Shown: in pieces, positions 1 to 64,000 of the stretch
Layout of the letters: each line of letters starts with the position of its first letter
How positions within the stretch are numbered: the first letter of the stretch is position 1
NCBI GenBank assembly: GCA_026225055.1
Contig: JAMFSA010000047.1
Coordinates: 62,001 to 126,000, forward strand
DNA from: Mucilaginibacter xinganensis
GTDB lineage: Bacteria; Bacteroidota; Bacteroidia; Sphingobacteriales; Sphingobacteriaceae
Reading direction: 5' to 3'
DNA: 64,000 bases
Notes under the pieces: generated by a model
The model's database searches: none
What the model was told of the DNA's origin: nothing
The model's input: only the letters and a program-made list of their open reading frames with translations
Position numbers and translations under genes: made by a program

Positions 1-2356
1 CCAAAGCTCCATTCGGGAGGCTTAGGATTTTTTCGCGGTCAAAGCCGATATTGAAGTCAGTGGACCAATTGATCCCTCGTTCACTTCGAAGGTTAACGCT
101 GCTCAATGTTAGTTCCAATCCTTTATTTTGGGATGTGCCCAAATTAGAAACCTGGGAAGAGGCACCATTGGTCACCGGCAATTGGTTAGGCAAAATAATC
201 CCGGTCGTCTTGGTTTGGTAGGCCTCGACAGAACCCGTAATACGATTTTTAAGGACGGCAAAATCCAATGCTAAATTATATTCTGCGCTTCGCTGCCAGG
301 TAAGATTTGAATTGACAAGCGTCGTCACTCTTACGCCCTGCTGATCCCCTGTGGAGGCCCCGCCAAACTGGTATTTACTCGAGCTTAGCTGGCCCAAAGT
401 GTTGTAAGGTGAAATTGTAGTGATCGTTGATGTTTGTCCATAGCCACCGCGCAGCTTTAAGTTATCAATGAAAGTAAACTGCTTCATGAAATCTTCATTG
501 CTGATGACCCAACCTAAACCGACAGATGGATAAGTTGTCCGCTGATGGCCGGCAGCCAGCGCTGAGTTGGCATCAGAGCGGATAGCGAGTGTAAGATCAT
601 ATTTCCTGTCGTAAGCATAATTCAGGCGTCCTACATAAGAGACGAGGCCCTGCTCGCTGTAGGCCCCGCTTTGCGGAATGACAGTTTGCGCCAGCGCCAG
701 GTTGGAATTCAGGTTCGCATTAGAAGGTATGCCTGTAGCGTTGAACCCGGAATTTTCAGTATGTGCAAGTTCATTTGAAAAAACCGCAACAAAGTTCACT
801 GCATGTTTTTCAGCAAAGACGTTATCATACGTTAATAAGTGCTCCTGTGTTAAACGGTATGAATAATTGTTGGTGGTACTTGCTGTAGTTTGCGGTATGG
901 TTAAGATACCGATGCCGTTAACACCATTGTAGGTTCCGGCCAGTGATTGATTATAGCTATAATTTACACTATACCGGTATTTTAAGTGCTCGATAGGGTT
1001 AAGCTCTCCATATAAAATACTATTACTTTCAAAACTGCGCGTGTAGTTATAATACAGGTCCGGACGGGAACCAGGATAAAGCGGGTTGCCGGTAGTGGCA
1101 TCGAATTGATCCGATTGCGGCAACAGGTTGATCGAACCATCTGCATTGTAAGGGTAGGTCAGCGGGCTCATATAGTCTGCTGACTGTAGCTGGTTACCGC
1201 CCCCGGCATTGATCATCCGTACAGTAGTTAAACTACTGAGCCCGAATTTAATATATTTGTTTATCCTGTGATCAAGCGTAGCATTCAATGAAACACGTTT
1301 AGTACTGTTATTAGGCTCCAAACCTGTATTGATGCGATAGCCGGCACCGACAGTAAACTGTGTTCTATCTGTACCGCCCGATACCCTGAGGCTTTGATCC
1401 GAGATATACCCATTCTTCAGTAAAAGATCAGGGTAGTTTGTACTGATACCCGCGTTCAGAGCCTTGTTTTCCGTGGCAGATAAGGCATAATTGTTTCCTA
1501 CAACGTTACTCTGGAGCAATGCACCCTGCGTCGCATCGGTTTCTAACTGGGCAAATTGCTTACCGTTAAGCAATTTCATACTGCCCTCAGGGGTACTGAC
1601 GCCGTAGTAATTGTCATAGCTGGTGACGGTCTGCCCGACGCGGCCCCTGTTGGTGGTGATGAGAATTACCCCACCGGACGCACGTGAACCATAAATAGCT
1701 GTTGCTGAAGCGCCTTTTAATACATCGACACTCTTGATGTCATTTGGATTTATATTTTCAATAGAGTTATAAAAGGGCTGGCCGTCCAGAATGATGAGCG
1801 GACCGTCCGTGCCCGGCGAGGCACCTATGGTACGATCTCCCCGTATGGTAATTACAGGCCCGTTGGTACTGGAAACGACATCCAGACCGGCCACCCTGCC
1901 TTGTAACTGTTGAAAAACATTTGAAGCTGGTATTTCTTTCAGGGTTTTAGCATCAATGGTGGCTACGGTTCCGGTAACGTTCTCCCTTTTTAAGGTGCCA
2001 TAACCTACAACCACCACTTCACTCAGATCTTTTGAAGAGGGACTTAAGGTAATGGTTCCGAGATTTTTGGACCCGGATGGAATTGTTTTCGTCAAATCAG
2101 TATAGCCGACAAAGGAGATCACAATTTCTTTGGTGCCATTTGGAACATCTAAAGTGAAACTTCCTTCTACATTAGCGGTGGCTGCAGTTGATGTTCCGGG
2201 AATGCGAACGGTGGCACCGATCAGCGGCTCGCCTTTCTGATTCACTATTTTGCCTCGCAGTGCTATCGTCTGCGCATAAAGGGTAAAGGAAAACAGATTC
2301 ACCGATAGGGTGAGCATCATAATTTTCCAGATTTTAAAAAGTTGAAGTTTTTTCAT
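1..2356 (-). CDS. SusC/RagA-type TonB-dependent outer-membrane transporter (3' end outside window)
   Basis: Imports oligosaccharides across the outer membrane, energised by TonB, normally with a SusD lipoprotein that would lie left of the window. The ORF track misses it because no stop codon lies inside the window. Reading minus from ATG at 2354-2356, about 785 codons stay open to base 1. Seen: a signal peptide (MKKLQLFKIWKIMMLTLS...LYAQ), a carboxypeptidase-regulatory-like domain (GEPLIGATVRIPGT), the junction DLSEVVVVGYGTLKRENVTG, the plug (QLQGRVAGLDV, GSRASGGVILITT), then beta-barrel sequence. Family length is near 1000 residues, so roughly the last 200 are missing. It is the last gene of the minus-strand group but has an 880-base gap before it, so it may have its own promoter. 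Confidence 0.95.
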   Translation of the reverse strand, partial: MKKLQLFKIWKIMMLTLSVNLFSFTLYAQTIALRGKIVNQKGEPLIGATVRIPGTSTAATANVEGSFTLDVPNGTKEIVISFVGYTDLTKTIPSGSKNLGTITLSPSSKDLSEVVVVGYGTLKRENVTGTVATIDAKTLKEIPASNVFQQLQGRVAGLDVVSSTNGPVITIRGDRTIGASPGTDGPLIILDGQPFYNSIENINPNDIKSVDVLKGASATAIYGSRASGGVILITTNRGRVGQTVTSYDNYYGVSTPEGSMKLLNGKQFAQLETDATQGALLQSNVVGNNYALSATENKALNAGISTNYPDLLLKNGYISDQSLRVSGGTDRTQFTVGAGYRINTGLEPNNSTKRVSLNATLDHRINKYIKFGLSSLTTVRMINAGGGNQLQSADYMSPLTYPYNADGSINLLPQSDQFDATTGNPLYPGSRPDLYYNYTRSFESNSILYGELNPIEHLKYRYSVNYSYNQSLAGTYNGVNGIGILTIPQTTASTTNNYSYRLTQEHLLTYDNVFAEKHAVNFVAVFSNELAHTENSGFNATGIPSNANLNSNLALAQTVIPQSGAYSEQGLVSYVGRLNYAYDRKYDLTLAIRSDANSALAAGHQRTTYPSVGLGWVISNEDFMKQFTFIDNLKLRGGYGQTSTITTISPYNTLGQLSSSKYQFGGASTGDQQGVRVTTLVNSNLTWQRSAEYNLALDFAVLKNRITGSVEAYQTKTTGIILPNQLPVTNGASSQVSNLGTSQNKGLELTLSSVNLRSERGINWSTDFNIGFDREKILSLPNGAL

Positions 2357-3188
2357 AAAAAAGTAATAATGGTTAAAAATTCTTTTGATATCCGGACAAG
2401 TCTTACCTGTCGGGATTAATGGGTGAGTTTACGTGTTGTTTTTTTTATCATATGGATTATTAATTGGTTTATAAATAGTTAGAGTTACATTCAGGTTAAG
2501 AGGCCGTGCTCTACTGAAAGCGCCTCAAAAATGCCTTTGGGACATCGTTGATGTTTTCAGTCGATCGCGAAATCATTCAATGACCTGTCGCCATCAATTT
2601 TTTTGTTAAGTCAGTTATTTGATATATTTATTTATAATGGTTCTCCGCCAGGGATCGGTCAGTTGTGTAAAACTCTTGTTGTCAAACTTCAGAAATCGCA
2701 GGGACGCGAACTGTTCCAATTGTCTAAAATGTTCTTTCTAATGTTTAATATTTGCGTTTTTTATTTACGGCATAGATAAAGCCCATAAATAAATCAGATA
2801 TGCTTCGTTCAGGAAAAAACGATGGGCCTGATGTGAATGAATAGCAACTTTGGTACTTCATTGAAGAATTAAAGAACCCTGCTCACTATGGGATAAATAA
2901 GTAGTGCCTGCAGGGAGAAATGCATTTAGTGGCGGCCAGGTACGAGCCTGTACTAACATGCCCCTTATTTACGCGGTTTAGGTATTTTATAAAGAAACGG
3001 TGCTCCGGACGATTGTATTGATAAAGCCCTCATTACCCTTTCATGGCTCAACACAATAAACAATTCATAAGAAATTAGTCTAACCACGCACATTCACGAA
3101 GCGGCATAAATTATCCGGCTGCTAAACAGTATTTAATAAGTAAAAAATGGACAAAGCAAAGGGCGGAGCAGGCTGATTGACAATACAT
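2357..3188. other. Long intergenic region upstream of susC
   Basis: About 830 bases with stop codons in all frames and no recognisable protein fragment. It should hold the susC promoter and leader, but I could not place a convincing TAnnTTTG -7 motif on the minus strand. AT-rich blocks occur near 2440-2480 and 2740-2800. Nothing else can be assigned. Confidence 0.4.
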
Positions 3189-3233
3189 ACAATAGCAGTG
3201 CAGAGGAAAGTTGTCGCTCTGCATTGCTATTGT
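3189..3233 (-). terminator. Long hairpin just after the GH30 gene
   Basis: Inverted repeat with 17-base arms at 3189-3205 and 3217-3233, one mismatch, 11-base loop (ACAATAGCAGTGCAGAG / CTCTGCATTGCTATTGT). It begins five bases past the GH30 stop codon. No clear U-run follows on the minus strand, so it may be a processing or mRNA 3'-end-protecting hairpin rather than a classic intrinsic terminator. Confidence 0.65.
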
Positions 3234-3238
3234 TTACT

Positions 3239-4471
3239 TTAAAGTGATACCAATGTGGTTACACTGGAGGGTAAAAGATTGATGGCAAAACTGCCACCTG
3301 ATACGGTGATGGAATTAGCGGCAAGATTGGCCGTACTGGTTGTTGCATACCGGTTGAAACCGGTAACTGTTATCCCGCTATAGGTAAAAGGTTGGTATGT
3401 TGTCGCGTTATTTTGATTGACGATGACGACGACCAGCTTGGTCCCGCTCTTGTAAGCCGTAACATACACCCCGGTGGAAGGATTGTAGGTACAAGATATT
3501 TTACTGTAGCCAGGCCGGATGTACCGGGCGTATTGCGCCATTACATAACCAAGTTTGGTAATATTGCTGCTTTCGTCAATCGGGCCGTAGCTTCGGCGGA
3601 TATACCACCATACATATGCAGCCCAGCCTGCGTTCATGCAGTCGTTGATTTCCTTGCCTGCCGTCATTGCATTGTTCCAGTCATCCCCGCTGACACTTGA
3701 ATTGGTATAATGTTCAGTCATCCAGACCGATTTGCTGATACTCCCCAAGTTATACGGAGTGACACCGTAAATATGCCCGCAGACAAAACTGGTGTTCGAT
3801 TTTGCGGTAGCATTACTAAGATAAGTATTAATGAAAGTCTGGTCCATATTGAAAGGCTCGGGCGCCATTATTGGAGCGCCGCAATTAGTTCCCTGCGCCG
3901 CAACAAAATTTGCCACCTCTGTTGCTGTAGCTTCCATCCACCCGGACCCACTATAGTTAGGTTCGTTAAAAGGGCTGATGGCGTAGACCCCGCCGACGGC
4001 ACTGTTATAGGAACTTAAATAAGATGCATATGCGGCGTATGAACCGGTGTTCAGGTGGACGCCTGTCATCATGCTGGACGGTGCGTTCCATGCTGTTGCA
4101 ACCACTTTGGCGCCATAGCTTTTCGCGGCATCTATGGTAGGTTTTTCAGCTGCGAAACTTCCGGAACCGGTGCTGGGGACCATTACACGAAGTATGCTCA
4201 AGCCTATGCCGTTGGTGGTAGAAAAGGCCTCCGTTCTTTGGGTACTGGTTAAATCAGCTTCCCAGGCTAAAATACTCGCACCGCCAAATCCCTGGACTGT
4301 CTGTTGGACGGTGCCGGCATTGATCGCAGCTGTACCTGAAACATTTGCGCTTAAGGATGTAGCCGTACCTGCATGTCGCAGTTTCGGAGAATTTGGAGTC
4401 TCCGAATCATTTTTGGCGCAACCTGCAAAAAGCACTGCTGCGACCCATAAAGGAATTAGTTTTCTTTTCAT
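3239..4471 (-). CDS. GH30 (subfamily 8-like) glucuronoxylan endo-xylanase, lipoprotein
   Basis: Secreted endo-beta-1,4-xylanase that cuts xylan at (4-O-methyl)glucuronate branches; family role inferred from similarity. 410 residues with a lipoprotein signal (LFAGC), so probably surface-anchored. The TIM barrel starts at GFGGASILAWEADLT. The acid/base Glu is in SPFNEPN (about residue 169) and the nucleophile Glu in WMTEHYT (about 252). The segment VWWYIRR followed by GYVMAQYARYIRPGY is typical of the glucuronate-dependent GH30_8 enzymes, whose Arg/Tyr in this loop bind the uronate. A C-terminal beta-domain ends at VTTLVSL. It points the same way as susC and GH127. Confidence 0.88.
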   Translation of the reverse strand: MKRKLIPLWVAAVLFAGCAKNDSETPNSPKLRHAGTATSLSANVSGTAAINAGTVQQTVQGFGGASILAWEADLTSTQRTEAFSTTNGIGLSILRVMVPSTGSGSFAAEKPTIDAAKSYGAKVVATAWNAPSSMMTGVHLNTGSYAAYASYLSSYNSAVGGVYAISPFNEPNYSGSGWMEATATEVANFVAAQGTNCGAPIMAPEPFNMDQTFINTYLSNATAKSNTSFVCGHIYGVTPYNLGSISKSVWMTEHYTNSSVSGDDWNNAMTAGKEINDCMNAGWAAYVWWYIRRSYGPIDESSNITKLGYVMAQYARYIRPGYSKISCTYNPSTGVYVTAYKSGTKLVVVIVNQNNATTYQPFTYSGITVTGFNRYATTSTANLAANSITVSGGSFAINLLPSSVTTLVSL

Positions 4472-4828
4472 AAAAGTGGTAAATAAAGGTTAATTGGATC
4501 GGCAGGAATTATTCCTGTCTCGATGTAAAATTATACCGTTGCGTTCGCCAGCGATATCACAAAATGCTTATTTACTAAGCTAAATGTTTAATGAAATTAA
4601 AGGGGACTGCCTCAAAAGTCCGGGAATAACCTCTATTCTTTACTTTATTCGGATAGTTGTGCGGAGAACGTTTTCATACAGACAATTCTCAGTGACGTCG
4701 ATTTTACTTTTGAGACAGCCTCATCTCATTTGCCTTTTTATCAAATTCATTCGGATTGTCAAAATCAATTCCGGTTTTCAAGCATTTGCTTCGCTCATTA
4801 AGTAAGTGATCTGGTGATCTAAAAGAGT
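4472..4828. other. Intergenic region with a small inverted-repeat element
   Basis: 357 bases between GH30 and the small minus-strand ORF. It contains the 121-base inverted-repeat element listed separately. The 73-aa plus-strand ORF over it has no recognisable features and is treated as spurious. Confidence 0.4.
4602..4722. repeat. Short element bounded by imperfect inverted repeats (IS/MITE-like remnant)
   Basis: GGGACTGCCTCAAAAGT at about 4603-4619 and ACTTTTGAGACAGCCTC at 4706-4722 are inverted copies with three mismatches in 17. The 86-base interior has no coding potential. Ends of the type CTGTCTCAAAAGT resemble insertion-sequence termini seen in Bacteroidetes (recalled, not searched). 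It could be a solo remnant, a MITE, or an RNA hairpin. Confidence 0.4.
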
Positions 4829-5218
4829 CTAACGACTTAGATTACAGATTATGACGTAAAGTAAACCACGAAGCTTTGCTTCATTAAATACGGGGAAACA
4901 AGTGCCACAATATTTTCTGTGGGATTTAAATAGTATGGCATCTTTATAATATAAAATGCAGATAATTGTAATGGTTAATCTCACCAAACTTGTTAAGATA
5001 TAAATGACGTTTTTATTCAATAAGGCTATTGCAGGAGACAACCATTCCGGTATTTCCTCATCGGGCAGATCAACTTTGCAATTGATAAGTCGGAGGTTAT
5101 CTATGCCATCCTCAGTATTTATAGTATAGGCAATCGGGATAGATACCTGTTTTCCAGTGGCTTGTAAGTGGATTGATATTGAAACTGCTTTTTCCATATG
5201 TCCATTTTTACCTGTCAC
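4829..5218 (-). CDS. Small unknown protein, ATGA-overlapping GH127
   Basis: 129 codons; not recognised. The first ATG overlaps the TGA stop of the GH127 gene (ATGA), which would allow translational coupling; a second possible start is the internal Met at MEKAVS. The first half looks soluble (VDLPDEEIPEWLSP) and there is one probable membrane segment (VIYILTSLVRLTITIICILYY), followed by a Cys-containing tail. No signal peptide. It may be a relic rather than a working gene. Confidence 0.35.
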   Translation of the reverse strand: MTGKNGHMEKAVSISIHLQATGKQVSIPIAYTINTEDGIDNLRLINCKVDLPDEEIPEWLSPAIALLNKNVIYILTSLVRLTITIICILYYKDAILFKSHRKYCGTCFPVFNEAKLRGLLYVIICNLSR

Positions 5219-7566
5219 ATTTTACTTGTTAATATCCGTACATCAGTGATATCCGCTGTCTGCATTCCGTTGGTCGCCAGGAATTCGACAAGCAAGGGAC
5301 CCTTTATGTCCGGCGGCAATGTATAATCGGCGCTGATGGTACTATTGGCTGTATCTGCTTCCATCTCAATATGTGCCACTTTTAATTTGTTGACGAGGAT
5401 ATCAAAGGAACACTTTACGGTGGAGGAGCGGTAAGCAATATGCAAAGTCCTGGCTAAGGGTGAGAAACGCATCTGATAGCTAAAAGTGCCCGATGCATAC
5501 CGCCAATGCGAGTTATTGTTAAAGCCGGATTGGCTGCTGTTGAGCTGCAAATGATGGTCAACCTCAGACTGCTGTTCTCCGGGTGAAACCTGGTCAATGG
5601 TCCGTGGGGCTAATTTGAGATAAGTTTCATCCAGCGCGACAAGCTCTGCTTCTTTTTCGCTGATACTGTCTTTAACGGTAATTGGCCAGTAGAGCATATA
5701 CCGCGTGTCATGGACGCGATAGAACGGGATAAGCTTCAGGTTTTTAAATTGCGGCTGCAGGATCATATCGCTTATTTCAAAAGTCATTTCCCTGGAGCCT
5801 TCTTTTTTAAGACCGGAAGCAGGGTTATTCCCCGTTTTAACCAGCAGCGGGGATTTTGTCAACGCATATAAAGGTCCCCCTGCAATATGTCCCCAACGGC
5901 TATCATTAGCAAACAGGCCGCTCATGTTTGTGGTATCCGTTGGTGCTGCCAGAACGATCGGACCATGTAAAAATGATATCCAGTCGGAGTGGTCCGGCAG
6001 GTATTCCGTATAATTTTTCATGGGTAGCATGACAGTCACCTTATCGCCTTTATGCCATGTACGGCGGATGCCCGCATAGTTCCCGTGGCCGTTTTCAGGC
6101 AGCACCTTCCCATTGACTTTCAGGACAAATCCCCCATCAATGACCCAATAAGGTTTCCTGACAAATAAGGTAAATAATTTTGGTGAGGTTACCTCTACGG
6201 ACAGGGTTGTTTGTTCCTGGTCAGGAAATCCATTCTGCTGTATGAGCCTAATGCCCTTATCCTTCCAGTTCAGCACCGAAGGTATGAACAGGTTTAGGTA
6301 AATGTCGTTATTTTTATGCGTATAGATCAGTTCGCCATACTTTCCATGGTTTTCCATGCCCGTGCCTACACAGCACCAGAAGCTCTCATCGGCAGTGGAA
6401 TACACCCGGTAATGCTGCGGGTGGATCGGCGTAAAATACACGAACCCGCCGGCGCCGGGGTGTTGGGAAGACAGGATATGGTTATAAAGCAGCCTTTCGT
6501 AAAAATCCATGTATTCAGGTTTGTCCTCATCTAAGAACAGCATCTTAGATAGTTTAAGCATGTTATTGCTGTTACAGGTTTCAGGGCCCTGTTCCGATTC
6601 GATCATCGGCGAGAAATTATCAGTTGGGTTGAAGTGTTCGCGAACGCTGTTACCGCCGATCGAAATGCTGCGGTTGCGTACGACTGTCTGCCAAAAAAAG
6701 CGCGCGGCAGCAGCATAACTGCTGTCGTTGCTCAGTTCGGCTATCCGCTCAAAGCCTATTACTTTAGGTATCTGTGTATTGGCGTGCAGGCCGGTTAGCC
6801 TGTCTTCATGGTTCTCCAGTGGATCCAGAATTTGGTGCTGGCAGAACCTTTCTGCCAGCACCAAATATTTATGGTGACCCGTAATGGCATAAGCGTCCGC
6901 CAGCACTTCGTCCATCCCGCCTTGCTCGGTGTTGAGCATTGTTTGCATTTGCTTTTCACTTAAGCCGCTTGTTTCGTTATATGCCCAGTCGGTAAGTTTT
7001 AGGAATTCCTGCCGGGCCTGTTCATTGCCCGCCAGTAAATAGCAATCGCGCAAGCCTGCAAACAGTTTATGCAGGTTGTACCAGGGTACCCACTTTTTAT
7101 TGAATTCGCTGAAATCACCCAATTTAAACTGTGCCCACATGTGCATGCCTCCGGGAACGCCGCCTATATACCCGTTTCCATTCTTTTCCTGGCAGCGGCC
7201 AAGCTCACTTACCATATAGTCGAGGCGCCGTTTACATTCATCAGATTTTGTTGCCGCATACATTTGTGCAAGCGCGGTAAGGTAATGTCCGCCGGTGTGG
7301 CCGTCAAGGCCGGTGCTTTCCCAGTTGCCATAGCTTTTCGCTTTCGGTTGCAGGCCCGCTTCACGCAGAAATGGGGCCAACAGCCTGTCGGGTTCCAATT
7401 TAAGCATATATGCGAGGTCAGTCTGCTCTGCCGAAAGAAAGGGGCTTTGCAGCAACCGGACGTCGGAAAGTTTAAAAAGCAGCATTTTGTTGGACTGGCC
7501 GAATGTCGGTGTAAAAAGGCCTGCGGAGAGAATGACTATCAGTGTCTTTAAATGAGATTTTTTCAT
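5215..7566 (-). CDS. GH127 (DUF1680) beta-L-arabinofuranosidase
   Basis: Cleaves beta-L-arabinofuranosyl residues; family knowledge. 783 residues with a signal peptide (MKKSHLKTLIVILSAGLFTPTFGQ), so probably periplasmic. The N-terminal (alpha/alpha)6 barrel has GNWESTGLDGHTGGHYL. The zinc/catalytic set of the family is present: the Glu and Cys of ESEQGPETCNSNN (about residue 330) and the Cys pair of FWCCVGTGMENHGKYGE (about 400), where one Cys is the nucleophile in characterised GH127. The C-terminal beta-domains run to ITDVRIL. It overlaps the next small ORF by four bases and follows the HTH-repeat regulator gene closely (9-bp gap), so the three may be co-transcribed. Confidence 0.92.
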   Translation of the reverse strand: MKKSHLKTLIVILSAGLFTPTFGQSNKMLLFKLSDVRLLQSPFLSAEQTDLAYMLKLEPDRLLAPFLREAGLQPKAKSYGNWESTGLDGHTGGHYLTALAQMYAATKSDECKRRLDYMVSELGRCQEKNGNGYIGGVPGGMHMWAQFKLGDFSEFNKKWVPWYNLHKLFAGLRDCYLLAGNEQARQEFLKLTDWAYNETSGLSEKQMQTMLNTEQGGMDEVLADAYAITGHHKYLVLAERFCQHQILDPLENHEDRLTGLHANTQIPKVIGFERIAELSNDSSYAAAARFFWQTVVRNRSISIGGNSVREHFNPTDNFSPMIESEQGPETCNSNNMLKLSKMLFLDEDKPEYMDFYERLLYNHILSSQHPGAGGFVYFTPIHPQHYRVYSTADESFWCCVGTGMENHGKYGELIYTHKNNDIYLNLFIPSVLNWKDKGIRLIQQNGFPDQEQTTLSVEVTSPKLFTLFVRKPYWVIDGGFVLKVNGKVLPENGHGNYAGIRRTWHKGDKVTVMLPMKNYTEYLPDHSDWISFLHGPIVLAAPTDTTNMSGLFANDSRWGHIAGGPLYALTKSPLLVKTGNNPASGLKKEGSREMTFEISDMILQPQFKNLKLIPFYRVHDTRYMLYWPITVKDSISEKEAELVALDETYLKLAPRTIDQVSPGEQQSEVDHHLQLNSSQSGFNNNSHWRYASGTFSYQMRFSPLARTLHIAYRSSTVKCSFDILVNKLKVAHIEMEADTANSTISADYTLPPDIKGPLLVEFLATNGMQTADITDVRILTSKM

Positions 7567-7574
7567 TTTATCAG

Positions 7575-8249
7575 TTATGTTATCGGTAAGCCAGGTAACT
7601 TGTCCGCTTTTACTGCAGGCTGCCCGGAAGCCCCGCGGTTTGCAGATGGTTTTGCCGGAAGGTTTTCCGGGTCATGACCTGCCTTAAGCGCGGCAGCATC
7701 CGGGTCAGGTGAGAACTTGACTTTGGCCGCCTGCCTGAAGATACGTTCCCGGGTTGCCGGCGCAACCGATGCTGTAGGTGAAAAGGCCCGGCTGACGGTG
7801 GACGGGGAAATCCGCAGGGTTTTAGCTATGGTATAAATGGTTGGCTTTGAGGAACCGTTTTTTTCACTGTTACGGGCGACAAGGTTCCTGGCATTGTTAT
7901 TCAGCTCATAACCCATCTCTGCTGCCGCTGCTAACACCTTTGCCGTCGTTTTTGGGGAAACTGTTTCTGAACGTTGTAATGCGCGGCATACCGTGCATGC
8001 TGAGATATTCAGCCGGTTCGCCAGATCCCGCATGGTCACCCTGCCGTTTGTAAGAGGATCAGCGGCAACAATATTTTTTTTGAAATAACCTTTGTATCCT
8101 GCCGCAGCAGCTACGTATGCCCGTGTTGCGGGTTTGACTTTCGGATGCCCGTTTAGCGCCTGGCTTACGGTCGACGGGGACAAGTGTAAAAAGGCCGCCA
8201 GTTCCGCCAATGTAATTTTCTTTTTAGGTTTGACCTTTTTCTTCTTCAT
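7575..8249 (-). CDS. DNA-binding protein of three tandem LacI-type HTH domains, no ligand domain
   Basis: About 224 residues from the ATG at 8247-8249 (MKKKKVK...); the track start at 8390 gives an unlikely 47-residue extension. Three LacI-type HTH units can be read: TLAELAAFLHLSPSTVSQALNG (about 13-60), TMRDLANRLNISACTVCRAL (72-118) and TIYTIAKTLRISPSTVSRAF (137-183). The first and third carry the canonical SPSTVS recognition-helix motif; the second has SACTVC. Each is followed by a V-x-P-x-T-x-x-x-(V/I) second half. The periplasmic-binding-protein-like sugar domain (about 270 residues) of LacI/GalR proteins is absent; a basic Pro/Ala-rich tail ends the protein. Likely a cytoplasmic regulator of this cluster; inducer unknown. 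Confidence 0.8.
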   Translation of the reverse strand: MKKKKVKPKKKITLAELAAFLHLSPSTVSQALNGHPKVKPATRAYVAAAAGYKGYFKKNIVAADPLTNGRVTMRDLANRLNISACTVCRALQRSETVSPKTTAKVLAAAAEMGYELNNNARNLVARNSEKNGSSKPTIYTIAKTLRISPSTVSRAFSPTASVAPATRERIFRQAAKVKFSPDPDAAALKAGHDPENLPAKPSANRGASGQPAVKADKLPGLPIT

Positions 8250-8291
8250 ACTAATCGGCTTACAGAGTACAGGCAAATGTCCCGGCTCACC

Positions 8292-8330
8292 TGCAGGATC
8301 CCGCAAAGACAAACTCTGCTGGATCCTGCA
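8292..8330. promoter_or_regulatory. Two tandem 14-bp palindromes TGCNGGATCCNGCA upstream of the HTH-repeat gene
   Basis: TGCAGGATCCCGCA (8292-8305) and TGCTGGATCCTGCA (8317-8330) share TGC-N-GGATCC-N-GCA, with centres 25 bp apart, 43-81 bp upstream of the proposed start of the triple-HTH gene. The arms TGCAGGATCC and GGATCCTGCA could also pair as an RNA hairpin. Position suggests autoregulation; this is inference. Confidence 0.45.
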
Positions 8331-8476
8331 AGTCCTGTCAGCGGGAGATCCTGTTATAGTCGCTGTTCCTGACGTGAATAAAATTATCATATGCAGACGG
8401 CATTGAATTGCTCTATTGTCAAAACTTATACATTAAATGTTCAGAGACGGGCCCGGCTTATCCGGGTTCCGGTTTA

Positions 8477-10435
8477 TTAAGGCCGATCGGTGCGGAAAGG
8501 AGAGGCAGGCAATCCCGCGTTGTTTATTAAATTCGCTCCTTCAGGGTTATCTGCCCAGGCATACCTGACATAAACGGGCTGCTGAACCTCGCTGCTGCTG
8601 ACGACCACCTGATCACCGGCAATCCGGGCTTCGGCCCAGACGAAGTGTTTATCCGGCCCGGCAATGGCAAAACCGGCCAACGGGCGGCTATCCGCTGTGG
8701 CCAGGCCACAGCCCACCTCATTGAAAGTAACTGTGATCCGGTCGCCGCTGACCCGTGCCGATTGAAAAAGGGGCCCCGATGCGATCACCTGCTGATCAGC
8801 GTAAGCCACTTTTTCAGCGGCCAGCGCCAATCTGTCTCCAACATCTTTTTTATCCAGGGGGTGAATGTCGTTCCATTCCCCTGTTCCGATAGTTACCGCC
8901 ATCGCGGTATTTGGCAGCGAAAGCGCCCTGAACTGTGCTTCCCTGATTTCCGCCCAGGAACTTTCGGACGGCGAATACTGCACTTCTCCGAAATTTGGCA
9001 ACTGGACGATCAGAAAAGGCAGGTCGTTTCTTTTCCAGCCATAGCGCCAACTGCTGATCAGTGTCATCAGCAGCTGGCGGTAATCCCGGCTGCCGGTGTT
9101 CGACTCGCCCTGGTACCAAATGATGCCTTTAACAGCGAAGTTCAGCGCCGGGGCCACCATGGTGTTATATAACCCCGCAGGTTCGTTCTGCGGTGAAAAT
9201 TGCAGGTCACCACCCGTTCCGCGCATATTGCGGGAAGGCGGGTAAACGAGCCCGACCTGGTAGGTCCAGTCGCCGCGCAGATCAATCTTCGTTTGTCCGT
9301 CTGTTAGTTCATAACGTTTGTCGGGTACAAAGCCGCCTTTCCCTGCTGGGTTGGTGACACGTACGACGATTTGGTTTTTGCCTTCCTTCAGCAATCCTGC
9401 CGGCACATCGTAGCGCCTGGGCGGGTACTCATAAGTCGTATTACCGACAAGCCTGCCATTCAAATAGGTTTCGTCGGCATTGACGATCCGGCCTAAAAAC
9501 AGTTTGGCTGGCTTGCCTGTCATTTCAGCCGGGATATCGAATTCTTTCCGGAACCAGACGATGCCGTTCAGGTCACGAACCCCCTGATCGGCCCAATAGC
9601 CGGGCAGCCAAAACCGGTGCCAGTTGTCGGGTACGTAAGCCGGATCGTACCACTTGACATCGGCCGACATCCCCCTGTCCTGTCCGGTGAAAAGCCGTCC
9701 CGCGGCTCCGCCGGAGTGCTCCGGGTGCAGTGCGTGCTTCATAAAGGCCGAATCATGAAATTGTGCCAGCCGCTGCGCGTAACCGGCTATCCCTTTGATG
9801 CTATCTTCGCTGATCCAGGCTTGTATGGGTGTGCCGCCGATGCTGGAATTGATGATACCGATGGGTACATGATACCTGGCAAAGAGCTGTTTGGCAAAAA
9901 AGTAAGCCACCGCGCCGATGTCCAGTATATGCTCACTGGTGACGGTGGTCCAGTTGCCCGGCGGCAGATCATCGTGCACCCGCTGAACATCTGCCAGGGT
10001 GGGTACGAAGAAATACCTGATCCGGGGGTAGTTTGCACCGGTGATTTCCCCGGGATATTTTTCTTTAACCCGCTCCATTTTGATCGTCATATTGGATTGG
10101 CCGGAACAAAACCAGACATCTCCTATCAGAATGTCCTGAAGTAAGATGCGGTTATCGCCCCTGAGTTCCATCCGGTAAGGGCCGCCCGCATGCATTTCCG
10201 GCAATACCGCAAACCATTTGCGGTCGCCGCCGGTGCGGGCGCTGATCCTTCTCCCGTTAAACGTAACAGTCACTTTTTCGCCGGGCCTGCCCCAGCCCCA
10301 TAAATTAATTTTGGCATCCCGCTGAATGACCATACCGTCCGCAATCAGTTGCGGCAGGCGTATATCAGCCCTGGTGCTATTACACTGAAATAAGGCTAAA
10401 ACGAGTCCTAAACAAAAAATGAGTAATTTTTTCAT
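8477..10435 (-). CDS. Sialate-O-acetylesterase-type carbohydrate esterase (SASA / CE20-like)
   Basis: Removes O-acetyl groups, here probably from acetylated xylan oligosaccharides; substrate is inferred from context. 652 residues with a signal peptide ending near QCNSTRA. The SGNH-type fold is visible: catalytic Ser in FCSGQSNM (about residue 112), SIGGTPIQAW, WYQGESNTG and the Asp-His pair of WNDIHPLDK (about 523). Between these lies an inserted jelly-roll (PAKLFLGRIVNADETYLNG to NQIVVRVTNP), as in many Bacteroidetes SASA enzymes. It sits 39 bases after the broken GH43, in the same orientation. Confidence 0.88.
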   Translation of the reverse strand: MKKLLIFCLGLVLALFQCNSTRADIRLPQLIADGMVIQRDAKINLWGWGRPGEKVTVTFNGRRISARTGGDRKWFAVLPEMHAGGPYRMELRGDNRILLQDILIGDVWFCSGQSNMTIKMERVKEKYPGEITGANYPRIRYFFVPTLADVQRVHDDLPPGNWTTVTSEHILDIGAVAYFFAKQLFARYHVPIGIINSSIGGTPIQAWISEDSIKGIAGYAQRLAQFHDSAFMKHALHPEHSGGAAGRLFTGQDRGMSADVKWYDPAYVPDNWHRFWLPGYWADQGVRDLNGIVWFRKEFDIPAEMTGKPAKLFLGRIVNADETYLNGRLVGNTTYEYPPRRYDVPAGLLKEGKNQIVVRVTNPAGKGGFVPDKRYELTDGQTKIDLRGDWTYQVGLVYPPSRNMRGTGGDLQFSPQNEPAGLYNTMVAPALNFAVKGIIWYQGESNTGSRDYRQLLMTLISSWRYGWKRNDLPFLIVQLPNFGEVQYSPSESSWAEIREAQFRALSLPNTAMAVTIGTGEWNDIHPLDKKDVGDRLALAAEKVAYADQQVIASGPLFQSARVSGDRITVTFNEVGCGLATADSRPLAGFAIAGPDKHFVWAEARIAGDQVVVSSSEVQQPVYVRYAWADNPEGANLINNAGLPASPFRTDRP

Positions 10436-10474
10436 AGTGGTTTTCCCGGTTAAGTGGTCTGGCTATTGTTCCGC

Positions 10475-11536
10475 TTATTTTACGAACGGATCAATCAGGG
10501 CAATACTTCCGTCTGCACGGTGGTGAAGAAGAGCAACTTTAATGTTCCGCAGATGCGTTTTGCCGGAAAGCTGCGTGTCATGGTAAAACAAATACCAGGT
10601 ACCTTTGAAATCAACGATGGAATGATGGGTTGTCCAGCCCTGAACCGGCTTCAAAAAGATCCCTTTATAGTAAAAAGGTCCGTAAGGGCGGTCCCCGATA
10701 GCGTAGGCCAGGTAATGCGTGTCCCCTGTCGAATAGGTGAAATAATATTTACCGTTATATTTGTGCATCCACGATCCTTCGAAGAACCGCCGGTCATGGT
10801 CTTTTCCCAGCAGGGGCTTTCCTGCCCCATCGAGAATAACCACGTCATGCACCTCCCCGTCAAATTGCTTCATATCAGGCTTTAGTTTGACCACCTTGCA
10901 GTTCAGCGCCGGCTGATTATCCTGCTTAAGGTCGGTTTTGGAGCCGTTCGGATCGTATTTTCCCGTGGCCCAGCGCTGCAGCTGCCCGCCCCAGATGCCG
11001 CCGAAATACATATAAGCCTGGCCGTCGCTATCCGTGAACACTGCCGGGTCGATACTGTAGCTCCCTTTGATTGGTTCTGGCTCAGCCCTGAACGGCCCCG
11101 CCGGATTCCTGGAGGTAGCCACCCCGATCCGGAAGACATCCTTTTTATCTTTCGCAGGAAAATACAAGTAATAGGTGCCGTTTTTGTAGGCGCAGTCGGG
11201 CGCCTAGAGCTGCCTGCCTGCCCAGGGGATATCTTTAAGGTCGAGCGCTATCCCATGATCGGTAGCCGGGCTGTTTGCGCTGGTCATGGATAAAATATGG
11301 TAATCATGCATAGCGAAATGATCGCCCATGTCATTTTCTGGAATGCCGGCATCGATATCATGTGAGGGATAGATATAAATCTTTCCCTTAAAAACATGCG
11401 CGGACGGGTCGGCCGTGTAGATCGATCTGATCAGCGGCTGGGACAGGTATTGCCGCTGGGACTGCGCAGCAGTGATCGCCGGAACGAGCAAAGCCGCCGC
11501 GGTGATGCACTTTGATATGATAAATTTTCTTTTCAT
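10475..11536 (-). pseudogene. GH43 arabinofuranosidase/xylosidase interrupted by one in-frame TAG
   Basis: The track shows two ORFs (11204-11536 and 10475-11167), but they share one frame. The only break is TAG at 11204-11206 in ...PWAGRQL*APDCAYKNGTYY, where GH43 proteins have Trp (LWAPDC), so TGG has become TAG. Everything else looks intact: signal peptide (ITAAQS), catalytic Asp in YTADPSAHVFKG, second Asp in YSIDPAVF, Glu in RFFEGSW. Full product would be 353 residues. Upstream is GH67 (15-bp gap), downstream the SASA esterase. Could be a true nonsense mutation, a suppressed codon, or a sequencing error. Similar in style to the intact GH43 at 29636. Confidence 0.85.
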
Positions 11537-11551
11537 AAAGGGTTATTTAGA

Positions 11552-13714
11552 TTAATTGATTCCTTGTCCGGGCACCCCCGGGAATTTCAGGGATTTATAA
11601 TAATTCAGGTCGTGTTCCGGTTTTTCATAGCCGGGCGGTATTGGCATCTGGGAAAATGTCTGGAAATAAAGTACACAGGCATCCCTCCAGCGGACTGCTT
11701 CTTCATATTGGATAGCCAGCAGTTGCTTTACTGCGAGGAAGCGCTCGCTGTCTACATAGCTTTGTAGCGTATCCCAACGCCGTTGCAGCTGTTTTACCGA
11801 ATCAGCTCCGGCATAATAATGACCGACCATCTCCTGCCATAGCGTTTTTCCTGACCGCATTTTATACCGCCAGCTCAAATGGTGGAACCATAACAGGTAT
11901 TCATCGGGGCAGGTTTCCAGGTTTTCAAAGCGTGCACGGACCTGCGGCGAATATTGCGCCAACGTATTGCTGCCGCTTCTTGTGCGGTCAAATCCGATCC
12001 CGCCCGTGTCCGCCTTGTGGTAATAGACGGCCGTCCAGTCCGCCCTGGCCATGTTGTCGGTCCAGGGACCAGGCCCGTAATGACCATTGGCGCTCATGAT
12101 GTGGTGCAAACCAAGCGGTGTCATGTAATTCACGGTATTTTCACGGGAACGGAGCATTTCCTGTTTCATGGGTTCGACAAACCGGAGGTCATTCGTAAAT
12201 GTCATGCGGAGCCAGTCATCGGCAATGTCAGACGCGGACTGTTGCGGATCCCAGGACAACCTGCCGAAGCTATACCAGTTGGCCTGCGCGAAGGGATGCC
12301 CGCACCAGTTGATATCGGTTCCGATATTGGCTACGCCTGCCATCCCGGTAATCAACCGGGGATTGTATTTTCCTTCCAAAATAGCAGAAACTGTGCTGTT
12401 TTTCCCCATCATGTAAGTGTCGGAATTCAGGCATTCGTTAAACAGCGGAGCCTCATAAACTAGGTGTGTGGAAAACCCGAGGTATTCCTGTGTCAACTGT
12501 ACCTCCATCATGACCGGAGTATGGGGGAGCGCCCCGAACAGGGGGTGAAATGGTTCCCGCGGCTGAAAATCGATGGGGCCATTTTTCACCTGGATGATCA
12601 CATTATCTTTAAACAGCCCGTCCAGCGGCTTAAATTCATTGTAGGCTTGTTTGGCCCGGTCATCCGGAACCTTATCGTCATATACGAATGCCCGCCACAT
12701 CACTATCCCTTTATGCGGTGCAAGTGCATCTGCCAGCATATTCGCGCCATCGGCATGGCTCCTGCCATAGGTCTGCGGACCGGGTTGTCCTTCCGAATTG
12801 GCTTTAACGAGAAATCCGCCAAAATCCGGGATATAGCCGTAAATCTCGTTCACTTTATTTTTCCACCATTTCATGACAACGGGGTCAAGCGGGTCAGCTG
12901 TGTTCAGGCCGCCAAGTTCTACCGGACTGCTGAATTTCACCGAAAGATAAATCCGAATTCCATAAGGGCGAAAAGCATCGGCCAATGCCTTGGCCTTGAT
13001 CAGGTAGGCGGGTGTCAGCATCTGGACGCTGGCATTGACGTTATTAAGCACCGAGCCGTTTATGCCTACAGAAGCGTTTGCCCGGGCATAGTCCAGGTAA
13101 CGCGGATCAATATATCCGGGAAGTTTATGCCAGTTCCAGATGGAAAAACCCGCGTAACCGCGCTCGACTGTTCTGTTAGGGTTATCCCAGTGATCCAGTA
13201 TGCGGAACATGGTTTTCGGGTGTTCCCTGATATCCAGGGCACCGAGCTTTCTGTTTGTTTGTAAAAGCCTGAGAAAATAGAACGTGCCGTACAAAATACC
13301 TTTGTCGGTATTCGCGGTCAGCAGGATTTTTCTGTGACCGGCCTGACCGATGGTCTTCAGCATAAAACCCTCTGTTCCGATTTCTTTTGCTGCGTCCTGG
13401 GGGACCGATCTTTGCAGCGCCCCTAGTTTATCGATCGTTGCCACGACCAGACCACTTTGCGCGGCAGATCCGGATTGGGAAACCGGCCCGATTAGTCCGG
13501 AAAGTCCCCGGGTCAGTTCGGTTTGGGCAGCCTTTAGCCGGTCCGACCCGACCGGGAAATAAATTTCCCGCAGGTAACTACGGTATTGCGCGCGCAATAC
13601 CCGGTCCTTTACCGGATAGTACCTCAGCCAAAGGTCATAACCATTTTCGGCGAATACAGGCTGGCCCAGCCAGCATACAGCTATAGCGAACAGCGCAATA
13701 AAAGGTCGTTTCAT
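11552..13714 (-). CDS. GH67 alpha-glucuronidase
   Basis: Releases (4-O-methyl)glucuronic acid from the non-reducing end of short xylo-oligosaccharides; family knowledge. 720 residues, usual family length, with signal peptide (MKRPFIALFAIAVCWLGQPVFA), so probably periplasmic. N-terminal domain begins NGYDLWLRYYPV. The barrel has the acid Glu in KANSEGQPGPQTYGR (about residue 307) and the Asp/Glu pair near IDFQPREP (about 380) and MMEVQLTQEYLG (about 402). The C-terminal helical domain has LLWFHHLSWRYKMRSG. It is the first gene of the minus-strand group, divergent from HTCS-1, with a palindromic operator candidate 45 bases upstream. Confidence 0.96.
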   Translation of the reverse strand: MKRPFIALFAIAVCWLGQPVFAENGYDLWLRYYPVKDRVLRAQYRSYLREIYFPVGSDRLKAAQTELTRGLSGLIGPVSQSGSAAQSGLVVATIDKLGALQRSVPQDAAKEIGTEGFMLKTIGQAGHRKILLTANTDKGILYGTFYFLRLLQTNRKLGALDIREHPKTMFRILDHWDNPNRTVERGYAGFSIWNWHKLPGYIDPRYLDYARANASVGINGSVLNNVNASVQMLTPAYLIKAKALADAFRPYGIRIYLSVKFSSPVELGGLNTADPLDPVVMKWWKNKVNEIYGYIPDFGGFLVKANSEGQPGPQTYGRSHADGANMLADALAPHKGIVMWRAFVYDDKVPDDRAKQAYNEFKPLDGLFKDNVIIQVKNGPIDFQPREPFHPLFGALPHTPVMMEVQLTQEYLGFSTHLVYEAPLFNECLNSDTYMMGKNSTVSAILEGKYNPRLITGMAGVANIGTDINWCGHPFAQANWYSFGRLSWDPQQSASDIADDWLRMTFTNDLRFVEPMKQEMLRSRENTVNYMTPLGLHHIMSANGHYGPGPWTDNMARADWTAVYYHKADTGGIGFDRTRSGSNTLAQYSPQVRARFENLETCPDEYLLWFHHLSWRYKMRSGKTLWQEMVGHYYAGADSVKQLQRRWDTLQSYVDSERFLAVKQLLAIQYEEAVRWRDACVLYFQTFSQMPIPPGYEKPEHDLNYYKSLKFPGVPGQGIN

Positions 13715-13758
13715 AATAGGTGTTTATGCGGGCTGAATTATCTGCCGGAATTTCTTAC

Positions 13759-13770
13759 GCAATCGATTGT
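13759..13770. promoter_or_regulatory. LacI-type operator candidate (GCAATCGATTGT), GH67 side
   Basis: A 12-bp palindrome with central CG and one end mismatch, 45 bp upstream of the GH67 start codon, where it could cover the transcription start. It matches the perfect palindrome at 14251. LacI-family operators commonly are palindromes centred on CG. Confidence 0.5.
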
Positions 13771-14250
13771 AAAGATAACAACGTTTGCTGAGGATCACCA
13801 AATTGGTACATAGGGTGCAACTATTCCGGAAACACCCCCTGGTTTTTTAACAGGATAACAAAGATGGCCGGCGCTGATGTGCTGTTGTTTTTATAATTCC
13901 TTGAATTACAGTTGATTTATGGTGCTTTTGGGTATGTAACGACGGGTCGTAGACTTCGGGTGCCGTGGTTGATCCTGCCTTTGGGCCCATGATCAGGGGC
14001 AGCCGGATGAACATTTGTGATAGAAATTTGGCAATTTGTTAGTACCTGGAGCTTGATATAACGGCTTTCGGGCTGTCCGGGCCGCCTACCCGGCACCTAT
14101 AAAGCGGGCAATCCGGAGAGAACGCCAGGGGCGCACAGGCTAATCATACGCCCGGATCCCGCCCGCGCTTTTTGCGGTGGATCTTTTATTTGCTTTAAAT
14201 ATTTGGTTACATGTATTTTAAAGAAAAAAAAACCGCAGGAAGCAGTTCCT

Positions 14251-14262
14251 GCAATCGATTGC
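14251..14262. promoter_or_regulatory. LacI-type operator candidate (GCAATCGATTGC), HTCS-1 side
   Basis: Perfect 12-bp palindrome with central CG, ending five bases before the TATATTTG -7 motif of the HTCS-1 promoter, so a bound protein would block RNA polymerase. A further inverted repeat, GCAGGAA-GCAG-TTCCTGC, abuts it at 14235-14252. A partial copy (ACAATCGATGC) overlaps the HTCS-1 start codon. Confidence 0.55.
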
Positions 14263-14267
14263 TTTTG

Positions 14268-14275
14268 TATATTTG
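14268..14275 (+). promoter_or_regulatory. Bacteroidetes -7 promoter motif for HTCS-1 (TATATTTG)
   Basis: Exact match to TAnnTTTG, 73 bases before the HTCS-1 ATG. No strong -33 TTG is visible at the expected distance. Confidence 0.5.
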
Positions 14276-14348
14276 TGTGAATTACCAATTACCAGATAAC
14301 CGGCGACCAGCGCTTTTTTAATCATAGTATTTTTAACTAAAACAATCG

Positions 14349-17300
14349 ATGCAGAAATTCCGGACAGGATATTTATTGTTAAGTCTATTGCTTTGTTGTA
14401 CGTTTGGCAGCTCAGCGGCTAACGGTGATATCAATTTCACAAACATTACCGTAAAAGAAGGCCTGCCTTCGAACACGATCTATGCCATCCTGAAAGACAG
14501 GTCAGGGTTGATGTGGTTTGGTACGAACAACGGGCTTTGCAAGTTTGACGGCACTAATTTCGTCGTTTACCGGCAGGTGCCCGGGAAGGCGAATACACTG
14601 CCCGGAAATGAAGTATTGTGCCTGTATGAGGACAGGGCCGGGCGATTATGGATAGGGACCAGTGAGGGCGGCCTTAGTTATTACGACAGGACGAAAGACC
14701 GGATCGTTCCTTATCGGGGCGACGGTTCCTGGCCGGAGCTCGCGCATGTTTCACCTAGGGTGATCCTGCAGGACCAGCAGGGGAAGTTATGGATAGGTAC
14801 CTACGGTGAACTCAGAACCATTGACCTGGGAACCGGGAAAATAACCAGCATACGCCTGGCCGGCATCATCAAAACAGGGGAAGAAAACTTCGTTCCGCTT
14901 TCATTGCTGGAAGACGGCAAAAAACAGATATGGATAGGTACCAATCATGGGCTTTATGCTTACAATGCGGCGGGTAAAAGCCTGACCAGGTTCATTAACG
15001 ATCCCCATGATCCGGGTAGTTTGTCCAGCAATGTCGTTAAATCCCTTATTGAAGACAAAAACGGAGATATCTGGGCGGCTACTCTGGACGGCCTGGACAA
15101 AATATTGCCTGGCGGGCGTTTTGAGATCTTCAGGCACCGGAACGGTTCCCTGAATTCTTTGAGCAGTAATGCTTTGTTTACCATGAAAATAGATAAGGAT
15201 GGCAAGCTTTGGATCGGGACGGAGGACGGTGTCGATATTTTCGACCCCCGGTCGTCATCATTCCAGGTTATGCGGCCGGATCCGAGAAATGTTTTCAGTT
15301 TGAAGAGCCAGTCGATCCGCAGCATTTTCATTGATCCTGACGGCATCTATTGGGTAGGCACATTTGGGGGCGGGCTGTCTAAATATGATGAAAATTTGCC
15401 ACTATTTAACCTGAAACAGTATGATCCGTTTGACCCGTCAGGCTTAGGTTCCACGATGGTCAATGCATTTGCTGAATATAAGGATAACTCGGTTTTTGTG
15501 GCAACAGACGGGGCCGGGATTCAAGTTTTCAATAAAAAAACTGGTCTGTTTACACACCTTAACGTCAGGAGCAGGCTACAGAATTCCGCGACAGGCTTAA
15601 CCGTGTGGCCATTATACATCGATCATGCAGGTAATCTGTGGGCCGGAACCTATCACGACGGACTGTTCCGCATCGACCTCCGCACAGGAGGTTTCGAGCA
15701 GTTCGTTGCCGGTGGGGATGCCGGCGCGTTGACCAGCAATGATATTACCACGATCATGGAAGACGGGAATGGCAGGATGTGGATCGGTACTTTGGGCGGC
15801 GGGGTGAATATTTATGATCCGGTCAGGCATCGATTCAGCCGTTTTTCACAGGAATTTCACCAGGCGCTGCCGCTGAACGCATTCATCAGTTACATCGCTA
15901 AGTCGCCGGCGGGGGACATCTGGGTATCGTCTGCGGGAACAGGTATCGCTGTTTATAACCCGGCCACCCGGGAAATGCGGCACTACACCAAAGCGCAGCA
16001 ACATCTGCCGGACGATGTGGTGAACCATTTATTTTTTGACCATGACGGAACCTTATGGATTTCGACCCAGAGCGGCATGTGCCGTATGGATAAAAGGAGC
16101 GGACTGGTGACGACCTTTACTGAAAAAGACGGACTTGCCGATGATATGGTTAAAACCATACTGGAAGACAAGACAGGATTGCTCTGGATCAGTACCGCCG
16201 CCGGTATCAGCTCTTTTAACAAACACACCGGTAAATTCCGGAACTTCGATGTCCAAAATGGCGTTCAGCAGGGCTCCTTTTCCAACGGTGCGGGTTTGAG
16301 GCTTTCCAACGGCGATATCTATTTTGGCGGACGGGACGGCTTTAATTTTTTTCGCCCGGCAAGTCTCCAGTATAGATCCGGCTCCGGCTCCGTTTTGTTA
16401 ACTGACCTGAAGGTGAGTAACGAATCCGTGGTACCCGGAGAAAACGCCCCGATCAAAGATCAGATAGCCGTTTCCAAAGAAATCAACTTAAAGTACGGCC
16501 TCAATTTTTCGATCAGTTATGTGGCTGTCAATTATACGGCGCCGCTGCAGAATCAATTCGCCTACAAACTTGTCGGGTTCGACAAGGAATGGAATTATGT
16601 GCACAAAAGCCGGACGGCGAATTATACCAATATCGATCCCGGCACCTATACGTTCGAAGTCAGGGCCAGTAACGATGGCGAGCATTGGAGCGATCCTCCT
16701 ACAGCTATCACGATAACTGTATTCCCCCCGTTCTGGCGCACCAGGTATGCCTATGCCTTCTATATTTTCACGGTCGGGCTGGTTTTATTTTTGCTTAGGC
16801 GGAGGGGAATTCAAAATATCAGAAATGAATTTGAAATTCAACGGGAGAAAATGGAATTCAGGCTGTTGCTGGACAGGGAACGGCGCGAAGCTGAACAGTT
16901 GCACGAGTTGGATCTTTTAAAGATCAAATTTTTAACGGACCTCAGTCATGAGTTCCGGACGCCGATATCGCTTATTATGGCACCTGTTGAAAAGCTGCTC
17001 CAACGCAAACCTGCCTGTGAGGAACTGGAGGATGTCCGTATGATCAGCCGGAACGCGAGGCGGTTACTGAACATGGTCAACCAGCTCCTGGATTTTCGTA
17101 AGATGGAGGAACAGGAGCTCAGCCTTAATTTGAGCCCGGGAGAGATCGCCGGCTTTATCAGGGAAGCCGGCGAATCCTTCAAAGATGTGGCGGCAAAAAA
17201 GAAAATTACGTTCACGATAAAAACGGAATGCCCGTGCTGCTGGGCTTCCTTTGATCATAACAAGCTGGAAAGGATCCTGTTTAACTTATTGTCCAATGCT

Positions 17301-18551
17301 TTCAAATTCACCCCTTTGGGAGGCGAGGTGACATTGATCATGGAGATGATCGATATCCCTGATGCCACTGCGCACCTGATCATTACGGTAAGCGATACCG
17401 GCGTAGGTATTCCTGAAAAGGATATCACAAAAATATTTGACCGGTTTTATCAGCATCAAACCAATACCATACTCAACCAGGGGACAGGCATCGGGCTGTC
17501 TATCACCAAGGAGTTTGTTGAGATGCATGGGGGAAGCATACATGCGGAAAGTCAACCTGGGACAGGCAGCAGTTTTGTTGTTGACTTGCCGTTGGTCACT
17601 TATGCCTGGGAAGTAACGCTTAAAGGCCCGCCAGGCAACGAACTGAATGAAAGTATGACGGATACAGCACAGAGTTTTCTAATAGGCCACGCAGAGGACC
17701 ACGTGCAGATGGACAGCGCCGGCATGGCAGGTCCCGACAGGAACACCACCATTTTACTGGTGGAAGATAATGAAGAATTTCGCGCCTATCTGGCCAAGCA
17801 TCTCTGCAAATATTACCAGATCGTTGAAGCGGCAGACGGCAAGCAGGGCTGGCAAAAGGCGCTGAGCGCACACCCGCAACTTATTGTGAGTGATATCAAT
17901 ATGCCAGTTATGACCGGTATAGAACTGAGCAGGAAAATCAAGGATGATAAACGTACGTGCCATATCCCTGTGATACTGCTGACGGCCATGGCCGGTGAGG
18001 ATGACCAGTTGAAAGGCCTGAAATCGGGTGCCAACGACTATCTTTCCAAGCCCTTTAATTTTCAGATACTGAATACCAGGATCGAAAATCTGCTTAATCT
18101 CAATAAAAGCGTAAAAGATACCTATTCAAAGCAGATCCAGTTGGACGGGCATGACATTGTCACCGAATCAGGTAATCTGAAGTTGCTGAATACTATTCTT
18201 AAGTATATCGAAGATAAGTTAAGTGATCCGGATATGTCGGTTGAGGAACTCAGCAGGCATATAGGCATGAGCAGGGGCTCGCTCTATTACAAATTAATCG
18301 AGCTCACGGGCTTATCGCCGATAGAATATATCCGGACTGTCAAATTAGAGAAAGCCGCTACCCTAATGGAGACAAGTGAGTTGAATGTTACACAGATCGC
18401 TTATATTACTGGGTTCGGCACACCGAGTTATTTCACCCGGATGTTCAAAAATAAGTACGGTGTCGTTCCGTCAGAATACTTAAATGCCAAACGGCCGACA
18501 CCAAAGCCGGTCATTTATCCATCCATGAGTTATTCCGAAAAGACGTCCTGA
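14349..18551 (+). CDS. Hybrid two-component system sensor/regulator (HTCS-1)
   Basis: One-protein signalling system that senses a periplasmic oligosaccharide and activates PUL genes. 1400 residues. Order: signal peptide (FGSSAANG), 14-blade Reg_prop propeller with repeated LWIGT motifs (about 30-690), Y_Y_Y domain (ending TITVFPPFW, about 700-797), one membrane segment (YAFYIFTVGLVLFLL), HisKA with LSHEFRTP (His near 868), HATPase (NLLSNAFKF, GTGIGLSI), receiver domain (LVEDNEEF; phospho-Asp in IVSDINMP near 1181; SKPF) and AraC-type HTH (about 1290-1390). Divergent from GH67. Its own expression may be controlled by the operator at 14251. Confidence 0.96.
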   Translation: MQKFRTGYLLLSLLLCCTFGSSAANGDINFTNITVKEGLPSNTIYAILKDRSGLMWFGTNNGLCKFDGTNFVVYRQVPGKANTLPGNEVLCLYEDRAGRLWIGTSEGGLSYYDRTKDRIVPYRGDGSWPELAHVSPRVILQDQQGKLWIGTYGELRTIDLGTGKITSIRLAGIIKTGEENFVPLSLLEDGKKQIWIGTNHGLYAYNAAGKSLTRFINDPHDPGSLSSNVVKSLIEDKNGDIWAATLDGLDKILPGGRFEIFRHRNGSLNSLSSNALFTMKIDKDGKLWIGTEDGVDIFDPRSSSFQVMRPDPRNVFSLKSQSIRSIFIDPDGIYWVGTFGGGLSKYDENLPLFNLKQYDPFDPSGLGSTMVNAFAEYKDNSVFVATDGAGIQVFNKKTGLFTHLNVRSRLQNSATGLTVWPLYIDHAGNLWAGTYHDGLFRIDLRTGGFEQFVAGGDAGALTSNDITTIMEDGNGRMWIGTLGGGVNIYDPVRHRFSRFSQEFHQALPLNAFISYIAKSPAGDIWVSSAGTGIAVYNPATREMRHYTKAQQHLPDDVVNHLFFDHDGTLWISTQSGMCRMDKRSGLVTTFTEKDGLADDMVKTILEDKTGLLWISTAAGISSFNKHTGKFRNFDVQNGVQQGSFSNGAGLRLSNGDIYFGGRDGFNFFRPASLQYRSGSGSVLLTDLKVSNESVVPGENAPIKDQIAVSKEINLKYGLNFSISYVAVNYTAPLQNQFAYKLVGFDKEWNYVHKSRTANYTNIDPGTYTFEVRASNDGEHWSDPPTAITITVFPPFWRTRYAYAFYIFTVGLVLFLLRRRGIQNIRNEFEIQREKMEFRLLLDRERREAEQLHELDLLKIKFLTDLSHEFRTPISLIMAPVEKLLQRKPACEELEDVRMISRNARRLLNMVNQLLDFRKMEEQELSLNLSPGEIAGFIREAGESFKDVAAKKKITFTIKTECPCCWASFDHNKLERILFNLLSNAFKFTPLGGEVTLIMEMIDIPDATAHLIITVSDTGVGIPEKDITKIFDRFYQHQTNTILNQGTGIGLSITKEFVEMHGGSIHAESQPGTGSSFVVDLPLVTYAWEVTLKGPPGNELNESMTDTAQSFLIGHAEDHVQMDSAGMAGPDRNTTILLVEDNEEFRAYLAKHLCKYYQIVEAADGKQGWQKALSAHPQLIVSDINMPVMTGIELSRKIKDDKRTCHIPVILLTAMAGEDDQLKGLKSGANDYLSKPFNFQILNTRIENLLNLNKSVKDTYSKQIQLDGHDIVTESGNLKLLNTILKYIEDKLSDPDMSVEELSRHIGMSRGSLYYKLIELTGLSPIEYIRTVKLEKAATLMETSELNVTQIAYITGFGTPSYFTRMFKNKYGVVPSEYLNAKRPTPKPVIYPSMSYSEKTS

Positions 18552-18614
18552 TGACTAACTTGTAAGCTTTTTTCCTCACAATCCCGGTACGCTAACGCGA
18601 TAAAATTGCGCGGG

Positions 18615-18646
18615 TCCGGGCTGTTGTGATAGCACAACAGCCCGGA
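18615..18646 (+). terminator. Perfect hairpin after HTCS-1
   Basis: TCCGGGCTGTTGTG / CACAACAGCCCGGA, 14-bp perfect stem with the 4-base loop ATAG, 64 bases after the HTCS-1 stop. No U-run follows. A second palindrome, AAAGCCTTAAGGCTTT at 18678-18693, lies just downstream with TTTATT after it. Together they probably form the 3' end of the HTCS-1 transcript. Confidence 0.65.
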
Positions 18647-18783
18647 TCATTGGCCACCGGACTCAGTTAAGATGTAAAAAGCCTTAAGGCTTTATTGCAA
18701 TACAAATGATACAATTGTTTTTAAAGAAAAGAAAAACTATTAATGTTGACGTTACTATTTATTAACCAGCGGTTTTCGTGTAC

Positions 18784-18912
18784 ATGGCGGACTATAATTC
18801 CTATAGTGATGAAGAATTGTACTTACTTTTAATTAAAGGTGAGTTAAGTGCTTTTAACGCCATCCACAAATTGTATTATGGAATCTTTATGCGCACGCCT
18901 GCAAGATATTGA
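18784..18912 (+). pseudogene. Truncated ECF (FecI-like) sigma factor remnant
   Basis: A 42-codon ORF, too short for the track. It starts MADYNSYSDEELYLLLIKGE and continues SAFNAIHKLYYG, which matches the N-terminal end of region 2 in FecI-type sigma factors (typical: DEELL..LK.GD..AF..IY..Y). It then runs into TGA. Regions 2-4 are missing and no anti-sigma gene is nearby, so this is a relic. Confidence 0.55.
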
Positions 18913-19106
18913 CAGGATTCCGGTAAGCGCACAGGCGCAATTAATATGACTTACAACCCGTGACTGGGTACGCCGTCATTTGTTAAAAAAAACTAAAATT
19001 GCGTTACCTGGCAGGCACGCGTCTGTCTGCCTCCTATTCATTAATCAGGTTTCTATTGTTGCCCTGCCAACTTGGCCTTTTTTTGAACATTTGTTTTAGA
19101 ACTATA

Positions 19107-19148
19107 GACATTTGTGACGCTTTAAGCTACGCTGTCATTTTATATTTG
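19107..19148 (+). promoter_or_regulatory. Promoter with candidate HTCS box, upstream of the GH31 relic and GH43-CBM6
   Basis: GACATTTGTG starts 34 bases before TATATTTG (19141-19148), an exact TAnnTTTG -7 motif. The same box and spacing occur before the GH31 gene at 40646. A second ACATTTGT lies 21 bases further upstream (19087-19094), giving a direct repeat two helical turns apart, as expected for AraC-type binding. The promoter likely still drives GH43-CBM6 and genes beyond. Confidence 0.5.
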
Positions 19149-19201
19149 ACGACCCGTCATCAATCATCAACATTATTTAAAAAACCTATCTCAATAAATG
19201 C

Positions 19202-19640
19202 ATGTATAAAAAATTCTTTTGCTTTGCCTGCTTTTTTTGGACCCTGTATTTTTTTTCTTATGGCCAGGGATACCCGCATCCCCAAAAGGATGATCGACGA
19301 TGTACATGGATTAAATGTCCATATGATCATTTCGATATGGGTATCATTCGGCCTGCAAACCAAACAATACCACGAATTAAAACAGAAAAATATGCTGCTG
19401 AATTTTATCACTTGGCAGCAATCCGGCAAGATTATCCGTCAGGTGTGCAAGGCAGGTTCAGCGAGATTAAATTCCACTGGGATGATAAAAAGAGAATCCT
19501 GAAAATTGCGGACAGGTCTGGTTCATTCCCCGGAATGCTGAATCAACGCCGGTTCAGGATTGTGGTGGCCACGAAAGGAGACCATGTGAATGAAGATTCA
19601 AATAATTATAAATGGTAAAGCTATAGCTGTTACACTTTAA
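19202..19640 (+). pseudogene. GH31 alpha-xylosidase remnant (deleted and frameshifted)
   Basis: Not one ORF: pieces of GH31 in alternating frames. A signal peptide (MYKKFFCFACFFWTLYFFSYGQ) is in frame 2. The barrel piece PKRMIDDVHGLNVHMIISIW in frame 3 matches PKKMIDELHKSNIHGMISIW of the intact GH31 at 59380. The C-terminal piece IKFHWDDKKRILKIADRSGS / FPGMLNQRRFRIVV is back in frame 2. The last strand IINGKAIAVTL with its stop is in frame 3, ending at 19640. The catalytic Asp region is gone. About 440 bases remain of a gene near 2.4 kb. The two track ORFs here (18999-19502, 19202-19618) are fragments of this relic. Confidence 0.75.
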
Positions 19641-19651
19641 TTTTATAGACA

Positions 19652-20965
19652 TTGAAAACCTTGAAACTATTTTTTGCTGTTCTTTTACTTGCATCGGTTA
19701 CCGTTAGCCGGGCGCAAAATCCTATTATTCAAACAAAATATACCGCGGATCCCGCCCCGCTGGTCTATAAGGATACTGTCTTTTTATATGTCGGACACGA
19801 TGAGGATGACGCCACCAACTTCAAAATGTTCAATTGGTTGCTTTATACATCGACCGATATGGTAAACTGGACAGACCACGGTAAGATAGCCTCGCTGCAC
19901 GATTTTAGCTGGGCGCCACAAAACGGTGCCTGGGCTGCTCAGGTTATTGCCCGGAACGGTAAGTTCTACATGTATTGCCCGATTCACTTAAAGGGCATCG
20001 GTGTTTTGGTGTCCGATTCGCCATACGGGCCTTTTAAAGATCCTTTAGGCAAGCCAATGATTTTTCAGAGTATCAATGACATCGACCCTACTGTTTATAT
20101 CGATGACGACGGGCAGGCCTATCTGTACTGGGGGAACCCGGATTGCTGGTATGTCAAGCTGAACAAAGACATGATTTCTTACTCCGGAGCTATTGTTAAG
20201 ATAGATTCAAAACCGGCTAACTATCAGGAGGGCCCGTGGTTTTATAAAAGGGCCGGCCATTATTACCTGGCTTACGCGTCTACCTGTTGCCCCGAAGGGA
20301 TAGGTTATGCCATGAGCGATCATGCAACGGGGCCATGGATCTACAAAGGAATGATCATGGACGGCAACCCGGTTTCATCCGGGAACCACCCCGGAATAAT
20401 TGACTATAAGGGCAATTCATACGTGTTTGGGTTCAATTACACTTTAAATTACGCGAAAACCAAAACGCATAATGAAAGGCGCTCCGTTTGTTTAGCAAAC
20501 ATTACCTATAATGCGGATGGTACCATCCCGAAACTTCCGTTTTGGTTAACGGAAGGAGTGAGGCAGTTGGGTACGCTGGATCCTTACGTCCGTACAGAAG
20601 CCGAGACCATCTCTTGGGCAAGTGGGGTGAAGACAGACAAAGATGATGAAGCGGGCATGTTTGTCACCGATATAGATAATGGCGATTATATCCGCGTATG
20701 CGGGGCGGATTTTAAAAGCGGGGCCGGGAAATTTACTGCAAACGTGTCCGGTTTGTCGGGCGGAGCGATTGAATTACATGTCGACAGCCTTAAAGGGCCT
20801 GTATTAGGGCAATTAGACGTGCAAGGCAATAAGACGGCTGGTCACTGGGAAACGCTGACTTGCCGTATAAAAAAGGTCAAGGGAGTGCATGACATCTATT
20901 TCGTTTTTAAAGGTAATGAGGGCCAGTTGTTCAATTTTAACTGGTGGAAGTTTAAAAAAGACTGA
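19652..20965 (+). CDS. GH43 alpha-L-arabinofuranosidase with CBM6
   Basis: Probably removes arabinose from arabinoxylan or its oligosaccharides. 437 residues; the only sensible start is TTG at 19652 followed by a good signal peptide (KTLKLFFAVLLLASVTVSRAQ). The five-blade propeller has all three GH43 acids: Asp in KYTADPAP (about 33), Asp in DIDPTVYID (about 145), Glu in YQEGPW (about 192). The C-terminal CBM6 runs from RTEAETISWASGV to NFNWWKF. The layout resembles GH43_29-type arabinoxylan arabinofuranohydrolases. It starts 11 bases after the end of the GH31 relic, so it is probably transcribed through that relic. Confidence 0.88.
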   Translation: MKTLKLFFAVLLLASVTVSRAQNPIIQTKYTADPAPLVYKDTVFLYVGHDEDDATNFKMFNWLLYTSTDMVNWTDHGKIASLHDFSWAPQNGAWAAQVIARNGKFYMYCPIHLKGIGVLVSDSPYGPFKDPLGKPMIFQSINDIDPTVYIDDDGQAYLYWGNPDCWYVKLNKDMISYSGAIVKIDSKPANYQEGPWFYKRAGHYYLAYASTCCPEGIGYAMSDHATGPWIYKGMIMDGNPVSSGNHPGIIDYKGNSYVFGFNYTLNYAKTKTHNERRSVCLANITYNADGTIPKLPFWLTEGVRQLGTLDPYVRTEAETISWASGVKTDKDDEAGMFVTDIDNGDYIRVCGADFKSGAGKFTANVSGLSGGAIELHVDSLKGPVLGQLDVQGNKTAGHWETLTCRIKKVKGVHDIYFVFKGNEGQLFNFNWWKFKKD

Positions 20966-21105
20966 CAGAAAATAGAATGAGGACAGTCCGGTTAAAACTA
21001 AAGAAGCGATCAATGAGCATTACAAGGGCGAAGCTTATGCGTATGGCCAGCTTGCTGCGTTTAATACTGGTATTTAAAACCGACCAAATATATTTGCTTT
21101 TTATA

Positions 21106-21429
21106 TTACCGTGGAGACATACCTGTGAATTTTTTAAAGGTTTTAGAAAAATAAGACAGGTTTTCAAAGCCGGTTTGCAGGCTGATATCCGAATACGTCA
21201 TCCGACTCGTAGCCATCAGATACTGGGTCCGTTCAATACGCTGCTCATTGATATAAGTGACCGCCCGCTCCCCGGTGTATTCTTTGAACTGCCGGGAGAA
21301 ATAATCTATATTTTGACTGACCCTTGATGCCAGATGTGCAACCGAAAGATCCTGATGGAGATTAACCAGGATAAAGCAGAGTGTTTCAGATATTCCGTAA
21401 GTATGCGTTTTGGAACAGGGGTTATTAAA
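21106..21429 (-). pseudogene. AraC-family DNA-binding domain remnant
   Basis: On the minus strand this stretch is open for about 107 codons without a start. It reads LVNLHQDLSVAHLASRVSQN, IDYFSRQFKEYTGERAVTYI, NEQRIERTQYLM, then TGFENLSYFSKTFKKFTGMS and a stop. These are the two HTH motifs of an AraC/XylS domain with a normal C-terminal end. The N-terminal part of the protein is missing (a stop lies at 21430-21432). The 116-aa plus-strand ORF in the track is its shadow. Confidence 0.75.
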
Positions 21430-21459
21430 TTATTTATTAACTCTAATTACCGAATATAA

Positions 21460-22485
21460 ATGGAAATATTAATATGTACTGAGCCGGGATTACTTGATTA
21501 TAGAGAACGGCAGAAACCGGTTTTGATCAGGGATCATGCGATTATCAAGATTAAGAGGATTGGCATTTGTGGAACTGATCTGCACGCTTTTGAAGGTACA
21601 CAGCCTTTTTTTAATTACCCCCGTGTGCTGGGTCACGAACTTTCCGGAGAGTTGGTTGCATTTGATAATGCACCCGGTTTTGAATTGAATGAAATCGTGA
21701 CGTTTACGCCGTATTTTAATTGCGGGCATTGTATAGCGTGCCGGTCAGGCAGCACTAACTGCTGTGTTAACATAGAAGTTTGCGGTGTACATATCGACGG
21801 CGGAATGGCTGAATACCTGCTGGTTCCTTCGCATACTCTGGTACATGGGGAGGGGCTAAGCTTTGATGAGCTGGCGCTTGTTGAGCCATTGGCTATCGGT
21901 GCTCATGGCGTCAGGCGCGCAGCTATAATAAGCGGTGAATTCGTGTTGGTAATGGGCGCCGGTCCCATTGGTCTGGGTACTATGGAGTTTGCCCGGATAC
22001 GCGGCGCGAAAGTAATTGCTTTAGATGTTAATGAAGAACGACTTAACTTTTGCCGGGAAATAATTAAAGTAGATTATACCATAAATGCCTGCTCGCCCGA
22101 TGTGATGCAGGTGTTGAAGGAGATAACCGGCGGGGATATGCCAACTGTTGTTATCGATGCCACAGGCAACCTCAATGCCATCAATAATGCCTTTCGCTAC
22201 ATGGCTCATGGGGGCAGATATGTACTGGTCGGGTTGCAGAAGGGAGATATCTGCTTCAGTCATCCTGAATTTCATAAACGCGAGGCAACCCTGATGAGCA
22301 GCAGGAATGCTACCGAACTGGACTTTGATTACGTGATCAATTCTATTAAGAAAGGTTTGATAATGCCCCTGAAGTATATCACCCACAGGGTTAAGTTTAG
22401 CGAGGTTAAAAGAGATTTTGCAAGCTGGTTAAAACCTGAAAATGGTGTGATAAAGGCGATGATTTCAATGGATGATCTCTATTAG
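21460..22485 (+). CDS. Zinc-dependent medium-chain dehydrogenase, L-galactonate dehydrogenase (LgoD/YjjN)-like
   Basis: Cytoplasmic NAD(P)-linked oxidation of a sugar acid or polyol; exact substrate unknown. 341 residues, no signal peptide. Catalytic-zinc Cys in GICGTDLHAFEG with GHE further on, structural-zinc cysteines in CGHCIACRSGSTNCC, Rossmann motif GAGPIGLG. Several stretches (QPFF.YPRVLGHE, GVH.DGG, EFHK.E.T.M.SRNAT) follow E. coli LgoD as I recall it. It is the only clearly intracellular catabolic enzyme in the window and lies between two gene relics. A role in uronate or pentose catabolism is inference. Confidence 0.82.
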   Translation: MEILICTEPGLLDYRERQKPVLIRDHAIIKIKRIGICGTDLHAFEGTQPFFNYPRVLGHELSGELVAFDNAPGFELNEIVTFTPYFNCGHCIACRSGSTNCCVNIEVCGVHIDGGMAEYLLVPSHTLVHGEGLSFDELALVEPLAIGAHGVRRAAIISGEFVLVMGAGPIGLGTMEFARIRGAKVIALDVNEERLNFCREIIKVDYTINACSPDVMQVLKEITGGDMPTVVIDATGNLNAINNAFRYMAHGGRYVLVGLQKGDICFSHPEFHKREATLMSSRNATELDFDYVINSIKKGLIMPLKYITHRVKFSEVKRDFASWLKPENGVIKAMISMDDLY

Positions 22486-23477
22486 GAGCTGCAAATGCTT
22501 AAAAACCTGATAGTCAACCGTGCAGAATAGAAATAGAATAGTTGTTCTTAACGATTTGCACGGGCTATTGTTTATCTGTCGCCCGTTACTCATTTTGCCG
22601 ATTAGTACCGGTTTTATCTGGATAACCCGATGTTCGATTTTTTTCAACAGGTGCCGACCACCTGAGACGAAACAAGAGTGCTGTCATGTACCAGCATAGG
22701 CGATGTGGTGGCCTTTGCACGCCGTAAGGGCGATACCTGGTGGATAGGCGTGATGAACGGGGGCGATGCGCGGGAAATCAAGATCCCGCTGAATTTCCTT
22801 AGAAAGCAAACGCAAGCCTCCCTGGTTTATGATGGCGCAACTAATACCAGTATCAACAGGCGTGAGCAAATGCTAACGAAGCGGGATGTATTAACGATAA
22901 AGTTGCGTACCAGCGGAGGCTTTTTTGCCAGAATGCAACAGTAGCCGGGTATTCCGGATAGTTGAAGCAGTAGTTCCAATAGCTCCGCTGCGGCAAACGG
23001 CTGGTTAATTACCAGCATAATTGGTTAAGATATTGTTCTGTTTTTTGTAAAAGAAGTCCAGATCAAAAGGACAACCAAAATGATAAATCAATAATTGAGT
23101 AAAGACAATTGGGAACAACGTGGGACTTTGAAGTATGGCACCAGCCGACGCCAGCGTTGTACGATCAGGGCCTTTAAGGTTCGGATAGGATCAACAGATG
23201 TTAAATAACCGATGCGGTAAACATATGTTGTATATATACCACAATATGTGCGGGTCTTTTTTGCCTTGATATCAGAGTTTTGCGCTTACAGAAGGGGGCT
23301 GTCCCAGTGATGTTTAATCAAAATTTGCAGACAGTCACCGATGAGAATATTTGCAGTATTGTTTGCGGTTATTAAAACTTAAAATAGCTACCGGCTAATA
23401 AATTGCGTTTCATCATCAGTATTGATGATATTATCAATACGGCATATAAATCACTGAAGAAAAAAACAACTTACTAA
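22486..23477. other. Intergenic region with GH97 relic and GH51 upstream region
   Basis: Apart from the GH97 relic (22552-22944, listed separately), about 530 bases precede GH51. They contain a GGGGGCTGTCCCAG sequence at 23294 that resembles an IS end but has no convincing partner, and an imperfect inverted repeat ACATATGTTG...CACAATATGT at 23221-23250. No clear gene is seen. Confidence 0.4.
22552..22944 (+). pseudogene. GH97 glycosidase C-terminal remnant with two in-frame stops
   Basis: One frame runs ARAIVYLSPVTHFAD*YRFYLDNP...FFQQVPTT*DETRVL...VVAFARRKGDTWWIGVMNGGDAREIKIPLNF to a TAG at 22942. This follows the C-terminal end of GH97 alpha-glucosidases/galactosidases, where VPT.WDET and ARRKG.TWYVG..NGG are typical. 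TAG is at 22603-22605 and TGA at 22663-22665 (Trp position). The N-terminal domain and catalytic barrel are missing. The 88-aa track ORF starting with GTG is only its last part. Confidence 0.72.
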
Positions 23478-25478
23478 ATGGTAAAATCTTTAAAAAATAT
23501 AATATCGGTTGTCTTGATATCAGGTGCACTTTTTGGAACTAGTGCTTCCGCCCAACAGTTGACAAAGCTTACGCTCCGGTTGGATCAGCAGGGAGTTCCT
23601 GCGAGCCCGATGTTATACGGGTTGATGACCGAGGAGATTAATTATGCGTACGATGGCGGAATATACGCGGAGCTGATCAGGAACCGAAGCTTTAAAGATA
23701 ATTACAAAAATCCGGACCACTGGACCTTGATAAAAAGCGATGCCGATTCGTCCGAAATTGCGCTGGATAATAAACACCCGGTAAATGAGGCTTTAACCAT
23801 TAGCTTGCGACTGCACCAGAAAGCCGATGGCAAGCATACCGCATTGGCAAATGACGGTTTTTGGGGAATACCGGTGCTCCCCTCAACTCTTTATAAAGGC
23901 AGTTTTTATGCGATGACCGACAACAGCAGCGCAGGCCCTGTTACGGTAAGTATCGAATCGACCGATGGCAAAACTATTTTTGCGACGGCTGATGTCAGCG
24001 GCCTCGCCGGCAGCTGGAAGAAATTTACTTTTAAATTTTTCACTACAGCTTCCGCCGTGCCTACTGCGGCAACGCGTTTCGTCATCAGGCCCCCCGGCAA
24101 AGGAAATTATTGGTTTACACTTGTATCCCTTTTCCCGCCTACTTATGTGAACACCGCCAACGGAAACAGGCGCGATATTATGCAGTTGCTGGCGGCCATG
24201 CACCCTGAATTTCTGCGACTGCCCGGTGGGAATTACCTGGAAGGCGGAATGTTTTCGACCAGATATAACTGGAAAAAAACACTGGGCCCGATTGATCACA
24301 GGCCGGGTCATCAGGGGACCTGGGGATACCGGTCATCTGACGGGATGGGGCTGCTTGAATATCTGGAATGGTGCGAAGACCTCAAAATGGAGCCGTTACT
24401 GGCCGTTTTTGCAGGTTATACCTTAAATCATGACTACGTGGAGGCGGGACCCTTACTACAGCCTTACGTGGAAGAAGCGCTGGAAGAAATTGAGTATGTT
24501 ACCGGCGATACCAGTACAACCTATGGACGGGAACGCGCCCGCGACGGGCATCCGGCCCCATTCCCACTCCATTATGTGGAGGTTGGCAATGAGGATGGCT
24601 TCGACATGTCGGGGAGCTATAACGGCAGGTTTGCCCAGTTCTTCGATGCAATCCGCGCCAAGTACCCTGATCTGAAAATCATTTCCACGATGGGAGGGAA
24701 AGATTTTTTGGGGCAGCGCTTCCCCCTTACCAAACGTATTCCGGATGTCATTGACGAACATTATTACAGGAGCGCGTACGACATGGAAAGCGATGCCGGT
24801 CACTACGATAACTATGACAGAAGCGGCCCCAGGATATTTGTCGGCGAGTGGGCTACCCGGGAAGGAAAACCAACGCCTAACTTTAATTCAGCACTTGGTG
24901 ATGCAGCCTGGATGACGGGAATGGAACGAAATTCGGATCTTGTGGTGATGTCCTGCTCTGCCCCTTTATTTGTAAACGTCAACCCCGGTGGTATGCAATG
25001 GGAATCGGACCTAATTGGCTATAATACCTTAACGAGCTACGGTTCGCCTTCGTACTATGCACAGCAGATGTTCAGCAATTACCGCGGCAATGAGGTAGTT
25101 AGCATCGTTGGGGAGGGAATACCGATCAAGCTGCAGGTATTAAGCCATAAGGATTCGCTCAATAAGGTAGTTCCCAAAACTTACCCCTCCTTATTCTACG
25201 TAGCGACCCGCGATACAAAAAACGGCAGATTGTATATCAAGGTTGTTAATGCAGGGTCTTCGGCGCGGGAAGTAGCCATAGATCTGAACAGGGTAACGTT
25301 TGTAAACAGCAAGGGGAAAATAGTTATGATGCAGGCCGATAAACCGGAAGATACCAATACAATAACGGAGCCGAAAAAAATCTTCCCTGTAGTTTCGACC
25401 TACACAGGGTTTAAAAGATCCTTTTCCTACAACTTTCCTAAATATTCAATCAGTATACTGCAAATCGATACAAAATAA
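23478..25478 (+). CDS. GH51 alpha-L-arabinofuranosidase (long form with N-terminal CBM-like domain)
   Basis: Releases alpha-L-arabinofuranose from arabinoxylan or arabinan pieces. 666 residues with signal peptide (ISGALFGTSASAQ). The N-terminal part (GLMTEEINYAYDGGIYAELIRNRSF) leads into a carbohydrate-binding-like sandwich (about 90-220). The barrel then has FLRLPGGNYLEG, acid/base Glu in VEVGNEDGFD (about residue 370) and nucleophile Glu in IFVGEWATREG (about 457). The C-terminal beta-domain is complete. First intact gene of a plus-strand run of degradative enzymes. Confidence 0.93.
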   Translation: MVKSLKNIISVVLISGALFGTSASAQQLTKLTLRLDQQGVPASPMLYGLMTEEINYAYDGGIYAELIRNRSFKDNYKNPDHWTLIKSDADSSEIALDNKHPVNEALTISLRLHQKADGKHTALANDGFWGIPVLPSTLYKGSFYAMTDNSSAGPVTVSIESTDGKTIFATADVSGLAGSWKKFTFKFFTTASAVPTAATRFVIRPPGKGNYWFTLVSLFPPTYVNTANGNRRDIMQLLAAMHPEFLRLPGGNYLEGGMFSTRYNWKKTLGPIDHRPGHQGTWGYRSSDGMGLLEYLEWCEDLKMEPLLAVFAGYTLNHDYVEAGPLLQPYVEEALEEIEYVTGDTSTTYGRERARDGHPAPFPLHYVEVGNEDGFDMSGSYNGRFAQFFDAIRAKYPDLKIISTMGGKDFLGQRFPLTKRIPDVIDEHYYRSAYDMESDAGHYDNYDRSGPRIFVGEWATREGKPTPNFNSALGDAAWMTGMERNSDLVVMSCSAPLFVNVNPGGMQWESDLIGYNTLTSYGSPSYYAQQMFSNYRGNEVVSIVGEGIPIKLQVLSHKDSLNKVVPKTYPSLFYVATRDTKNGRLYIKVVNAGSSAREVAIDLNRVTFVNSKGKIVMMQADKPEDTNTITEPKKIFPVVSTYTGFKRSFSYNFPKYSISILQIDTK

Positions 25479-25599
25479 TGGCGTAAGCGGTGGTATAGCA
25501 CTTTGTAAACAATTGATTTCGCACCCGCATCAGTGATGCTTGCCGGTATTTGGAAACCAATGCTACCGGCCGGTACATTTTTAAACTAAATATAGCTAA

Positions 25600-27180
25600 A
25601 TGGTCATGAGGAAAATTTTCGGCACCTCTCTTTTTATCATTCTTTCGTTGTTCATGGCACCAACCGCTTGCCTTGCACAGACTGCCCATAACCCTATTAT
25701 CTATGCGGATGTGCCCGACATGTCAATCATACGCGTGGGTAATACTTATTATATGAGCAGTACCACTATGCATATGAGCCCTGGCGTGCCCATTATGAAG
25801 TCCCGGGACCTCGTCAACTGGCAAATTGTCAACTATGCCTACAGTATTTTAGATGACACCGATGATTTAAACTTAGATAATGGTCAAAACAGTTACGGGA
25901 AAGGTTCCTGGGCTAGCAGCCTGCGTTACCACAAGGGTACTTATTATGTATCGACTTTTGCCGGCAATACGGGTAAAACTTACATCTACACTACTAAAAA
26001 TATTGAAAAAGGGCCATGGAAGGCTGTTTCCTTTAAACCAAGCCTGCATGATCATTCCCTGTTTTTTGACGATGACGATAAAATTTATATGGTTTACGGC
26101 AGCGGGCGGATAATGCTGGCCGAATTAAACGATGATCTGTCGGGAATAAAACCTGGCACAACGCCACAGATACTGATAGCGAACGCCAGTTTGGCCGCCG
26201 GTCCGAACCCGGGACTGCTAGCGGAAGGTTCGCAGTTGTTCAAGGTCAACGGAAAGTATTATCTTTTTAATATCACCTGGCCGAGAGGCGGTATGCGAAG
26301 TGTCCTTATTCACCGGGCCGATCACATTACAGGACCGTACGAAGGCCGGCTGGCATTGCAAGACAAGGGCATTGCCCAGGGTGGCCTGGTAAATACGCCT
26401 GAAGGTTCATGGTATGCTTACCTTTTCCGCGACTTCGGTTCGGTGGGGCGCGTCCCTTATCTGGTTCCGGTAAAATGGGAGGAAGGCTGGCCTGTATTGG
26501 GCATTGATCATAAGGTGCCGGACTCGCTCTCGCTGCCGGCGAATAAACCGCTGATGCCCGGCATTGTCGCGTCGGATGAATTTGAACGCCGGCGCAGCGA
26601 TCCTGACCTGCCCCTGGTTTGGCAATGGAACCATAACCCTGTCAACCAACTATGGTCTGTGAGGCAGCGAAAAGGATACCTCAGGCTGACTACGGGACGG
26701 ATTGATACGACACTGGTTGCCGCTAGAAATACACTCACACAAAGGACCTTTGGCCCAGAATGCAGCGCAATTACGGCTATTGATGTGTCCGGGCTTAAAG
26801 ATGGAGACCGTACGGGGCTGGCTTTGCTTCAACGCAAATTCGGGTGGGTAGGTGTAAAAATGGAAAATGGAAATAAGTTCGTTGTGATGATCAATGCGCA
26901 GGGAGCACTGCCAGCCGAGGCAGCAAGTATTCCATTGGTGGGTAACCGACTTTATTTAAAGGCAGATTGTGATTTTAGCGATAGCAGGGATAAAGCATAC
27001 TTTTATTACAGCCTTGACGGGAAGCACTGGACACCAGTCGGCTCCGCGTTACAAATGGCTTATACCATTCCCCACTTCATGGGCTACCGGTTCGGCCTTT
27101 TTAACTATGCCACGAAAACTACGGGGGGATATGCTGATTTCGATTTTTTCAGGGTGAGCGATAAAACCGGAGCCAGGTGA
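25600..27180 (+). CDS. GH43 beta-xylosidase-type enzyme with C-terminal beta-sandwich
   Basis: Exo-acting enzyme on xylo-oligosaccharides (or arabinose side chains). 526 residues; signal peptide ends at PTACLAQ; ATG at 25606 is an alternative start. GH43 acids: Asp in IIYADVPDMS, Asp in LHDHSLFFDDDD, Glu in LLAEGSQLF. From about residue 330 a GH43-associated sandwich (SDEFERRRSDPDLPLVWQWN ... ADFDFFRV) follows, which in GH43_12-like xylosidases closes the active site. Located 121 bases after GH51, same strand. Confidence 0.9.
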   Translation: MVMRKIFGTSLFIILSLFMAPTACLAQTAHNPIIYADVPDMSIIRVGNTYYMSSTTMHMSPGVPIMKSRDLVNWQIVNYAYSILDDTDDLNLDNGQNSYGKGSWASSLRYHKGTYYVSTFAGNTGKTYIYTTKNIEKGPWKAVSFKPSLHDHSLFFDDDDKIYMVYGSGRIMLAELNDDLSGIKPGTTPQILIANASLAAGPNPGLLAEGSQLFKVNGKYYLFNITWPRGGMRSVLIHRADHITGPYEGRLALQDKGIAQGGLVNTPEGSWYAYLFRDFGSVGRVPYLVPVKWEEGWPVLGIDHKVPDSLSLPANKPLMPGIVASDEFERRRSDPDLPLVWQWNHNPVNQLWSVRQRKGYLRLTTGRIDTTLVAARNTLTQRTFGPECSAITAIDVSGLKDGDRTGLALLQRKFGWVGVKMENGNKFVVMINAQGALPAEAASIPLVGNRLYLKADCDFSDSRDKAYFYYSLDGKHWTPVGSALQMAYTIPHFMGYRFGLFNYATKTTGGYADFDFFRVSDKTGAR

Positions 27181-27238
27181 TTTAACAGCTGGTCAATCAG
27201 TCGGGTAAGATATTTAAACAACCCGCGCCTTGCTTAAC

Positions 27239-27260
27239 AATTATTGAGCGCTCAATAATT
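27239..27260. promoter_or_regulatory. Perfect 22-bp palindrome AATTATTGAGCGCTCAATAATT
   Basis: Fully self-complementary, no loop spacer, followed by TTTATAAAG. It lies between GH43 and the esterase gene (59 bases after one, 192 before the other). Either an operator or the core of a terminator for the upstream gene. Confidence 0.5.
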
Positions 27261-27451
27261 TTATAAAGAGATAAAATGGGTAAGGATACTCCATTTTTAA
27301 ACACAAGTGTTACAAATGGAGCAATAAGTGGTAGCGTAAAAATGGCAAAGCGCCTACCTTGCGCAACTATCCATTATATAAACCGAATCATAATGGCAGC
27401 GCATGTTGCTTTCACGATATTAAATGGTAGTAAACTATTATTAATGTTCCA

Positions 27452-28360
27452 ATGAAAGTGATTATAACAACTGTATTATTTGCGGCGATTTTGAGCACGT
27501 TTGCCATGGCGCAAGACACGATTAGCTTATATGCAGGTGCCATACCTAATTCAAGGCCGAACCGTATGACTTTCCCTGTGGGGCATATAACACCTGGGCT
27601 GGTTTACCAAGTTATCCATCCCATGCTGGAAGTTTATCTTCCTGAAAAGGAAAATGCCACAGGAGCGGCAGTAATTATTTGTCCCGGCGGAGCCTATAAA
27701 GTGTTAACCTACGAGGCTGAAGGCGTGCGCACCGCCAAACAATTCGCCAAAGATGGCATTGCTGCATTTGTACTTAAATACCGTCTTCCAGATGATTCCA
27801 CGATGACCGACAAAAAGATGGGGCCGCTGCAGGATGCCCAGCAGGCTATAAAGCTTGTGCGCGGGAACGCCTTAAGGTGGAATATTGATAAGAACAGGAT
27901 AGGGATCATGGGTTTTTCAGCCGGCGGGCACCTTGCAGCGACGGCGGCTACCCATTTTCAATTTCCGGTGATCAGGAATGGCGACAGCATCAGTTTGCGG
28001 CCTGATTTCCTGATATTGATTTACCCGGTTATCAGTATGAAGGATGGCCTCACGCATGCCGACTCGCGCACAAATCTGTTGGGCAGTAATCCATCCCGGC
28101 AAGTAATTGATGAATTTTCGGAGGAGCTACAGGTAAATGATGATACCCCGCCTGCATATATTACCCATGCTGGTGATGATCAACTGGTTGATGTGGATAA
28201 CAGCATCCTGTTTTATGAAAGCCTGCGGCGCCATCATGTCAGGGCGGAGCTGCATATCTATCCCAAAGGCGGCCATGGTTTTGTGCTCTCCCAGCCCGCA
28301 GCGGAATGGATGGCTCCCGTTTATAAATGGATGATAATTGAAAAACTTATTGAAAAGTAA
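27452..28360 (+). CDS. Alpha/beta-hydrolase carbohydrate esterase (acetyl xylan esterase-like)
   Basis: Likely removes acetyl groups from xylan; 302 residues with signal peptide (STFAMAQ). Oxyanion motif CPGGAY (usual HGGG variant in this group), nucleophile Ser in GIMGFSAGGHLA (about residue 155), Asp in HAGDDQLVD (about 243) and His in PKGGHGF (about 273). This is the BD-FAE/axe-like family common in Bacteroidetes PULs. Followed 19 bases later by the CE1 gene, so probably co-transcribed. Confidence 0.88.
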   Translation: MKVIITTVLFAAILSTFAMAQDTISLYAGAIPNSRPNRMTFPVGHITPGLVYQVIHPMLEVYLPEKENATGAAVIICPGGAYKVLTYEAEGVRTAKQFAKDGIAAFVLKYRLPDDSTMTDKKMGPLQDAQQAIKLVRGNALRWNIDKNRIGIMGFSAGGHLAATAATHFQFPVIRNGDSISLRPDFLILIYPVISMKDGLTHADSRTNLLGSNPSRQVIDEFSEELQVNDDTPPAYITHAGDDQLVDVDNSILFYESLRRHHVRAELHIYPKGGHGFVLSQPAAEWMAPVYKWMIIEKLIEK

Positions 28361-28379
28361 CCTTTAAATTAACCATGTC

Positions 28380-29531
28380 ATGAAAAGAACAATTTACCTG
28401 CTTTTTGCCCTGCTGCTGACGGGTTTATCGGTGTGGGGGCAGGCGATGCCCCCAGGTGCAGCAATGCACATGCCCGGTTCCGGGGTTCCGGCTTCTTCCA
28501 ATATACGTTCGGCAAAGTACCCGGAAGTCTTGCCTGATCACCGGGTGGTTTTCAGGATCAAAGCGCCGGATGTACAAAAAATGCAGGTGGACCTGGGCCG
28601 GAAATATGATATGGTGAAGGATAGAGCCGGGTATTGGAACCTCACAACTGACTCTATTGGCGAAGGGTTCCACTACTATACGCTGCTGGTGGACGGGCTG
28701 GCGGTCGCCGATCCTTCCAGCGAATCTTTTTACGGGATGGGGAGTATGGCCAGCGGCATTGAAATTCCTTTTTCCGGCGGCGATTACTATGCGGAAAAAG
28801 ATGTGCCGCATGGCGGTATTCGCATAAAGCGCTATTATTCAACAGTTACCAATTCCTGGCGGCAGCTGTATATCTACACGCCACCTGGCTATGATACCGT
28901 AACGGATGATAAATATCCTGTACTCTATCTGCTGCACGGCGGCGGCGAGGATGAACGCGGCTGGGCAACACAGGGAAAAACAGCGTTGATCATGGACAAC
29001 CTGATTGCGGCATCGAAGGCAAAGCCTATGCTGGTGGTGATGCCCGATGCCAATCTCGGTGCCGGTGGATTTGGCGAAGATGGATTGAAGGCATTTGAGT
29101 CGGAGATCAGGCAATGTATTATTCCGTTCATCGATAAAAACTACAGGACCAGGAACACTAGCGCCAGCCGGGCGCTAGCCGGTTTATCAATGGGCGGATT
29201 GAATACGTTGTATACCGGAATATATAATACGGATCTTTTTTCCTACCTGGGCGTTTTAAGTTCCGGATGGATTTTGCCGGCCCAAAGCGGCATAGCCAGT
29301 GCCCAATACGATTACCTCAGGCAAAATGGCCCGAAAGTTAACGGCGCTCTGAAATTACTCTGGATATCGGAGGGCGGGAAAGAAGACATCGCTTATAAAA
29401 ACGGTCATATTATGCTGGGCCGGCTGGATGAGCTGCACATAAGGTATAGTTATTACGAATATCCAGGCGGCCATACCTGGCCTGTTTGGCGGAATGACCT
29501 TTACCATTTTGCGCCGCTGTTGTTTCGGTAA
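28380..29531 (+). CDS. CE1 esterase with N-terminal CBM48-like domain (feruloyl/acetyl xylan esterase)
   Basis: 383 residues, signal peptide MKRTIYLLFALLLTGLSVWGQ. Domain 1 (about 40-130) is CBM48-like (VVFRIKAPDVQKMQVDL, DPSSESFYGMG). Domain 2 is the CE1 alpha/beta-hydrolase: [14 protein letters not shown], nucleophile Ser in AGLSMGG (about 268), catalytic His in PGGHTWPVW (about 363). Cleaves ferulate or acetate esters on arabinoxylan; which one cannot be told from sequence. Very close in domain plan to the second half of the tandem esterase at 49324. Confidence 0.9.
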   Translation: MKRTIYLLFALLLTGLSVWGQAMPPGAAMHMPGSGVPASSNIRSAKYPEVLPDHRVVFRIKAPDVQKMQVDLGRKYDMVKDRAGYWNLTTDSIGEGFHYYTLLVDGLAVADPSSESFYGMGSMASGIEIPFSGGDYYAEKDVPHGGIRIKRYYSTVTNSWRQLYIYTPPGYDTVTDDKYPVLYLLHGGGEDERGWATQGKTALIMDNLIAASKAKPMLVVMPDANLGAGGFGEDGLKAFESEIRQCIIPFIDKNYRTRNTSASRALAGLSMGGLNTLYTGIYNTDLFSYLGVLSSGWILPAQSGIASAQYDYLRQNGPKVNGALKLLWISEGGKEDIAYKNGHIMLGRLDELHIRYSYYEYPGGHTWPVWRNDLYHFAPLLFR

Positions 29532-29635
29532 ATTTGCGCACCGTATATATTCCTCTCAGTTGCTGCTGATCATCTGGCGGGGGGGTAAATAGATCATGAT
29601 CAGGTATCACATATCCATAACTATAAACATTAACG

Positions 29636-30976
29636 ATGAAATATTTTAGGCAATGCCTGGCGGTTGCCGGGCTGATCTTTTTGAACAGTCATCTGTCGGC
29701 ACAAAATCCGCTGATCATGACACAATTTACTGCTGATCCCTCGGCGCGCGTTTTTGAGGGTAAGGTATATCTTTATCCTTCGCACGACATCCCGGCGATG
29801 CCCGGGCATGGAAAGGCCGGTTGGTTTTGTATGGAGGACTATCATGTCTTCTCCTCGCCGGACCTTACCCGCTGGACGGATCATGGTGTGATTATAAGTC
29901 AAAGCAAGGTGCCGTGGACGGACTCCACCGCTTACAGTATGTGGGCGCCTGATTGCATAGAGCGGGCTGGAAAGTATTATTTCTATTTCCCGGCAACGGC
30001 GAAAGCCGGCAATGGCAGGGGATTTGCGGTAGGGGTTGCCATAGCTGATAATCCATACGGCCCTTTTGTGCCACAACCGCAGCCGGTCGCGGGCATACAT
30101 GGTATAGATCCGAATGTCCAGATCGCGCCGGACGGCACGGCTTATATCTATTGGGCGCAAGGAAATCTTTACGGTGCAAAACTTAAAGCAAATATGCTTG
30201 AACTGGCATCGGAGCCGGTAAAGCTGGAAGGCTTTCCCGACAAGGGTTTAAAGGAAGGCCCTTACCTGTTCGAACGCAAAGGTATTTATTATATGACCTA
30301 TCCGCATGTGGCCGATAAGACGGAGCGGCTCGAATACGCGATGTCTGATAGCCCCCTCGGGCCTTTTAGATATGGCGGTGTACTGATGGACGCGTCCCCG
30401 TCGGGCTGCTGGACCAATCACCAGTCCGTTATCGAATTCAAAAATCAATGGTATTTATTTTATCATGATGACGACCTGTCGCCAAACTTTGATAAGAACC
30501 GGTCGGTAAGAGCGGACAGTTTGTTTTTTAATGCGGACGGCACGATTCGCAAGGTTATCCCCACCCTGCGTGGCGTTGGTATCACCGCCGCATCGCAAAA
30601 AATACAGATCGACCGCTACAGCTCCAGGAGCGCCGAGGGTACGGCAATAGCGTTTCTTGATACCCTTGACAGGTTTAGCGGCTGGGAAACCATTTTCGAT
30701 AAACCGGATGCATGGGTACGATACAACAGCATCTATTTCGGCAAGAAGAAAAGCAGGGCTTTGGTAATCAATGCGCGTTCGGCAACCGGAGGCACTTTGC
30801 TGATAAGAACTGTTGGTGCAGCCGGAAAGATCGTCGCGCAAGTGCCTATTCCAAAGGGGAACGATTGGAAGGGTGTTAAAAAAGCAATTTCGGCTATACC
30901 TGCCGGCCTGAAAGACCTTGCCGTTCAGTTAAAAGACGGGGGCAGGGTAGAAGTTGACTGGATAAGTTTCGAATAG
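29636..30976 (+). CDS. GH43 arabinofuranosidase/xylosidase with C-terminal CBM6-like domain
   Basis: 446 residues, signal peptide ending SHLSAQ. Propeller acids: Asp in QFTADPSARV (about 33), Asp in HGIDPNVQI (about 157), Glu in LKEGPYLF (about 206). WAPDCIERAGKYYFYFP is the motif whose Trp is lost in the broken GH43 at 11204. The C-terminal domain (YSSRSAEGTAIAFLDT ... VEVDWISF) looks like CBM6. Likely acts on arabinose or xylose side groups of xylan oligosaccharides in the periplasm. TAG is its stop codon. Confidence 0.88.
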   Translation: MKYFRQCLAVAGLIFLNSHLSAQNPLIMTQFTADPSARVFEGKVYLYPSHDIPAMPGHGKAGWFCMEDYHVFSSPDLTRWTDHGVIISQSKVPWTDSTAYSMWAPDCIERAGKYYFYFPATAKAGNGRGFAVGVAIADNPYGPFVPQPQPVAGIHGIDPNVQIAPDGTAYIYWAQGNLYGAKLKANMLELASEPVKLEGFPDKGLKEGPYLFERKGIYYMTYPHVADKTERLEYAMSDSPLGPFRYGGVLMDASPSGCWTNHQSVIEFKNQWYLFYHDDDLSPNFDKNRSVRADSLFFNADGTIRKVIPTLRGVGITAASQKIQIDRYSSRSAEGTAIAFLDTLDRFSGWETIFDKPDAWVRYNSIYFGKKKSRALVINARSATGGTLLIRTVGAAGKIVAQVPIPKGNDWKGVKKAISAIPAGLKDLAVQLKDGGRVEVDWISFE

Positions 30977-31063
30977 GCCCCTGGCGACCAGGGAATTAAT
31001 AACATATTGCCAGCGCTGACGGCCATTCAATTACACCAGTTTCACAAACCAATTAAACAAAAT

Positions 31064-32599
31064 ATGAAAAAGTTGCTACCTGTACTGGCGTTTGCCCTTC
31101 CTTTTTCGCTGTTTGCCCAAAATGCGAAAATAAAGATTGATGTAAACAGAATTATCGGAGATATTGATCCCAGGATATACGGGGTATTTATGGAACCCAT
31201 TCAATTTAGCGGTAAAAGAATGGGGTTGCCGGATTCTGTAAAATTTAATACCCTTTATGGTACGTTATACGATCCATCTTCACCGCTGGCTGATGAAAAC
31301 GGTTTTAAAAAGAATTATATCGATGCCATGCGAGAGCTTAAAATCACCAATATGCGCTGGCCGGGCGGTAATTACCTGATGGGGTATAACTGGCAGGATG
31401 GCATCGGCCCGAAGAATAAGCGGCCTGCCCGTATCAACCTGGCGTGGGGCGGCGTTGATAATAATCACGTAGGTACCGACGAATGGTTTGCTTTAAACAA
31501 GGCGATCGGCAGCGAAAATATTGTAGGTGTAAACCTTGGCCTAGGAAATATTCAGGATGCCGCCTACTGGCTTGAATACTGTAACTATCCCAAAGGAACT
31601 TATTACTCGGAGTTAAGGGCAAAGAACGGGCATAAAGATCCTTACAACGTAAAAATATGGGATCTCGGAAATGAAGTTGACGGTGCGCCCTGGGAGCTGG
31701 GCCATAAAACGGCCGAGGATTATGTAAACATCGGCAGAGAGGCAGTAAAGGCCATGACCGCTGTTGACAGTACCATTAAATTCGTTGCCTCCGGTTCTTC
31801 CTATTATGAAAATACCGGGCAGTGGATCGAATGGAACCGGAAAGTGCTTTCCGGGTTGGGTGATAAAATAAGTTACCTGTCTATTCACAGGTATTGGGAT
31901 AAATCCGACGATTATTATACCTATATGGGCCAGAGCGCGGTGGATTTCGACGAAAAGATTAAGGTTACCGCCGATGAAATAGAAGCTGTAAGAACAATGT
32001 ACGGCTTTAAAAACCCGATCTACATAGCGGTTGATGAATGGGGAATTATGTCAAGGGACCTCATGTCTGTCTTGCCGATAGCGCAATGCTTCAACTCATT
32101 TTTGCGTCATGCCGATGTCGTTAAGATGGCCAATTTCACCATGCTCACTTCATTACTGGCAAGCGACAATCGTAAAGGAACGTTTAAAACACCCCTGTTT
32201 TATATTTTTAAAGCATATGCCAACATTTGTTCAGGCAGTTCGGTAGACGCCTTTGTTGAGTCCGGTACATTCAATACAGCCAAATACAAGGATATTCCCT
32301 ATTTGGATGTCACGGCAACGTATTCCAAAGCAGATAAAACAATTGTTATTAATGTTATAAACAGATCGGAGGATCAAAGCATCTCCACGGCTATTTCCAA
32401 TACTTCAGGAGGTTTCGAGGGCCAGGCAGAAGTGAGCCTTATCGCCGGCAAGGAGTTGCAGGAAGCATTTTCATTTGATAAACAGCGCCAGTACATACCT
32501 GCAACAAGTCATGTGGCGGTCAGGAACGACGAGTTCTATTATACTTTTTTACCCCATTCATTCACCCAGATCAAATTAAAGGCCGGAAGCCAGCTATGA
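31064..32599 (+). CDS. GH51 alpha-L-arabinofuranosidase (short form)
   Basis: 511 residues from ATG 31064, which gives a signal peptide (MKKLLPVLAFALPFSLFAQ); the track start is a TTG 57 bases upstream and is unlikely. Barrel motifs: MRWPGGNYLMGYNWQDGIGP, acid/base Glu in DLGNEVDG (about residue 202), nucleophile Glu in AVDEWGI (about 324). Length and lack of an extra N-terminal domain match classical GH51 (about 500). A second arabinofuranosidase beside the 23478 gene; differing side-chain linkages are the likely reason. Confidence 0.93.
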   Translation: MKKLLPVLAFALPFSLFAQNAKIKIDVNRIIGDIDPRIYGVFMEPIQFSGKRMGLPDSVKFNTLYGTLYDPSSPLADENGFKKNYIDAMRELKITNMRWPGGNYLMGYNWQDGIGPKNKRPARINLAWGGVDNNHVGTDEWFALNKAIGSENIVGVNLGLGNIQDAAYWLEYCNYPKGTYYSELRAKNGHKDPYNVKIWDLGNEVDGAPWELGHKTAEDYVNIGREAVKAMTAVDSTIKFVASGSSYYENTGQWIEWNRKVLSGLGDKISYLSIHRYWDKSDDYYTYMGQSAVDFDEKIKVTADEIEAVRTMYGFKNPIYIAVDEWGIMSRDLMSVLPIAQCFNSFLRHADVVKMANFTMLTSLLASDNRKGTFKTPLFYIFKAYANICSGSSVDAFVESGTFNTAKYKDIPYLDVTATYSKADKTIVINVINRSEDQSISTAISNTSGGFEGQAEVSLIAGKELQEAFSFDKQRQYIPATSHVAVRNDEFYYTFLPHSFTQIKLKAGSQL

Positions 32600-32642
32600 A
32601 GGCAAGCGGGGCATTTCGAAATGCGGAACAAGGACCTGTTTT

Positions 32643-35600
32643 ATGAATTTGCTTATAGAGATACCTATGAACGATCGCGCTAATAGAAGTCCTTTGGGAC
32701 ATTGTTTAAGGGCCTTTACTGTTGCTGTATTATTAATTACTGTCAGTGCTTTATCAATGGGGCAGACGGTCGTAAGGCTCAAAGGTAGGCCAGCTGTCTA
32801 TAGCCAGTATAAAGTTGCCGGAAAAGCATTTATGATCGCTTCCAGCGGCGTTTCGGCACCGATCTTAGTGGACCCGGGAGACTGGAAGGGCGTTATACGC
32901 GCTGCGGGCGACTTTGGGGATGATGTCCGCAAGGTCACCGGCACAGCGTCCCAGGTTATTCAAGACGGTACCCTTGGTAAACATTCAGTTTTGGTGGGGA
33001 CTATCGGTAAAAGCCGGATCATTGATCAGCTCATCGCTGAAAAAAAAATTGATGTTACCTCTATAAGGGGCAAATGGGAATCTTTCCTGATCCAAACGGT
33101 AGATGATCATCTGGTCATTGCGGGGAGCGACAAACGCGGGACTATTTTCGGTATTTATGACCTCTCGGAAAAAATTGGGGTATCGCCCTGGTACTGGTGG
33201 GCTGATGTGCCCGTAAAAAAAAGTAAAAGCCTGTATGTGGAAGCCGGCCGATTTGTACAGGAATCCCCCAAGGTAAGGTACCGGGGGATTTTCATCAATG
33301 ATGAAGACCCGTCATTTGGGGGCTGGGCGCGTAATAAATTCGGCGGAATTAATTCAAAAATGTATGTTCATATTTTTGAGTTGTTACTGCGCTTAAAAGC
33401 CAACCTGCTATGGCCTGCTATGTGGGGCAAGTCCTTTAATGAGGACGACGTGTTAAACCCGGTTTTGGCGGATGAATATGGGATAGTGATGGGTACATCG
33501 CACCACGAGCCGATGATGCGCGCTCAGAAAGAATATACCGACAGGAAAAATGACATAGGCGATTGGGATTATACTACCAACGCCGATAACATCAGGACGT
33601 TTTGGACGGATGGACTGGAACGGAACAGGCACTTTGATAACCTCATCACCATCGGCATGCGCGGTGATGGTGACGTGGCTATGGGCAAAGGCAACGATGC
33701 GGACAACATGCAGACCTTGAGCAAGGTCGTCGCTGATCAACGCGATATTATCAGTAAGGTCTATCATCAGGACAGCGCCGAAGTTCCGCAGGCGTGGGCG
33801 ATATTTACTGAAGTACAGCGCTATTATGATGCAGGTTTTACTGTTCCCGATGATGTAACCCTTTTATTTTGTGATAACAACTAGGGGTATATCAGGCGAA
33901 CTGGCCCGCTGAAGGAACGGGAGCGTAAAGGAGGCCTGGGGATCTATTACCACATTGACATGAATGGCGGCCCCTGGAACGACCGCTGGATAAATACGAC
34001 CACCCTTCCCAAATTACACGAACAGCTTAACCTGGCCTATCAAACAGGGATTAACCGGGAATGGATCATCAACGTGGGCGACCTTAAACCTAAAGAGTTG
34101 CCTATTGATTTTATCATGCATTTTGCCTGGGACCCGGATGCCATTCACGCAAATGAGACCCGCCATTATACGGTTAAATGGGCCGGATCGATATTTGGAA
34201 AAAAGCATTCCGCAGCAATTGCCGATATCGTTTCGAAGTATGCCAAATATAATCTCTGGCGAAAACCTGAAACACAGGATCCGCGTATCTTCAGTTTCGT
34301 GAATTACCATGAAGCGGATCGCGAGTTTAAGCTATGGAGCAGCTTGGAAGGCCGCGCTGAAGCATTGGGAAAGGAGATTGCCCCCCGGGCCGTGGACGCC
34401 TATTACGAACTGGTACTATATCCTGTAAGGGCTTCTGCGGGCGTAGCCGAAATATATCTGGATGCGGGACGTAATAATTTATATGTAAAGCAGGGAAGGG
34501 TGAGCGCAAACTATTATGCGAAGCAGGCCCGGGATCTTTTTGATACCGATCAGCAGTTAAGTAATTTCTATAATGATACCCTGGCCGGGGGCAAGTGGAA
34601 GCATATGATGTCTGATGTTCACATCGGCTACCGGCAATGGTCCATGCCCCGCCAGAATCAGCTGCCTGAACTTAAGCAGGTGGTGCCGCTTACTGCCCCG
34701 GCAATGGGCGTTGCCGTTGAGGGCAGCGAAGAGGCCTGGCCGGGCAGTATGGCGAAAGCTGAATTGCCTGTATTTGACGCGCTAAATAAACAGCATTATT
34801 TTATCGACATCTTTAACCGCGGCACCGGTCCGTTTAAGTTTACCGCAAAAGCTGATCAGCCCTGGGTGAAAATCAGCCGGGCTAAAGGGACAGTCGATAA
34901 ACAGGATTTGCGGCTTAATGTGGACATTGACTGGAAAGCCGCCCCGGCAGGTAAAACACAGGCGATTATCGAAATTCAGCAAGGTAATATACAGGTGCCT
35001 GTGGCCGTTACGCTTATTAGCAGCACACTGCCGCATGTGAGGCAGCCTTATTATGGGGGCTGGGGAGAATTTTCCATTCCCGCGCAGCAGTTTAAGGTCA
35101 ATAAGCCGGGAAGGCAGGCCAGATGGATAGTCCTGCCTGATCTTGGCAGGGATGAGGCAGGCATGGGGATCGATCCGGTTACCGCCCCGAGTTCCACACC
35201 GGGATCGGCACCCGTACTGGAGTACCGCATTTTCCTGCCTGATACCGGCGGCACCAAAGTGTGCCTGGGTATTTTACCAACACAGGATGTAAACCCGCGC
35301 CGGGGGTTAAGAATTGCGGTAGCGATAGATGACCAGGTGCCGCAAATTATCGACGCCCGCAAAGGTTTTCATGACGAGTTCAATGAATATACCCCAGCCA
35401 GCCTGGCTATGTCGCCAGGGTTGAAGCCCTTGCCGCCATTAGGCCCGGATTATGCACTTGTTTCGCGCGCCAGTCCCCGCCGGAATGAGGTGTTTGATAA
35501 TTTAAGATGGCTGGACGTGGAACTGGAAGTGAAAAAAGCTGGAATGCACCAATTAAAGGTCTTTATGGTTGACCCTGAAGTAGTATTGGAAAACATCGTT

Positions 35601-35657
35601 GTCAATCCCAGCGACAGGTACCCGAGTTATTTTGGCGCGCCACCGGTGAAACACTAA
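32643..35657 (+). pseudogene. GH115 alpha-glucuronidase interrupted by one in-frame TAG
   Basis: GH115 removes (4-O-methyl)glucuronate from internal positions of xylan, complementing GH67. The track gives 32643-33884 and 33960-35657, but they share one frame. TAG at 33882-33884 falls in LLFCDNN*GYIRRTGP, where GH115 has Trp (DNWG), and the reading continues without loss through YYHIDMNGGPWNDRWINTT. Signal peptide ends at ALSMGQ (second Met at 32667 also possible). The full reading is 1004 codons, about normal with the C-terminal domain (RQPYYGGWGEFSIPAQQF). As for GH43 at 11204: nonsense mutation, readthrough or sequence error. Confidence 0.85.
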
Positions 35658-35873
35658 GACCGGCAAAGCCGGTTCACACCTGTAAACCCGTATCGTTGAG
35701 ACGCCATAGGGAATTATCCCGCGCTTCGGCTGACCTGTTCGCGTAACAAAAGCAAATCGTTTTAAATAAACAACGGCAATACGTTAGGAGGAACCTAAAA
35801 AGTTTGTTTTTTTATGGGCCTGCCTTTACCGCTTTTCCACAGCTGTTAACAACCCGGAGCGCCACGCTGCTAA

Positions 35874-38800
35874 TCAGGCCGTTTCACTGCTTTTTTCTGC
35901 TTTCCTGTATTCTGTCGGCAGCATATGGAACTTCTCTTTAAAAGACCGTGAAAAATAATGAGGCGTGGCAAAGCCGGCCTCATAGGCTATCTGCGAAACC
36001 GTCAGGTCGGTTTTTAAAAGCAGTATGGCTGCCCGGTCAAGTTTATATGACCTGATAAATTCCACAGGCGGGAGCCCCGTGAGCTCGAATATTTTGGTAT
36101 AAAGTGCAGCACGGCTCATCGCTAAATGCTCGCTGAGGTCCACCACAGAAAATTTGGGGTTGTTCAGGTTGTTTTCTATGTATTTGATAACGTTGCCCAG
36201 GAATTTTTCCCGGCTTGACTCCACTTCTATGTCCGGGTGAACTACCTTCAGCTGCCTGGTGTACGTATTTTTAAGCATCGTATTGAGGTGCAGCAGATTT
36301 TTTATCTTGACATTTAAAATTTCAAAATTAAAGGGTTTGGTGAGATAATCATTTGCTCCGGATTCAAGTCCTTTCAGCTGCTCATCTTCGCGGGTGCGGG
36401 CGGTCAGCAGAATAAACGGAATGTGGCTTGTACGCTTATCCGCCTTGATTTTCTTACTCAGCGTTATGCCATCCATGTGGGGCATGGTGATGTCGCTGAT
36501 AATCATATCGGGGTGGCATGACAGGGCTTTATCCCAGCCTTCCAGGCCGTTGGCGGCTTCAACAACCTTATATTGCCCTTTGAGGTTATCCTTGATATAA
36601 TACCGAAACTCATCATTGTCTTCAACAATGAGCACGACAGGCATTTCTCCGGCAGCCAGACCAGCCCTTTTTGCGCGCTGTTCTTTTTCCTTCAGGTTCG
36701 GTTGGTTTGCCGGTTCGGCTGCCGCTGTACTTTCAGCGAAAATTTCCAGCGGGAGCAGCACGCTGAAAACGGAGCCTTTTCCTATTTCACTGTCAACAGA
36801 AATACTGCCGTCATGCATCTCTACAAATTCTTTGGTGATAGAAAGACCGATCCCGCTGCCGGGGTTCAAATTCCCTGAGTTGGTATCAGGCGCCTGATAA
36901 AACCGTTTGAATATTAAGTTTTTTCTGTTCGGGTCCACGCCGATCCCGGTATCGCTTATTTTTAATTCCAGCACTATTTTTTGGGGGCTGGCGGTGGCAT
37001 GCTTGATGACGTTGACAGCGACCGTTCCTCCGGGTAAAGTAAATTTGAACGCATTGGAAAGCAGGTTAAACAGGATACGTTCCACCTTATCGTGATCAAA
37101 ACGTACAAAAAGCTTTTCCTGCGGTGCATCGAAACGGAAATGAATGTTCCGCGATTCCGACAGGTCATGAAAGGAATCAATCACATCGCTGACAAACGAA
37201 ATGATTTCGCCTTCGCCAACGCTGAGCTTTAATTCCTGTTCTTCCAGTTTCCTGAAGTCTAAAAGCTGGTTCACCAGGTTCAGCAGCCGCCGGGCATTTC
37301 TTCGTATGACCGCCAGCTGGCCTGTAGTCTGCTGGTCGCTATGCTCTGTCATCAGCTTATCTGCGGGTGCCATGATCAATGATATCGGCGTGCGGAACTC
37401 GTGGCTCAGATTTGTCAGGAACTTAATTTTCATCAGGTCAAGTTCATGCAGGCGCTCCGCTTCTTTTCTTTCTTGCTCCAGCGCGAGTTTTTCCTTCACT
37501 TTCTTAATTCCCCTGTGGCGAATCAGCAGCAGTATACCCAATGCCACCAGGCCATACATCAGGTAGGCGTACCAGGTCATCCATAACGGCGGGTGGATGA
37601 TGATTCGGATTTGCGCGCCCGTATTGTTCCAGATGCGGTCATTATTACAGGCACGCACCATAAATAGGTATTCACCGGGATCTAAATTGGTATAATAGGC
37701 AGTGGTAGTTGAACCCACGTAATTCCAGCTCTTATTAAACCCTTTCAGCCTGTAAGCGTAGCGGTTCTGCTGCGGAAGGGTAAAGTTAATCGCTGCATAG
37801 CTGATCGAGAAATCCTGTTTATAGTCCAGGTCGATCTGTTTTGCTACTGAAATATCCTGTTTAATTGCCTGATTACCGGCCGGTTTTACAATGTTGTTGT
37901 TTATTTTTAACGCGGTGAGGAATACAGGAGGAACATTAGCGTTCCTTTTAACTTCCTGTTGCGGTTCGATATAATTAAAGCCGTCCGCTCCCCCAAAAAA
38001 AAGCGCCCCCTTACTGGTTTTAAGTCCGGATCCGTCAAGAAACGCGTCGTTTTGCAATCCGTTATAAGCCGAATAATAAATGAATTTTTTTAACGATGTG
38101 TTCAGGGTGCAGATGCCTTTATTCGTACTTAACCATATATTACCACTGTTATCTTCCAGTACTTTGTGCACTACGCCATCCGGCAGTCCTTCCGGCGCGG
38201 AATAGGCTGAAAATTTCGCATCTTTGACATGAAGGCAAAACAGCCCGTCCCCTGCTGTGCCGATCCACATATTGCCGTTATGATCTTGCAGGAGCGAAAA
38301 AACGCGGTCGATCGCCATTCCGGTATTTTTGTTGTTGTATACCTGGAATTTTTGGCTTACCGGGTTTAAAACAGCTATCCCGCTGCCATAGGTGCCAATC
38401 CATATATTCCCCTTGTGATCCTCCTCGATGGCCCGGATATAACCATTCACGGGCAAAGGCCGGTCTCCGGGGGAGGCAGGTGCCGGGACATATTTTAAAA
38501 ACGTTTTTGTGATAGGGTTGAACACGTTCACACCTCCGCCGTTAGTTCCTATCCATACCTGGCCGTTTTTGGTTTCCTTTAAGCAGAAAATATCGTTGTG
38601 GTTAAGGTGCAGATCGTCTTTTCCGGCATTCAATTGTTCGTAACGGCCAGTTTGGGTATTGTAGATAAACAGTCCGTCCTGAAAAGTGCCGATCCAGAGC
38701 TGTTGATTGTGGTCCAGCATCATGCTGAGGATCGGCAGCCCGGCTGAATTGCTTTTTTCTTTTGCTTTAATGGCGATATGGCTGAACAGGCCGCTGTTGA

Positions 38801-40022
38801 CGTGAAAAAGGTTCAGGCCGCCGCCATCTGTGCCGACGAATATATCGCCGTCTTTGCCTTCCGCAAACGATGACACGAAGGGCGCGTTAAGCCCGCCAGG
38901 GTCGTAGGCATTGTTTTGCCGGGAATTGAATAAGGTAAGGTTCCTGTCATACTTGTCCACACCGCCCTGGTAAGTGCCGAGCCAGTATATACCCTTCGGG
39001 TCGATATAAATACAGCGGATAGATTTGCTGTTCACGCTGAATTTATCCCTGTCATCATGATAAAAGCGCCTTACATTTCCGGAAGCCGGGTCGATAATGT
39101 CGAGGCCTCCTTCGGCTCCAACCCAAATTTTATCGCCATCTGCTGCTATGCTGTAGATCAGGTTGCCGCTGAGCGTATTGGCATCTGAGGGACTGTACCT
39201 ATAAATTCCGAAAGTGTTGAGGTCAGGTGACAGGCTGCATAATCCGTTATCAGTCCCTATCCACAATCGTCCCTGGCATTCGGCAATCGTATTCACCGCG
39301 CCCGCAGGGATGCCTGGGGCAGCAGCATCTTCATGCTTAAAGGCTATAAAACCGTCCGACCTTTTATCATAGAGGTACAAGCCCTCGTCCGTGCCAACCC
39401 ACATTCTCATTTGGCTGTCACGGAAAATACATAATACAATGCCTGAACGGAGCCGTCCGTTTTTGCCTTTATCTGGCCGGTAAAGTATTTCTTTTTTGGT
39501 TGCGGGGTCCAATACGCACACGCCCGTGATTGTTCCGATCCAAAGGCGGCCGTAATTATCGCCGTATATAGATTTGATATAGCTGTGAGCAAGGTACCCC
39601 CCCGAATCGGCCTCGGCATAAGTCAGGAACTGGTCGTGGGAACGGTCGAGGTAATACAATCCGCCGCCCATGGTACCCACCCAAAGCCGCCCCGCGCTAT
39701 CCTCATATATGCTGGTAACTTCTTTAGAGCGGTACCCAGATTTATCCCCCGGATCAAAGCGATAGGCTTTATGTTCCATGCCGTCGAACCTGTCGAGTCC
39801 GTCTGCTGTTGCAAACCACAGAAATCCGTAATGGTCTTTGATAATTGCATTAATCGTATTGGAGAGCAGGCCGTCGTGAGAAGTCAATACTGTAAATCGT
39901 ATAGCCTGTCCGCGGCATTGGAAAGTAATACCTGCGCTAACGGTGAATATAATGCAGAAAAATAAGCGCGAAACCATTGCTCGCTTAAACCCTGCCCGTA
40001 AATATAACATGCCCGGTGTCAT
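35874..40022 (-). CDS. Hybrid two-component system sensor/regulator (HTCS-2)
   Basis: 1382 residues, same architecture as HTCS-1: N-terminal signal/membrane region, Reg_prop propeller with repeated WIGT motifs, Y_Y_Y domain (ending IIIHPPLWMTW), membrane helix (AYLMYGLVALGILLLI), HisKA LSHEFRTP (about 874), HATPase (NLLSNAFKF), receiver (LIVEDNDEF, phospho-Asp in IISDITMPHM, TKPF) and AraC HTH near the end (FEKFHMLPTEYR-like finish). It converges with GH115 and is divergent from the GH31-GH3-GH43-GH8 group, which it most likely controls. A perfect 36-base hairpin/palindrome lies 80 bases upstream of its start. Confidence 0.96.
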   Translation of the reverse strand: MTPGMLYLRAGFKRAMVSRLFFCIIFTVSAGITFQCRGQAIRFTVLTSHDGLLSNTINAIIKDHYGFLWFATADGLDRFDGMEHKAYRFDPGDKSGYRSKEVTSIYEDSAGRLWVGTMGGGLYYLDRSHDQFLTYAEADSGGYLAHSYIKSIYGDNYGRLWIGTITGVCVLDPATKKEILYRPDKGKNGRLRSGIVLCIFRDSQMRMWVGTDEGLYLYDKRSDGFIAFKHEDAAAPGIPAGAVNTIAECQGRLWIGTDNGLCSLSPDLNTFGIYRYSPSDANTLSGNLIYSIAADGDKIWVGAEGGLDIIDPASGNVRRFYHDDRDKFSVNSKSIRCIYIDPKGIYWLGTYQGGVDKYDRNLTLFNSRQNNAYDPGGLNAPFVSSFAEGKDGDIFVGTDGGGLNLFHVNSGLFSHIAIKAKEKSNSAGLPILSMMLDHNQQLWIGTFQDGLFIYNTQTGRYEQLNAGKDDLHLNHNDIFCLKETKNGQVWIGTNGGGVNVFNPITKTFLKYVPAPASPGDRPLPVNGYIRAIEEDHKGNIWIGTYGSGIAVLNPVSQKFQVYNNKNTGMAIDRVFSLLQDHNGNMWIGTAGDGLFCLHVKDAKFSAYSAPEGLPDGVVHKVLEDNSGNIWLSTNKGICTLNTSLKKFIYYSAYNGLQNDAFLDGSGLKTSKGALFFGGADGFNYIEPQQEVKRNANVPPVFLTALKINNNIVKPAGNQAIKQDISVAKQIDLDYKQDFSISYAAINFTLPQQNRYAYRLKGFNKSWNYVGSTTTAYYTNLDPGEYLFMVRACNNDRIWNNTGAQIRIIIHPPLWMTWYAYLMYGLVALGILLLIRHRGIKKVKEKLALEQERKEAERLHELDLMKIKFLTNLSHEFRTPISLIMAPADKLMTEHSDQQTTGQLAVIRRNARRLLNLVNQLLDFRKLEEQELKLSVGEGEIISFVSDVIDSFHDLSESRNIHFRFDAPQEKLFVRFDHDKVERILFNLLSNAFKFTLPGGTVAVNVIKHATASPQKIVLELKISDTGIGVDPNRKNLIFKRFYQAPDTNSGNLNPGSGIGLSITKEFVEMHDGSISVDSEIGKGSVFSVLLPLEIFAESTAAAEPANQPNLKEKEQRAKRAGLAAGEMPVVLIVEDNDEFRYYIKDNLKGQYKVVEAANGLEGWDKALSCHPDMIISDITMPHMDGITLSKKIKADKRTSHIPFILLTARTREDEQLKGLESGANDYLTKPFNFEILNVKIKNLLHLNTMLKNTYTRQLKVVHPDIEVESSREKFLGNVIKYIENNLNNPKFSVVDLSEHLAMSRAALYTKIFELTGLPPVEFIRSYKLDRAAILLLKTDLTVSQIAYEAGFATPHYFSRSFKEKFHMLPTEYRKAEKSSETA

Positions 40023-40102
40023 TTGCTTTTAAATTGTACAGACGTTCACCTACTGATGAACAGAAATAAATTGTAGTGTAGAAAATAAACGGTTTATAAG
40101 GC

Positions 40103-40138
40103 GTGCCCTTTATGCTAAAAGTTTAGCATAAAGGGCAC
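40103..40138. promoter_or_regulatory. Perfect 17-bp inverted repeat with 2-bp centre
   Basis: GTGCCCTTTATGCTAAA-AG-TTTAGCATAAAGGGCAC. Too long and perfect for chance. As DNA it is a strong palindromic binding site or cruciform; as RNA a very stable hairpin in the HTCS-2 leader (if transcription starts above it). No T-run follows in either direction. Confidence 0.7.
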
Positions 40139-40397
40139 ACTTGTAAATTTAGATTTTAATTCGTTAGGAAACAATGCAGCGCACAATAAAAGAAAAGTAT
40201 AGCCCAACCTGGCACATTTTTACTACTCATGCAATGTTTTTTGGATGCTTTGCATGTATTCTTTATAACAGCAATGTCTCACAGGATGCTCAAAGTGGAG
40301 CCGGTGTGCTGGTTTAGATGGCCTGGCGATTCGTTGCATAATTCTGCATTCAGGTTTTCGCGGGCCTAAAATCTGCTATTTTCAACCAAAGTGTTAA

Positions 40398-40446
40398 ACA
40401 TTTGGACATTTGTGGCACATGAAGCAGCATTTTCAAAATACTTTTG
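40398..40446 (+). promoter_or_regulatory. GH31 promoter with candidate HTCS box
   Basis: ACATTTGG (40398) and GACATTTGTG (40405-40414) lie 34 bases before TACTTTTG (40439-40446), an exact TAnnTTTG. Same box-to-minus-7 distance as at 19107/19141. The leader to the GH31 ATG would be about 190 bases. Confidence 0.5.
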
Positions 40447-40645
40447 GTCGGAATCAGCAGTGAAGGCATTTGCTTCACTTCCTGTTAAATTTTATACCGG
40501 CCTGGAAATAATTTTGTCCGGGAGGATTAAAATTCCTCCCGGTACCACGTAAACCATACATTATGAACAAAAACTGCTTTTTTAACAGGTCTTCGGATAG
40601 TTTGACCATACAGGATATTTAACCCCGGCACAACGAGAGAAAGCT

Positions 40646-43186
40646 ATGGCAGATAACGGCGAAGTATTAGCAAACAACAACCATCTGAAGGGGGCCTTTT
40701 TTTGGGTGATACTGTTATTGCTGCACAGTTACTTACCATGTTACGGACAGGCAAAGCCACGGCTTTATTTATTCGCGAAGGAAAATAACGGTATTGTGCT
40801 GCACGGGAAGGATGAGAAACTGCAGATTGATTTTATTGACGCAGAGACTGTAAATGTGAAATACGTCCCTTCCGGCGATTTCAAAGACAACGGTACAGAT
40901 GTATGCGTCCCACGGCAGAAAAAAACTGTAGATTTTACGCTTCGCCGATACGCGGGGCTGATCACCCTGAGCACTTCGCGGCTAAAGCTGGAAATATCAA
41001 CGGTTTCCGGCAGCATAAAGTACTTTGACAGCGCAGGCAAACTGTTGCTTGCAGAGAATGCGCAAAACCCCCGTTTGGCGCAAAAAATAAAGTTAAACAC
41101 CAGCGTATTTGATGACCGGAATAGCAGGACTGAAAAAACGGCCAATGGGGATGTGGTAGTTGCCGATATAAAGAAGGAAGACGCCGCAGGTACCGCATGG
41201 AGGGTGAGGCAACAATTTACCTGGCAGCCGGGTGAAGCTTTATATGGACTTGGCTCGCACCAGGAAGGTTATATGAACCTGCGCGGAACCTGTCAGTACC
41301 TCTATGAATACAACCTTAAAAAAAGCATGCCGGTGCTGATGTCCAGCAAAGGTTACGGGTTGTTGTTCGATGCGGGATCAGCAATGGTTTTCCATGATGA
41401 CATTGCTGGCAGTTTTATGGATATGCTTGCCGTAAACCAGGTGGACTATTATTTTATGCTGGGGCCCGGATTCGACCAGGTCATACACCATTTCAGGTCG
41501 TTGACAGGTAAGGTCGAACTCCCGCCGAAATACGCTTTCGGCTATGTTCAGTCCAAAGAGCGGTATGTCGGTTCGCATGATATTGACAGCGTGCTCAATC
41601 GCTTCCGCTCTGCCCGTATTCCGCTGGATGTGATCGTTCAGGACTGGTTGTACTGGAAAGATGGTTTATGGGGCTATAAAAAGTTTGATGAAGCCAAGTA
41701 TCCCCAGCCGGAAAAGGCCATTGCAAATGTTCATAATAACCATGCCCATTTCATGTTATCCATCTGGCCGCAGCTGGCGGCAGACGAGGAAAAGGCCATG
41801 ACGGAAAAAGGATTTGTGCTGGGCCGGAATATATATGATGCCTTTAACCCGGCGGCCAGGAAGATGTATTGGGATAATTATGTGTATAAAAATTTATTTA
41901 TAAAGGGCGTTGATGCATGGTGGTGCGATTCCTCGGAACCCGTAGAGTTTGACTGGAACAGGGGGGGTAATGCTATCGCAGGTGATCCGGCTGCACGTTT
42001 CGAGAAAAATGTACAGCTGATGTCGGAATTGCTGGGCGCCATGAGGGTAAATACGTATTCATTGCACCATACCCAGGGAATTTATGAGAACCAGCGTAAA
42101 AGCGATCACGAAAAGCGGGTTTTTATTTTAACAAGAGCGTCTTACCCTGGGCAGCAGCGATATGGTACGATGGTTTGGAACGGCGATACCAAGGCTACCT
42201 GGGCTGATTTTAGCAGCTGGATACCCGGTGGCTTAAATTATATGGTGACAGGGTCGCCATACTGGACGATAGACGCGGGTGCATTTTTCGTACGCAGCCG
42301 GCCCGAATGGTTCGCAAAGGGCGAATTTCCAGGTGGCCTTGCTGACACCGGCTACCGGGAGTTTTACGTGCGTAACCTCCAGTACAGCGGATGGCTGCCG
42401 CTTTTCAGGAGCCACGGCAGCGACGTAGCGAGGGAGCCCTGGGCCTTCGGAGTACCGGGCGATGTGTTTTACGATGCCATCCTCAAGCAGATCAATCTTC
42501 GGTATCGCCTGCTACCCTATATATATTCTACAGCTGCCAAGGTCACCAACGAAGATTATACCATGACGCGTTCCTTGCTTTTTGATTTCCGGACGGATAC
42601 CAATGTTTATAACCTGAAGGATGAGTTCATGTTCGGCCAGTCTTTTTTGATTTGCCCGGTCATCGTGCCGATGTATTATTCACCGGGGAATAAACGCCTG
42701 GATAAAGTGGCGAAGGAGCGGGTGGTTTACCTGCCAAAAGGTGCCGGATGGGTCGATTTCTGGACCGGGAAACGATCAGCCGGCGGCGAAACCATTGATG
42801 CGGCTGCGCCTATCGATCATATTCCTGTATTTGTCAGGGAGGGTTCTATCGTCCCTATGGGGCCGCTGGTACAATACACCGCGGAAAAGCCTGCCGGTGC
42901 CTGGGAGATCAGGGTTTATCCCGGCGCTGACGGAAAATTCACCGTTTATGAAGATGAAGGCGACAATTACAACTATGAGAAGGGCCACAAAACCGCTTTC
43001 GACCTGTCATGGAACGACAAAAATCAAACGCTCATCATTGGCAAAAAAACAGGCGCTTTTAAGGGCATGGCCGCAACAAGGGAGCTGCATATAGTGATGG
43101 TAAAAGAGGGCGCCGGGACGGGCATAGCGGGGTTTGAAGGCAAAAAAATCACCTATAGCGGCCAGCCGCTGACTGTAAAATTATAA
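40646..43186 (+). CDS. GH31 alpha-glycosidase (alpha-xylosidase-like)
   Basis: 846 residues with a signal peptide after a hydrophilic lead (AFFWVILLLLHSYLPCYGQ). N-terminal sandwich, then the barrel: WQPGEALYGLGSHQEGYMNL, nucleophile Asp in DAWWCDSSEPVE (about residue 427), acid/base Asp in VWNGDTKATW (about 513), then the C-terminal beta-domains (MFGQSFLICPV, YEDEGDNYNYEKG). Removes alpha-xylose from xyloglucan oligosaccharides in its closest subgroup; alpha-glucosidase activity cannot be excluded. First gene of a group running through GH3, GH43, GH8 and the esterases. Confidence 0.93.
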   Translation: MADNGEVLANNNHLKGAFFWVILLLLHSYLPCYGQAKPRLYLFAKENNGIVLHGKDEKLQIDFIDAETVNVKYVPSGDFKDNGTDVCVPRQKKTVDFTLRRYAGLITLSTSRLKLEISTVSGSIKYFDSAGKLLLAENAQNPRLAQKIKLNTSVFDDRNSRTEKTANGDVVVADIKKEDAAGTAWRVRQQFTWQPGEALYGLGSHQEGYMNLRGTCQYLYEYNLKKSMPVLMSSKGYGLLFDAGSAMVFHDDIAGSFMDMLAVNQVDYYFMLGPGFDQVIHHFRSLTGKVELPPKYAFGYVQSKERYVGSHDIDSVLNRFRSARIPLDVIVQDWLYWKDGLWGYKKFDEAKYPQPEKAIANVHNNHAHFMLSIWPQLAADEEKAMTEKGFVLGRNIYDAFNPAARKMYWDNYVYKNLFIKGVDAWWCDSSEPVEFDWNRGGNAIAGDPAARFEKNVQLMSELLGAMRVNTYSLHHTQGIYENQRKSDHEKRVFILTRASYPGQQRYGTMVWNGDTKATWADFSSWIPGGLNYMVTGSPYWTIDAGAFFVRSRPEWFAKGEFPGGLADTGYREFYVRNLQYSGWLPLFRSHGSDVAREPWAFGVPGDVFYDAILKQINLRYRLLPYIYSTAAKVTNEDYTMTRSLLFDFRTDTNVYNLKDEFMFGQSFLICPVIVPMYYSPGNKRLDKVAKERVVYLPKGAGWVDFWTGKRSAGGETIDAAAPIDHIPVFVREGSIVPMGPLVQYTAEKPAGAWEIRVYPGADGKFTVYEDEGDNYNYEKGHKTAFDLSWNDKNQTLIIGKKTGAFKGMAATRELHIVMVKEGAGTGIAGFEGKKITYSGQPLTVKL

Positions 43187-43225
43187 CCGAATTAAAATAA
43201 AGAACTATTTATCATCACCAGTTAT

Positions 43226-45820
43226 ATGAACCTGAAAAAAAAATTACTCACTGCAGTATTTATGGTGTGCGGGCTATTTGTTTCCGCACAGACACTTCCT
43301 TATCAAAACCCTGCCCTGTCCTCTGATGCCAGGGCAAGAGATCTTGTAAAGCGCCTCACCCTTAAAGAAAAAGTGGGCCTGATGAAAGATATTTCGGATC
43401 CGGTGCCGAGACTGGGCATTAAGAAATTTAACTGGTGGAGTGAGGCCTTGCACGGCTACGCGAATCAGGGGCCTGTATCGGTTTTTCCCGAGCCAATAGG
43501 GATGGCCGCATCTTTTGACGACCAGTTATTGTTCCATGTTTTTGACGCCGTGTCCGACGAAGCACGTGCCAAGAATAATGAGTATAAGAAACAGGGGGAA
43601 AGCCAGCGTTTCCATGACCTGTCTGTCTGGACGCCGAATGTGAATATCTTCCGCGATCCACGCTGGGGCCGGGGACAGGAGACTTATGGAGAAGATCCCT
43701 ATTTAACCTCGCGCATGGGTATTTCGGTAGTGAAAGGTTTACAGGGCCCGGCGGATGCCAGGTACCGGAAGTTGCTGGCCTGTGCCAAGCATTATGCGGT
43801 ACATTCGGGTCCTGAATGGAGCCGTCACCAAATCAATATCACCGATGTAAGTCCGCGGGACCTTTTTGAAACCTATTTGCCGGCTTTTAAGGCTTTGGTG
43901 CAACAAGCTGATGTAAGAGAGGTGATGTGTGCTTACCAGCGGCTGGATGACGAGCCTTGCTGTGGCAATAACCGGCTGCTGCAGCAGATCCTGCGAAATG
44001 ACTGGGGCTATAAATACCTCGTTGTTTCAGATTGCGGCGCTATCACGGATTTTTTCAATTCCCACCATGTATCATCAGACGCTACCCACGCCTCCGCCAA
44101 AGCAGTGCTGGCCGGCACTGATGTGGAGTGCGTAGGTTATGCATTCGATAAGATACCCGATGCGGTCGCACACGGGTTGATCCAGGAGAAAAACATAGAT
44201 AACAGTGTTATCCGGCTGATGACCCAGCGTTTTGAACTCGGTGAAATGGATAAGGATGAACTTGTGCCCTGGACTAAGATCCCACTATCGGTCGTCAATT
44301 CCGCCGCGCATCAGCAACTTGCCCTTGCTATGGCCCGCGAGACGATGACCCTTCTTCAAAACAGAGACAATATTTTGCCGCTCAGTAAAAATCTTCCTAA
44401 AGTAGCTGTTATCGGGCCCAATGCCAACGACGCGCAGATGCTGTGGGGGAATTATAACGGTACACCTGCACAGACCATCGATATACTCGAGGGTATTAAA
44501 GGCAAATTACGGCCGGAGCAGGTTATTTATGACCAGGGCACAGACCTCACTGAAGATAAGATCACATCGGGCGTCATGGCAGAATGTGCCATTGACGGGA
44601 AGAATGGCCTCCGCGCTACTTACTGGAACAACAGGAATTATGAAAGCCCCGTTGTTATAACGGAACAGTTGAATGATCCCCTCAATCTTACCACATTTGG
44701 CGCTCACCAGTTCGCCCAGGGGGTCAATACCGAAAATTTTTCCGCCAAATATGAAACGGTTTACAAGCCTTCGGCCGGCGGGGACATTGTGTTTAAGCTG
44801 GAGGCGACCGGTTCGGCAGAGCTCTTCATCGATGGAAAGTCTGTATTACGGACCGGCAGCTGGAGGTCAGTACCTACCCGGTTTTCTTTTACGGTTGAGG
44901 CCGGAAAGGAATACCATATTGAACTGCGTTACCGCCAGCTGAATAACTGGGCAGCCAATTTGAAGTTTAATTTCGGGCGGGAGATTCCGGTTACTTATGA
45001 CGCTTTGATTGCTAAAGTAAAGGACGCAGACGTTGTGGTGTTTGTCGGCGGTATATCGCCAAAACTGGAAGGTGAAGAAATGCCGGTGCTGCTGCCGGGT
45101 TTTAAAGGAGGTGACCGCACCGATATCGAATTGCCCGAAGTGCAAAGGAATTGCATGAAGGCTTTGAAGCAGGCAGGTAAAAAGGTAGTGTTTGTAAATT
45201 GTTCAGGATCGGCCATTGCGATGGTGCCGGAGACCGAGAACTGTGACGCTATCCTGCAGGCCTGGTATGGCGGGGAAGCAGGCGGACAGGCGGTGGCGGA
45301 CGTGCTGTTTGGCGATTTTAATCCCTGCGGGCATTTGCCGGTTACATTTTACAGGAACCTGCAGCAATTGCCTGACTTCAGCGACTATTCGATGAAAGGG
45401 CGCACTTACCGTTACCTCACCTCAGCGCCTTTATTCCCATTTGGATACGGGCTCAGCTATACTACCTTCGCCATTGGCGAGGCCAAAGCCGACAAAACGG
45501 TTATTGGTAAAGCGGAGGGCTTGCAGCTTACCGTACCGGTAAGCAATACGGGGAAAATGAATGGAACAGAGGTCCTTCAAGTCTATGTGCGGAAATTAAA
45601 TGACACGGCGGGACCGGTCAAAACACTCCGGGCCTTTCAGCGTGTGCCGCTCTCTTCCGGAGAAAATAAATCAGTGGCCATTCCGGTGCCTGCAAAAGCA
45701 TTTGAATTTTTTGACCCTGCGGATGCCGTAATGCGTGTCCTACCGGGGACCTATGAATTATTATATGGAGCAAGCTCGAATGAAAAAGACCTGAAGGCAG
45801 TAAAAGTAACTATCAGGTGA
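43226..45820 (+). CDS. GH3 beta-xylosidase/beta-glucosidase with PA14 domain
   Basis: 864 residues, signal peptide (VCGLFVSAQ). GH3 N-barrel: WWSEALHGYA, RDPRWGRGQETYGEDPYL, KHYAVHSGPEWSRH, nucleophile Asp in VVSDCGAI (about 268). The GH3 C-domain is split by a PA14 insert (GLRATYWNNRNY to NLKFNFG, about 460-582) and followed by an FnIII-like end. This layout fits xylan 1,4-beta-xylosidases of Bacteroidetes. 39 bases after GH31. Three small hairpins follow the stop codon. Confidence 0.93.
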   Translation: MNLKKKLLTAVFMVCGLFVSAQTLPYQNPALSSDARARDLVKRLTLKEKVGLMKDISDPVPRLGIKKFNWWSEALHGYANQGPVSVFPEPIGMAASFDDQLLFHVFDAVSDEARAKNNEYKKQGESQRFHDLSVWTPNVNIFRDPRWGRGQETYGEDPYLTSRMGISVVKGLQGPADARYRKLLACAKHYAVHSGPEWSRHQINITDVSPRDLFETYLPAFKALVQQADVREVMCAYQRLDDEPCCGNNRLLQQILRNDWGYKYLVVSDCGAITDFFNSHHVSSDATHASAKAVLAGTDVECVGYAFDKIPDAVAHGLIQEKNIDNSVIRLMTQRFELGEMDKDELVPWTKIPLSVVNSAAHQQLALAMARETMTLLQNRDNILPLSKNLPKVAVIGPNANDAQMLWGNYNGTPAQTIDILEGIKGKLRPEQVIYDQGTDLTEDKITSGVMAECAIDGKNGLRATYWNNRNYESPVVITEQLNDPLNLTTFGAHQFAQGVNTENFSAKYETVYKPSAGGDIVFKLEATGSAELFIDGKSVLRTGSWRSVPTRFSFTVEAGKEYHIELRYRQLNNWAANLKFNFGREIPVTYDALIAKVKDADVVVFVGGISPKLEGEEMPVLLPGFKGGDRTDIELPEVQRNCMKALKQAGKKVVFVNCSGSAIAMVPETENCDAILQAWYGGEAGGQAVADVLFGDFNPCGHLPVTFYRNLQQLPDFSDYSMKGRTYRYLTSAPLFPFGYGLSYTTFAIGEAKADKTVIGKAEGLQLTVPVSNTGKMNGTEVLQVYVRKLNDTAGPVKTLRAFQRVPLSSGENKSVAIPVPAKAFEFFDPADAVMRVLPGTYELLYGASSNEKDLKAVKVTIR

Positions 45821-45850
45821 CCGGATCCGGCTGTTTCCCCGGGAACAGCG

Positions 45851-45926
45851 CTGACCTCACGGTCAGGAACTCAGGTAACCTCAGTCCGGAAGGTTTACTA
45901 ACCTTCGAAAAGTACCGGGCGGTACT
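45851..45926 (+). repeat. Three consecutive small hairpins between GH3 and GH43
   Basis: CTGACC-TCAC-GGTCAG (45851-45866), GAAGGTT-TACT-AACCTTC (45889-45906) and AGTACC-GGGC-GGTACT (45911-45926): all 6-7 bp perfect stems with 4-base loops in 76 bases. Likely RNA structures that set the relative expression or stability of the two cistrons. Confidence 0.6.
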
Positions 45927-45961
45927 GCCAAAGAATTATAGCATTATGATTATTTAATTTC

Positions 45962-47959
45962 ATGAAAAAAAACATACGGAGATTCATCTATAAAAACAGC
46001 GCCTGCCTGATCATGATTGCGGCAATTCTTGCGACGTTACCGGCGGGCGCTTTTGCTGCCTTGGGGCAGGGCAGGTTCGCGGATTCCTCCCGGTTTTATC
46101 AGACAGTTAACACCTATGTTAATCCTGTTCTCCCAGGCGATCATCCCGATCCTACCTTGTTGAAAGTAGGTAATGATTTTTATTACTGTGGCTCGACTTT
46201 TCACTTCAATCCATACCTGCCGGTTTATCATTCCAGGGACCTGGTTCACTGGGAAGTTATTGCGAGGGTTCTCCCGGCGTCTAAAGCCGGGTGGGTGAGT
46301 GATCATCCCTCAGCAGGTATCTGGCAGGGGGCTATCACCTATTTTTATGGTTCCTACTGGATCTATTTTTCGGCCGGCGGCCAGTGGGTCTGTAAAGCGC
46401 GCTCCGCTGCGGGTCCATGGTCAGCGCCGGTTCAGGTAAAGACCTATACTGCCACTGGTAACCTTGGCTACGACAATTCCATTTTTGTTGATGATGACGG
46501 CAAGCCTTATATGGTTATTAAAAACGGCCAGAAGGTCAACCGGCTGCAGGCGATTGGAAAGGATGGTCAATTAACAGATAGCGTCATCAATCTTGACTGG
46601 ATAAACGCCCGGTTACAATATAGCTGGGCGGAGGGGCCGGTGATGTGCAAGCGTAACGGTTATTACTATTATTTTCCTGCGGGTGACGTATCGGGGGGGC
46701 AATATGTCCTCAGAGGCACGGCATTAACAGGCGATTCCACGAAGTGGGTAAGGCTGGGTGATTTCTTTAAGCCCGTTACCGATGCTAAAGCCGGTTTCCG
46801 CCGTCCCAATCACATCGCCGCTCCCGTACAGCTGGCGGATGGCACCTGGTGGACGATCGGCCAAAGTTATGAAAAGTATGATGGCGATGACTGGTCGGGC
46901 ATGGGCCGGCAGACATCGCTGTATCAGGTAATTTGGGAGGGTGACAGGCCATGGGGCCTGGCACCTTCCAGTCAACCGGCTTTAAAACCGGACCTGCCGC
47001 GGTCCGGGATCTCATGGAGAAGTGTCCGGACAGATTATTTTGACAGCGATTCATTGGGCGCCTGGTGGCATTTTTTAACAAAAAAGGCATCAGCTGCCTT
47101 TACGTTGACCGAAAGGAAAGGCTGGCTCAGGCTAATGCCGGGATCTGCCGGTACGCATATCGTACAAAAAGAAACCGATCATAGCTACACTGCGGTTACC
47201 AGGGTGGCTGTTACTGCAAATGATACCGCTGACCAGGCCGGGATATACCTTACCAATGGCGACCAGCATGTGGTGGTAAAACTATACACGGGTTATGATA
47301 ATGGCAGAAAAGTCGTTTTAAAGATGGATACGGCAATCCGTGCTGCGCAAGTTGCCACTGGAGATACGGTTTGGTTAAAACTGGAAAGAGATGGTCATAG
47401 TTTAACTGGCTATTACAGCGGTGACGGCAAATCGTGGCTGGCCCTGGGCGCACCTGTCAGTGCCGTTAACCTGGACAGGGCTCAACCCAATTTTAATTCC
47501 TGGGTGGGCACGAGCGTGGGTTTATTTGCAGAAGGAAAACCGGCCGATTTCGATTTTTTCGTTTGTAAGGACGGCCGCTCGGTTATTCCTGCTACCGGCT
47601 ACCGGAACTATTACGGAGTGACTGCAAATGTCAGAAATGGCCTGCGGTCAGTTACCAATACTTCTGTATATGGCGGCTGGTTCATGATTTCAGGTGTGGA
47701 AATAGGCCGGCTGCCACCTTCAGCTATCGAGATCGTCGGATCCTCCGCTATCAATGGCAAATTGGAAATAAGGATAGATGATTTACAGGAGGGGAGGTCA
47801 ATTGCTGAAATGGCGGTAAGCCGGACGAATGAGGGCAGCTGGAAGGCGTTTACTGCACCGCTTAAACAGGTAACGGGCCAGCATGATGTTTTTGTAAAGT
47901 TCCCGCAGGGACAGCCAGGTAAAATATTAGTAAAAAGTATAAGATTTCTTTATCAATAA
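45962..47959 (+). CDS. GH43 xylosidase/arabinofuranosidase with C-terminal sandwich and CBM6-like domain
   Basis: 665 residues, signal peptide ending PAGAFAALGQ. Propeller acids: Asp in GDHPDPTLL (about residue 61), Asp in GYDNSIFVDDD (about 170), Glu in YSWAEGPVM (about 224). A GH43-associated sandwich (TDYFDSDSLGAWWHF ... FDFFVC, about 360-540) and a CBM6-like end (GYRNYYGVTANV ... KSIRFLY) follow. Substrate is probably xylo- or arabinoxylo-oligosaccharides. 65 bases before the GH8 ATG. Confidence 0.9.
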   Translation: MKKNIRRFIYKNSACLIMIAAILATLPAGAFAALGQGRFADSSRFYQTVNTYVNPVLPGDHPDPTLLKVGNDFYYCGSTFHFNPYLPVYHSRDLVHWEVIARVLPASKAGWVSDHPSAGIWQGAITYFYGSYWIYFSAGGQWVCKARSAAGPWSAPVQVKTYTATGNLGYDNSIFVDDDGKPYMVIKNGQKVNRLQAIGKDGQLTDSVINLDWINARLQYSWAEGPVMCKRNGYYYYFPAGDVSGGQYVLRGTALTGDSTKWVRLGDFFKPVTDAKAGFRRPNHIAAPVQLADGTWWTIGQSYEKYDGDDWSGMGRQTSLYQVIWEGDRPWGLAPSSQPALKPDLPRSGISWRSVRTDYFDSDSLGAWWHFLTKKASAAFTLTERKGWLRLMPGSAGTHIVQKETDHSYTAVTRVAVTANDTADQAGIYLTNGDQHVVVKLYTGYDNGRKVVLKMDTAIRAAQVATGDTVWLKLERDGHSLTGYYSGDGKSWLALGAPVSAVNLDRAQPNFNSWVGTSVGLFAEGKPADFDFFVCKDGRSVIPATGYRNYYGVTANVRNGLRSVTNTSVYGGWFMISGVEIGRLPPSAIEIVGSSAINGKLEIRIDDLQEGRSIAEMAVSRTNEGSWKAFTAPLKQVTGQHDVFVKFPQGQPGKILVKSIRFLYQ

Positions 47960-48024
47960 GTCAATTGTTATCTGGGAAAAGTCTTCCGGTTAATTTTATA
48001 AAGAACATAAATTCAATTCAGCAA

Positions 48025-49299
48025 ATGAAAAAAAGCAGCCTATTCCTCACCGCCATCCTCCTGGTACCGGTTTTTGCCTTCTGCCAGGCCAAATCTTTAA
48101 AGCGCCGCAAAAGTGCCGGTGCGGCATTTGAGTCAGGGCATTACCGGAATGTTTTTCGCGAAGCGGGGTATACGCAGGAGGCTATCGACCGAAAAGTCGC
48201 GAAGGCTTACTACGATGTGTTCGAGGGCCCTACGCGCGTGTATTTTGAAGTCGGTGATACGATGGGATATGTGTCTGATTTAAAAAATCACGATGCCAGG
48301 ACCGAGGGACTTTCCTATGGGATGATGATCGCCGTACAGCTCAACAAGAAGGATGTTTTCGACAGGATATGGCGCTGGTCAAAAAAATATCTGCAGCACC
48401 AGGACGGGCCTCACGAAGACTATTTTGCCTGGAGCATCAACCCTCAAACCCTGAAGCGCAATTCAGAGGGCTCCGCTTCGGACGGCGAACTCTACTTCAT
48501 TACTGACTTGTTATTCGCCTCCAATCGCTGGGGCGACAGTTCCGGCATTAATTATTACGCGGAAGCGCGGAAGATACTGGATGCGATGTGGAAAAAAAAC
48601 GGCACCGGTAATGTTTTTAGCTTAATTAACCTTGAGCATAAACAAATAAGTTTTGTACCGGAGGGGAATGGATATAACTGGACGGATCCGTCTTATCATT
48701 TGCCCGCATTTTATGAAATATGGGCGCTTTATGCTAAAGACGGGCATGAGCAATTTTACCGCGATTGTGCGGATACGGCGAGGGCTTTTCTACACCGCGC
48801 TTGCGATACCATAACCGGTTTAAATGCTGATAATACCTATTTTAGCGGTAAGCCGCTATCCAACAGATGGATGCCGGCCGCATTTCGTTATGATTCGTGG
48901 CGGGTGCCCATGAATATCGCCATGGACTATAATTGGTTTAGAAAAGACAAGGAATGGCAGGAAGGATATGCCCGGCGTTTCCAGCGCTTTCTGCGCTCGA
49001 AGGGTATCGATAGTTTTGAAGACCAGTTTAACCTTGATGGTTCCCGCCCCGATTTTATCCTTCAGGCGGGCCAGGTAAAAAGGCTAAGGCATTCCATTGG
49101 TTTGGTGGCAACGGCGGCATCAGCTTCCATTATGAACAAAGACCCCCAAAGTATTGATTTTGTGCGCGTATTATGGAATGCAAAGTTAGAGCCTTACGAC
49201 GACGGGTACTTTGATCCCTACTACGACGGGTTACTTTATTTATTCAGTTTGATGCACCTGAGCGGCAAGTACCAGATTATAAAACCAACTATAAATTAG
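48025..49299 (+). CDS. GH8 reducing-end xylose-releasing exo-oligoxylanase-like enzyme
   Basis: 424 residues from ATG 48025 (MKKSSLFLTAILLVPVFAFCQ signal peptide); the track start TTG at 47965 is unlikely. The (alpha/alpha)6 barrel has the acid Glu in DARTEGLSYGMM (about residue 93) and base Asp in GSASDGELYF (about 152), plus YNWTDPSYHLPAFYEIW and FDPYYDGLLYLFSLM. Overall plan matches the Rex group of GH8 (about 380 residues), which trims xylo-oligosaccharides from the reducing end; endo-xylanase is the alternative. TAG is its natural stop. Confidence 0.9.
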   Translation: MKKSSLFLTAILLVPVFAFCQAKSLKRRKSAGAAFESGHYRNVFREAGYTQEAIDRKVAKAYYDVFEGPTRVYFEVGDTMGYVSDLKNHDARTEGLSYGMMIAVQLNKKDVFDRIWRWSKKYLQHQDGPHEDYFAWSINPQTLKRNSEGSASDGELYFITDLLFASNRWGDSSGINYYAEARKILDAMWKKNGTGNVFSLINLEHKQISFVPEGNGYNWTDPSYHLPAFYEIWALYAKDGHEQFYRDCADTARAFLHRACDTITGLNADNTYFSGKPLSNRWMPAAFRYDSWRVPMNIAMDYNWFRKDKEWQEGYARRFQRFLRSKGIDSFEDQFNLDGSRPDFILQAGQVKRLRHSIGLVATAASASIMNKDPQSIDFVRVLWNAKLEPYDDGYFDPYYDGLLYLFSLMHLSGKYQIIKPTIN

Positions 49300-51300
<2,001 letters not shown>

Positions 51301-51416
51301 GCAGCCGGGCTGCAGGCGCAGATCTGTTATGGTGTACGTTCGCCGCGCATATAAAAGGAACTGTACAACGGCGACCATTAATTGAAATTAAATATTTGGC
51401 TTATTATGTATTACCA

Positions 51417-52268
51417 ATGAAAATAAAACGGAGCGTCATGTTATGTATGGCGGTGATTCTTTTGACCGGCAATGCGTTCGCTCAAAAACGGCATCTTTAT
51501 CTATTCCTGTGCTTTGGGCAGTCAAACATGGAAGGGAATGCCCGATTTGAACCGCAGGATACAACCGTGGATAGCAGGATGCGCGTGTTACAGGCGGTAG
51601 ATTGCCCGGACCTGGGCAGGCAAAAAGGAAGCTGGTATACGGCCGTTCCGCCTTTGTGCCGTTGCAAAACAGGACTGACGCCTGCCGATTATTTTGGAAG
51701 AACGCTCATTGCCCGGCTCCCGAAAAAAATAAAAATTGGCATCATCAATGTCTCGGTAGCCGGGTCCAGGATTGAAATATTCGATAAGGATAATTTCCAG
51801 GCCTACCTTTCCGGAGCTCCGGGATGGATGAAAAATATAGCAGCTGAATATAACGGCAATCCCTATGCTACGCTTGTTGAGTTGGCGAAAAAGGCTCAAA
51901 AAGTTGGCGTTATCAAGGGCATCCTGTTGCACCAGGGGGAATCTAATCCAAATGATTCGCTCTGGACAAAAAAGGTGAAAGGCATATATGATAACCTGAT
52001 GAAAGATTTGAACCTGAAACCGAAGTCAGTTCCTCTGCTTGCCGGTGAACTTGTTAATGCTGACCAGGGGGGCGCCTGTGCAAATATGAATAAAATCATC
52101 GCGACACTGCCTGCGGTCATCCCTAATGCCTACGTTATTTCTTCTTCTGGCTGTTCCTGTGCCGGTGATCACCTGCATTTTATGGCTGAAGGCTACAGGA
52201 AATTAGGGAAAAGGTATGGGACTAAAATGCTGGCTTTGTTGGGTTACGGGGACATGGCCGTCGAATGA
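51417..52268 (+). CDS. CE6-like (SASA/SGNH) acetyl xylan esterase
   Basis: 283 residues from ATG 51417 (MKIKRSVMLCMAVILLTGNAFAQ). The track start at 51243 lies inside the previous gene and is rejected. SGNH motifs: Ser in CFGQSNMEG (about residue 35), LLHQGESNPND, Asp-His in CAGDHLHFM (about 250). Short form, without the jelly-roll insert of the 8477 enzyme. Likely deacetylates xylan. Followed closely by GH95. Confidence 0.88.
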   Translation: MKIKRSVMLCMAVILLTGNAFAQKRHLYLFLCFGQSNMEGNARFEPQDTTVDSRMRVLQAVDCPDLGRQKGSWYTAVPPLCRCKTGLTPADYFGRTLIARLPKKIKIGIINVSVAGSRIEIFDKDNFQAYLSGAPGWMKNIAAEYNGNPYATLVELAKKAQKVGVIKGILLHQGESNPNDSLWTKKVKGIYDNLMKDLNLKPKSVPLLAGELVNADQGGACANMNKIIATLPAVIPNAYVISSSGCSCAGDHLHFMAEGYRKLGKRYGTKMLALLGYGDMAVE

Positions 52269-52310
52269 CCATGCGGGCGGCTACTGACTATAAAATACAA
52301 ACTATCTCTT

Positions 52311-54806
52311 ATGTACGTATTATTTAATAAAAAGCCGGGCATGCTGTTGCTGGCAATACTGGTATCGCTGAGCGTTCTGGCGCAGCAGGCGGATCGCGGC
52401 CTTAAGCAAAAAAATGCAATTGATGCCGCTAAACGCTATAAACTGTGGTATGATAAGCCTGCTGCGAACTGGAACGAAGCCCTGCTGGTCGGCAATGGCT
52501 TTATCGGCGCCATGATCTTCGGCAATGTTCAAAATGAACGCATCCAGCTCAACGAGTCAACTATCTGGGGAGGCGGCCCCAATAATACGATTGATTCGGG
52601 AGCAAAGCCATATATTACCAGGGTACGGTCCCTGCTGGCCGGGAAGCAATATGCGGAGGCCCAGGCGTTGGCTAACAGTAAACTTGGGCCGAAGGGAAAC
52701 AGCGGGATGCCATACCAGCTTGCCGGCAATTTGTACATCAGCTTGCCGGGAACAGACATCGTTAGTGACTACTATCGGGATTTGGACATAGGTAATGCTA
52801 CGGCTGTTGTCAGGTACACGATGAACGGCGTACACTATAAAAGGGAATATTTCACCTCTTTCGGAAGGAATGTGATGATGGTGAGGTTTACTGCAGATCA
52901 GCCGGGTAAGATCAGCTGTAAGGTGAAACTTCAGAGTCCGCTCAGATCATCGGTGACCATTAACGAAAAAAAGGAACTGGTATTATCCGGGTGGGGCAGC
53001 GATCATGAAAACCAAAAGGGGTTAATTAAATTTAATGTGCTTACCAAGGTCAAAAATTCAGGCGGCAGGCGCGTGGCTGATACTTCCGGCATTACGGTGT
53101 CACATGCGGATACTGCGGTGATCTATCTTTCGATAGCTACCAATTTTGTCAACTATCATGATATTTCGGCTGATGCGCTAAAGCGTGCGGAGGACATTCT
53201 GACCAGGGCTTCAAAAGATAGTTTTGATGCGTTGCTGCACAGCAATATCCGGTTTTACAGATCTTATTTTAACCGGGTAAAACTTGATCTTGGCATTAAT
53301 GAGGCCGCAAGACAGCCTACGGATTTACGGATTAAAAATTTTTCAGGCAATAATGACACCCAGTTAGCCGAATTATGTTTTTAGTTTGGCCGGTATTTGC
53401 TGATTTGTTCATCCCAGCCCGGTTCGCAGCCCGCTAATCTGCAAGGCATCTGGAACGGGGAGGTCAAAGGCCCCTGGGACAGCAAGTACACGGTTAATAT
53501 CAATACGGAAATGAATTACTGGGCAAGCGAGGTAACCCAGTTACCGGAATTGAGTACACCGCTTTTCCATATGATCAAAGATTTATCCGTTACTGGTAAG
53601 CCTGCCGCGCAAATCATGTACGGCGCGCGCGGCTGGGTATTACATCATAATACGGATATCTGGCGGATAACAGGTATAGTAGACGGGGCTTTCTGGGGTT
53701 TATGGCCAACTTCGAATGCATGGCTGTGCCAGCACCTCTGGGAACATTATTTGTATTCCGGCGACAAGCGGTTCCTCCAGGAATATTACCCGGTAATGAA
53801 AGGCGCCGCTGAATATTATATTGATGCGCTGCAAAAGGAGCCCGGGCATGGCTGGCTGGTTGTTTCACCCTCCGTATCGCTTGAGCACGAATATATTGAA
53901 GGGAAAGAACAGGTATCCGTTACAGCTGGTGCCACGATGGATAACCAACTGGTTTACGGACTATTTACTGACTTGATCAGGGCTGCTGCCGAACTCCACT
54001 TTGACCGTGATTTTGCAGACAGCCTGGCGTCCTACAGGGAACAGTTACCACCGATGCAGATTGGCCGGTACGGGCAATTGCAGGAGTGGCTGGAAGATTT
54101 TGACCGCCCGGACGACAACCATCGTCATGTTTCTCATTTGTATGGCCTGTTCCCGGGCAACCAACTGTCACCTTTTACGCAACCGCAACTTTTTGCTGCT
54201 GCAAAAAACTCGCTCATTTATCGCGGCGATGTTTCCACGGGATGGTCCATGGCATGGAAGATTAATTTGTGGGCGCGTTTGCTGGACGGCAATCATGCTT
54301 ACAAGCTGATCAGGGATCAGATAAAACCTGTTAGCGGTCATTCCGGCGGCAGTTACCCCAATCTGCTGGATGCCCATCCGCCTTTTCAGATCGACGGTAA
54401 TTTGGGCTGTACTTCGGGGATAGCGGAAATGCTGGTGCAAAGTCATGACGGCGCAATTTATCTGTTGCCGGCCATACCGGATGAATGGGAGAACGGCAGT
54501 ATTTCGGGACTCATGGCCAGAGGTGGTTTCAAGATTGACATGACCTGGGCCAGTCATAAAATAACAAAGCTGGTGGTTTATTCCTCACTTGGCGGCAATT
54601 GCCGCTTACGCATCAATCAACCTGTCAGCAGCGGAATGCTGACCGAAGCCCGTGGTACTAACAAGAATCGTTTTTACCAGGTCATGGATTTGAAAACACC
54701 GATTGTTAAAGAGAGCGGCAAGGACCTGACAGTCAACTTACCCAAAACCTGGCTGTACGATCTGGCAACAAGCCCCGGTCGAACTTATACGTTTATAACT
54801 AAATAA
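52311..54806 (+). pseudogene. GH95 alpha-L-fucosidase/galactosidase interrupted by one in-frame TAG
   Basis: GH95 removes alpha-1,2-fucose or alpha-galactose from side chains, for example in xyloglucan. The track gives 52311-53384 and 53397-54806, both in one frame. TAG at 53382-53384 falls in QLAELCF*FGRYLLICSSQPG, where Gln is usual (FQFGRYLL), so CAG has become TAG. The rest is complete: signal peptide (SVLAQQ), N-terminal NGFIGAMIFGN...LNESTIWGGGP, then NINTEMNYW, VVSPSVSLEHEY, HRHVSHLYGLFPG and FQIDGNLGCTSGIAEML. 831 codons in all, normal length. The third such amber break in the window. Confidence 0.85.
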
Positions 54807-54820
54807 GCTATGGGTCGTTT

Positions 54821-54848
54821 ACCGGTCTGTTTAGTTCAGCAGACCGGT
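54821..54848 (+). terminator. Hairpin after GH95
   Basis: ACCGGTCTG / CAGACCGGT, 9-bp perfect stem with a 10-base loop, 14 bases after the GH95 stop; no U-run. The remaining 265 bases to the convergent nucleoside-hydrolase-like gene show nothing else. Confidence 0.5.
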
Positions 54849-55113
54849 GAAATGGAATGCAAATGGTACAACCGGTCCGCGAGTCGCTGCTATCGTTAAT
54901 AATTTTTCCGGCAATTACCCGGCTGCTGCGCAGGGTTAATTGCCGATGCTTGAACTTGACCACGTGATTTCGTGCGCTTTAGAACACTGAGTTGTGTTTA
55001 AGGGGAAGAAGAATAGCAATTAATCCTTAAGAAGCTGGTGTGGTTAAGGTGTTCAGGAAATGCCTGTTTGTATTTTTCGAAGTGGGGTAGTCAATTGCTC
55101 CTAAAAATCCATT

Positions 55114-56124
55114 CTAATTTTTAAATAGCTCCAGCTTCGCAAAAAAATCGCCAAACATCAAACCGGTATCGATATGCTGATATACCCTGATTTTTCTGCT
55201 ACCTGGATTTAACTGATAAATACCCGAGCTGCTAATGGTGGGACAGGGCTTATCTACATAATCGCTGGATGAGGTGTCCGGATCGAAAGAGGATTGCAGG
55301 GCGGTTAACAATACCAAAGGGCTATCGCCCAGTATATATGTTTCGCCAAGGTTCAGCTTATACTTTTGCATCCTCACTATCAAACTTTCAAGAGTATTGT
55401 AAAGATATTTGCCGATTTCACCGTTAGGCTTAATTTTTAGTACCAGTTCTGAATAAGGCAAAATCGCCTGCCGGTAAACGTTGCGGGGCAACTGCCATAA
55501 GTTGATCCGGCTCCGGTTGAACACTACTCTTGCCGCATAAATGTCTATATTCAAGTTATACTCGACCGGAGAGGCATTCGGTGGCGGCAAGGCAAGGTCG
55601 CTGTATTCGGGACCGCCAATCCATATCAACGTTAGTTTTCCTGTTATTTCCGGCTTAGTCAAAACTGCTGAAGCAATTTCGGTAAGGCCCGCACCGCATA
55701 GTACGTATAGCGGCAATTTGGTATCGGTACGTAATGCCTCTTTAATAATGAAGTCAACGGCATCGCTTTTTACCGGCGTACTGTCGTTTTGCATGCCGGA
55801 ATTAGAGCCGGCTATCACGGGTATCTTGCCATCCATTTTCATAACCGACAATAATTCACGGGCTTTTTTTGCGGCATTGTCCGCCTGTGTTTTGGACGGA
55901 TCGAATCCATCGTGAGCGTTCAGGTGTGTACCTATAATAGCTCTTATTTCCACCGATGGCGACAAAAGCAGGTGGGTTAACTGGAAAAGGCCATCCGGGT
56001 CACCGCCAAAATCATTGTCAATAATCACACGCATACGTGGTGTTATTGGAGAAGCCGTTTGGCCAAAGGCAAAGATCGTCGACATGAACAATAGGATGAA
56101 CGAGACAATATGAAAAGGTTTCAT
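55114..56124 (-). CDS. Secreted nucleoside-hydrolase-like protein
   Basis: 336 residues, signal peptide (LFMSTIFAFGQ). N-terminal motif RVIIDNDFGGDPDGLFQL resembles the calcium/ribose-binding Asp cluster of inosine/uridine-preferring nucleoside hydrolases, with Gly in place of the last Asp; LVLCGAGLTEIASAV and IWIGGPEY also fit the family. A C-terminal LLTALQSSFDPDTSSSDY is present. Secreted members are common beside Bacteroidetes PULs and may act on sugars other than nucleosides. It stands alone, convergent with GH95 and divergent from GH5. Confidence 0.72.
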   Translation of the reverse strand: MKPFHIVSFILLFMSTIFAFGQTASPITPRMRVIIDNDFGGDPDGLFQLTHLLLSPSVEIRAIIGTHLNAHDGFDPSKTQADNAAKKARELLSVMKMDGKIPVIAGSNSGMQNDSTPVKSDAVDFIIKEALRTDTKLPLYVLCGAGLTEIASAVLTKPEITGKLTLIWIGGPEYSDLALPPPNASPVEYNLNIDIYAARVVFNRSRINLWQLPRNVYRQAILPYSELVLKIKPNGEIGKYLYNTLESLIVRMQKYKLNLGETYILGDSPLVLLTALQSSFDPDTSSSDYVDKPCPTISSSGIYQLNPGSRKIRVYQHIDTGLMFGDFFAKLELFKN

Positions 56125-57126
56125 AATTAATGGCTGGTTTATGTTGAAACAAAGCTAAATTAAAATAATAGTAAATACGGAGATGATATTGCGGGCGCCG
56201 CTCGCAGTGCGGGTTAATTTCAGGTTAAAAAGCTCTGTTCATCCATCTTTATAGATAACGGTGAATCAATGGGTCTGGAATGCGGTTTGTTTCTTGTAGT
56301 TGATATACAAATACTTATTTTAATAAGTGTGCCCGTTTTTAGCTTAACTCGATTGTTTTGTTAAAAGACAGACTTCCCGGACAGAGGTTGATATTTCTTC
56401 TATATTGAACATTTCGCACGCTATTTAAATGCTTTTGTACCCGTCCAGCCATTTTTTACTTCTATAATTTTACTGTTAGGTTAATAAAATTAATAGTGCC
56501 TAAAACATGGTAGTTGAATGTTGGCTGTTGTTTCAACGCTTGTGCTTACTACCATAGATACGTTTTGTTTTTATTAGCTATCCGCCCGCCTGCGGGAAAT
56601 GAAAATTTAACCAACTATATACGCCTGTTCAGACTTGCTTATTCATGTTGAAAAATGAAGCTGATATTAAACTCTTCTGTAGCCGGAACGGTTAGCGGTT
56701 TATTATTAGTCTTTTTAAGTCAGTATAATACTGTAAAAAGCTACCGGTACGCATTGCAAAAAATGTTAGATGGTGGATTTTGTTACCTTAAAAAAAGAGC
56801 TGATTAAGGCCATTATTTGTAATCGTGATGCCATGAACGTAGCATATGCGAAATTTAACAGGCTACTCACTGGGCTTTTGTCTATAACAAAAACTGCATG
56901 GGATTTGATAGCTTTTGTGGTTTCAAAAGGTGAGAATAGCATCATTGTTATAAATACCGGCCTGAAGTGGATAATAAATCATATTACCATTACCAGCATT
57001 GATGTAAAACCAGGTGGCTATATGATAAGCCTCCTTAGTCTATTCAGTTGCCTAACGCCTTCAATTCCAAATAACCAATTATTCATTGCGGCAAATTTGA
57101 TGCGTCGCGACTTAACCAATTTTATT
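56125..57126. promoter_or_regulatory. Long leader/control region of GH5, partly duplicated before the second GH31
   Basis: About 1 kb. Bases 56401-56480 align without gaps to 59137-59216 (about 70% identity), and the match extends to a start-codon-like ATTCATGTT at 56641-56650. This homologous ATG opens only a 16-codon ORF (56645-56695, MLKNEADIKLFCSRNG). The track start of GH5 at 56770 would translate the last 357 bases, but no domain is seen there. Confidence 0.5.
56401..56472 (+). promoter_or_regulatory. Conserved promoter block, copy 1 (GH5)
   Basis: ATTGAACATTTC ... CTATTT ... CTTTTGTACC ... CCATTTTTT ... TATAATTTTA. Matches copy 2 at 59137-59208 at about 53 of 72 positions with no gap. 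TAATTTTA (56465-56472) could be the -7 element (one mismatch to TAnnTTTG). Confidence 0.55.
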
Positions 57127-58830
57127 ATGAAAAAAACCTTAAATTATCTTTTATGCATCCTGGGAATCCTGACTTTGACAAGATGCAGTAAGCGCGAAAT
57201 TGCTAATCCAAGTGCTAAATCGTTTATGACAAAGAAAGGTAATAACACATTAAATTTAGCTTCGTATCCGAGTTACAATACTTCACCGCTAGCGCCCGAT
57301 CAAACAGGGATGACCAGTACCGCAGTCCAGATTGCTTCAAATATCACGTTAGGGATTAATATCGGCAATACCATGGAAGCTCCCGGTAACGAACAGGGAT
57401 GGGGAAACCCCATGATTACCCAGGCGCTCATTGACAATTATAAACAAAGGGGTTTTAACGCCGTACGAATCCCTTGTAATTGGGACTGGTCACATGTAAT
57501 TAATACATCAACTGAACAAATAGACCCGGCATGGCTCTCGCGGGTGCAGCAGGTTGTGCAATATTGTGTTAACGATGGTATGTATGTGATATTAAATATA
57601 CATTGGGATGGCGGATGGTTGCAGAGTAATGATACAGTCACCGCGCAGGCTGCGACTAATGCCAAACAAAAGGCACTCTGGGAGCAAATTGCAACGCAAA
57701 TGCGTGGTTTTGACCAACATCTGCTATTTGCCAGCACGAACGAACCTGGTGGAACGACTGCCGCAGCAATGAGTGTTCTGCTTTCGTATCATCAAACATT
57801 TATTAATGCGGTGAGGTCGACCGGCGGGCACAACAGTTACCGGACGTTGGTGATCCAGGGCCCCAACGGCGCTGATATTGTTGCAACTAACAATCTGATG
57901 AACACGATGCCAACTGATCAGGCATCCAATCGTTTGATGGTGGAGGTCCATAATTATACGCCTTACAATTTCTGCTTGATGGGCTCGGATCAATCATGGG
58001 GCAATGTTTTCTATTATTGGGGCTCGGGATACCACACCACCTTCGATGTTGCGCACAATCCCACCTGGGGTGAAGAATCGACGCTTAGCGGCTACTTCCA
58101 AATGATGAAGACAAAGTTTGCTAACAATGGCATCCCGGTAGTAATGGGCGAATTTGCAGTACAGAGCCTGAATCTTAAGGGAGATTCTTTAAACTTCAAC
58201 CTTGCTTCCCGGGCGTATTGGTATAATTACAATATGCACCTGGCATTCGCGAACGGCATGCTTCCTTTTCTGTGGGATACCGGGTCGATCATCAACCGGT
58301 CGACTTACGCGGTGCAGGATCAGCGGGACTTAGCGGCACTGGTACAAGGAACACAAACCGGCGGATCCGCGACATTTCAGGTTGGTGGTGTATACCAGAT
58401 CATCAACAGGTATAGTTTTAAGCCATTAGAGATTGCCGGTTGGGGCACCGCCAACGGGTCACTGGCGGATCAATGGGATTATCAGGCCGGTACCAACCAG
58501 CAATTTATAGTACAGAGTGCGGCAAATGGTAGCTATTTGTTGACACCTATGCATACCAGCGGGAAGTGTCTGGAAATCTATAGCTGGTCCGGCGCTAACG
58601 GCGGTGCTGCGGATATATGGAGTTACACCGGTACCGGCGGCGGTAATCAAAATTGGTTGATTCAGGCAACCGACAATGGCTACTATAAGATTATAAATGT
58701 AAATAGCGGAAAAGCCCTGGAAATTACTTTAGGAAACAATCCGGCAATTCCCTTCAGAAATGGTTCCGCGGTTGATCAATATGATTATAATGGCGGCAAA
58801 AATCAGCAATGGGCGTTTGTGAAAATATAA
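57127..58830 (+). CDS. GH5 (subfamily 4-like) endo-glucanase/xyloglucanase lipoprotein with CBM13-type lectin domain
   Basis: 567 residues from ATG 57127, which gives a lipoprotein signal (LLCILGILTLTRC); the track start 56770 is rejected for lack of a domain in the extra 119 residues. GH5 barrel: LGINIGNTMEAPGNEQGWGNP, FNAVRIPCNWDW, acid/base Glu in FASTNEPGG (about 205), VEVHNYTPYNF, nucleophile Glu in VVMGEFAVQS (about 340). C-terminal ricin-type beta-trefoil (about 420-567) with repeats ending NQQF, NQNW and NQQW. Likely the surface endo-enzyme for xyloglucan or mixed glucan; GH5_4 assignment is by motif only. Confidence 0.9.
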   Translation: MKKTLNYLLCILGILTLTRCSKREIANPSAKSFMTKKGNNTLNLASYPSYNTSPLAPDQTGMTSTAVQIASNITLGINIGNTMEAPGNEQGWGNPMITQALIDNYKQRGFNAVRIPCNWDWSHVINTSTEQIDPAWLSRVQQVVQYCVNDGMYVILNIHWDGGWLQSNDTVTAQAATNAKQKALWEQIATQMRGFDQHLLFASTNEPGGTTAAAMSVLLSYHQTFINAVRSTGGHNSYRTLVIQGPNGADIVATNNLMNTMPTDQASNRLMVEVHNYTPYNFCLMGSDQSWGNVFYYWGSGYHTTFDVAHNPTWGEESTLSGYFQMMKTKFANNGIPVVMGEFAVQSLNLKGDSLNFNLASRAYWYNYNMHLAFANGMLPFLWDTGSIINRSTYAVQDQRDLAALVQGTQTGGSATFQVGGVYQIINRYSFKPLEIAGWGTANGSLADQWDYQAGTNQQFIVQSAANGSYLLTPMHTSGKCLEIYSWSGANGGAADIWSYTGTGGGNQNWLIQATDNGYYKIINVNSGKALEITLGNNPAIPFRNGSAVDQYDYNGGKNQQWAFVKI

Positions 58831-58854
58831 GTTTGAATAGAAGTTTACGAACTG

Positions 58855-58894
58855 CAACATCTTTAAAGCTTAACTCAAAGCATTAGAGATGTTG
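58855..58894 (+). terminator. Hairpin after GH5
   Basis: CAACATCT / AGATGTTG, 8-bp stem with a 24-base loop, followed by TATTTTAATA. A weak terminator candidate 25 bases after the GH5 stop. Confidence 0.4.
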
Positions 58895-59136
58895 TATTTT
58901 AATAACTGTTTTAGAACAAAAATATATTGCCGTTTACAATGGATCCCTGTATATCCTTTTTTATATAATGTCCTTGATACCTGTCATGGGTTTCATCATT
59001 GGAGAGCCCCACATCAATGACGACCCGCGTTAAGAAAGTGCGTGAAAACATGAAAGGTTGTGAGTAATTCACGGGCAAGATGACTTTGTATTTGCGTCTT
59101 TCGTTAAAAAAAGTAAATCCCCGTGTGGCTTTTTGT

Positions 59137-59208
59137 CAAATTGAACATTCCATACTCTATTTTCTGACTTTTGTACCCCTTCTTCCATTTTTGTCTCTTA
59201 TAATTTTA
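59137..59208 (+). promoter_or_regulatory. Conserved promoter block, copy 2 (second GH31)
   Basis: Second copy of the block at 56401. TAATTTTA here is at 59201-59208, 172 bases before the GH31 ATG; in copy 1 the matching ATG is 173 bases downstream. The rest of 58831-59379 shows nothing recognisable. Confidence 0.55.
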
Positions 59209-59379
59209 TCGCCGGATCAATAAACCTAAGACGGTCTTAAAAATTGGCGGCTCAGATATTATAGGTGAAAAGGCGGTTGAAAATGCCTGCCCTTAAGCGG
59301 CATTCATTTTTCCTATTACAATTTGCTTTATAAAAATGTGCAGCAGCCAATGTAAATAAGCCGGTGTAACCCTGTATTC

Positions 59380-61758
59380 ATGTTAAACAAAAAAGCTATG
59401 TTAAATTCCTTACTGTCCAAAGTAGTGACAGCCATTCTATTATTCTTCATTGCAGCGATACCTGCAGTTAACGCCTCTGTTTTATCTTACAAAAAGGAGG
59501 CTAACGGGCTTTTATTTACCTTAAGTAACGGGTTGATGAAAGTTAAGGTCTGCAGGGAAGATATCATCGAAGTGAAATACACGCCCTTCGGTGAATTTAC
59601 CAGCAAACCTTCACTGATCGTAAACGCAAAATGGAACCCGCCCACCTTTAAGGTTTCGGAAAACGGGAACCAGGTTGTTATGATAACCGCAAAGCTGAAA
59701 ATCATCGTAAACAAAGTAACTGATAACGTTGCTTATGAAGACCTCCATGGTAATGAGCTTGTCTCCGAAGATCAAAAAAGCGTTACGCCAGCCACTATAG
59801 CCGGCATCAGCACCTATAATATCAGCACCCAATTTAATTCCCCGAAAGACGAGGCACTTTTCGGCCTGGGCTGCCACCCGACTGACACGGGGGCTATTAA
59901 CTATAAAGGCAGAAATCAGGACCTGGCAATAAAATATATGACCGGGGCTGTACCGGTATTATTATCTACCAGGGGTTATGGCCTGATGTGGGATAATTAT
60001 TCGGCATCAAATTTTTACGGTGCCGAGGCAGAAAATACCAAATTTAAATATGTATCCGAAAGTGGGAGGCAGGCCGACTATTACTTTTTTTACGGGCCCA
60101 ATTTCGACCAGATCATCAATCTGTACCGCACAGCCACCGGCAAGGCTCCAATGTTTGCAAAATGGGCATTCGGGCTGTTCCAGTCGCAGGACAGGTATAT
60201 GAGCCAGGATGAAATACTTTCAGTAAAGGACAATTACCGCAATAATCACATCCCGGTAGATGTTATTGTACAGGATTGGTATTATTGGGATCCGTTCCCT
60301 ATTGGTGCTCATGTAATGAACCCTGCACGTTATCCTGACCCAAAAAAAATGATCGATGAATTACATAAATCAAATATTCATGGGATGATATCTATCTGGC
60401 CTGTATTTGGCAAAGGGACTAAAGACTTTGATACCCTGAAAAAAATGGGCGGATTAACCAGCATTACCTGGGATAATGTTGTCAGCCATACATTTGATAC
60501 CTATTACGATGCGCATAATCCCAAAGCACGTGAACTATACTGGGACATGGCCCGCGACAGCTTAGTTAAAAGATATGGCTGGGATGCCTGGTGGGTTGAT
60601 CAATGTGAGCCGGATAATGGCCTGTTATTGGACGAACGCCGGAAAGCCGACTTTTGGACCGGGAAGGGTATTGACTATTTCAACACTTATTCGCTGGAGC
60701 ATTCAACAGGCATCTACCAGGGCTGGCGGCGGGATATCCCTAATAAAAGAGGCTTTTTTCTGCTCAGGCAGACCTTTGCCGGTGAGCAGCGAAATGCTGC
60801 GGTGATATGGACATCGGATATTTCCTGCTCGTTTGACGCGTTAAAAAGCCAGATACCGCAAGGCATCAATACCTGTGTATCCGGAATTCCTTATTGGACA
60901 TCTGACATCGGCGGATACCAGTACAACTGGACGGTGCCTGATTGGTCTAAACCGGAATTCAGGGAACTGTTTACCCGTTGGTTCCAGTTTGGTACATTTT
61001 GCCCAATTATGCGTATCCACGGCAAGGGTGAACGGGCCATATTTTCAAAGAATTGGGACGAAGGCACAAGGTCAATCCTGTTAAAATATGATAAGCTGCG
61101 TTATCGCCTGTTGCCTTATATTTATTCGCTTGCCGCAAAAACCACGCTTGATAATTATACTATGATGCGTTCGCTGGCATTTGATTTTCGCAATGATAAG
61201 AATGTATACAAAATACCAGATCAATATATGTTTGGCCCTGCATTTTTGATTAACCCCGTTACCGGAAAAGGTGAAACGGAAAGAAATGTTTATTTGCCGG
61301 GCGCGGGCCTGTGGTATAATTTCTGGACAGGTGAAAAACTTAACGGGGGTAAAACAATTAATGCTGCTGCACCGATTGATGAGATGCCATTATATGTGCG
61401 TGCCGGTTCTATCGTCCCGATGGGCCCTGAAGTGGAATATGCTACCCAAAAAACCAATAAGGTTATTGAACTGCGGATCTATCCCGGTGCAGATGGCCGG
61501 TTTACTTTTTATGAGGACGAGAATGATAATTACAATTATGAGCAGGGCCGGTATTCCACTTTTACATTCGCCTGGAATGATAAGCAGAAAGAACTAAGCA
61601 TATCGGCTACCAAAGGAAATTTTCCTGGGATGTTAAGACAGCACATCTTTAATATCATATTGGTTAACGGCCAGCATGGTAGCGGCCCTTTGGCCACTAA
61701 AGTTGTTGACGAAACGATTACCTATAAAGGTAAGGCAATAATTGTGAAAGTAAGATAA
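59380..61758 (+). CDS. GH31 alpha-xylosidase-like enzyme
   Basis: 792 residues, signal peptide (LLFFIAAIPAVNA). Barrel motifs: LFGLGCHPTDTGAINYKG, nucleophile Asp in DAWWVDQCEPDN (about residue 406), acid/base Asp in IWTSDISCSF (about 480), C-terminal YEDENDNYNYEQGRYST. It differs from the GH31 at 40646 around the active site (WWVDQCEP against WWCDSSEP), so specificity may differ. It shares a promoter block with GH5 and is followed by a strong terminator and HTCS-3, which probably controls the pair. Confidence 0.93.
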   Translation: MLNKKAMLNSLLSKVVTAILLFFIAAIPAVNASVLSYKKEANGLLFTLSNGLMKVKVCREDIIEVKYTPFGEFTSKPSLIVNAKWNPPTFKVSENGNQVVMITAKLKIIVNKVTDNVAYEDLHGNELVSEDQKSVTPATIAGISTYNISTQFNSPKDEALFGLGCHPTDTGAINYKGRNQDLAIKYMTGAVPVLLSTRGYGLMWDNYSASNFYGAEAENTKFKYVSESGRQADYYFFYGPNFDQIINLYRTATGKAPMFAKWAFGLFQSQDRYMSQDEILSVKDNYRNNHIPVDVIVQDWYYWDPFPIGAHVMNPARYPDPKKMIDELHKSNIHGMISIWPVFGKGTKDFDTLKKMGGLTSITWDNVVSHTFDTYYDAHNPKARELYWDMARDSLVKRYGWDAWWVDQCEPDNGLLLDERRKADFWTGKGIDYFNTYSLEHSTGIYQGWRRDIPNKRGFFLLRQTFAGEQRNAAVIWTSDISCSFDALKSQIPQGINTCVSGIPYWTSDIGGYQYNWTVPDWSKPEFRELFTRWFQFGTFCPIMRIHGKGERAIFSKNWDEGTRSILLKYDKLRYRLLPYIYSLAAKTTLDNYTMMRSLAFDFRNDKNVYKIPDQYMFGPAFLINPVTGKGETERNVYLPGAGLWYNFWTGEKLNGGKTINAAAPIDEMPLYVRAGSIVPMGPEVEYATQKTNKVIELRIYPGADGRFTFYEDENDNYNYEQGRYSTFTFAWNDKQKELSISATKGNFPGMLRQHIFNIILVNGQHGSGPLATKVVDETITYKGKAIIVKVR

Positions 61759-61835
61759 GGGAACGAAACGGAAAATTGAACGATAAACCAGATTACAGTT
61801 GATCGTAGCCGTGAAGTTAATTCAATATCATGGCG

Positions 61836-61874
61836 ATGCGTTCCGTAGAGTCAGCTACGGACGCATTTTTTATT
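61836..61874 (+). terminator. Rho-independent terminator after the second GH31
   Basis: ATGCGTTCCGTAG / CTACGGACGCAT (one bulged T), 6-base loop AGTCAG, then TTTTTTATTT. The best intrinsic terminator in the window, 78 bases after the GH31 stop. Confidence 0.85.
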
Positions 61875-62025
61875 TAATAACCCACCTTGTTTAAGGTAGC
61901 TAAAAATTGAAAGATGTCTATTTTAGTAACCGAAACCCGGCTGTTGATGCAATACTTTTATTACCTTAGTGTACCGGCTTTAAAAAGTCAACCTGTTGAT
62001 TTTTTGCTTTTTCAATGATAACCCG

Positions 62026-64000
62026 ATGCGCGTAAAATTTTGTTCTCTTCTTGCGGTTGCAGTAATTTTTGTATGCGTAAATGCATTTGGGCAGGGTAGC
62101 CAGTATCGTTTCTCGCACCTGGATGTAAGCGACGGGTTATCACACAATCAGGTTAACTGCATATTTAAAGATTCGGAAGGCTTCATGTGGTTTGGTACCG
62201 CATCGGGCCTCAATCGATTTGACGGCTATACCTTTAAGGTATTTAAGCATGACGGGAATAATAAAAATTCACTTTACGACGATTATATAGCCAAGATTTT
62301 TGAGGGACCGGATAAAAAATTATGGATATCGACCCGCAATGGGTTCTGCGTTTATGACCCTGATAAAGAGGATTTTAATAGTGATATGTCGTTGCTGTTA
62401 CGCGCTCTGAAACTTCCTGTAGGGCAAAATGTTACCAAGATATTGCAAACGAGTGCTATGGACTTTTGGTTTTTGTATCCTGATTCAGGCATTTACAGAT
62501 ACAATACCCTGACTAGGCAAACGAAACGGTATTATCACAGCACATACGTTATGCCATCTCTATATTCGAATTCGATTGCGGATATTACGGTTGATGCTAA
62601 ACGTAATATATGGATTGTATACAGTGACAGGACTGTTGAAATGCTGGATATTAAGACTAATAAAATCACCTATCAAACCAATGTTTTTGATACGGTGAGC
62701 AATGAGAAAAACAGCAGTTATTCATTAATTGTCGATAAAGATAATGATCTGTGGTTTTACGCGTCATATGGCGATCTGGGCATATTTTATTACAAGCCTT
62801 CAACTGGGGAACTCCGGCACATTGACAAAGAATCAGCCGGGGCAAGGTTAACTACAAACATCATCAGCAATATTATTGAGGATAACGATGGCCTGCTATG
62901 GATTGCGACCGATCACGGGGGCATAAATGTACTCGATAAACGGGGTTTCAAAATCACTTATTTACTGAACCGGCAGGACGACGCTAAATCGCTAAGGCAA
63001 AACAGCGCAACATTATATAAGGATAACCTGGGTATCATGTGGGCCGGTACTTTTAAAAAGGGAGTAAGCTATTATCATAAAAACATTATCAGGTTCCCGC
63101 TTTATAAGCATTTTGCATCAGACCCCGGCAGCCTGAATTTCGAAGATGCTGACAAATTTGTAGAAGACAAAGTCGGAAATCTTTGGATTGGCACCAATGG
63201 GGGAGGCCTGATCTATTTTAACCGCAAAACAGGCAAGTTTACCCAGTATAAACATGAGCCGGGAAATCCCGGCAGTTTGGCTAATGACATTATTATTAGT
63301 ATGTGCATAAGCGATGATCAGAAATTGTGGATTGGCACCTACTTCGGAGGGTTGGATTGCTTTGATGGCAAGGTTTTTACGCATTATAAGCACGACGACA
63401 AATTGGCCACGAGCATTGCTGATGACAGGGTATGGAGCATCCTGGAAGATTCCTCGCGCCGTTTATGGGTAGGCACCTTTGGCGGCGGTCTTGAGCTATT
63501 TGACCGGTCAAAAAAAACATTTTATCATCCATTTAAACAGTCCGATATAAGGTCCTCGATGGTGTCGTCAATCTTTGAGGATAAACAAGGCAATATTTGG
63601 ATAGGCGGTTTTTTGGGGATCGATGTGATATTGAAAAAAAACGAACGCGTGATCCATTACGTTTCGGACGGAAACATCAAAAATGGCCTGATCGACAATA
63701 CCATCAATAGCATTAACCAGGATCGCCGCGGTTTGATATGGATAGCGACGCCGGGTGGGCTAAGCATTCTGAATCCTAAAACAAACGGTTTTACCTCATT
63801 GACAACAAAAAACGGTCTGCCGGCCAATTCGGTGCTGTGTACGCTGGAGGATAATAAAGGAGCCATGTGGTTAAGCACCTCAAACGGATTAAGCCGCGTC
63901 ACCTTAACCCCAATAGCCGGCACATTTAATTTCCGCTTTGAAAACTTTGATGAGACGGATGGCCTTCAGGGCCGAGAATTTAATATAAATTCTGCTTTGA
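62026..64000 (+). CDS. Hybrid two-component system sensor/regulator (HTCS-3), 3' end outside window
   Basis: Absent from the ORF track because the frame is open to the window edge. ATG at 62026 gives MRVKFCSLLAVAVIFVCVNAFGQ (signal peptide), then FSHLDVSDGLSHNQVNCIFK, DSEGFMWFGTASGLNRFDGY and many Reg_prop repeats (LWIGTNGGG, LWIGTYFGGLDCF, LWVGTFGGG). The last residues, DGLQGREFNINSAL, mark the end of the propeller, so the Y_Y_Y, kinase, receiver and any HTH parts lie outside. The propeller type is the same as HTCS-1 and HTCS-2, but whether it ends in AraC or is a plain histidine kinase cannot be seen. Confidence 0.9.
   Translation, partial: MRVKFCSLLAVAVIFVCVNAFGQGSQYRFSHLDVSDGLSHNQVNCIFKDSEGFMWFGTASGLNRFDGYTFKVFKHDGNNKNSLYDDYIAKIFEGPDKKLWISTRNGFCVYDPDKEDFNSDMSLLLRALKLPVGQNVTKILQTSAMDFWFLYPDSGIYRYNTLTRQTKRYYHSTYVMPSLYSNSIADITVDAKRNIWIVYSDRTVEMLDIKTNKITYQTNVFDTVSNEKNSSYSLIVDKDNDLWFYASYGDLGIFYYKPSTGELRHIDKESAGARLTTNIISNIIEDNDGLLWIATDHGGINVLDKRGFKITYLLNRQDDAKSLRQNSATLYKDNLGIMWAGTFKKGVSYYHKNIIRFPLYKHFASDPGSLNFEDADKFVEDKVGNLWIGTNGGGLIYFNRKTGKFTQYKHEPGNPGSLANDIIISMCISDDQKLWIGTYFGGLDCFDGKVFTHYKHDDKLATSIADDRVWSILEDSSRRLWVGTFGGGLELFDRSKKTFYHPFKQSDIRSSMVSSIFEDKQGNIWIGGFLGIDVILKKNERVIHYVSDGNIKNGLIDNTINSINQDRRGLIWIATPGGLSILNPKTNGFTSLTTKNGLPANSVLCTLEDNKGAMWLSTSNGLSRVTLTPIAGTFNFRFENFDETDGLQGREFNINSAL

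Follow-up and report, generated by a model that had tools for sequence, protein, structure and literature searches.

The promoter blocks P1 and P2, which lie ahead of adjacent glycoside hydrolase genes in Mucilaginibacter xinganensis, are very probably paralogous promoters of a xyloglucan locus under the control of the hybrid two-component regulator HTCS-3, with the first of two GH31 genes lost and its promoter taken over by the neighboring GH5 gene. The stretch analyzed, referred to as the window, comprises 64,000 nt of assembly GCA_026225055.1 (contig JAMFSA010000047.1, positions 62,001–126,000, forward strand); the locus concerned bears the label L065. The features concerned are, in window coordinates:

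56401–56472, + strand: P1, HTCS-type promoter block, now before GH5 (53/72 identity to P2; position weight matrix [PWM] motif)
56412–56421, + strand: putative upstream half-site of P1, TTTCGCACGC (lag-21 self-similarity peak, motif columns 11–20 versus 32–41)
56433–56442, + strand: putative downstream half-site of P1, TTTTGTACCC, 21 bp from the upstream one (motif self-similarity)
56463–56472, + strand: −7-like box of P1, TATAATTTTA (TAATTTTA versus TAnnTTTG; conserved within the motif)
56473–56644, + strand: 5′ leader of the former GH31 copy, presumably untranslated (near-constant promoter-to-start distance in GH31 loci)
56645–56695, + strand: 16-codon ORF, the shifted start of the GH31 relic (TATTCATGTT repeat shared with the GH31 start, 59375–59397)
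56655–56807, + strand: 50-codon ORF beginning MKLILNSSVAGTVSGLLLVFLSQ, relic of the GH31 signal peptide (frame open in relic copies)
56737–57009, + strand: relic of the GH31 N-terminal domain, GH31 residues ~31–123 (HMM, tblastn)
57010–57126, + strand: upstream region of GH5 itself, conserved in relic-type relatives (alignment)
57127–58830, + strand: GH5 endo-xyloglucanase-like gene, probable lipoprotein with a ricin-type lectin domain (Pfam; start conserved in relatives)
59137–59208, + strand: P2, HTCS-type promoter block before GH31 (alignment to P1, PWM)
59148–59157, + strand: putative upstream half-site of P2, TTCCATACTC (motif self-similarity)
59169–59178, + strand: putative downstream half-site of P2, TTTTGTACCC (motif self-similarity)
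59380–61758, + strand: GH31 α-xylosidase-like gene (Pfam; nearest solved relatives)
62026–64000, + strand: HTCS-3, hybrid two-component regulator of 1,399 aa, continuing past the window end (ORF on L065)

A single HTCS-3 chain contains the full set of HTCS domains (propeller, Y_Y_Y, HisKA, HATPase, receiver and AraC-type HTH), and its gene directly follows GH31, adjoining its putative targets. The nearest solved relatives of the GH31 protein are α-xylosidases, including BoGH31A; GH5 is closest to Cel5D, with the Bacteroides enzyme 3zmr also near. Together, these assignments make the target set read as xyloglucan breakdown with side-chain removal. Two other hydrolase genes in the window, GH115 (32643–35657) and GH95 (52311–54806), are each split into two adjacent ORFs (413 + 565 aa and 357 + 469 aa, respectively) by a frameshift or sequencing error.

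As a sequence-only reading of this DNA had claimed, P1 and P2 align without a gap at 53 of 72 positions (74%). Comparison of 56390–56700 with 59126–59440 gave a local score of 406, while 1,000 dinucleotide shuffles reached a mean of 174 and a maximum of 267. The distance separating the end of each block from the first base of the ATG, given in that reading as 173 and 172 bases, is the same in our analysis (ATGs at 56645 and 59380); the 16-codon ORF is present, and the conserved GH5 start lies 482 bases beyond the ATG at 56645, where about 480 had been stated. A search for the motif elsewhere in the same genome returned P1 and P2 as the sole two places by BLAST and pattern search, a scan in which weak sites could be missed, and at a PWM score of at least 5 neither the window nor the region preceding the TonB-receptor gene of L065 yielded a further copy. 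Scans for E. coli-type promoters and terminators gave no more matches than chance. Between HTCS-3 and the TonB-receptor gene (L065:11180–11830), a lone TTTTGAACATTTGG resembles the first part of the motif and lacks the 21-bp repeat. Upstream of the first GH31 of the window (40390–40425) lies AAACATTTGGACATTTGTGGC, the other box of the earlier reading, which does not match the P1/P2 motif.

A recent duplication in the strain itself was considered as the origin of the pair and rejected, with a mean within-genome identity of 0.815 and between-genome identities of 0.815–0.829. The two-promoter arrangement is common to nine of the examined genomes and thus is not recent. Furthermore, copies of P1 and P2 fail to separate cleanly into two clusters, so exchange is part of their history.

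Judged by sequence similarity, the long GH5 leader is not a designed leader: 56645–57009 is the relic, broken by frameshifts, of the N-terminal end of another GH31 copy. Downstream of the conserved ATG and read in shifting frames, it corresponds to GH31 residues 1 to ~123 and is collinear with the start of that gene. The signal peptide of the relic begins at the second ATG (56655), and the N-terminal domain, frameshifted with respect to the signal peptide and in the frame of GH5, runs to ~57009. An HMM detected the relic with 33.8 bits (i-E 1.4e-9), compared with 8.0 bits for the best of 1,980 shuffled leaders, and tblastn with 45.1 bits, compared with at most 22.7 for shuffled sequence. The relic resembles the neighboring GH31 and combines significant collinear similarity with frame disruption, as is characteristic of a pseudogene relic; the other GH31 of the window (40646–43186), tried as a source, gave no match. 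The 16-codon ORF, which the sequence-only reading had offered as a possible leader peptide, would instead be the shifted start of the relic, in a frame different from that of the relic signal peptide; a leader-peptide role is not supported. A mechanically called ORF joins GH5 in frame from 56770, and its first 119 codons are not GH5; this start was rejected, as the extension is GH31-derived.

Relatives show the relic in several states of reduction. L081 retains a longer open GH31 fragment (84.3 bits in tblastn), alignments reveal nested deletions in L080, L066/L076 and L070/L101, and in L067, L068 and L078 the relic is lost entirely while promoter and GH5 are kept. Leaders of L073 and L084 align to the GH31 head and then to the GH5 upstream region; in L084, ~60 bases from near the GH31 end lie between the two, a deletion scar. 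Four genomes (L087, L089, L090 and L091) possess the intact order promoter-GH31-GH5-HTCS-3. On the minus strand of L069 (~1418–3500), the promoter is followed by a GH31 N-terminal relic, a GH5 N-terminal relic (~51 codons, then a stop) and an intact GH27-type gene, and a GH5 relic also stands before the same GH27-type gene in L095 and L096. The GH31 gene of L067 is interrupted near residue 446 and HTCS-3 of L081 is split into two overlapping ORFs.

The intact gene order in four genomes, together with the head-plus-tail scars, makes deletion a simpler route than insertion. Alternatively, recombination could have placed GH5 and its own upstream region inside a second GH31 copy that followed the promoter, as might be suggested by the window clade retaining the GH31 head alone, with no recognizable tail, and by the recombination of leaders and GH5 genes elsewhere; given the intact loci and the scars in other genomes, however, we regard such an insertion as improbable. 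We therefore consider it most likely, from the sequence comparisons, that GH5 inherited its promoter when a GH31 was deleted, and infer deletion rather than insertion in the lineage of the window as well. The earlier interpretation is thus partly supported: the promoter before GH5 does appear to be a duplicate of GH31 origin, but insertion of GH5 behind it is not favored over loss of GH31.

Based on these comparisons, we suggest the following history. P1 and P2 would originally each have driven a GH31 α-xylosidase gene. The first GH31 would then have been deleted and decayed, leaving its promoter, leader, start codon and an N-terminal piece (56473–57009) as remnants. GH5, the gene next after GH31 in the ancestral-looking operon, would now be read from P1 through a ~650-base leader. 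HTCS-3 would bind the direct repeat TTTYGTACYC, spaced by 21 bp and situated just upstream of the core promoter, and thereby switch on both promoters.

Passive decay does not account for everything seen in the leader. Between L065 and L076 it is 85% identical and the relic 88%, compared with 68% for the spacer between GH5 and P2 and 65% for GH5 fourfold sites; a leader more conserved than synonymous sites and the neighboring spacer is not what pure decay predicts. The GH31 relic could thus have been kept as a functional leader, either as a signal-peptide ORF (56655–56807) or as a leader RNA tuning GH5 translation. In line with such a role, the relic signal-peptide frame is open over 21 codons in 8/8 copies compared, its pN/pS is 0.49 versus 1.06 and 1.15 in the other frames, and the relic ORF overlaps the GH5 start in L070, L081, L098, L137 and L146 and shares the reading frame of GH5 in L066, L074 and L135. 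Constraint on the relic ORF, tested through likelihoods only, is suggestive for all 14 sequences (p = 0.006), a comparison that may reach back to a period in which the GH31 copy was intact. It is weak in the clade with one shared deletion, where the signal should be cleanest (p = 0.04–0.07), and not significant in the clade of the window (p = 0.27). The window copy is, moreover, frameshifted after ~50 codons, and L067, L068 and L078 maintain promoter and GH5 without any relic. Recombination of leaders independently of GH5 is also seen (L070 and L101 are 82% identical in the leader and 43% at fourfold sites), recombination itself raises identity, and relic types are scattered over the GH5 tree. 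An RNA element was rejected: the fold z-score of the leader was −0.84, no consensus pairs emerged across 11 leaders, and Rfam returned no family, only a sub-threshold snoRNA match (E 0.5). On balance, retention as a functional leader is unlikely. Its more specific form, in which the relic of the deleted hydrolase would be kept as a signal-peptide upstream ORF of 50–110 codons to which xyloglucanase translation is coupled or by which it is tuned, with promoter and relic moving between genes as a module, is speculative and unlikely; a literature search on relic-type upstream ORFs found nothing relevant.

In Mucilaginibacter, the genus searched, chosen from the named relatives, 26/150 genomes contain a copy of the block, in most cases upstream of genes for a GH31 α-xylosidase, a GH5 endo-xyloglucanase or both, and beside an HTCS-3 orthologue; a position matrix for the 72-bp motif found 43 copies in 38 fetched loci. 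The GH31 start mostly follows 225–253 bases downstream of the block, while the distance to GH5 is more variable. Galactosidase, fucosidase or arabinofuranosidase genes follow other copies, the families being GH2 (two genomes), GH35/42-like, GH29 (fucosidase), GH51-type (arabinofuranosidase; the weakest site, PWM 22.7) and GH27. A further motif copy (L079:11132–11869) lies before a NUDIX/NrtR-type regulator gene, ~40 kb away from where G090 has its xyloglucan genes. The block is present in every genome whose HTCS-3 is at least 74% identical (20/20); this co-occurrence is in part trivial and weaker than an independent one, since promoter and regulator are linked and have a common ancestry. A block detectable by BLAST is absent from some genomes with an HTCS 69–73% identical (G023, G049, G051, G074 and G114); G114 carries a sister site. 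The block is probably an old regulatory promoter, its site being conserved upstream of genes of related function in several genomes that encode an orthologue of the regulator.

The core of the motif is a direct repeat of TTTYGTACYC, the two copies 21 bp apart (lag-21 peak, 36 sites), a spacing equal to the predicted average of 21 bp for HTCS motifs of Bacteroides (PMC3878776). Sister regulators (HTCS ~69–70% identical) encoded beside GH5 are accompanied by a related, coherently changed site (TATCTCC type) at a near-fixed 487–499 bases before GH5. Among the sequence evidence, this joint change of site and regulator subclade speaks most strongly for recognition of the block by the family of HTCS-3. 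Together with the 21-bp direct repeat, it agrees with the proposal of the earlier reading that HTCS-3 may recognize the block, which differs from the GACATTTGTG box. A −7-like box (TAATTTTA or TATTTTTG) is present, and by reading there is no good −33 TTTG at ~19–21 bp. TAnnTTTG is the −7 consensus of the phylum (Bacteroidetes), and a good −33 is often missing in activator-dependent promoters. HTCS-3 probably binds the block, with xyloglucan fragments as the presumed activating signal, and GH5 transcription is predicted to start near 56478. The −7-like box would also be compatible with a mobile repeat or a constitutive promoter of generic type, shared by the genes without regard to a regulator. 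This explanation is, however, highly improbable, as BLAST and pattern search find only two copies in the genome of the window, conservation reaches ~60 bases upstream of the −7 box, the targets have one pathway in common, and site and regulator subclade change in concert.

The arrangement resembles the predicted HTCS regulons of Bacteroides thetaiotaomicron, in which an AraC-type hybrid regulator is likewise encoded beside polysaccharide genes and paired with a direct repeat whose two sites are spaced by 21 bp on average (PMC3878776). It differs in its genus, in the half-site TTTYGTACYC, in the position of the promoters directly before GH31 and GH5, and in that the site was not found before the TonB-receptor gene of the same genome. 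BoGH5 and BoGH31A of the Bacteroides ovatus xyloglucan utilization locus are among the nearest solved relatives; here, in contrast, GH5 and GH31 stand under separate promoters of one type, with GH5 behind a GH31 relic. When an upstream operon gene is deleted, the downstream gene can inherit its promoter and a scar remains. To this general process of promoter capture, the present case adds a graded relic series within one genus, including the nested GH31 and GH5 relics before GH27 in L069.

A literature search on HTCS or xylan in Mucilaginibacter found nothing; the block provides a concrete candidate binding site for an HTCS of the xyloglucan type from a soil genus, and with it a small putative regulon. 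Gene callers may lengthen GH5 proteins here by up to ~120 residues that stem from the dead GH31 and the leader. The odd, long GH5 leader would be explained as a fossil, and the graded relics of its relatives would display, step by step, promoter capture by gene loss.
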